DNA from: Balneola sp.
GTDB lineage: Bacteria > Bacteroidota > Rhodothermia > Balneolales > Balneolaceae
Reading direction: 5' to 3'
NCBI GenBank assembly: GCA_002720745.1
Contig: PBJO01000025.1
Coordinates: forward strand, 1-33,146
DNA: 33,146 nucleotides
Shown here piece after piece: positions 1 to 33,146 of this stretch (position 1 is the first letter of the stretch; each line of letters begins with the position of its first letter). The translations under genes and the position numbers were made by a program. The notes under the pieces are model-generated. The model was not told the DNA's origin. It did no database searches and saw nothing but the letters and a program-made list of their open reading frames with translations.

Positions 1-897
1 AATAATTCGGGCATTTGGATGTTTTGCAAGTTTAGGTAGCAGACGAAACCATTGAAAAGGAGTAGGATCTGAGCCTATGAAAATTAAGGGTCTGTGCATT
101 TCCGAATATAGATTTTGTTCTTGAACAGGACTTATTATTTGCTTTGCTTCTTTGGATAAGTGGTTGTGGTGTAATGGGACGTCAGCAATAGAATGATTAC
201 CCTCAACGCTAGAGGATATAACTTTATTTTTGGTTGGCATACCTACTAATTCAGGTCGCACCATGCGATGAGCCAAGAGGTCAGGTAATGAGCTAGGAAT
301 ATCTTTTTCAGTTTTTAAAACCAATATTTTGCTGTCCTTGATGTATTCGTTGAGCTGTACTGACGTAGGTTCAAAAGGCTTACTAAATGGAGCATTCACA
401 TGAACAGGCCCACCTGTATAGGCCAACTGAATTGCAAGCGAAAATTCTTTCTGTCCATTTGAAAGAAGTTGCTTTTTACTGTTTATTTCAGGTAGCTGGA
501 TAAAATGTAAAACATGTGAACCAAATAGATTCTTTTGTTGGATGGTTTGTGATGCTCCAACCTGTTGCAAGTGTGCTGGCCGATCGGCGGTGAGGGCAAC
601 GAGTGGTATCGATGATTGATATGCCTCAATAATAGCAGGGTAATAATTCGCTCCAGCTGTTCCAGATGTGCAGCAAAGAAGTGTGGGTCTTTTGTTGACT
701 TTTGACATTCCTAAGGCTAAGAAGCCAGCAGATCGTTCATCAATTACAGAAACGCACCGTATTCCAGGAAAATGAATAAGTGCAAGCATAAGAGAAGTAT
801 TTCGTGAACCCGGAGAAAGAACGGCATCTCTGACACCTTGTTTATAGCACTCCTTAACTAGCGCAGATGCCCAACTAAAGGATAGGGTCTTTTGCAT
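1..897 (-). CDS. menD: MenD, SEPHCHC synthase (N-terminal part, runs off window)
   Basis: This is the N-terminal 299 codons of the thiamine-diphosphate enzyme that joins isochorismate and 2-oxoglutarate to give SEPHCHC in menaquinone synthesis. I translated it from the minus strand. The start gives MQKTLSFSWASALVKE, then SPGSRNTSLMLAL at 28-40, VIDERSAGF at 51-59 (E54 matches the glutamate that activates the ThDP pyrimidine), CTSGTAGANYYPA around 77-89 and LTADRPAHLQQVGASQTI just after. This is the family's Pyr domain; GGPVHVNAPF follows further on. The PP domain with the ThDP-diphosphate and Mg2+ motif lies outside the window. The ATG at 897 sits inside the end of menF (23-bp overlap), which implies translational coupling. 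The frame is open to base 1. Identification is firm; only completeness is unknown. Confidence 0.96.
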   Translation of the reverse strand, partial: MQKTLSFSWASALVKECYKQGVRDAVLSPGSRNTSLMLALIHFPGIRCVSVIDERSAGFLALGMSKVNKRPTLLCCTSGTAGANYYPAIIEAYQSSIPLVALTADRPAHLQQVGASQTIQQKNLFGSHVLHFIQLPEINSKKQLLSNGQKEFSLAIQLAYTGGPVHVNAPFSKPFEPTSVQLNEYIKDSKILVLKTEKDIPSSLPDLLAHRMVRPELVGMPTKNKVISSSVEGNHSIADVPLHHNHLSKEAKQIISPVQEQNLYSEMHRPLIFIGSDPTPFQWFRLLPKLAKHPNARII

Positions 898-2398
898 AAT
901 GTTCCTTCAAATTAGAAGCATCATGTACTGGTGTTGCCATGCGCACCGCATCTACCATAGGTTTTAATTTGAGTTCGGTTTCCAGCCATTCTTTTTCCGG
1001 GTCTGAATCTTTAACTATACCGCATCCCGCATAAAAATGAGCAGCATCTTGCTCAATTAACCCACTTCGTATACCGACATAAAATTCACCTGTTCCATGT
1101 GAAGTAATCCAACCTATTGGAGATGCATACCAGCCGCGGGTAAATGATTCTTCTTTTTCGATAAAATCAAGAGCTTTTTTTCTTGGAAAACCACCTACTG
1201 CAGGGGTCGGGTGAAGATTTTTAAGGACCTTTGTTCGGGATATACCTTTTTTAAAAACAGCTGAAATTGGTGTGTAAAGATGCTGTACATTTGGTAGTTT
1301 TTTTACTCTAGGTGAGTTAGAGTGCTCTAAGTGCTCTGAATATGGCACCAAATCTTCTTCAATAGCTTCTATTACTATTTGATGTTCAAGACGGTCTTTT
1401 TTAGAATTTAACAGTTTGCCAGCTAAGTCATCATCCTCCTTGTAGGTCTTGCCTCGCTTAGTACTTCCAGCTAAACTTTCAGTTTGAACTTGTGTAGGTG
1501 TAAAACGTGCAAGTCGTTCTGGAGTAGCGCCTATAAAATAAGACTTACCCTCAGGATTTACGCAAAAAACAAAACAATCTGGATATAGTTGTTCAAGATT
1601 TGAAATTACGTCAGCAGCTTTAGGTTTGAGTAAGTGTGATTGGGTAACTTTCCTTGCGAGAACTACTTTTTTTAAATCATTGACATCAATCGCTTTTTTT
1701 GCTTTCTCAATCATTTTTTTCCATTCAGTGAAAGCTCTTAAGTTTCGGGGCCGTTCACATAATGACAGAGAGTTAGTGGTTAATGAATCATTTATCTTTG
1801 ATTGTGTTAGTGCAGATAATAACTCTATATCACCATTGGAGTCATAAGGTGCGGAGTCATTCCATGAATAAAGTCTGACTTGTAACCTATTAATGAGATT
1901 ATCCACTGTTTCAAATTCATTTACTCGCTCTATTAAACTCAATGTGGCTTCATCTTTAGTTTGTACAATTGTCCATTCTGGTAAATGGAAGAGTGAGGGT
2001 TCAAAATCAGCCCATTCTGAGTCTTTATTTAGTGTATTAAAAAAGGAAAACCCACCAAGTAATTGAAGGGGACAGGGTTTATCAAAAGAGTGAAAATGAT
2101 GAACTCTGTTGAAAAGATGTTTACCCAATGTGGAAGTTTCACGAAATCTATTGTTTCCACTTATACAAACACGTTCTAAAACGCCCTCCCCTACAATTGT
2201 AAATGATTCTACAGGATGGGATAAATAAAATGAAGTTTTCGAGGTAATTAGACGTTTAGCCAGTTCAGAATTCATCTGTTTGGAAGTAGGCAGGCTAATT
2301 GCTACGTACTCATGCTTGTCAGTAGTCAGGCTATTTTGACCGATTACAGTATGTAAAAACGCCCTGAAAGCTGGCCAATTGAACCGATGTGTTGGCAT
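875..2398 (-). CDS. menF: MenF, isochorismate synthase
   Basis: Converts chorismate to isochorismate, the first committed step to menaquinone. At 507 aa it has the usual variable N-terminal half and a C-terminal chorismate-binding domain (about 220-490). Visible signatures are KKVVLARK at 243-250 (its lysine region holds the general base of MenF-type enzymes), GATPERL at 290-296, TESLAG at 306-311 (the glutamate expected to act as general acid), HPTPAVGG at 396-403 and AGCGIVKDSDPEKEW at 457-471 (the Mg2+-binding region). The presence of menD directly downstream and overlapping by 23 bp supports MenF rather than a siderophore EntC or a salicylate synthase. The start ATG at 2398 lies 27 bp downstream (in transcription direction) of a perfect inverted repeat. 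No quinone-unrelated neighbours were seen. Confidence 0.95.
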   Translation of the reverse strand: MPTHRFNWPAFRAFLHTVIGQNSLTTDKHEYVAISLPTSKQMNSELAKRLITSKTSFYLSHPVESFTIVGEGVLERVCISGNNRFRETSTLGKHLFNRVHHFHSFDKPCPLQLLGGFSFFNTLNKDSEWADFEPSLFHLPEWTIVQTKDEATLSLIERVNEFETVDNLINRLQVRLYSWNDSAPYDSNGDIELLSALTQSKINDSLTTNSLSLCERPRNLRAFTEWKKMIEKAKKAIDVNDLKKVVLARKVTQSHLLKPKAADVISNLEQLYPDCFVFCVNPEGKSYFIGATPERLARFTPTQVQTESLAGSTKRGKTYKEDDDLAGKLLNSKKDRLEHQIVIEAIEEDLVPYSEHLEHSNSPRVKKLPNVQHLYTPISAVFKKGISRTKVLKNLHPTPAVGGFPRKKALDFIEKEESFTRGWYASPIGWITSHGTGEFYVGIRSGLIEQDAAHFYAGCGIVKDSDPEKEWLETELKLKPMVDAVRMATPVHDASNLKEHYAKDPIL

Positions 2399-2425
2399 TG
2401 TTTAAGTATTAACCTATTATTCTAA

Positions 2426-2453
2426 TGAATTTTCAATATAAATTGAAAATTCA
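2426..2453. repeat. Perfect 12-bp inverted repeat upstream of menF
   Basis: The arms TGAATTTTCAAT and ATTGAAAATTCA are exact reverse complements separated by ATAA. The element sits 27 bp before the menF start codon and 53 bp after the stop of the upstream 91-aa gene, both on the minus strand. It could be an operator for the men operon, a 5'-UTR hairpin, or a terminator-like hairpin of the upstream gene. No T-rich tail follows on the minus strand, which argues against an intrinsic terminator. The symmetry is seen directly; the role is inference. Confidence 0.6.
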
Positions 2454-2506
2454 ACTTAGTAAAGGATAATCATAATTTTTTTCGAAATCTCTAATAATAA
2501 TAATCT

Positions 2507-2782
2507 TTATCTAGCATCGTCCTCTAAGCCATGTATGAAGGGATGTTTTATGCCATAATCATTCGGATCGTAAGGAGCATATTTGTAAAAAAAATCCCAT
2601 GCAAGTTCACTTTTTCCATCACTATCGACCCAATTAGGGTGAGATTGCTTGATTAATCCAACGATCCTTTTCGAATAGGCTTCTCTTTCAGCCAAACTGT
2701 TAATTCTTGGCAGTGCTTTCATCATAAGATCTAAATTATATCCGCAGTCGTAGTCTTTGGGTTTGGTCTGCTCAATAAACAT
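2507..2782 (-). CDS. Small DUF4290-like protein, 91 aa
   Basis: An acidic 91-aa protein with no signal peptide or membrane segment, so likely cytoplasmic. The arrangement YNLDLMMKALPRI (about 16-28), then LAEREAYSKRIVGLI and the later WDFFYKYAPYD...HPF resembles the N-terminal helical core of the DUF4290 proteins of Bacteroidota. Those proteins carry a YGRNIQ-like start, an ExREERN-like helix and an LWDHL-like segment. From memory those proteins are longer (around 200 aa), so this would be a short version. The gene is on the same strand as menF but separated by 108 bp, and has a long AT-rich upstream region. Function is unknown. Family assignment is by eye and tentative; the gene itself looks real because of its compact, well-ordered composition. 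Confidence 0.6.
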   Translation of the reverse strand: MFIEQTKPKDYDCGYNLDLMMKALPRINSLAEREAYSKRIVGLIKQSHPNWVDSDGKSELAWDFFYKYAPYDPNDYGIKHPFIHGLEDDAR

Positions 2783-3119
2783 ATGACAATCTAGTATTTT
2801 ACTGTTGAGGAATAAAAAGCTAAAATTTTTATTGCTAATAGCATTATAAGTTGGATAATAATATACAATAGTATGATGTTAAAATTTCTCTTTTATCATT
2901 CACAAAGCAATTGCAATTAATTTATATTAGTTTAGTTTAAAATTTCAGACAAATAAATAAAAAGCTATTTTCTAAAAGACATTTTAATAAAAAGATTTGT
3001 GTAATAAGATCAATATGTATTAAAAGTTTTCAAAAAAATAAAAAACCTACCTACTTATGATATATTCTGTAACTTTAATATTATAATATCTTTAATACAA
3101 TTCTAATAATTCTATCTAA
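2783..3119. other. AT-rich divergent intergenic region, 337 bp
   Basis: This lies between the divergent 91-aa gene and the CBS-like gene. It is very AT-rich, with many A/T runs and no open frame that I would defend. It must contain both promoters, but I found no clean match to the Bacteroidota pair (TTTG near -33 and TAnnTTTG near -7). No tRNA-like cloverleaf or clear riboswitch-like structure was seen. Confidence 0.5.
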
Positions 3120-4100
3120 ATGATTTACAAATCAATTATTGATGCGGTTGGAAATACGCCTATAGTTCAATTACAGCATATGTATCAGGGTTTGGGATCG
3201 ATGTTGGCTAAAGTTGAATATATGAACCCCGGACATAGCGTTAAAGATCGGATTGCAATTAGAATGTTAGAAGATGCTGAGGAAAAAGGACTGTTGAAAC
3301 CGGGCGGAACCATTATTGAAGGCACCTCCGGTAATACAGGCATGGGGCTTGCCTTGGTGGCCATAGCCAAGGGGTATAAATGTATTTTTACAACCACCGA
3401 TAAACAAAGTCAATCTAAAATAGATATTTTACGGGCTGTGGGTGCTGAGGTGCTTGTTTGCCCAACTAATGTAGAGCCCGAAGATCCAGAAAGTTATTAT
3501 TCGGTAGCCAAGCGATTGAGCATGGAATTATCTAACTCTTTTTATCCGAATCAGTACGATAATAAAAGTAATTTACTAGCCCACTATGAAACTACTGGAC
3601 CCGAAATATGGGAACAAACAGAGGGTGCGATAACTCATTATGTGGCTGGAATGGGGACTGGTGGTACAATATCAGGAGTGGGTAAGTTTTTAAAAGAACA
3701 AAATTCCAACATTCAGGTCATTGGTATTGACTCGATTGGTTCAGTATATAAGAAGTATTTCGAGACAGGGGAGTTCGATAAAAACGAAATAAAACCTTAT
3801 TTGACAGAAGGTATAGGTGAGGACATTATTCCAGGTACTATAGATTTCAGTTACATTGACCAGGTCATTCAAGTAGGTGATAAAGAAGCAGCACTTAGAA
3901 CTCGAAAGCTTGCTTCGAAAGAAGGCTTATTTATAGGATGGTCATGCGGAGCGGCAGTTGAAGGGGCACTAGAGTACGTAAAAATTCATCCTTTATCCGC
4001 GAATGATATCATGGTTGTGATACTACCAGATAGTGGAACTAGATATTTAAATAAAGTGTACAATGACGATTGGATGATAGAGCATGGTTTCTTAGAATAA
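3120..4100 (+). CDS. Cystathionine beta-synthase-like PLP enzyme (catalytic core only)
   Basis: A fold-type II PLP enzyme of the cysteine synthase / cystathionine beta-synthase family. Expected chemistry is beta-replacement on serine or O-acetylserine, with homocysteine or sulfide. The PLP Schiff-base lysine is K42 in HSVKDR. The substrate loop is EGTSGNTG (67-74), the phosphate loop is GTGGTISG (179-186), and S306 of LPDSGTRYL would contact the pyridine nitrogen. The segments EDPESYYSVAKRL, NQYDNKSN and LAHYETTGPEIW (about 120-164) and the EGIGEDIIPGT run are closer to CBS than to CysK. At 326 aa it ends right after the catalytic domain and lacks the C-terminal Bateman (CBS-pair) regulatory domain of many CBS enzymes. 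The active-site segment GWSCG (273-277) differs from the usual GGSSG. It stands alone, followed 81 bp later by a DUF3467 gene. CBS versus CysK specificity is not settled. Confidence 0.88.
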   Translation: MIYKSIIDAVGNTPIVQLQHMYQGLGSMLAKVEYMNPGHSVKDRIAIRMLEDAEEKGLLKPGGTIIEGTSGNTGMGLALVAIAKGYKCIFTTTDKQSQSKIDILRAVGAEVLVCPTNVEPEDPESYYSVAKRLSMELSNSFYPNQYDNKSNLLAHYETTGPEIWEQTEGAITHYVAGMGTGGTISGVGKFLKEQNSNIQVIGIDSIGSVYKKYFETGEFDKNEIKPYLTEGIGEDIIPGTIDFSYIDQVIQVGDKEAALRTRKLASKEGLFIGWSCGAAVEGALEYVKIHPLSANDIMVVILPDSGTRYLNKVYNDDWMIEHGFLE

Positions 4101-4181
4101 TCTTAAATGAGTAATTAACCAGCTCTCAAGCACTATTACATTGTCTAAATTAGCCGAAAACGCCATCAGACTTAAAAAAGT

Positions 4182-4523
4182 ATGAATAGTAGTAACAATA
4201 CCCAGAAGCCAACTAAAGCTATAAAAGGTCCTAAAGCAGGAACTATGGAGATTGAACTTAGTGAAGCAGAATCCATGGGCACCTATTCTAATTTGGTCAT
4301 GATTACGCATTCACCATCAGAATTCATTGCTGATTTTATTGCAGTTATGCCTGGGGTTCCTAAAGCAAAAGTAGTCAAGCGAATGATTTTGACCCCAGAT
4401 CATGCAAAACGATTAATGTTGGCTCTTCAGGAAAATGTATCCAAATATGAAACTGAACACGGAGTTATTCAGAATAAGACTAAGGATATTCCTTTGTATA
4501 GAGGTCCTCAGGCAGAAGCATAG
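4182..4523 (+). CDS. DUF3467 family protein
   Basis: A 113-aa soluble protein. From about residue 22 it matches the DUF3467 pattern: a short beta-rich start (MEIELSEAES), then GTYSNLVMITHSPSEFIADF (32-51) and MPGVPKAKVVKRMILTP with HAKRLMLALQENVSKYE. The family is widespread and of unknown function; it looks like a small nucleic-acid or cofactor-independent binding fold, but that is only inference. The N-terminal 20 residues are low-complexity (Ser/Asn/Lys). The ATG at 4182 is the first in frame; an internal methionine at residue 22 sits right at the domain border and is a possible alternative. The end is followed by a small hairpin before the convergent lptG. Confidence 0.88.
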   Translation: MNSSNNTQKPTKAIKGPKAGTMEIELSEAESMGTYSNLVMITHSPSEFIADFIAVMPGVPKAKVVKRMILTPDHAKRLMLALQENVSKYETEHGVIQNKTKDIPLYRGPQAEA

Positions 4524-4535
4524 GTCCACAAACAT

Positions 4536-4554
4536 AAGCAAAGGCTTTTTGCTT
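4536..4554. terminator. Possible bidirectional terminator hairpin
   Basis: AAGCAAA and TTTGCTT pair over 7 bp with a GGCTT loop, in the 52-bp gap between the convergent DUF3467 gene and lptG. The arms themselves are A/T-rich, but the plus-strand tail after the stem is CGTTATTATT rather than a clean T run. A weak intrinsic terminator for either side is plausible. Confidence 0.4.
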
Positions 4555-4575
4555 CGTTATTATTAAAAAGAGTAG

Positions 4576-5655
4576 CTATTTTCGAATTTGTTTAAGACTG
4601 ATAAATCCCACTACTAAGAACGTAATATGTGGAATAAGTGCAGCCCAAAATGGAGGAAGTATTCCAAGAGCTCCAAAAGGTTCCATGATTTTCATGATGA
4701 CCAAATACAAGAAGCTTATCACCAATCCAGCGGCAATGTATACACCTTTACCTCCTCTACGTCGAACCGATGCCACCGCAAAACCAATAATCAAAACTAC
4801 CACAATTGAGAATGGGTAAGCTAAACGGGCATATAGTTGAACTTGTGGTATTTCAATACCACTAGCACCACTACGCTTAATTCCATCAATATATTGGAAA
4901 GCTTGTGTATAGCTCAATTGATAGATATCGGAGCTACTTCTTGCTAAGTCTTGTGGAAGTAGGCTAAGAAGGGTATCAAATCCTGCTACATTACGCTCTA
5001 CAAAGCCTGAATCACTAAATACTCGTTCTTGAACAGTTGTAAGTCTCCACTCTTTTTTACCTTCCAACCATGACATATTGGTGGCAGTTAAAAGTTTTTT
5101 CACGCCTTTTTGATCGAATTGAATAATTCGAATTCGATAGGCAGTTTGTTGATCGCGATCGAAATAATTCACCTGTAAGTAACTGCCAGGTGAGAGTTCT
5201 CTATAAATATCGCTACGATCAAGCTGTTCATTTTTTTGCTTGATATACTGCTCTTCAAACTTAATTCTATGGGCATTAGAGGCAGGAATAATCCAAGCAT
5301 CTAAAGCACTAAGCCCTATCGTATTTATCAGTCCAAACATAAGAAATGGCATGAACAATCTATAAAGACTCACACCAGCAGCTTTAAGGGAGGTAATTTC
5401 AAGGCGCTCTGAAAGTTGGCCCACTAAATATAAACAAGCTGAGAAGATGGCTAAAGGTAAGACGAGCCGTATCATTTCGGGAATATAATTTATGTAGTAA
5501 TTGCCCCAAATTTCTCCCATTGTAGCACCACGATCAGTGAAATCGTCACTATTTTCAGAGAAATCGATCAAAACAAAAATACATATTAGTACTACCAGGA
5601 CTAGAGTCGTAATCGAAACTAAGCGACGAATTATAAGACGGTCTAAGTGTTTCAC
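4576..5655 (-). CDS. lptG: LptG-type permease of the LPS export ABC transporter
   Basis: A 359-aa inner-membrane protein of the YjgP/YjgQ family. With LptF and the LptB ATPase it extracts LPS from the inner membrane and passes it to the periplasmic bridge. Transmembrane segments are visible at about 10-31, 58-80, 97-115, then 280-297, 305-322 and 335-354. They flank a periplasmic beta-jellyroll-like domain (about 130-265). The cytosolic loop LSERLEITSLKAAGVSLYRL (81-100) is the conserved coupling-helix region that contacts LptB. The start codon is GTG, only 3 nt after the TAG of lptF, so the two are translationally coupled. Assignment as G rather than F rests on its second position, its shorter length and the typical C-terminal PFGALGILPPFWAA run. 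Confidence 0.9.
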   Translation of the reverse strand: MKHLDRLIIRRLVSITTLVLVVLICIFVLIDFSENSDDFTDRGATMGEIWGNYYINYIPEMIRLVLPLAIFSACLYLVGQLSERLEITSLKAAGVSLYRLFMPFLMFGLINTIGLSALDAWIIPASNAHRIKFEEQYIKQKNEQLDRSDIYRELSPGSYLQVNYFDRDQQTAYRIRIIQFDQKGVKKLLTATNMSWLEGKKEWRLTTVQERVFSDSGFVERNVAGFDTLLSLLPQDLARSSSDIYQLSYTQAFQYIDGIKRSGASGIEIPQVQLYARLAYPFSIVVVLIIGFAVASVRRRGGKGVYIAAGLVISFLYLVIMKIMEPFGALGILPPFWAALIPHITFLVVGFISLKQIRK

Positions 5656-5658
5656 GTG

Positions 5659-7065
5659 CTAATCTGATGTTTTATTTGGAAAAAAAGAGCGCAAATCATA
5701 GCTTAAATGCAGTAACAAAAGCACGCCAATAATAATATACAAGAGGTTGAAAGTCCACATTCCCCAGAAAGGGCTAATATATAATCTATCGGCTAATTTT
5801 TCTCCTTGGATTACCGATACCCAATATACCGTTAATAAGATTGAGGCAATTATTGCGGCATATCCAACATTTCCTTTTCGAGTGAGTATCCCAATGGGTG
5901 CTCCAAGTAAAACAAATATGATACATGCGAAAGGAATTGAAAATTTTTTGTGAATTTCAACCCAGTACCTTTGAATTCGTTTTATCCTCCACAACTCATT
6001 GCTCTTGGCTCGCTCAATTTGAGATTGGGCATTTTCAACCTGACTATACCCTAAATTTGCCATACGAATTTGCTGTGAAGCCGATCCGACTTGGTTCAGA
6101 ATAAATAGATCTGTTTGCACTCTGGACCTCAAATGACGGGTTTTAGTTGATGTAGCGGGCTGATTAAAGGTAGCAGGATGAAGAGTACTAATGGAATCCT
6201 CTACTATTTGATAGCGTAATTCTTTTATTTCCTTTTCTAAGGTGTCTACAATAAAAGTCATCGCTTGAATACTCATGGTGCGATCACTTCGTGAGGAACC
6301 CGAACTCCCACTTCGAGTAAAGGCTAGATCCGAAAGGTCAAAGGTTTTTCGGTGCTTATTGAACTCGATTTGCTCCATGTTTCGATCTCTTGTTGCCGCT
6401 CGTTTACTTGGATACAATAGAATTTCGCCATTGAATAAATGCAATGTAAGTGCTTCTGTGCTCTCACTGGTTAAATATCCTTTATCTGCTTTAATATAAG
6501 CCCTATTCTTATAATTGGTGGGTTCTTGAAAAAGCGTGATATTATACAAAGTGTCGGAAAGAGGATCAATCCGGTCAACCAGAAAGGTGTAACCTTCAAT
6601 GCCGTTATAAAATACGTTAGGTACTAACTCAAAACCCGGTTTTTTTAATCGAATATCGATAAATATGCTTCTTGCTTTACTATTGGCTTCGGGGAGTATG
6701 GAATTTGAAAACCATACAAGCCCAGCAGATAGTGAGATTGATGCTATCAATACTGGCATGATTATTTGTAAGGTATTGACTCCAGAGGCTCTGAGGGCGG
6801 TTAATTCATTGTATTCTGAAAACTTACCAAATGCCATTAGACTAGCAACTAATACTGCCATAGGTGCTGCTAAAACAACCATGTAAGCAAGGTTGGTAAT
6901 AATTAGTTCTAAAATAACACCAAGAGGAATATCTTTACCGATAAGCTTATCTATATGCAATACCAAGAATTGCATGAGTAGCACAAACATGACCCCAAAA
7001 AAACAAAAGAGAAATGGGCCCACATGTTTTTTCAGCAAATCTATTTGTAGAGGGTTTAATTTCAT
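5659..7065 (-). CDS. lptF: LptF-type permease with large periplasmic insert
   Basis: A 468-aa partner permease for LPS export. Transmembrane segments lie at about 15-36, 48-78 (probably two), 99-120, 375-395, 403-420 and 433-455. The coupling-helix segment FSEYNELTALRASGVNTLQI (82-101) is typical of the family. After the jellyroll domain (about 130-245) there is a Gly/Ser-rich linker (RSGSSGSSRSDR, 251-262) and about 110 residues rich in charged and Gln residues, with heptad-like stretches (270-290, 325-365), before the C-terminal helices. This makes the protein about 100 residues longer than the E. coli protein; similar extensions occur in Bacteroidota LptF (from memory). It is the first gene of the lptF-lptG unit and diverges from sprA. 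Confidence 0.9.
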   Translation of the reverse strand: MKLNPLQIDLLKKHVGPFLFCFFGVMFVLLMQFLVLHIDKLIGKDIPLGVILELIITNLAYMVVLAAPMAVLVASLMAFGKFSEYNELTALRASGVNTLQIIMPVLIASISLSAGLVWFSNSILPEANSKARSIFIDIRLKKPGFELVPNVFYNGIEGYTFLVDRIDPLSDTLYNITLFQEPTNYKNRAYIKADKGYLTSESTEALTLHLFNGEILLYPSKRAATRDRNMEQIEFNKHRKTFDLSDLAFTRSGSSGSSRSDRTMSIQAMTFIVDTLEKEIKELRYQIVEDSISTLHPATFNQPATSTKTRHLRSRVQTDLFILNQVGSASQQIRMANLGYSQVENAQSQIERAKSNELWRIKRIQRYWVEIHKKFSIPFACIIFVLLGAPIGILTRKGNVGYAAIIASILLTVYWVSVIQGEKLADRLYISPFWGMWTFNLLYIIIGVLLLLHLSYDLRSFFPNKTSD

Positions 7066-7144
7066 TGATTATAGTATGCGCGAAAAAACAAGGTCAAGTA
7101 TTCAATATCTATTACCAAGTCTCGGTAAATTCTTTTAACATAGC

Positions 7145-7152
7145 CAAATATA
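7145..7152 (-). promoter_or_regulatory. Candidate -7 box for lptF
   Basis: On the minus strand this reads TATATTTG, an exact match to the Bacteroidota sigma-ABfr -7 consensus TAnnTTTG, 79 bp before the lptF start. I could not find a convincing TTTG at the expected upstream spacing. Chance matches of this length in AT-rich DNA are common, so the call is weak. Confidence 0.25.
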
Positions 7153-7245
7153 TGGTATTATTGGAATCCATTTGCGAATAATCATCCATTAAAACACAAG
7201 TGCCTATATTCTATCGTTACTATTCTATTCATTAGTACTTTTTAG

Positions 7246-10200
7246 GTGCCAAATTTTCAGTTCAGACGCATTTTTACCTGTTGGGCGATAATATCACTTA
7301 TTTTCGCTTTTCTAGGAGATTTATACCTTTTTGCACAGGAACGTGGAGGCGGACAAGGACAAAGTACTCAGCAACAGCAAGAAACCAAGCAATTTAGCCA
7401 GAACCCCCTTAGTGTTGAAATTATACCAGATAGTTTACTTGAAGGAGTCAAATTGTACCGGTACAAGCCAAAATTTAGTGCGGCTAAACTATATGCTCCC
7501 AAAGTAGGAGCACTATACTCAAGTCCATCAACAATTTGGGACATTGTGATCCATTGGGATAGTGTTTCTACTTATACCATAGATAACTATTGGTATAACA
7601 TTGATTTAGCTCCGAAAACGATTGTAAATTTTGAGGATTTTTTATCGCTGAAAATGGAGCAAAATGAGTTATCGATTCGCCGTCAACTTATTCGCGAGGC
7701 TAAAGCACAACGAGAGGAGAGACGAGGTTTATTAGATTTCCGGATTTCGGTTCCTGGGGGCGAAAATTCTGCTTTCACAACTATTTTTGGCACCGATGAG
7801 GTGAGTCTTCGTGTAAACGGTTCGGCGAATATGAATGTGGGAGCTTCTATTCAAAAACTTGATGATGGAACCTTGCCTGAAGATCTTCGTACCCGAGTCG
7901 ATCCTACGTTTAACCAAAATCTCCAACTTAATATCCAAGGGAATATTGGAGATAAACTTACTATTGCAACTGATTGGGACACTGAGCGTCAATTTGATTT
8001 TCAAAATAGACTGAGTATCGTTTATGAAGGGTATGAAGATGAAATTATCAAAAGTGTTGAGATGGGGAACGTATCCATGGAAACTGGAAACTCCTTGGTT
8101 TCAGGTGGAAAATCGCTTTTTGGAATTAAGGCTATTTCAGAGCTCGGCCCATTAAAATTGACCTCGGTGGTATCGCAACAAAAAGGAACTAGTAATTCCC
8201 AAAAAATATCTGGGGGTTCTCAGGAACAAGCTATTGATGTTACTCCAGCAGATTATGAAGATGGGCGGCACTTTTTTTTAGATTTTTATAACCGGCAGCA
8301 ATTTGAGCAAGCACTTAGTGATCCACAAAACATACTTCAACCTTATCAAATTTCGGAATTGTATGTATACGTCCGAAGGTCTGAGCAAATACCAGGTGAA
8401 TCTGCTGTACAGGCTATTGCATTACTTGATTTAGGAGTAAACCGATTTAATGATCAGTTATACGGACTGCCAGGTAACGATCGGGATCGATACGAAGAGT
8501 CAACCTTAAATGAATTGAGAGCGACCAATTCCAATGCTACTAACGAAGATTTCGGGGCAACGGCGCAGGAATATGTGGACGCCCCATTTGAACTGCTTCT
8601 GGAGGGGATTGACTACACATTTAATCGAGCGCTGGGCTTCATTAGTATGAAGAGTTATATAAATACTGGAGATGCGATTGCTGTAGCCTATGTGTATAAC
8701 GATCCCGAGCAGGGAGGAGTACCGGTTGCCGTTGGAGAGTTGAATGCATCTGGCAATGACCGAATTTATCTGAAGTTACTCCGACCAGGTGGGATGACTA
8801 CTTCGGATAAAGCGTGGGATTTGACCATGCGTAATATTTATTCATTAGGTGTTTCTGGGATTAACCCAGAAGGATTTGAGCTTGAAATTGCAGATACAAG
8901 AGGTAATATACCCGAAGTGAATCTTCCAGGTCGTTCTGCCACACTATTACAAGACTTGGGGCTTGATAGAGTAAACTCTGAAGGTGCGACTATTCCAGAT
9001 AATCAGATAGATTTTACTGGAATTACTCTTGATGCAGGGACAGGTCGCATTATGTTCCCGTACCTAGAGCCATTTGGGAAGCGAATAGATGAAATATTAG
9101 GAAACTCAGTAAGTGACTCAGTACGCCAATCCCTAACATTTAGAGAACTGTATGAGTTAAAGCAAAGTGATGCAAGGGATATCTCTAAGAACCGAAACTA
9201 TACCATATCTGGTAATTCTAAAGGAGGTGTTTCAGGCTCTTTTTATCTTGGGTTTGGTCTTATAGAGGGATCGGTTAAAGTATTTGCTAACAATGTGGAA
9301 TTGGTAGAGGGTAGTGACTTCGAAGTCGATTATTCATTTGGATCACTTACCATTATGAATGAAAGTTACTTAGCCCCTGGGCAGGAAATAGAAGTTGAAT
9401 ATGAGAGTAACCAGTTTTCCATAATAGGGCAAAAAAACTTTACAGGACTACGTGCGGAGTACCGTGTTAATGATGATATCCAACTTGGCAGTACATTTTT
9501 CAAATTGAAGGAACAGCCTTTATCTGACAAAATCCGAATTGGAAATGAACCCATCAATAACACGGTTTTAGGCTTAGATGCGCGAGCCAATTTTGAAGCG
9601 CCTTGGCTTACACAAGCCATCGATAAAGTACCATTATTACAGACCAAAACCCCTTCAAATATTCAATTCAGTGGTGAATTCGCTCAATTACGCCCAGGAG
9701 TGGCTCAGACTAATGCAGTTCAGGAAGCCATTGATAATAATGAACTATACAGAGACGAAGAAAATGGACTGGTATTTATTGACGACTTTGAAGGTGCTGA
9801 ATACACTATTAGTCTTACCAATCCAACCCGTTGGAATCTAGCTTCTGCGCCAGCCGCATTACCTGGCTATGGCCCAGACCAGACTTATTTTGCCAATCCA
9901 GATTTCACCACTCCTCAGAGTAGTTTTGATCGAAAAGCACGGGCCGATTTGCGATCTCAATTTTCATGGTATTCCATTCCTCGAAACATCAGTTCAATTC
10001 GCAATGCTATTGTTACCCCTGAATCTGAAATTATTTTATTAAAGGATGTGTTTCAAGGCAGAGAAACCAACAATCGTCAAGAAGATGTAATTTCTTCACT
10101 TGATATGCATTTCAACCCAGCAAAGAGAGGGCCGTATAATTATAATATGGATCTCAAAAATGTTTTAGACAATACTCCAGAGAATACTTGGGGTGGGATG

Positions 10201-13200
10201 ACTTATGTGATACCTTCAGGCCAAGAAGATTTGGTTCAGAATAATATCGAGTTTTTAGAATTTTGGGTGCAAGCTATACTGCCAGGTGGTCAAGATCCAA
10301 CTGGAGAAGAGCCTTTTTATGATGGAAAAATCTATTTGGATCTAGGTATTATTTCTGAGGATGTTATTCCTAATGTTCGTCTTAATACCGAAGACGGATT
10401 GTCCACTGTTTTAAATAATTTGCAAGAAGATGATGCTGAGTCACAACCACGTTCCTACATCCCACCATCCCCACCGGTTCCATTAGGTCAATTTTCAAAC
10501 GACAAAAGGATTCTAGAGGATGTGGGCTTGGACGGAGCTCCCAATCCAGGAACTCAAGGAGCTGAAGATAGAGATGAAGGGGCCCTTTTTGGGGACTTTA
10601 TTGAGGCTATGCGAGCGCAGTATGGGGAAGGAACTGAAGAGTTCTCCATGATTGAAGAAGACCCTTCCAACGATGATTATGTTTATTATGGTGAAAATAA
10701 GGTATTAGATTATAAATTACATGAACGGTTTTTCCGGATGTTAGGTCATCATGATGGGAATACCCCTGAAAGTGGTGGTAGCGATAACAAAACAGCAGTA
10801 ACTTTAAAACCTGATACCGAAGGTTTAGTAAGTGCTTCATCTATTCAGCAAACTAATTCGTACTACCAGTATGAAATAGACTTTAATCCTGCCGATGCAT
10901 CACAATTAAATATTGGTTCACCTGGGACCTACATAGTAGATAAAATACCGCGTAATCCAGAGTATAAAACCTGGTATTTAGTTCGAGTTCCCCTGAATGA
11001 CTTTAAACGAAAATTTGGGGATATAGAAAGCTTTCAGAATATATCATACATACGAATGTGGATGTCGGGATATCAAAAACCATTTACAATGCGCTTCGCA
11101 ACATTGGAGTTTGTGGGTTCTCAATGGAGAAAGGTAGGTAACTTAAGTGATAGCCCAGTAAATCCTAGCAATTTTAAGTTGTCTACAATTAATATTGAAG
11201 AAAATGCCAATCGAGAGCCGTTCCCATATCGACAACCCGATGGTGCTATTAGAGCATTAAATAGAAGTGCACAAATTCAGGCGCTGGAAAATGAGCAGTC
11301 ATTGGTTTTAAGTGTGGAGAACTTAGAAGCAGGAATGGTCCAAATGGTTAAGCGAGTGTACCCAGGTAAACTAAACCTGCTGAATTACTCTAACATGCGG
11401 ATGTTCCTTCATGGTGAAGGCTTTGATGAGAGAGGAGATGCGGAGTTAGTAGTGCGACTGGGTACGGATTTGGAGAACAATTATTATGAATACCGCCAAC
11501 CGGTTACCCCGTCGCAGGCCATGCCATTTAACTATGACCCATCCGATGCAGGGCAACTAGAAGTCGAAGCTGCAGAAATTTGGCGTTATGACGAGAACAA
11601 TATGAATATCATCATTTCGGCATTCAATGTATTAAAACAGCTTCGCGACGATGCTGGTGCCGATCCAACCGAAGTTTTCGAGCAGAAAGGAATTTTAGAC
11701 TCAGAAAAAGAAGTGAATGGAGCAGTGTTCGCGATTAAGGGAAATCCATCTCTAGACCGAGTTACTGAAATAGGTTTAGGGATACGAAATCCCTATAATC
11801 CACAGAATGTAAACTCAAGTGGTTCTCCATTACTCAATGCAGAAATGTGGTTAAATGAGTTACGTCTATCAGGGTTTGATAACGAAAAAGGTTGGGCAGC
11901 AAATGCGAAATCCACAATTAAATTTGCTGACTTTGCTACAGTTAACGCTAATCTTACCCGACGAACCAATGGCTTTGGTGGGCTTGAATCGCGATTGGGA
12001 GATCGAAGTGTATCTGATCAAATTGCATATGGGATTAGTTCAACCATTAATCTTCATAAACTTATTCCTGACAGGTTTGGGTGGAGCCTTCCCGTAAATA
12101 TATCTAATAGGGTAAACAATCAAATACCGAAATATTTACCATCTCAGGGGGATATTCGGTTGACCGATTTTATTGATAAAGTGAATGCCGACGATTCGGT
12201 GCCATCCAATTTGAAAGACGATGTAATTAATACAAAAAAAAATGATATTGAAACGGTAAATGAAACATTTTCTTTCAATGTCTCAAATATATCTAAGCGT
12301 AATTCTAAGCGTAAATGGGCACAGTTAACCTTGGATAATACTAAATTGAGTTATGTTTACAATAAAGGGTATTCCAAAAATCCACAATTAGTTTTTCAGA
12401 ATAAGTGGGACTATAAAGCCTCGATTCAGTATAATTTATCGCTTCGGCGCATTAAACTACTTCAGCTATTCAAATTCACCGAGGGTATTCCTGTTCTAGG
12501 AGCCTTATCTGAACTTCGCCTTGGTTATTTACCATCTTCCATCACAGCTTCGTCTACATTAACACGGCGTTATGATGAATCAAGACGTCGAAATTTGACT
12601 GACCCGGAAGATTTACAGGCACTACAACAATCTCACGCATTCACCCAGCAAAATCGGTTTTCTTTTAGTTACAATTTTATGCCATCGATTCCAATTACTT
12701 TTACGAGTTCATCTAATTTTGATTTTTCGAGTTTGGGTATTGACCCAAGTAATAGGGACGATGTTGATAGTCTTTCTTATAGCATTAAACCTAGCTTTGA
12801 TGTTATAAAAGGGGCTCTTCGAGATAGCTTAATACCTCGGCGATCATCCTATCAAGAAAGTTATTCTGCAAGTTGGAGACCCAAACTTAACGCAATTGAT
12901 GCATTGAACTGGCTAACATATTCAGCATCTTATGGAGGAGGTTATCAGTGGACCAATAGTCCAAGCGGTTCAGATTTGGGAGCTAACGTTTCTAATTCCT
13001 TTCAGCTAGATAATACCTTTAAGGTGAGTACGAGTCGTCTCTTGGACAAGTTTGGTTGGTATGAAATGGTAGAAGAGGCCAACAAAAATGAAATCAAAAT
13101 ACGAAAAGATGCCAAAGAAAATCTTAGAGAAGAAATAGAGAGCGGCTTAGCTGATAGTTTAAGAACTCCTAAACCACCTCCAGACTTTATTAAAGATATG

Positions 13201-14574
13201 CAGTTTTTCTCTCGAAAAGTATTACTAACCCTACTAAGTTTAGAGGATGTATCTATTGGATATAAACGTCAAAAGAGCGGCTCACAACCTGGTTATTCAG
13301 GCTCTTCAGAGTTTTTTAAATCCTTTAATGATGCATCCATAGATGATTTTTCACCCTCTTTTGCTTACAGACTTGGATTAAAAGATAGAATACCAAAGCA
13401 ACAATTAATTGGAAATGAAGGGGGAGATAATAATATTCAGCTCCCAGCAAATAACACTCAAGGGGATAATTTTTCTGCGAGTACCCGAATTAGTCCCTTT
13501 GAAAATATAACAGTTAACTTGGACTGGGACGCTACAATATCCCAGAAAAGTACAGAAACAATTACCCTAACACCTATTAATGAAATTACATCGATTGGAA
13601 CAGAATCAGGCTCTTTTAGTTCATCGGTGTGGGCCTTTGGTGGTGGGTATAAGGATTTATTTGAAAGCCAGCTAGAGACCGCGGTCTTGGATATTAGACC
13701 AGGCGAACGCTCCATTATAGATTCACTGGGTAACAGCGATGGCAGAGGGGTGTTGAATCGTACTACCCTTCAAGAAGATTATATGAATGCTTATTTAGGG
13801 GCTGGGACAAAAGGATTTGGAGATAAAGGTTTTATGGCTTTCCCTAAGCCAGGTTGGAGAGTCACATGGAACCGTTTAGAAAAATATATACCCTTTATAG
13901 GAAAGTATATGACCAATGCTGCATTGAATCATGCATATCGTGGGTCTTACAAAGTAGATTGGAGTTTAAATGCTTTGGTGGGGGAGCAATCTGGACAAAA
14001 CATTGGAGACTATTCAATTATTGATGTACGTGGTCGATATGAGCCTACATCAATTCGTTCAGAACGGCGATTCTCACCATTTGTAAAACTTAATATGACT
14101 TGGGAATCGGGTCTAAAGACCGATATTGGATATGACCGAAGTACTATTTCTACTTTTGCGGTAAGCTCAAAACGGGTAACAGAGACTTTGACGCAAGGAG
14201 TAGATGCTGCAGTTAATTATATATTCCGAAATGTGCGTATTTCTTTTTTACCTAAGCTCCGAAATAATATCGATATGAGTCTTCGTGGTAGCTATAAAAA
14301 TGATACTGAAATATCCTATAAACTCGATACAGATTTAGATAATGCATTGCAAAATGGTGTAACCGTGGATCAAATTGGCTCTGCAGAAACACTTAGTGCA
14401 CGAGAAACGGGGCAGCGACGAATTAATGGTAGTTTTACGCTCGGCTATAAGATATCTTCTACCGTTTCGTCTAATTTTGAGTATACCTATTCTAGGATCG
14501 AATCCAACAATATCCCCACTCGCACCAACCACGATATTCGGTTTAATTTTAGAATAGCTATTCGTTCACGTTAG
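7246..14574 (+). CDS. sprA: SprA, type IX secretion outer-membrane translocon
   Basis: A 2442-aa SprA/Sov homologue, the giant outer-membrane barrel through which type IX cargo crosses. A signal peptide is visible (RRIFTCWAIISLIFAFLGDLYLFAQ, cleavage near 31). The N-terminal hallmark segment IRRQLIREAKAQREERRGLL (144-163) is followed by LDFRISVPGG and the glycine-rich SprA_N region (ATDWDTERQFDFQNRLSIVYEG, about 241-262; METGNSLVSGGKSLFGIK about 278-295), with repeated elements of the same kind later. The rest is barrel- and loop-rich. The C-terminus ends NHDIRFNFRIAIRSR. The length fits the family (about 2300-2500 aa). The start is GTG at 7246, directly after an in-frame TAG; no nearby alternative exists. 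It is monocistronic, divergent from lptF and convergent with lnt. Its presence means the organism probably has a type IX system. Confidence 0.97.
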   Translation: MPNFQFRRIFTCWAIISLIFAFLGDLYLFAQERGGGQGQSTQQQQETKQFSQNPLSVEIIPDSLLEGVKLYRYKPKFSAAKLYAPKVGALYSSPSTIWDIVIHWDSVSTYTIDNYWYNIDLAPKTIVNFEDFLSLKMEQNELSIRRQLIREAKAQREERRGLLDFRISVPGGENSAFTTIFGTDEVSLRVNGSANMNVGASIQKLDDGTLPEDLRTRVDPTFNQNLQLNIQGNIGDKLTIATDWDTERQFDFQNRLSIVYEGYEDEIIKSVEMGNVSMETGNSLVSGGKSLFGIKAISELGPLKLTSVVSQQKGTSNSQKISGGSQEQAIDVTPADYEDGRHFFLDFYNRQQFEQALSDPQNILQPYQISELYVYVRRSEQIPGESAVQAIALLDLGVNRFNDQLYGLPGNDRDRYEESTLNELRATNSNATNEDFGATAQEYVDAPFELLLEGIDYTFNRALGFISMKSYINTGDAIAVAYVYNDPEQGGVPVAVGELNASGNDRIYLKLLRPGGMTTSDKAWDLTMRNIYSLGVSGINPEGFELEIADTRGNIPEVNLPGRSATLLQDLGLDRVNSEGATIPDNQIDFTGITLDAGTGRIMFPYLEPFGKRIDEILGNSVSDSVRQSLTFRELYELKQSDARDISKNRNYTISGNSKGGVSGSFYLGFGLIEGSVKVFANNVELVEGSDFEVDYSFGSLTIMNESYLAPGQEIEVEYESNQFSIIGQKNFTGLRAEYRVNDDIQLGSTFFKLKEQPLSDKIRIGNEPINNTVLGLDARANFEAPWLTQAIDKVPLLQTKTPSNIQFSGEFAQLRPGVAQTNAVQEAIDNNELYRDEENGLVFIDDFEGAEYTISLTNPTRWNLASAPAALPGYGPDQTYFANPDFTTPQSSFDRKARADLRSQFSWYSIPRNISSIRNAIVTPESEIILLKDVFQGRETNNRQEDVISSLDMHFNPAKRGPYNYNMDLKNVLDNTPENTWGGMTYVIPSGQEDLVQNNIEFLEFWVQAILPGGQDPTGEEPFYDGKIYLDLGIISEDVIPNVRLNTEDGLSTVLNNLQEDDAESQPRSYIPPSPPVPLGQFSNDKRILEDVGLDGAPNPGTQGAEDRDEGALFGDFIEAMRAQYGEGTEEFSMIEEDPSNDDYVYYGENKVLDYKLHERFFRMLGHHDGNTPESGGSDNKTAVTLKPDTEGLVSASSIQQTNSYYQYEIDFNPADASQLNIGSPGTYIVDKIPRNPEYKTWYLVRVPLNDFKRKFGDIESFQNISYIRMWMSGYQKPFTMRFATLEFVGSQWRKVGNLSDSPVNPSNFKLSTINIEENANREPFPYRQPDGAIRALNRSAQIQALENEQSLVLSVENLEAGMVQMVKRVYPGKLNLLNYSNMRMFLHGEGFDERGDAELVVRLGTDLENNYYEYRQPVTPSQAMPFNYDPSDAGQLEVEAAEIWRYDENNMNIIISAFNVLKQLRDDAGADPTEVFEQKGILDSEKEVNGAVFAIKGNPSLDRVTEIGLGIRNPYNPQNVNSSGSPLLNAEMWLNELRLSGFDNEKGWAANAKSTIKFADFATVNANLTRRTNGFGGLESRLGDRSVSDQIAYGISSTINLHKLIPDRFGWSLPVNISNRVNNQIPKYLPSQGDIRLTDFIDKVNADDSVPSNLKDDVINTKKNDIETVNETFSFNVSNISKRNSKRKWAQLTLDNTKLSYVYNKGYSKNPQLVFQNKWDYKASIQYNLSLRRIKLLQLFKFTEGIPVLGALSELRLGYLPSSITASSTLTRRYDESRRRNLTDPEDLQALQQSHAFTQQNRFSFSYNFMPSIPITFTSSSNFDFSSLGIDPSNRDDVDSLSYSIKPSFDVIKGALRDSLIPRRSSYQESYSASWRPKLNAIDALNWLTYSASYGGGYQWTNSPSGSDLGANVSNSFQLDNTFKVSTSRLLDKFGWYEMVEEANKNEIKIRKDAKENLREEIESGLADSLRTPKPPPDFIKDMQFFSRKVLLTLLSLEDVSIGYKRQKSGSQPGYSGSSEFFKSFNDASIDDFSPSFAYRLGLKDRIPKQQLIGNEGGDNNIQLPANNTQGDNFSASTRISPFENITVNLDWDATISQKSTETITLTPINEITSIGTESGSFSSSVWAFGGGYKDLFESQLETAVLDIRPGERSIIDSLGNSDGRGVLNRTTLQEDYMNAYLGAGTKGFGDKGFMAFPKPGWRVTWNRLEKYIPFIGKYMTNAALNHAYRGSYKVDWSLNALVGEQSGQNIGDYSIIDVRGRYEPTSIRSERRFSPFVKLNMTWESGLKTDIGYDRSTISTFAVSSKRVTETLTQGVDAAVNYIFRNVRISFLPKLRNNIDMSLRGSYKNDTEISYKLDTDLDNALQNGVTVDQIGSAETLSARETGQRRINGSFTLGYKISSTVSSNFEYTYSRIESNNIPTRTNHDIRFNFRIAIRSR

Positions 14575-14671
14575 CAATATGTACTTTGGTAGTTCTAAAT
14601 TCAAACAAGCAATATACGAGTCAAAATCGAGCCTCAAATAAACCAAGAACTAAAATTAAGTAACTAACAAA

Positions 14672-16276
14672 CTATGATTGCTTTCGTGTGACCCAACCAT
14701 ATCCCACGCTCAAAAAAACAAGGAAAAAGCACAATATGGATAGCCAATCTCCCCAGCGAGTATAAAAACTAAGATCGTTTCGCAAAGGTACATCGGCGCT
14801 AAAGGAGGTGCGCGTCCAATACTTGGTTTTTTGACTTATACTTCCATCTGGACTAATTATTCCTGATGTTCCATTGTTAGCACTTCGAACCACCCAACGG
14901 CGAAATTCAATTGCTCGAAGCCGAGCATAGGCAAAATGTTGTATGTGTCCGCTTGAATTACCCCACCAGCCATCGTTGGTAATGATTGTCAGTATTTGAG
15001 CCCCTTCACGTACAAAAGCTTGATTCCATGACGGGAATACAGAATCATAGCATACTAGACCAGGACTAATAAAGCCAGATGGACTTTTTATCATTGAGGT
15101 TTCATTTCCAAGGCCAAAGCCTGCATTTTCACCCCAGTCAACCCATTTAAATATATCTACTTTATTCAAAAACTCTACAAAAGGAAATCGTTCTACAAAT
15201 GGCACTAATTGAGCCTTATCGTAACGAGATAAGCGACCATTGGAGTCTACAAAAAGAGTAGAATTGAAGATATTATAGCGCATACCATTTACGTTGGAAC
15301 GATAAAGATTCGGGGCTTGATCGGGGTAGAGGGTATAGAGCCCAGTCCCAATAATAAAATTTGTCTGCCATACTTTTGCAGAATCTGCAATTCGTCTGGC
15401 ATGCCAAGAATCCATATGAATTGGCTTATCAATGGCATTTTCTGGCCAAACGATTAAATCCATTTCAGTCTTTTTCTGAAGCAGAGATAAACTGAATAAA
15501 TTATCCAATACTTCCTCTGTTCCACTCATTCCACCGTAATCCTGGTAAGAATCATAATTTGGCTGTACGACTATAACTTTAACCTGATTACCTTTCAACT
15601 TTTGTAGTTCGTTAGACATTAATCCAAACGAAATCATAGATGTGAGCGGTGGCAGGATAATACTAATGATTAACACAATGGTTTTAATGCCTTTTTTTTC
15701 AGGTAACTGAAGCCAATGGGCGCATAAAAAACTTCCAAATACTACCCAAAAACTAATGCCCAAATGACCTGTGAAAGAGATGTATTGGATTACCGATATG
15801 TGATTTGCCCAAGCATTACCTAAACTCAGCCATGGCCATGCCAAATCCCAATGATGGTGAAGATATTCATACAAAACCCATGAAGCCGCTTGAAAAAGTG
15901 CTGTCCACACAAAAAGCCGATAGCGACGATGAATAAACCGAATTACCATCATAGGTAATAACATCAACGCACTATTTGCCATAATAGCCGCAACACCTGC
16001 TGGAATGCTTGCCATTACAAGCCAGTAAGTAGTACCTAGGTTCCATATAAAGAAAGCTGGGTAACTGATCATAGCAAGGTGCCGATAACTGTGGCTTAAA
16101 AGCATAAGTTGATAAAGACCGATAAAACCAAAAAAGCTTAAAAATGAGGCATTTATGGGTGGAAAACTTAGGCTTAATAATAATCCTATTCCAATCGACA
16201 GTATCCATGGATTATGGACCAGGTCAAACTTAGTAGAGAATAAACTAGCTAAATATGGTGATGAATGCGCTTTCAT
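14672..16276 (-). CDS. lnt: Lnt, apolipoprotein N-acyltransferase
   Basis: Adds the third acyl chain to the N-terminal cysteine of lipoproteins at the outer face of the inner membrane. An N-terminal set of about 6-7 membrane helices (25-225) precedes a periplasmic nitrilase-type domain (about 232-495) and a final membrane helix (about 510-528). The catalytic triad is visible: E279 in IVWPENAID, K354 in RYDKAQLVPF and C409 in GLVCYDS. NDGWWGNSSGHIQH (434-447) and RAIEFRRWVVRSANNGTSG (454-472) are the usual nitrilase-fold signatures. The length, 534 aa, is normal. The ATG overlaps the rsmI stop by 4 bp (ATGA), so the pair is coupled. Confidence 0.95.
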   Translation of the reverse strand: MKAHSSPYLASLFSTKFDLVHNPWILSIGIGLLLSLSFPPINASFLSFFGFIGLYQLMLLSHSYRHLAMISYPAFFIWNLGTTYWLVMASIPAGVAAIMANSALMLLPMMVIRFIHRRYRLFVWTALFQAASWVLYEYLHHHWDLAWPWLSLGNAWANHISVIQYISFTGHLGISFWVVFGSFLCAHWLQLPEKKGIKTIVLIISIILPPLTSMISFGLMSNELQKLKGNQVKVIVVQPNYDSYQDYGGMSGTEEVLDNLFSLSLLQKKTEMDLIVWPENAIDKPIHMDSWHARRIADSAKVWQTNFIIGTGLYTLYPDQAPNLYRSNVNGMRYNIFNSTLFVDSNGRLSRYDKAQLVPFVERFPFVEFLNKVDIFKWVDWGENAGFGLGNETSMIKSPSGFISPGLVCYDSVFPSWNQAFVREGAQILTIITNDGWWGNSSGHIQHFAYARLRAIEFRRWVVRSANNGTSGIISPDGSISQKTKYWTRTSFSADVPLRNDLSFYTRWGDWLSILCFFLVFLSVGYGWVTRKQS

Positions 16277-16974
16277 AAAGCTTTAGGTTGATTTTCCTTA
16301 TAGTTTGGCGGGGCTATAACCACGCATATTTCTCCTTTTATTTTAGTGCGATTCTCAAATATAGGAACCACTTCACATAGTTTTCCTCGTACAACTTCTT
16401 CGAAGGCTTTTGTGAGCTCACGGCAAATGGCTACATATCGGTCTTCTCCAAGGTAAGTTGTGGCCTCGGTAAGTAATTTTAAGATTCGATAGGGACTCTC
16501 ATACAGGACTAAGGTACAGGGCATATTAGCAAGAAAATCCCATTGCTTTCGACGACCTTTCTTGTGAGGAAGAAAACCCTGAAAATAAAATGAATCGCTG
16601 GGTAAACCGCTTGAAATCAATGCAGTGGTTAACGCGTCTGCTCCAGGAATAACGCTAACGGTATGACCTGAAATGTGAGCAGCGCGAACGGCTAAAAATC
16701 CTGGATCTGAGATCCCTGGCATACCAGCATCGGTAATTAGAGCAAGGTCTTGTCCAACATCTAGATGTCGAATGAATTGTTCAACTTTATGGTGTTCATT
16801 GTGTTGATGAAGTGATCGAGTTGGAGTAGAAATTCCGTAATACTGGAGAAATTTTGACGAGGTTCGAGTATCCTCACAAGCGATTAAAGAAACCGCATTT
16901 AGTACCTCAAGGCCCCTTTTAGAAATATCTTTTAGATTTCCAATGGGTGTTGCAACTATGTATAGAGTGGACAA
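16273..16974 (-). CDS. rsmI: RsmI, 16S rRNA 2'-O-methyltransferase (C1402)
   Basis: A SAM-dependent methyltransferase of the tetrapyrrole-methylase fold that 2'-O-methylates C1402 of 16S rRNA. Motifs are LYIVATPIGNL at 4-14, ACEDTRTSSKFL at 32-43, TDAGMPGISDPGF at 81-93, VIPGADALTTALISSGLP at 108-125, YFQGFLPHKKGRRK at 130-143, YESPYRI at 158-164 and CRELTKAFEEVVRG at 184-197. The length, 233 aa, fits. The start codon appears to be TTG (16972-16974); ATT just upstream is the only other option before an in-frame stop. It is the first gene of the rsmI-lnt unit. A TAATTTTG (TAnnTTTG match) lies at 17067-17074 on this strand, about 93 bp upstream, without a clear -33 box. Confidence 0.96.
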   Translation of the reverse strand: MSTLYIVATPIGNLKDISKRGLEVLNAVSLIACEDTRTSSKFLQYYGISTPTRSLHQHNEHHKVEQFIRHLDVGQDLALITDAGMPGISDPGFLAVRAAHISGHTVSVIPGADALTTALISSGLPSDSFYFQGFLPHKKGRRKQWDFLANMPCTLVLYESPYRILKLLTEATTYLGEDRYVAICRELTKAFEEVVRGKLCEVVPIFENRTKIKGEICVVIAPPNYKENQPKAL

Positions 16975-17109
16975 AATATGTCAGGGTAGTACTCGAATAG
17001 CACCTGCAAAGTCAATTTTTGGGTGATTCAAGTGGTTAACTGTAAAAAGAAACACTGTAATTGCATCAAAATTACGTATTTTACTGTTCAACTAAATTAC
17101 ATTTTCGTC

Positions 17110-17487
17110 ATGTTTAAGCCAAAAGGTCTGAACCACATTACCATCAGAGTGAACCGAATAGGAGATTCCAAATATTTCTATGGAGATGTTCTTGATCTTG
17201 AACTTATTAAAACAATGGGACAGAGTATGGCAGTTTATGATGTGGGTAATGGGGATACTTTAGTCATCGTTGAGGCTGAAACTAGCTACGACACTAGTTC
17301 TCGTGATTTTCGTGTTGATCATTTCGGATTTTATGTGGATGACCCTAAACAGGTCGATGAATTAGCAGAGTACTTTAGGAAACATGAGATTGCTATAGTT
17401 AGTGGTCCTGCTAATCGTAAAAAGGGACGTTTTTTGTTTGTCACTGATCCGGATGGTAATATGATTGAATTTTTTTATGAAGAGTAG
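17110..17487 (+). CDS. VOC-family (glyoxalase/dioxygenase fold) protein
   Basis: A 125-aa single-domain vicinal-oxygen-chelate protein. It holds two beta-alpha-beta-beta-beta repeats: GLNHITIRVNRIGDSKYFYG at 6-25, then VDHFGFYVDDPKQVDELAEY at 69-88. It ends FLFVTDPDGNMIEFFYEE. Candidate metal ligands are H9, E55 (VIVEAE), H71 and E120, which match the usual H/E/H/E pattern. Its substrate cannot be told; VOC proteins include lyases, dioxygenases and antibiotic-resistance proteins. I start it at the ATG at 17110, where the domain begins. An open frame extends upstream to 17023, but those 29 residues (many K, C and aromatic residues) do not look like part of the fold. It is followed 13 bp later by the ATP-grasp gene, so the two may share a transcript. 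Confidence 0.88.
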   Translation: MFKPKGLNHITIRVNRIGDSKYFYGDVLDLELIKTMGQSMAVYDVGNGDTLVIVEAETSYDTSSRDFRVDHFGFYVDDPKQVDELAEYFRKHEIAIVSGPANRKKGRFLFVTDPDGNMIEFFYEE

Positions 17488-17500
17488 TTATAGCTGAATA

Positions 17501-18421
17501 ATGAGCAAGCTTATTTATTTTGTTACTGAGGATCGTTACATAACGCTGAGTCCTGGCAACAGCTATATAGAGAATATTTTTTTGGAAGATGAGCTTTTGG
17601 GGAATGCACTTGCAAGTTTAGGCTACAGATATAAGCGAGTTAGTTGGAGAAACCGTTCCATTAATTGGGAGAATTTAGAGTTTGTTTTAATTCGGACAAC
17701 TTGGGACTATTTTGATCATTTTGAAGAGTTTAATCAGTGGTTGCAACGGCTCCCACCAAAGGCATGTATGAATCCAAAGGAGTTAATAAGCTGGAATACT
17801 GATAAACATTATTTGTTGGATTTAGCCCAAAAAGGCATCCAAATTATCCCTTCAACAATTATTCCAAAGCAGCATCCTAACCCTTTAAGTCAGTGGGTAA
17901 CTGAATTAAAATATGAACATATAATTATAAAACCTACCATTGCTGGCGCGGCTCGTTTAACCTACCGGTTACAAGCAAAACAAATAAAGGCATTTGATTT
18001 AGAGTTTGCCAAATTGAACGCCCAAGAAGATTTTATTCTTCAACCTTTTGTATCTAGTGTGACTAATTTTGGAGAATTATCACTTATGGTTTTGGGTGGC
18101 AAGTGTACTCATGCGGTCCAAAAAAAGGCAAAAGAAGGAGATTTCCGTGTTCAGGATGACTTTGGAGGAACAGTGCACCATTTTACACTCACAACAGAGC
18201 TTGTTGAACTTGCTGAAATGGTTATAAATCTAATCCAACCTGAGCCTTTGTATGGCAGAGTGGATATTTTGCGAAACGATACCGATCAATGGATGGTTTC
18301 TGAGGTAGAATTAATCGAACCTGAACTATGGTTTCGTACCGCACCTAGTATGGTAAAATATTTAGCAATGGCTATCCACACTCACATTCAAGATCATTAT
18401 GAGAATCACTCGAGCCCGTAG
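17501..18421 (+). CDS. ATP-grasp domain protein (RimK/glutathione-synthetase-like)
   Basis: A 306-aa protein of a small single-domain ATP-grasp family. It begins with a Rossmann-like part (YFVTED at 6-10; VLIRTTWDYFDHFEEF around 62-77, where the family has xxRxxWDY). A central nucleotide-binding part follows, with IIIKPTIAGAARLTYR (141-156; K144 contacts ATP), QPFV (181-184) and GELSLMVLGG (191-200). The C-terminal metal motif is YGRVDI (251-256) with EVELIEPELWFR (268-279). The family includes the D-cycloserine enzyme DcsG and many uncharacterised members, so it should form an amide, ester or ring bond from a carboxylate with ATP. The actual substrate is unknown. It overlaps the next gene by 23 bp, which suggests co-translation and a shared role with the flavoprotein. 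Confidence 0.85.
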   Translation: MSKLIYFVTEDRYITLSPGNSYIENIFLEDELLGNALASLGYRYKRVSWRNRSINWENLEFVLIRTTWDYFDHFEEFNQWLQRLPPKACMNPKELISWNTDKHYLLDLAQKGIQIIPSTIIPKQHPNPLSQWVTELKYEHIIIKPTIAGAARLTYRLQAKQIKAFDLEFAKLNAQEDFILQPFVSSVTNFGELSLMVLGGKCTHAVQKKAKEGDFRVQDDFGGTVHHFTLTTELVELAEMVINLIQPEPLYGRVDILRNDTDQWMVSEVELIEPELWFRTAPSMVKYLAMAIHTHIQDHYENHSSP

Positions 18422-19922
18422 TAGCGAAGGCCTTTCTAAAGAATGGGATGTAGTGGTTATAGGTTCAGGGATGGGGGGATTGTCAGCAGCTAGTCTGCTT
18501 AGTACAGATGGGAAAAAAGTATTGGTACTTGAAGCAGGAATACATCCTGGCGGGTGTAGTTCCTCTTATACTAGAAAAAGCTATGTTTTTGAATCTGGTG
18601 CGACTACCCTAACTGGATTTGATAACGGCCAACCCATGAAATTCTTAGAAGATCATACAGGTATTAACATACCAAGAATAGAACTAAACCCATCTATGTC
18701 GGTTTGGTTAGAAGATCAAAAACATATTATTCGAATGAAAGACAAGCGCGATTGGGTAGATCATTGTATTAGTCACTTTGGTCAAGACAAAGCGCAACAA
18801 AGGTTTTGGGATAAGGCAATGTATATTGCTGATAGAGTTTGGAATATTTCTTTAAGAAACACCTTTTTTCCACCTAGTAAGCCGCTAGACTTTCTACGTT
18901 TAGCTATCAGTAATTCTCTAAAAGATCTTGTCATACTACCTTATATGAATCGCTCTGTATTGCAAGTGGCTGAATCATGTGGAATTAGAAATGATCAATT
19001 TATCCGATTTTTGGATGAACAATTGATCATCACAGCTCAAGCAGGAGCAAGTCAAACCCCGTTTATATTTGGTGCGCCGGCTATTTGTTATCCGAATTCT
19101 AGCAATTTTTATGTACCAGGTGGTTTAATCGAGCTGGTATTTAAATGTCTAGATCATCTAGAGTCTAACCATGGTCAGTGGCTAAATAAACAGAAAGTTG
19201 TACGTGTTAACCAGGTTAAAGAGGGATATCGCATTGCCACCAACAAGGGATTGGAGGTGCAGGCGCCTATTGTGATTTCTAATATACCACTCTGGAATCT
19301 GCCGGATGTGACTACTGGTGTAATGCAGGACTATTTTAACAAAGAATCTGCCAAGTATACCGATGCATGGGGAGCTTTTACCATTGGCATTGTTTTAAGT
19401 GATACTTTAGCCGATGAGTTATCCTTACACCATCAGTTTCACCTACCTACAAGGCATCCTTACTCTGAATGGATTGCTCAATCCTTTTTTGTGTCTATAT
19501 CTTTGCGCGGGGATACCCTGCGTGCACCTAGAGGCCATCGGGTAATCAATATTAGCACGCATTGTTTACCGGAGAAGTGGTTTGCATTAGATCAAGATTC
19601 CCACGACAAAAAAAAGATAGAGGTGCAGCAGTATTTGGTTGATCAGGTGAAAAAACGCCTTCCTGGAGCAAATATGGCTGAATGTCTTCAGCTAGACGCT
19701 TCTACCCCAAGAACATGGGAAAAGTGGGTATATCGAAAAAAAGGACGAGTGGGAGGTATTCCTCAATCAATGAGGCGGGCTATTTGGGATTGGACCCCAC
19801 CCGTAACTCCTTTTAAGGGGATGTATTTGGTTGGGGACACAACCTATCCTGGACAGGGAATTCCTGGGGTAACTTTAAGTGGTATTAACGTATATTATCG
19901 TATAGTAAAGGATTTTAAATAA
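18399..19922 (+). CDS. CrtISO / phytoene-desaturase-like FAD oxidoreductase
   Basis: A 507-aa flavoprotein of the carotenoid isomerase / desaturase / retinol-saturase superfamily. The N-terminal Rossmann motif DVVVIGSGMGGLSAASLL (17-34) is followed by the E45 that binds the ribose, in LVLEAG. GGCSSSY (51-57) and FESGATTLTG (64-73) come next. The FAD-binding C-terminal motif is YLVGDTTYPGQGIPGVTLSG (476-495). No other carotenoid genes (crtB, crtI, crtY) are in the window, so the substrate is open. The family also includes reductases of polyprenyl-type or sterol-like substrates. The start ATG lies inside the preceding ATP-grasp gene; no other plausible start precedes the FAD motif. The next gene begins 12 bp after the stop. 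Confidence 0.88.
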   Translation: MRITRARSSEGLSKEWDVVVIGSGMGGLSAASLLSTDGKKVLVLEAGIHPGGCSSSYTRKSYVFESGATTLTGFDNGQPMKFLEDHTGINIPRIELNPSMSVWLEDQKHIIRMKDKRDWVDHCISHFGQDKAQQRFWDKAMYIADRVWNISLRNTFFPPSKPLDFLRLAISNSLKDLVILPYMNRSVLQVAESCGIRNDQFIRFLDEQLIITAQAGASQTPFIFGAPAICYPNSSNFYVPGGLIELVFKCLDHLESNHGQWLNKQKVVRVNQVKEGYRIATNKGLEVQAPIVISNIPLWNLPDVTTGVMQDYFNKESAKYTDAWGAFTIGIVLSDTLADELSLHHQFHLPTRHPYSEWIAQSFFVSISLRGDTLRAPRGHRVINISTHCLPEKWFALDQDSHDKKKIEVQQYLVDQVKKRLPGANMAECLQLDASTPRTWEKWVYRKKGRVGGIPQSMRRAIWDWTPPVTPFKGMYLVGDTTYPGQGIPGVTLSGINVYYRIVKDFK

Positions 19923-19934
19923 AGGAATTTAATT

Positions 19935-20561
19935 TTGGACCAATTTCAACCCAATACCCGTTTTTCAATATTTCCACCGGCAATTAAATATCTACTTATT
20001 GCCAATGCAATCGTATTTTTAGTTACCAAGAGTATATTCACTGGTGCCTGGACACCCTTAGGTGCCATTTTAGCTCAACATTTCGCGCTATTTTCGATAG
20101 GTAACGGCTTTATGCCGTGGCAGCTATTCAGTTACATGTTTTTACATGCTGATGTGGGGCATATATTCTTTAACCTGTTAGCTTTGTGGATTTTTGGTCA
20201 ATCTATAGAGCATCTATGGGGAACACGGCGATTTATTACTTATTATATGCTTACGGGTATGGGGGCTGCAATTATTCATATGCTAGTGAGTGGCTATTTC
20301 ACCTACACTATCGGAGCCTCCGGTGCCGTTTTCGGAATTTTATTAGCCTTCGGGATGATGTTTCCCAATCAGTATATCATCCTATTGTTTCCTCCCATAC
20401 CTATAAAGGCAAAGTATTTTGTTGGAATTTATGGAGGTATAGAACTGTTATCCGGTATAACAAGACCTGATAGTGGTGTCGCTCATTTCGCTCATTTAGG
20501 CGGTTTATTCGTTGGATTTATACTCATAAGATATTGGAAAATTAAGCGACCTGCACTGTAA
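19935..20561 (+). CDS. Rhomboid-family intramembrane serine protease (1)
   Basis: A 208-aa polytopic protein with about six membrane helices. Catalytic serine is S129 in TIGASGAVFG; the base is H187 in AHFAHLGGLFVG. The oxyanion/HxxxN-type region is FLHADVGHIFFN (69-80, N80). WQLFSYMF at 62-69 is the usual start of the segment before helix 2. It has the small cytosol-side N-terminus typical of bacterial rhomboids and no extra domain. The start codon is TTG at 19935, with an AAGGAATTT purine-rich stretch 8-12 nt upstream; the next in-frame methionine is at residue 59 and would cut into helix 1. It lies 12 bp after the flavoprotein and 31 bp before the second rhomboid. Confidence 0.92.
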   Translation: MDQFQPNTRFSIFPPAIKYLLIANAIVFLVTKSIFTGAWTPLGAILAQHFALFSIGNGFMPWQLFSYMFLHADVGHIFFNLLALWIFGQSIEHLWGTRRFITYYMLTGMGAAIIHMLVSGYFTYTIGASGAVFGILLAFGMMFPNQYIILLFPPIPIKAKYFVGIYGGIELLSGITRPDSGVAHFAHLGGLFVGFILIRYWKIKRPAL

Positions 20562-20592
20562 AATTAGTTTTTATAAATACTTCTTTCTAACA

Positions 20593-21573
20593 ATGGCATA
20601 CGATTCTTTTGGTTCATCAGTAAAAAGAGGATTCTTGGCTATGCCTGTAGCCATAAGAGCCATTATTGGGATTAATACCGCTATATTTTTTGCCCAAATA
20701 CTTAGCTCTTTTATTGGTATCTCACTGATTCAGTGGTTTGCTTTTGTTCCTGATCCTATTACAGTGGTTACTCAGCCATGGAGGTTGTTTACCTATATGT
20801 TTACTCACTCGCTGTTAAATCCGTTTCATTTCATTTTCAACATGCTCTGGTTGTGGTGGATGGGACGACCGGTGGAAGAAACTATTGGTGCTCACAGTTT
20901 TTTTAGTATTTATTTAGGTGCCGGGTTGATTGGCGCCCTTATCGACGTAATTGTAAGTCTTTTAGGGGTGCCTAATCCAGTAATTGGTGCCTCTGGCGCA
21001 GTATATGGAGTAATGGTGGCTTTTGCTATGCTCTACCCCCGAACGCCAATAATGCTGTTATTGCTACCACCCTTGGAGGCTAGATATGTGGTGACTGGCA
21101 TTATTGCACTTGACGTTTTATTATTAAACTCAGGTGGTAATGTAGCACGATTCGTTCATTTAGGTGGTGCTTTAGGCGGTTATGGGTTAATGAAATTCCG
21201 CCAAAAAGGGGGAGATATTAGTTTGATTCCTCGATATTTCGATTATCTATATTCCACTCATCTCTCCAAGATACTTTCACCTTTGTTTGCATTGTTAAAT
21301 GTCAGTGTAAAAACAAACAAAGATGGAAGAGGCGTAAAATCCTCTATGCATTCTTGGAGGGCCAATCAAACTCAATCCAACAGAAACAGGACAGCAACGC
21401 GTCGAGGTACTGCCTCTAACACAGCTGGTGTTAGTGACGCAGAAATTTTAGAAGAAGTAGAACAGAGTGAATTAGATACTATTTTGGATAAGATATCTAA
21501 AAGCGGCTATAATGCACTTAGCAAGCAGGAAAAAAAGACCTTATTTGAATTGAGTAAGCGAAAAGAACCATAA
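20593..21573 (+). CDS. Rhomboid-family intramembrane serine protease (2) with C-terminal tail
   Basis: A 326-aa paralogue of the preceding gene. The rhomboid core runs from about 20 to 205. The catalytic pair is S134 in [10 protein letters not shown] and H189 in [11 protein letters not shown]; the [21 protein letters not shown] stretch (71-91) carries the N83 region. About 120 residues follow the membrane part. They include a low-complexity Asn/Arg/Thr linker (about 250-275) and an acidic helix pair [20 protein letters not shown], ending with [20 protein letters not shown]. That ending resembles the short tail domain (DUF6576-type) of many Bacteroidota rhomboids; the name is from memory. The gene is separated from ispG by a single base, so the three genes probably form one transcript. 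Confidence 0.9.
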
Positions 21574-21574
21574 G

Positions 21575-22792
21575 ATGCAGCCTGATAAAAGAAGAGAGTC
21601 CATACAAGTAATGGTTGGTAGTGTTCCCGTTGGTGGTGGAGCACCCATTGTAGTACAATCCATGACCAATACCGATACTAGTGACATCGAAGCGACCATT
21701 GAACAAGTAGATCAGCTACACTTAGCTGGTTCTGAACTAGTTCGGATTACCGTCAACAATGATGCTGCAGCAAAAGCGGTACCTTATATAAAAGAGGGTT
21801 TGATAAACAGGGGGGTGATGGTTCCATTGATTGGAGATTTCCATTACAATGGACATGTTTTGCTTAGTAAATATCCAGATATGGCCCAGTCTTTATCAAA
21901 ATACCGTATTAATCCTGGAAACACAGGTACCAAAACACGTGATAAAAATTTTGCTACTATAGTTAAACAAGCGATCAAATATGATAAACCAGTTCGTATT
22001 GGAGTTAATTGGGGCTCACTAGACCAGCAATTACTTGTTGAAAAAATGGATCAGAATAATCAATTACCTGTACCAAAGTCAGCAAAAGAAGTTATGTTTC
22101 AGACTATGGTGGAAAGTGCAGTTCGATCATCTCGACTCGCAGAGGATGTAGGACTAACTTCTGATAAAATAATTATATCTTGTAAAATGTCAGGCGTTCA
22201 AGATGTTATTGAAGTATATTCAAGACTATCCAAAGAAATTGCGTATCCACTACACGTAGGATTAACCGAGGCAGGGATGGGAATGAAAGGGATGGTAGCC
22301 AGTGCAGCAGCACTTTCAGTCATCTTACAACAAGGAATTGGTGACACAATCCGGGTATCACTTACGCCAGCTCCAGGAGCAAATCGAAGTTTAGAGGTCA
22401 ATGTTGCCCAACAAATTCTACAATCCCTTCACATACGTAGTTTTACCCCACAAGTAACGGCATGTCCGGGTTGTGGTAGAACTAAGAGCACATACTTTCA
22501 AGAGCTAGCCGAAGAAATTCAAGAATACATTAAAGAGTCCATGCCTATTTGGAAGGAAGTCTATCCTGGAGTAGAGGAAATGGAAGTAGCTGTGATGGGC
22601 TGCGTGGTCAATGGCCCTGGCGAGTCAAAAGCAGCCAATATTGGGATATCACTTCCCGGAACTTTTGAAGAACCCAAAGCTCCAGTATATGTAGATGGGG
22701 AACATTATACTACCCTTAAGGGAGATCATATTGGAGAAGAGTTTCGGGCAATTTTAAACAAGTATATTATTAGTAACTACAACAAGGGGTAG
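21575..22792 (+). CDS. ispG: IspG (GcpE), HMB-PP synthase
   Basis: The [4Fe-4S] enzyme of the MEP pathway that reductively opens 2-C-methyl-D-erythritol cyclodiphosphate to HMB-PP. The N-terminal TIM-barrel (about 1-275) shows [19 protein letters not shown] (24-42), PLIGDFHYN (84-92), RINPGNTG (111-118), [10 protein letters not shown] (204-213) and LTEAGMG (230-236). The C-terminal cluster domain has ACPGCGRT (296-303; C297 and C300) and [19 protein letters not shown] (341-359; C343 and E350 are the third cysteine and the glutamate ligand). At 405 aa it lacks the large extra domain of the long IspG of some Bacteroidota and plants. The start ATG is one base after the stop of rhomboid 2. Confidence 0.97.
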
Positions 22793-22873
22793 AAATCTAA
22801 GCCTTAGTTTTAGTGGACGACTATTTTCTCAGGGGGAGTTGTATAAAATGTAAGCTTTTTCATTAGTATTTAT

Positions 22874-22892
22874 CTACCAGCCTTTTTGGTAG
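22874..22892 (+). other. Small inverted repeat after ispG
   Basis: CTACCA and TGGTAG pair over 6 bp with a 7-nt GCCTTTT loop, about 82 bp after ispG in the 198-bp gap before the parvulin lipoprotein gene. The following tail is TGAAAAAA on the plus strand rather than T-rich, so it does not fit a standard terminator. It may still end or attenuate the upstream transcript, or be chance. Confidence 0.3.
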
Positions 22893-22990
22893 TGAAAAAA
22901 ACGGTTTTAAATATTTTAATAATTAAAATTTGGCTTGAATCATGTAAGCGCTTTCAGTATTTTACTAAAATAACCAAATAATATTAAAGT

Positions 22991-24670
22991 GTGAATTTTA
23001 GTCGTTTTTTATTCTCGGGGATTTTTAGCTGTTTTTTACTGAGCCAGTGTTCCTCATTTATAAACGAAGAATCAGAAATGGTTTTGGCTGAAATTGATGG
23101 TTATGCGGTGTCCGAAACTCACTTTCTTACTAGTTTTAAAGAACTATATTATAAGACTGGCCAATCGATTACCCCAAATCTATCAACTAGAAAAGCGGTA
23201 TTAGATTCAGAATTCAATACCTATGTATTGGCAGTGCACGCCATGGATATAGGTTTAGATAAACAAGAAGAATTAGCATTTTTAAAGCCAAGAATTAAGG
23301 CACGAGTTTTGACCGATGAATTCAAGCGTCAGCTATTGTTGAATGAGCTGGAGGTGAATGAATCTGATTTGCGTGAGTATTTTGTGCGATTTAATACCAA
23401 AGTAAGAGCGTCACATCTGTATACAGAAACCCTCAAAGAGAGTGAACTACTTTTAGCGCGACTAGAAAATGGGGAATCTTTTGAAGAACTTGCTGAAGAG
23501 GTGTTTGGGACACCTTATTTGCAGGAAAATGGGGGAGATGTTGGTTTTTTTAGCACCGATGACATGGATATTTCTTTTGAAGAAGCTGCATTTACAAACC
23601 CTCCGGGTAGCATTGTTGGACCAATACAAACAGCCCAAGGTTTTAGCATTATTAAGATAACTGACAGGGTACAAAATCCCATATTAACCGAGGCCAATTT
23701 CCAACGTCAGTTGCCAGAGTTAAGACAATATGCTCGTAAAAAATTGGAGGAATTGCATGAGCGAAAGCATTTAGAAGATTTTATGAAGTCTGTTTCGATA
23801 AATCAGGTATTCATGGCTGACCTTTTGAAAGAGATAAAAGGGCAGCAGGGTATAGAGCAAGGTATTGAGCTCATAACTCTGCAAGACTGGAAACGGAATA
23901 CGCCTATTTTACGACATCAATATGGTCTTTTGACATTAGAAGATTGGACGTCTGAGTGGCAAATAACTCCTGTGGAGTATCTTGAAGGTATTTCTTCAGA
24001 GGATCATTTGGAATCTGTTTTGAGTGGCATAGCGTACCGGTCCTACATGAATAAAAAATCACATGATGCGGGAATTCCATCCCAGCCAGGGGTTCAGGAA
24101 TCTATTCAACAAACCTATTTAAATGCATTAGCTCGTGAAGTTGAGAGTCAAATTGAAAAATCAATCGAGTTCAGTCCGGCTGAGTTATATACCACATTTG
24201 AAGCAAATCCTGATCGATATATTCAGCAAAAACAAGTACTTCTGCAACGTATTGTAGTTTCTTCGCTGGGAAAAGCTCAGCAAATATATACTTCACTCCA
24301 ACAAGGCAAAGGATTTACCGAGATGGTAAAGCAGTATACTGAATCTAACGAGGATTTAATGGTTGATGGGGTCATGAATTACCTGCAATGGGCTAGTCTA
24401 GGACATTTAGGACAGGAGTTGCAACGCCTGGTACCGGACTACATAACTCACCCCATAGCCTATCAGGCTAATGAGTACCACATATATAAGTGTTTAGATT
24501 TAGTCGAAGCTCGTCCACTACGATTCGAAGAGGCTAAAGAAAAGGTTGAAAAAATTCTATTACAAGAAAAATTTAGAGAAGCTAGGGCTGAGCTGATTGC
24601 GCAAGTAAAGAAAAAGCATCATGCTTTTATAGATTTGGAACTTCTTGAGAAAATTAGCATTGAAATCTAA
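22991..24670 (+). CDS. Parvulin-type peptidyl-prolyl isomerase, probable lipoprotein
   Basis: A 559-aa SurA/PpiD-like secreted protein. The N-terminus FLFSGIFSCFLLSQC-SSF has a lipoprotein-like signal with C20 as acceptor; glutamine at -1 is unusual, so lipidation is likely but not sure. A SurA_N-like helical region (about 30-132) is followed by a full parvulin domain (137-226: VRASHLYTETLKES, ENGGDVGFFSTDDM, FEEAAFTNPPGSIVGPIQTA-QGFSIIKITDR). A second, degenerate parvulin-like domain is visible at about 412-513 (QKQVLLQRIVVSSLGKAQQI ... HPIAYQANEYHIYKCLD). Expected role is folding of outer-membrane proteins. The start is GTG at 22991. The stop is 4 bp before the ATG of the TonB receptor, so the two are probably co-transcribed. 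Confidence 0.85.
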   Translation: MNFSRFLFSGIFSCFLLSQCSSFINEESEMVLAEIDGYAVSETHFLTSFKELYYKTGQSITPNLSTRKAVLDSEFNTYVLAVHAMDIGLDKQEELAFLKPRIKARVLTDEFKRQLLLNELEVNESDLREYFVRFNTKVRASHLYTETLKESELLLARLENGESFEELAEEVFGTPYLQENGGDVGFFSTDDMDISFEEAAFTNPPGSIVGPIQTAQGFSIIKITDRVQNPILTEANFQRQLPELRQYARKKLEELHERKHLEDFMKSVSINQVFMADLLKEIKGQQGIEQGIELITLQDWKRNTPILRHQYGLLTLEDWTSEWQITPVEYLEGISSEDHLESVLSGIAYRSYMNKKSHDAGIPSQPGVQESIQQTYLNALAREVESQIEKSIEFSPAELYTTFEANPDRYIQQKQVLLQRIVVSSLGKAQQIYTSLQQGKGFTEMVKQYTESNEDLMVDGVMNYLQWASLGHLGQELQRLVPDYITHPIAYQANEYHIYKCLDLVEARPLRFEEAKEKVEKILLQEKFREARAELIAQVKKKHHAFIDLELLEKISIEI

Positions 24671-24674
24671 TTAT

Positions 24675-27600
24675 ATGCGACAACTGTTAGCAAATTATAG
24701 AGCTAGGTATATCAGCATACAATTAGGGTGTCTTAGCCTTTTTATGGCTGTATTTTTTATGGGCATCGCTTTAGCTCAATCTGGTAAAATTACAGGGACG
24801 CTATTAGATGCAGAAACCAATGAACCTCTTATAGGGGCTACCGTTGGTATTCAAGGGACCACGAAAGGTGCGATAACCGATATAGATGGGAATTATCTCA
24901 TGCTTAATGTGGCTCCAGGAACATATGTACTTGAAGCCAGATATATTGGTTATGCCAAAGTGGTAGTTAAAGATGTGATAGTTCGCACAGATTTAACTAC
25001 GACTCAAAATTTTAAGCTCACTTTAGAGTCATTTGAAGGAGAAGAAGTGGTTGTAGTGGCCGAGCGACAGGCTGTTATTAAAGATATAACTAGTTCAGAA
25101 GCTAGAGTTAGCAGCGATGAAATTGCCAAATTACCTGTGCAAGAGATCACAGACGTAATACAACTACAAGCAGGTGTAAACGTTGGGAATGATGGTGGTA
25201 TACATATTCGTGGTGGACGTACTACTGAGGTTTCTTATGTAGTGGATGGGATTCGCGTAACAGACGACTATGACGGGAGTAATGGCTTACGCCTGGAAAA
25301 TGAGTCCATCCAAGAGCTTCAAGTTATATCTGGTTCGTTTAATGCTGAACATGGGCAAGCCTTATCTGGGGTGGTAAACGTTGTCACTAAATCTGGAAAT
25401 AATAATTTTGAAGCCTCCTTTAGAGGGTGGGGTGGTGGCTATTTAGCTACAAGTGAGCCTCAACTCTATGACGGAATAGGAACAGGACTATCAAGCTTTA
25501 ATCCTAGTAGGATGTACAACTACACCGCTTCTGTATCAGGTCCCATAATCCAAGATAAACTCACCTTTTTTGCTACTGCTCGAAAATTCCAAAACGAAGG
25601 TTGGTTAACTGGACGAAACTTTTACTCACCACATGGAAAATATGTTGATCGTATACCTCTTGGAAGTGATTTATCTTCTTATGAAACACTCTATGGGGAA
25701 CGTATCGATTTATCTCTGCCCTATTACACAGCAGATACAGTGATTGTACAAGGGCAAGAGTATTTAGAAATCCGGGACAATGGTACTCGAGATAGTAGTT
25801 TGGTGAATATGAACCGCTTTGAGACTCAAAGTTTCCAGGGGAATTTGGAATTCAAGCCATTAAGTTGGTTAAAATTCAATCTTATTGGGACCTATGCTCA
25901 AGAAGAAGGCGGAGGCTTTAACTTTGGAAATCGATTTGTGCCAAATGGCATGAACAATACCTTTAGAAATAATTACTCGCTGAATTTCAAAACAACTATT
26001 AGTCCAAGCGCAAATACTTTTATTACTGTGAATATAGCCAACCGTTATAACGAGTATAATAGCTATTTGTATGAAGATCCTTGGGATCCTAGATATTTTA
26101 ACTATGAAAATTTATCGGATCCATTATTTGGCACTTCAAACCTGTTGTATGGTAATCAGATTACGAGTGCAGGCCAGTTTAATACTTACGGAACCAATAA
26201 TTCTCGATTCAATCGATTCACCGATTCTTACATAATCAAAAGCGAAATTTCCTCACAAATCAATCAACACCATTTTATAAAGGCAGGCGTAAACGTTCAG
26301 TTTGACGAAATTTTCTTTGAGAGTATAAGTTTATCACCTTTGAGTCAGCAGGGGGTTTCCATTCCAGAAGGAACTCCGCAAGATTTAATTGATAGAGGAT
26401 TGATAGAATTAGGGTATCCTGAAATAAATTCTCCTGGTTTTCAGCGTTATACAGAAAAACCACGCAATTTTAGTGGTTATATACAAGATAAAATCGAATA
26501 TGATAATCTTATTATCAATGTAGGGTTGCGATTTGACTATTTTGACCCTAATACCGACGTCCCCGCTGATCCAGAAGACCCAGACATTTATCTTCCTACA
26601 AAATCAGAAAATCTTTATACCGATACGAATGGGAATGGTCAACAAGACGAAGGAGAACGAAGTTTAACGGTAGTAGATCGTCAAGCGTATTGGTGGAAAG
26701 CTGCATCTGTTAAATATCAAATTAGTCCTAGAATTGGAGTGGCCTATCCTATTAATACTGGTGGGGTAATTTACTTTTCTTACGGTTATTTCTTTCAGAT
26801 GCCTTCTTATGACCGGTTGTATACCAACAGTCAAATTTTACTTTCTCAAACCGGTGGTGACCAAGGCTTATTTGGAAATCCTAATTTAGAAGCAGAAAAA
26901 TCCATTCAGTACGAATTAGGTTTAAAGCAAGAAATTTTTGATGGCACGGCCATTGAGCTTACTGGATACTACAAGGATACGCGTGATTATGTGTCTTCAA
27001 GGCCTCAAATTACGGGTGCCCCTTCTATTACATATGGAATTTATTACAACAGAGATTTCTCTAAGTCATTGGGGACTACCTTTGCCTTTAATCAGTTTGT
27101 TAATCAACGATTTAATTTTGGACTCGATTATACCTTTAGTATAGTGGAGGGGAGTAATAGTGATCCTGCTTCTGAATACTTTGCCATACTCGCTCAGGGT
27201 AGTCAAATAGATTCGACCAATCAATCCAACACGCTGACAAAAATTGTCCAACCTTTAAACTGGGACCGTACTCATATCATCAATGGGTCAATGTTTTTTA
27301 CGGGTGATACTTGGGGAACCAATATACTTACCCGCTTCGCCTCAGGCACACCTTATACCCCGGATCGCAATATCCCCGGCGTTTTAGTGGGTGAGGTTGC
27401 ATCAACAAGAGATTTACGCAACACAGCCCAATTACCCAATCGTTTTACCATAGATATCAACACTTATAAGAATTTTGAACTTCAGGGAAAAGCACAACTT
27501 CAAGTCTTCCTTAATGTGTATAACTTGCTCGACACTAAGATAGTAAATAATGTGTATTCCGATTCAGGATTACCTAAACGCCCACTACCCGCTAGAGTTA

Positions 27601-27689
27601 TTCCAGATGCACATATTGATTTTTATAATAATCCAACATTTTATGCAGAACCTCGGAGGGTACAATTCGGAGTTCAATTTTCATTTTAA
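24675..27689 (+). CDS. TonB-dependent receptor with carboxypeptidase-regulatory-like N-terminus
   Basis: A 1004-aa outer-membrane receptor using proton-motive force via TonB-ExbBD. A signal peptide (IQLGCLSLFMAVFFMGIALAQ, cleavage near 35) is followed by a carboxypeptidase-D-regulatory-like beta-sandwich (37-120: GKITGTLLDAETNEPLIGAT, APGTYVLEARYIGY). A TonB-box-like EEVVVVAER (123-131) and plug domain (about 135-250: LQAGVNVGNDGGIHIRGGRT, VVDGIRV, VISGSFNAEHGQALSGVVNV) come next. The 22-strand barrel ends in ...RVQFGVQFSF with terminal Phe. A DTNGNGQQDEGE loop (650-661) looks like an EF-hand-type calcium loop. No SusD gene follows; instead a large secreted protein does. I prefer the ATG at 24675 over an upstream in-frame TTG because the signal peptide then has a normal length. 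Ligand unknown. Confidence 0.92.
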   Translation: MRQLLANYRARYISIQLGCLSLFMAVFFMGIALAQSGKITGTLLDAETNEPLIGATVGIQGTTKGAITDIDGNYLMLNVAPGTYVLEARYIGYAKVVVKDVIVRTDLTTTQNFKLTLESFEGEEVVVVAERQAVIKDITSSEARVSSDEIAKLPVQEITDVIQLQAGVNVGNDGGIHIRGGRTTEVSYVVDGIRVTDDYDGSNGLRLENESIQELQVISGSFNAEHGQALSGVVNVVTKSGNNNFEASFRGWGGGYLATSEPQLYDGIGTGLSSFNPSRMYNYTASVSGPIIQDKLTFFATARKFQNEGWLTGRNFYSPHGKYVDRIPLGSDLSSYETLYGERIDLSLPYYTADTVIVQGQEYLEIRDNGTRDSSLVNMNRFETQSFQGNLEFKPLSWLKFNLIGTYAQEEGGGFNFGNRFVPNGMNNTFRNNYSLNFKTTISPSANTFITVNIANRYNEYNSYLYEDPWDPRYFNYENLSDPLFGTSNLLYGNQITSAGQFNTYGTNNSRFNRFTDSYIIKSEISSQINQHHFIKAGVNVQFDEIFFESISLSPLSQQGVSIPEGTPQDLIDRGLIELGYPEINSPGFQRYTEKPRNFSGYIQDKIEYDNLIINVGLRFDYFDPNTDVPADPEDPDIYLPTKSENLYTDTNGNGQQDEGERSLTVVDRQAYWWKAASVKYQISPRIGVAYPINTGGVIYFSYGYFFQMPSYDRLYTNSQILLSQTGGDQGLFGNPNLEAEKSIQYELGLKQEIFDGTAIELTGYYKDTRDYVSSRPQITGAPSITYGIYYNRDFSKSLGTTFAFNQFVNQRFNFGLDYTFSIVEGSNSDPASEYFAILAQGSQIDSTNQSNTLTKIVQPLNWDRTHIINGSMFFTGDTWGTNILTRFASGTPYTPDRNIPGVLVGEVASTRDLRNTAQLPNRFTIDINTYKNFELQGKAQLQVFLNVYNLLDTKIVNNVYSDSGLPKRPLPARVIPDAHIDFYNNPTFYAEPRRVQFGVQFSF

Positions 27690-27691
27690 GT

Positions 27692-30600
27692 ATGAGAATG
27701 TATCATATGTCATATAGATTTTATATCACACTACTCATTGTCTTGTTAGGAATTTCAAACCCTAAAGGATTCGCGCAAGTCTCTAATTATAAACCAAGTG
27801 AAGAACGATCGGATTTCAACAATCGTAAAATTTCTATAATGGATGGAAACAGGTTACGAGCTACCTATCACAATAATGGCCATGCAGGGCGTAGAAATTC
27901 TGGGGCACTAAACGAATTATTATTTGAATTCCCTAGAAATACGAATAGGGAGTACATGTATTTTATGAGTGTGATGTTTGGTACCGAAGTGCCGGATCAA
28001 AGTACCATTGAAGAGGATGTTTTTCCTCTGGTAAATACCGCGTCATATAAAACGTCTAGAGATGGGCGAAGTAATTGGTCTCTGAATCCAATAGATGGCT
28101 ATACTCGTGATAATTCCGATGAAATGGCTAGAAGCGATCGTGGACCGGAATCACCGCTAGGAAACACATGGCCGAATGCCTGGCCTGATAAATTTGAGGA
28201 TGGTGGAGATGGTTGGGCCGGTTCATGGAACGGCTATTTTGGACGCGATCAATTCAACGCCGACGTGGAATTTTATTATAAAGCGGGGGACGATACCTAC
28301 ACTCGCTTTACAGGTTCAAGATACCAGCCAGATAAGACGGATCCTACTCGAGGTGGTTTAGGCCTAATTTTAGAAACCCGAATTTTGGCTTGGTCGCAAA
28401 CATTAGTGAATGCTACGCACTTCAATTTATTTGAACTCAAGAATGATGCTAGTTATGATTATCCTAGAATGGCATTTGGGCTTTGGATTGCTGACTTCGT
28501 TGCAGGTGGTGGTCCAACCGATACGCCTCTGTTTGATAATATCCGTGCTATTGCCTATTTGACAGATACTGATCGATTAAGTGGAGGTAATGTATTTGAC
28601 GGGGGCTTAATTGGAGAGATGGGTTTAAAATTTATTGAAACTCCTGGGAATTCAATCGATGGAATTGATAACGACGGCGATAGTGATCACTACAATACAA
28701 GCAGCGACATTTATGATCCAGAAAATGTTGATTTATTTACTCGCCTAACTTCAGCAGGGGGAGGATTTTATGATAATATCTCTACGGTTCGGGATACCTT
28801 AATCCGAGTATTTAACCCTACTGATTTTGAGATGCGAGTGATAAACATAGGAGATCCGATTGTATTAATTCAAGAAAACCATAGTCGAGTGATTCATATC
28901 TATGATGGGAATTCATTTACATCTCAAGGTCGTAGTTATGATTATGGCGGTGCTCCTTTTACGGTTCAAGAAGATCTGCTTCCGGAAACGGATGAAGATT
29001 TTGGTATTCATATCGATGGTTTGGATAATGATTTTGACGGGTTAATTGATGAAAACCAACCTAATCATCTGACCAAGAGTACTTATATTCCTTCCTTGGA
29101 TCAATTTCAAACACGCCCAGTACGATTTATCAATTATCTAGAATTCGCCGCTGGTGACACGCTACAAAAAGGCTTAATTGTTTCCAATCAGACTATCCGA
29201 GCACGTATGGCTATTGATGCGGCTTTTGCCTCCCTGGTCAATGATGAATATACTGGTAGGCTTCAGAACTTTCATACAAGTGCGCCAATGATGGATGAAG
29301 GACGTGAAGACTACTTTGATAATGACGACGACTGGAATATTCTAATTGATGATGTAGGTATTCAAGGTAATCCGAATTCTGCAAGTTTGGGGCAGGGTGA
29401 TGGATTCCCAACATCCGGTGCTGGTACAGTATTTCCAGGAGAATCAGGTATTGATAAAACTGATGTTAGTGAAACAGACCTGATCGGAGTATCTAGAGTG
29501 AGAATTTTTGATGCAGGATCTATGCAAGTCACTCAAGATGCTGATATTTGGCTTCGTTACCTGATTCCCGGTGAGTTTATAGAAAAACAAGGAACCGATT
29601 CTGATATATTTGTTTCTTCTGGCCTATTTCCATTAGCAAGAGGGACTTCTGAGCGTTTTGCTGTTGCAATTACTGCTGCTCAGGAAAATCAGCAAAGTGC
29701 CTTATTTGATCGTCAAATGGTCAATGAACGACTTAGAGATGCCACAAAAGCTTACGAAGCGGATTATCAATTTGCTGTTGCGCCTGATCCCCCAATTATT
29801 ACTTCAGTACCTGGAAATGGTAAAGTAACTATATACTGGGATACTAACTCTGAGAATTCTTTTGACCGGTATATGAACCTTCAAACAGGCAATGGTTATG
29901 ATTTTGAAGGCTATAAAGTATATCGCACTACAGATGTATCTTTTGAAGAGATTAGAAGTATCACTGATGGTCGTGGAGGGAAAACCTTTTTGCAACCGGT
30001 AGCAATTTATGACCTCCAAAATGGAGTATTTGGCTTTCATCCAGTTTCAGAAAATGGGTTGCAGTTCAATCTGGGCAGCGACTCTGGCATACGTCGTATT
30101 TATGAAGATACTACTGTCGTTAATGGGCGTAAATATTTTTATGCGGTTACAGCCTTTGATCGTGGTTTAGAGCTAGCGGGGATTAGCCCTTCTGAATCTC
30201 CCGTTCAGATCTCTCTTAATCCTGACGGAAGTGTAGATTTTGGCCAAAATGTACTAGAAGTGCGAGCATCTAGAGAACAAGCTGGATACATTAGTCCCAC
30301 TAGTCCCAATGCGGCCATTTATCAGGGTGCACCCGGTGGGACTGTTGGGGTCGAAGTGATCGATCCTACAAAGTTGAAGGCAGATAACTTGTATGAGGTA
30401 GTCTTTGAAGATACTTTATTAAGTGGAGGCTCAAATCCAGATACTCTGAAGACAAAAAACTTCACCCTACAAAATATTACTAGCGGCACCCCAGATACTT
30501 TACTTTCCCGTTATACCAGCTTAAATGGAGGTAGTAATCCTGTAACCGAAGGCTTTACTGTGAGAGTCACTAATATCGAAACCTTCGGACTAAACGAATT

Positions 30601-31522
30601 ACGTTCAGGTTGGTTCGCCGCAGATCCTGAGGGCATGGACATCCATGGATTTTCATTTGTTAATCAAGCCGCGCCTAAAGTATCCGATTATGAATTAATT
30701 GTGGGTGATAATGTAGGATTTGGACAGTCAATTGAAAAGGAAATTGAGGTAGCAACGGGAATTTTTCAAATTTTACCATCCATTCCTACTAATTTTAAAG
30801 TCATTAATACCTACACTGGGGTAGAAACCAAATATGCCTTTGCTGATTTGAATGTGAACACTTCATTCCAACAAAGATGTAATCCAACCATCATAGTACC
30901 TGGTAATTATACTCCTCCAGAACCAGGTAATCTTTCAGCAGTCGCAGGCTTTAGTGGGCGTTGCTCTGATGTGCTATTTTTGATTGAAGACTTTAGAGGA
31001 GTAGAGGATACGCTTACCTATAAAATCGAAATGGCTCCATTATTAATTAACGGTAATCTCGAAACTAGAAATCCAGCAGCTGGAGATACTCTCAAAATCT
31101 TTACAACCAAGCCATTTTCTTCCAATGATATTTTCCGTTTTCGGTTTGATAGTGAAAACGTACCGCGAATTGACGCTGATTCGGCATCATCCGCCCTTGA
31201 TGATATATTGGTTATACCTAACCCATATAAGGTGGCCAATATCTATGAGCCTAGTGTAACCAATACCAATTTTCAACATAACCGAGAGCTCCATTTTACA
31301 GGAATGCCGGCTCCATCCACTCTGAGAATATTTACTGTCTCTGGGGTTCTGTTGCGTGAAATATCTATTACAGAATCGGACTTAACAAGCGCATACGGTG
31401 GATCCTACGTTTGGAATATGCTTACGAAAGATAATTTAGAAATATCATTTGGCATTTATCTCTATCATGTGGAAGCACCGGGCGTTGGCGAAAAGGTGGG
31501 TAAATTTGCTGTTATTAAATAA
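27692..31522 (+). CDS. Large secreted protein with probable type IX C-terminal sorting domain
   Basis: A 1276-aa exported protein I cannot place in a family. A signal peptide (FYITLLIVLLGISNPKGFAQ, cleavage near 29) precedes about 660 residues of unrecognised beta-rich sequence. This holds three aspartate-rich loops of the DND-D type: SIDGIDNDGDSDHYN (321-335), IDGLDNDFDGLIDEN (441-455) and DYFDNDDDWNILIDD (540-554), which look like calcium sites. A fibronectin-III-like region lies at about 700-845 (PPIITSVPGNGKVTIYWD, DFEGYKVYRT, YFYAVTAFD). The last 105 residues (LDDILVIPNPYKV ... GIYLYHVEAP...GKFAVIK) resemble a type-A T9SS sorting domain. Only two cysteines exist, C1063 and C1091, likely a disulfide. 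It starts 2 bp after the receptor gene and is followed at 7 bp by a PorV-family gene. Likely a surface-exposed partner of the receptor (inference). Confidence 0.82.
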   Translation: MRMYHMSYRFYITLLIVLLGISNPKGFAQVSNYKPSEERSDFNNRKISIMDGNRLRATYHNNGHAGRRNSGALNELLFEFPRNTNREYMYFMSVMFGTEVPDQSTIEEDVFPLVNTASYKTSRDGRSNWSLNPIDGYTRDNSDEMARSDRGPESPLGNTWPNAWPDKFEDGGDGWAGSWNGYFGRDQFNADVEFYYKAGDDTYTRFTGSRYQPDKTDPTRGGLGLILETRILAWSQTLVNATHFNLFELKNDASYDYPRMAFGLWIADFVAGGGPTDTPLFDNIRAIAYLTDTDRLSGGNVFDGGLIGEMGLKFIETPGNSIDGIDNDGDSDHYNTSSDIYDPENVDLFTRLTSAGGGFYDNISTVRDTLIRVFNPTDFEMRVINIGDPIVLIQENHSRVIHIYDGNSFTSQGRSYDYGGAPFTVQEDLLPETDEDFGIHIDGLDNDFDGLIDENQPNHLTKSTYIPSLDQFQTRPVRFINYLEFAAGDTLQKGLIVSNQTIRARMAIDAAFASLVNDEYTGRLQNFHTSAPMMDEGREDYFDNDDDWNILIDDVGIQGNPNSASLGQGDGFPTSGAGTVFPGESGIDKTDVSETDLIGVSRVRIFDAGSMQVTQDADIWLRYLIPGEFIEKQGTDSDIFVSSGLFPLARGTSERFAVAITAAQENQQSALFDRQMVNERLRDATKAYEADYQFAVAPDPPIITSVPGNGKVTIYWDTNSENSFDRYMNLQTGNGYDFEGYKVYRTTDVSFEEIRSITDGRGGKTFLQPVAIYDLQNGVFGFHPVSENGLQFNLGSDSGIRRIYEDTTVVNGRKYFYAVTAFDRGLELAGISPSESPVQISLNPDGSVDFGQNVLEVRASREQAGYISPTSPNAAIYQGAPGGTVGVEVIDPTKLKADNLYEVVFEDTLLSGGSNPDTLKTKNFTLQNITSGTPDTLLSRYTSLNGGSNPVTEGFTVRVTNIETFGLNELRSGWFAADPEGMDIHGFSFVNQAAPKVSDYELIVGDNVGFGQSIEKEIEVATGIFQILPSIPTNFKVINTYTGVETKYAFADLNVNTSFQQRCNPTIIVPGNYTPPEPGNLSAVAGFSGRCSDVLFLIEDFRGVEDTLTYKIEMAPLLINGNLETRNPAAGDTLKIFTTKPFSSNDIFRFRFDSENVPRIDADSASSALDDILVIPNPYKVANIYEPSVTNTNFQHNRELHFTGMPAPSTLRIFTVSGVLLREISITESDLTSAYGGSYVWNMLTKDNLEISFGIYLYHVEAPGVGEKVGKFAVIK

Positions 31523-31529
31523 GGCATTT

Positions 31530-32552
31530 ATGAAAAACGAACGAATGAAAATACGCCTATTTTGGATACTTATTTTTATAGCTCTTCCTATGGCTGCGTA
31601 TCCGCAACTATCTAAGGTGGGTACCTCTGCTGCGGAGTTTTTGCGAATACCTGTAGGTGCACGATCCTCTTCAATGGCAGCATATACAGCTAACATAAAC
31701 GATGGTTCGTCTATGGTACTAAACCCGGCAGGTTTAGCGACTTTAGATAATAGTGAAGTGCTTGTAGAGATAACGCCATGGTATATGGATATGACTCATA
31801 GTTTTTTTGGGGCAGCTATGCCTACAGAAAAAGGTGTTTTTGGAATTCATGTGCTTTCATTGAATTATGGTGAATTCGAAGAAACCACTGCTGAGGCGCA
31901 AGGACTAACTGGTCGTACATTTAGTGCCTATTCCGTATCCTTCGGCTTGACTTATGCCCGACAGTTACTTCCACAATTTAGTATTGGGGGTACCGTCAAA
32001 GTAGTACATGAGCAAATAGCAAAGAGTTCAGCATCGGCCTTAGCTTTCGATATTGGGACAGTCTACCACACTCCTTTCGATGATATTCTATTTGGAGTCA
32101 GTGTGACTAATTTTGGATCCAAGTTACAAATGAATGGAAATGATCTAATTATTAGTTCAGACCCGGATGAATCGCAATCTGGGAATTACGAGCCAGATGC
32201 GTTACTTGCTACCCAGGCTTTTGATTTACCCTTAATGCTTAAGGTAGGGCTGGCATGGGAAGCATTTGAGCGAGAAAATGCTCGTTTGACGCTTTCAGTG
32301 GATGGAAACAACCCTACTAATAACACCCAAAGTATAAGCATTGGTGGCGAATTAGCTTTGGCCAACCAACAAGTTATGTTGCGAGCAGGCTTGCCTTATA
32401 TAGGGCAAGAAGATAAAATTGAGACATTTACGTCTGGGATAGGAGTTCGATATCGTACATCCAGTGGTTTAGGACTTGGATTTAATTACAGTTATCACGG
32501 ATATGAGTATCTTGGAGATGTAAATAAACTTAGCATTCAGATTTTATTTTGA
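31530..32552 (+). CDS. PorV/PorQ-family outer-membrane protein
   Basis: A 340-aa predicted FadL-like barrel. The signal peptide is IRLFWILIFIALPMAAYPQ (cleavage near 26). The family hallmark follows at once: SAAEFLRIPVGARSSSMAAY (33-52), then INDGSSMVLNPAGLATLDN (56-74). The rest alternates beta-strands, ending KLSIQILF with terminal Phe. PorV of the type IX system binds the sorting domain of cargo after SprA and delivers it to the attachment complex; PorQ is a related component. Paralogues next to TonB receptors are frequent in this phylum (from memory). An open frame continues upstream to 31449 inside the previous gene, but the ATG at 31530 (7 bp after that stop) gives a normal signal peptide, so I use it. 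Gene order suggests it serves the upstream 1276-aa protein. Confidence 0.87.
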   Translation: MKNERMKIRLFWILIFIALPMAAYPQLSKVGTSAAEFLRIPVGARSSSMAAYTANINDGSSMVLNPAGLATLDNSEVLVEITPWYMDMTHSFFGAAMPTEKGVFGIHVLSLNYGEFEETTAEAQGLTGRTFSAYSVSFGLTYARQLLPQFSIGGTVKVVHEQIAKSSASALAFDIGTVYHTPFDDILFGVSVTNFGSKLQMNGNDLIISSDPDESQSGNYEPDALLATQAFDLPLMLKVGLAWEAFERENARLTLSVDGNNPTNNTQSISIGGELALANQQVMLRAGLPYIGQEDKIETFTSGIGVRYRTSSGLGLGFNYSYHGYEYLGDVNKLSIQILF

Positions 32553-32556
32553 TAAC

Positions 32557-32570
32557 AGTTTAATTAAACT
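32557..32570. repeat. 14-bp perfect palindrome before the lamin-tail gene
   Basis: AGTTTAATTAAACT is its own reverse complement. It lies in the 24-bp gap between the PorV-family stop (32552) and the next start (32577). It has no loop, so it is not a normal terminator; a protein-binding site is possible, or chance in AT-rich DNA. Confidence 0.4.
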
Positions 32571-32576
32571 AGAAAC

Positions 32577-33146
32577 ATGAATAATACACTAATAATAAAT
32601 CATAATAATATGAACATAATAAATACAATCCTTAAGCAAGGTTTGGTAGCGCTTTTAGCCATTTTTGTATGTATTGGCACCGTTCATGCTCAGGAGATGA
32701 TGACTCAATCGCACGGGGTTTTTTTTTCTGAGTATATAGAAGGGGGGGGCAACAATAAAGCCTTTGAAATATTCAATTCAACAAAAGATGATATTGACTT
32801 AGGTAATTACATAGTACTTGGTAATTATAATGGGAATCCATTTAACGATACTCTAAGATTTACACCTGGTACAATATTAGCGTCTATGGATGTTTATGTA
32901 GTCGCTCACGCTGACGCTGATCCTGCAATTACTGATGTTGCCGATTCATTAATCGAGAATCCATTTAATGACGGAACTTCTTACATAGCAGTATTTAATG
33001 GCGATGATGCTAGGGCGTTAGTCTATATAGATGGGACTGATTCAACAATCGTTGACTATTTTGGTACAGCTGATAATGATCCTGGTAGTGGTTGGGATGT
33101 TGCGGGTGTTTCTGCGGCAACTAAAGATCATACTCTTGTTCGTAAA
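32577..33146 (+). CDS. Lamin-tail-domain secreted protein (5' part, runs off window)
   Basis: 190 codons are present and open to the window end; my own translation from the ATG at 32577. Residues 12-39 (MNIINTILKQGLVALLAIFV-CIGTVHAQ) form a signal peptide, so the ATG at 32610 is the likelier start and 32577 the longest. After it comes a lamin-tail-type domain: GVFFSEYIEGGGNNKAFEIF (about 47-66), then DIDLGNYIVLGNYNGN, VYVVAHADADPAI and GDDARALVYIDGTDSTIVDYFG. This fold is common in secreted nucleases and T9SS cargo of this phylum. The C-terminus, which might hold a nuclease or sorting domain, is not in view. Two homopolymers lie in this part: T9 at 32719-32727 and G8 at 32742-32749. The gene follows the PorV-family gene by 24 bp. 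Confidence 0.82.
   Translation, partial: MNNTLIINHNNMNIINTILKQGLVALLAIFVCIGTVHAQEMMTQSHGVFFSEYIEGGGNNKAFEIFNSTKDDIDLGNYIVLGNYNGNPFNDTLRFTPGTILASMDVYVVAHADADPAITDVADSLIENPFNDGTSYIAVFNGDDARALVYIDGTDSTIVDYFGTADNDPGSGWDVAGVSAATKDHTLVRK

Follow-up and report, generated by a model that had tools for sequence, protein, structure and literature searches.

In Balneola sp., the outer-membrane half of a starch operon probably consists of a TonB-dependent receptor and a glycan-binding protein that would be secreted by the type IX secretion system (T9SS) and retained by a PorV-family barrel of its own, in analogy to SusCD; we put the probability of this reading at about two-thirds. The window analyzed here is the whole 33,146-nucleotide stretch of contig PBJO01000025.1, in which the genes of the receptor, the secreted protein (hereafter the cargo), and the barrel lie side by side and form a trio. 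SusCD is the textbook system of complex-glycan uptake in Bacteroidota, in which a TonB receptor is coupled to a surface lipoprotein, and glycan loci are commonly recognized by the susCD gene pair; in the T9SS, PorV shuttles cargo via the sorting domain. An earlier note on this DNA had proposed a SusCD-like device in which SusD is replaced by a T9SS cargo with a dedicated PorV paralogue. This proposal was strongly supported by genomics, namely by the conserved neighborhood, the amylase operon with its LacI operator, co-divergence, block exchange, the private pairing of C-terminal sorting domains (CTDs) with barrels, and the cargo fold. Complex formation, anchoring, transport, the substrate, the role of the cargo as a lid, and that of a peptidyl-prolyl isomerase (PPIase) as an export or assembly chaperone are the parts of the reading that we infer.

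Gene content of the operon and its LacI-type sites

The ORF coordinates confirmed five plus-strand genes separated by gaps of 4, 2, 7, and 24 bp, as had been described earlier. In order, they encode a double-parvulin PPIase, a probable lipoprotein (22991..24670, GTG start); a TonB-dependent receptor with an N-terminal CarboxypepD_reg-like domain, distinct from SusC (24675..27689, ATG start); the cargo, a 1276-aa predicted secreted surface protein and candidate glycan-binding lid conserved in 80 loci (27692..31522); a PorV/PorQ-family outer-membrane barrel, predicted to be dedicated to the cargo (31530..32552, ATG start); and, truncated to its 5′ portion, a starch-binding surface protein with a lamin-tail domain (LTD), CBM20, and a T9SS tail (32577..33146). 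The assignment of the first gene product as a double-parvulin lipoprotein held for the two parvulin stretches (PF00639), whereas the lipobox of the window copy was atypical (LSQC), being clear in many relatives. The PPIase was present in 49 of 51 testable cargo loci. Its place in the operon is fitting because the translocon core of F. johnsoniae contains a PPIase together with SprA and PorV (PMC10994853).

The contig end at position 33146 interrupts the lamin-tail gene. An exact 99-bp overlap joined the window end to the end of contig C10 of the same genome, which continues with the LTD/CBM20 protein, a LacI regulator, a T9SS-tailed GH13 enzyme, two more GH13 enzymes (three amylases in all, one of them T9SS-tailed), and an MFS sugar carrier. 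The earlier description of a secreted lamin-tail protein was right as to the LTD (PF00932) but incomplete, since the C10 part of the gene matched CBM20, AMPK1_CBM, and PF18962, and the full-length form is thus a starch-binding protein with a T9SS tail. Likewise, the five genes do not form a self-contained module, as the operon extends into the LacI, GH13, and MFS genes. A T9SS-tailed CBM20 protein, LacI, and GH13 enzymes also followed the trio in genomes of the same genus. By this gene content (CBM20-T9SS protein, LacI, three GH13 enzymes, and MFS carrier), the operon is therefore a starch utilization locus, with alpha-glucan as the predicted substrate. An outer-membrane transporter, a candidate surface glycan binder, glycan enzymes, and a regulator lie in one operon, which corresponds to a polysaccharide utilization locus in the broad sense. 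The adhesion function offered earlier as an alternative is unlikely because glycan enzymes share the operon.

A LacI-type operator, TGTAAGCGCTTTCA (22943..22956, + strand), matched exactly and lies 34 bp before the PPIase start. A second, weaker copy, TGTAAGCTTTTTCA (22849..22862, + strand), had one mismatch to the pattern TGTAAGCNCTTWCA and has a counterpart in relatives. The palindromic LacI-type site TGTAAGCGCTTWCA precedes the first gene across those loci of the order that include the region, and TGTAAGCNCTTWCA had only two matches in the whole 2.17-Mb genome, one of them at the module. The case for the operator rests on this conservation and genome rarity, since a search of the window alone with two mismatches allowed was not striking. 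The other genomic match (C4:1441-1454) is located upstream of a T9SS-like ORF near exosortase-like genes and may be due to chance. The module is preceded by two tandem rhomboid-like genes and ispG (window positions 19935-22792, + strand), in the same order in nearly all genomes of the order.

Conservation and exchange of the receptor, cargo, and barrel genes

A scan with the cargo alone yielded 80 loci with cargo identities from 99 to 29%, belonging to Balneolota, Rhodothermota, Ignavibacteriota, Calditrichota, Neomarinimicrobiota, and KSB1. The TonB receptor gene was directly upstream of the cargo gene in 78 of 79 loci, and a PorV-family barrel gene was directly downstream in all 61 of 61. 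The search for the same gene order that the earlier note had suggested as a check thus revealed a neighborhood conserved in about six phyla. Within the phylum, the cargo profile matched 108 of 296 sampled complete genomes, representing 70 of 140 genera. Gracilimonas mengyeensis DSM 21985, which is available in culture, also has the locus, through to the amylases.

Elsewhere in genomes of the order, further paralogous trios occur. In the same genome as the window, such trios were found beside GH81 (contig C14) and beside GHL10 (contig C10); another paralogous trio adjoined GHL10/GH38 and a sodium symporter (SSF), and an Ignavibacteria-type locus carried GH53, GH5, GH2, and GalT, a beta-galactan set. 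A GH13 homologue was detected at 34 of 44 testable loci; starch is not a universal substrate, because about 10 of the 44 were without it. Thus, the enzymes change around a constant trio, which is the behavior expected of an uptake core. The gene order is non-random, as it persists both where cargos are only 29% identical and in paralogous copies. At the GH81 locus (C14:95001-115000), where the enzyme is a beta-1,3-glucanase, the PPIase gene lies downstream of the trio, and the locus is probably devoted to laminarin. At a KSB1 trio (L152:12535-18651), a GDSL-TPR protein, an SSF symporter, and a solute-binding protein occur in place of glycan enzymes.

The distance matrices of receptor, cargo, and barrel, compared over 32 trios, were correlated (r = 0.90-0.96), and none of 2000 within-genome reassignments of partners reached the observed correlation for any pair, the signal reflecting mainly the agreement of paralogue classes. 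In addition, six genomes had an alternative trio at the same ispG-linked locus, sharing about 30-38% identity with the usual type, while the surrounding ispG (80-83%), LacI, and amylase genes stayed similar. Three genera showed this exchange of the block, with the usual type also occurring in each of them, and mixed trios were absent from the ispG-linked locus in this comparison. The PPIase accompanied the usual trio at this locus and was absent with the alternative one. At the level of sequence comparison, the trio of receptor, cargo, and barrel is the evolutionary unit.

Predicted folds, sorting domain, and cognate barrel

The receptor had been described as a TonB protein with a carboxypeptidase-regulatory-like domain, and Pfam indeed returned CarboxypepD_reg, the plug, and the TonB barrel. 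It scored 85.3 bits against the SusC model TIGR04056, far below the cut-off of 368.25. Its AlphaFold2 model (pLDDT 84) matched TonB-dependent transporters (best Z 38.6), the nearest being PirA, Cir, and BtuB (Z 36-39). The designation "SusC paralogue" was dropped, since SusC came no higher than rank 38 among the PDB matches listed by Foldseek. The model places the receptor nearer to siderophore- and B12-type receptors than to SusC, which counts against lid-type behavior being assumed. No SusD (PF07980) match was obtained in the cargo or its neighbors at the locus. The genome itself contains three SusD matches, on contigs C21, C9, and C18, and a general absence of SusD from these genomes was rejected, as 37 of 38 relatives encode SusD away from the locus. 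SusCD is thus not replaced as such.

The view of the cargo as unclassified held, in that no Pfam family was matched. At the N-terminus, where a Sec signal peptide would lie, inspection by eye showed a hydrophobic stretch ending in ...GFAQ. The AlphaFold2 model of residues 30-1165 (mean pLDDT 84) contains a predicted beta-supersandwich with DxDxDG-type acidic loops at approximately residues 35-689 (27794..29758, + strand), recognized with VIA-align, and a fibronectin-III-like (FnIII) domain at approximately residues 695-862 (29774..30277, + strand; VIA-align Z of about 11 to FnIII, model residues 666-833). The VIA-align matches comprised a GH15 dextran dextrinase (Z 18.7), GH94 (Z 18.5), and galactose mutarotase (Z 13.1); the top alignment of the supersandwich spanned about 260 residues, with 9% of them identical. 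It was VIA-align that revealed the supersandwich; Foldseek on its own gave no match of the cargo model under E 0.001, and the cargo sequence compared with solved structures yielded a weak FnIII match only. The model thus predicts a beta-supersandwich like those of carbohydrate enzymes, a fold that also occurs in domains that do not bind carbohydrate. The relation of the cargo fold to GH15, GH94, and aldose epimerase domains would suit a surface enzyme or adhesin whose released product is imported by the receptor with no stable complex being formed. This reading is improbable, since the mostly-beta model shows no clear sign of the (alpha/alpha)6 barrel that is the catalytic part of GH15/GH94, and the cargo is tightly paired with the receptor and barrel.

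The T9SS translocon gene sprA lies on the same contig (2442-aa ORF, 7246..14574, + strand; TIGR04189 1469 bits, cut-off 200), and SprA was found in all 38 relatives, in 37 of them above the cut-off. PorU, PorV, and PorQ are also present in the genome, with canonical PorV and PorQ elsewhere, on contigs C5 and C6. The type IX sorting domain attributed earlier to the cargo (31181..31519, + strand) fell below both TIGR04183 and PF18962, and profile comparison assigned it to a related but separate subclass of type-A-like CTD, here termed PNPY. Its profile nevertheless aligned with that of ordinary type A tails (hhalign 96.4%, P 1.3e-9), and its sole, weak NCBIfam match was PorZ (E 0.055). Conservation of the CTD is unusually high and extends to its final residue. 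Alongside 35 ordinary T9SS tails above the PF18962 cut-off, the genome has four strong PNPY-type CTDs (108-154 bits; the next scored 34.5). Each of these CTDs clusters with one of the four PorV-family genes above the NF033709 cut-off that are neither PorV nor PorQ, on contigs C25, C14, C10, and C20/C22, the last pairing spanning a contig break joined by gene order in a relative. On C10 (position 273311), a further PorV-family gene, divergent and scoring slightly less than the NF033709 cut-off, occurs in a cluster without a TonB receptor.

The family assignment of the window barrel was borne out by NF033709 (171 bits, cut-off 90). The barrel scored below both equivalog models, PorV (50.7, cut-off 250) and PorQ (89.3, cut-off 220), and did not match TIGR03519 of the PorP/SprF family up to E 0.1. 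Long branches were present in the comparison of trio barrels with PorV and PorQ that addressed whether the former are a separate clade. In genome G030, two cargos with bodies about 33% identical are each followed by a barrel gene for the same 357-aa protein, and the 1317-bp repeat (96%) is confined to the final 75 cargo codons and the complete barrel gene. This clustering of private CTDs with barrels, together with the G030 repeat, suggests tail-barrel recognition. The tandem cargo-barrel duplication (L059:2701-11706), with its identical barrel proteins and a repeat that reaches only the final 75 cargo codons, has the appearance of gene conversion or of a duplicated CTD-barrel cassette.

Could the barrel be a FadL/TodX-like transporter of a hydrophobic or small substrate, with the cargo unrelated to it and merely in the same operon? 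PorV belongs to the FadL superfamily, and the barrel gave weak TodX and Toluene_X (Pfam) matches. However, its nearest solved structure was PorV (6h3i, E 1.5e-29, versus 4e-4 for TodX), the G030 repeat joins exactly the CTD and the barrel, the barrel is included in the co-divergence and block exchange, and it followed the cargo in 61 of 61 loci, beside enzymes for very different sugars. We consider such a transporter very improbable.

A pure shuttle is another alternative. The barrel would only deliver the cargo to the PorU sortase, by which the CTD would be removed, and the cargo would be left on LPS as a starch-binding coat independent of the receptor. PorU is present in the genome, and type A CTDs normally take this route of CTD removal and LPS attachment (PMC10202324, PMC12618676). 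However, the ordinary T9SS proteins of the operon carry the usual PF18962 tail and have no barrel of their own, the conservation of the cargo CTD to its last residue fits a retained domain, and the receptor co-diverges with the cargo; the shuttle is therefore rated unlikely. By analogy with known pairs, anchoring by the barrel appears likelier than pure shuttling.

Proposed mechanism and relation to known systems

In the SusCD-analogous reading, SprA would export the cargo, the CBM20 protein, and the amylase, as may be expected because T9SS tails and machinery are present; the later steps we infer. The downstream PorV-family barrel would recognize the cargo CTD, take the cargo from SprA, and most likely stay bound as its membrane anchor beside the receptor, as in PorQ/PorZ and SprF/SprB; cargo and barrel together would then associate with the receptor. 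The CBM20 protein and the T9SS-tailed GH13 enzyme would bind and cut starch outside the cell, the cargo would capture glucan chains freed by the surface amylase, and the receptor would import malto-oligosaccharides. Further GH13 lipoproteins and the MFS carrier would complete uptake, the LacI regulator would sense the sugar and control the operon, and the PPIase may act as an export or assembly chaperone.

The module resembles Sus/SusCD loci in its CarboxypepD_reg TonB receptor, dedicated surface partner, surface starch-binding protein, GH13 enzymes, and local regulator, and in the reuse of one module with other enzyme sets. Unlike them, it is without SusD, and its receptor falls well short of the SusC cut-off, resembling BtuB/Cir more closely in structure; the partner in Sus/SusCD is a helical lipoprotein, whereas here it is a predicted T9SS beta-supersandwich protein with a PorV-family barrel and PPIase. 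BtuB-BtuG and XusA-XusB, both among the receptor fold matches, likewise combine a TonB receptor of similar structure with a non-SusD surface partner; however, their lids are lipoproteins for B12 or siderophores, with neither T9SS nor a second barrel.

On the secretion side, the type B pairs SprB-SprF and PG1035-PorP also combine a secreted protein that has its own type of CTD with a cognate barrel gene directly downstream (PMC12618676, PMC9143113). Cognate PorP/SprF barrels are required for the secretion of proteins with type B tails (PMC12618676) and have been proposed as their anchors (PMC9143113). In contrast, the CTD of the module is type-A-like, its barrel is of the PorV/PorQ family, and the pair occurs with glycan enzymes and a TonB receptor rather than with gliding/PorE. 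In PorZ-PorQ and PorU-PorV, a type-A-like CTD is thought to be kept on a PorV-family barrel, the PorZ tail on PorQ (PMC10202324); the module differs in having many paralogous pairs per genome and in being tied to nutrient uptake. Type A tails are all recognized by PorV, as stated in PMC12618676. A tentative extension, to which we give somewhat less than even odds, is that the PNPY CTD and its private barrel form a third T9SS sorting route besides type A/PorV and type B/PorP. The cargo would then be installed uncleaved as the lid of the neighboring TonB receptor, giving a two-barrel glycan importer with a secreted lid in place of SusCD in several FCB phyla.

A search of the open literature gave no description of the receptor/cargo/barrel trio, which is weak evidence, as most subscription journals and preprints are outside its coverage. 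The trio locus thus seems to be an undescribed kind of polysaccharide utilization locus that would work like Sus and yet has no SusD and falls below the SusC model. Trio loci that have no SusD would be missed by susCD-based prediction. The trio would link two fields that are usually separate, T9SS secretion and TonB-dependent import. In addition, the specificity between CTD and barrel becomes testable with natural matched pairs, block swaps, and the duplication of the CTD together with the barrel.
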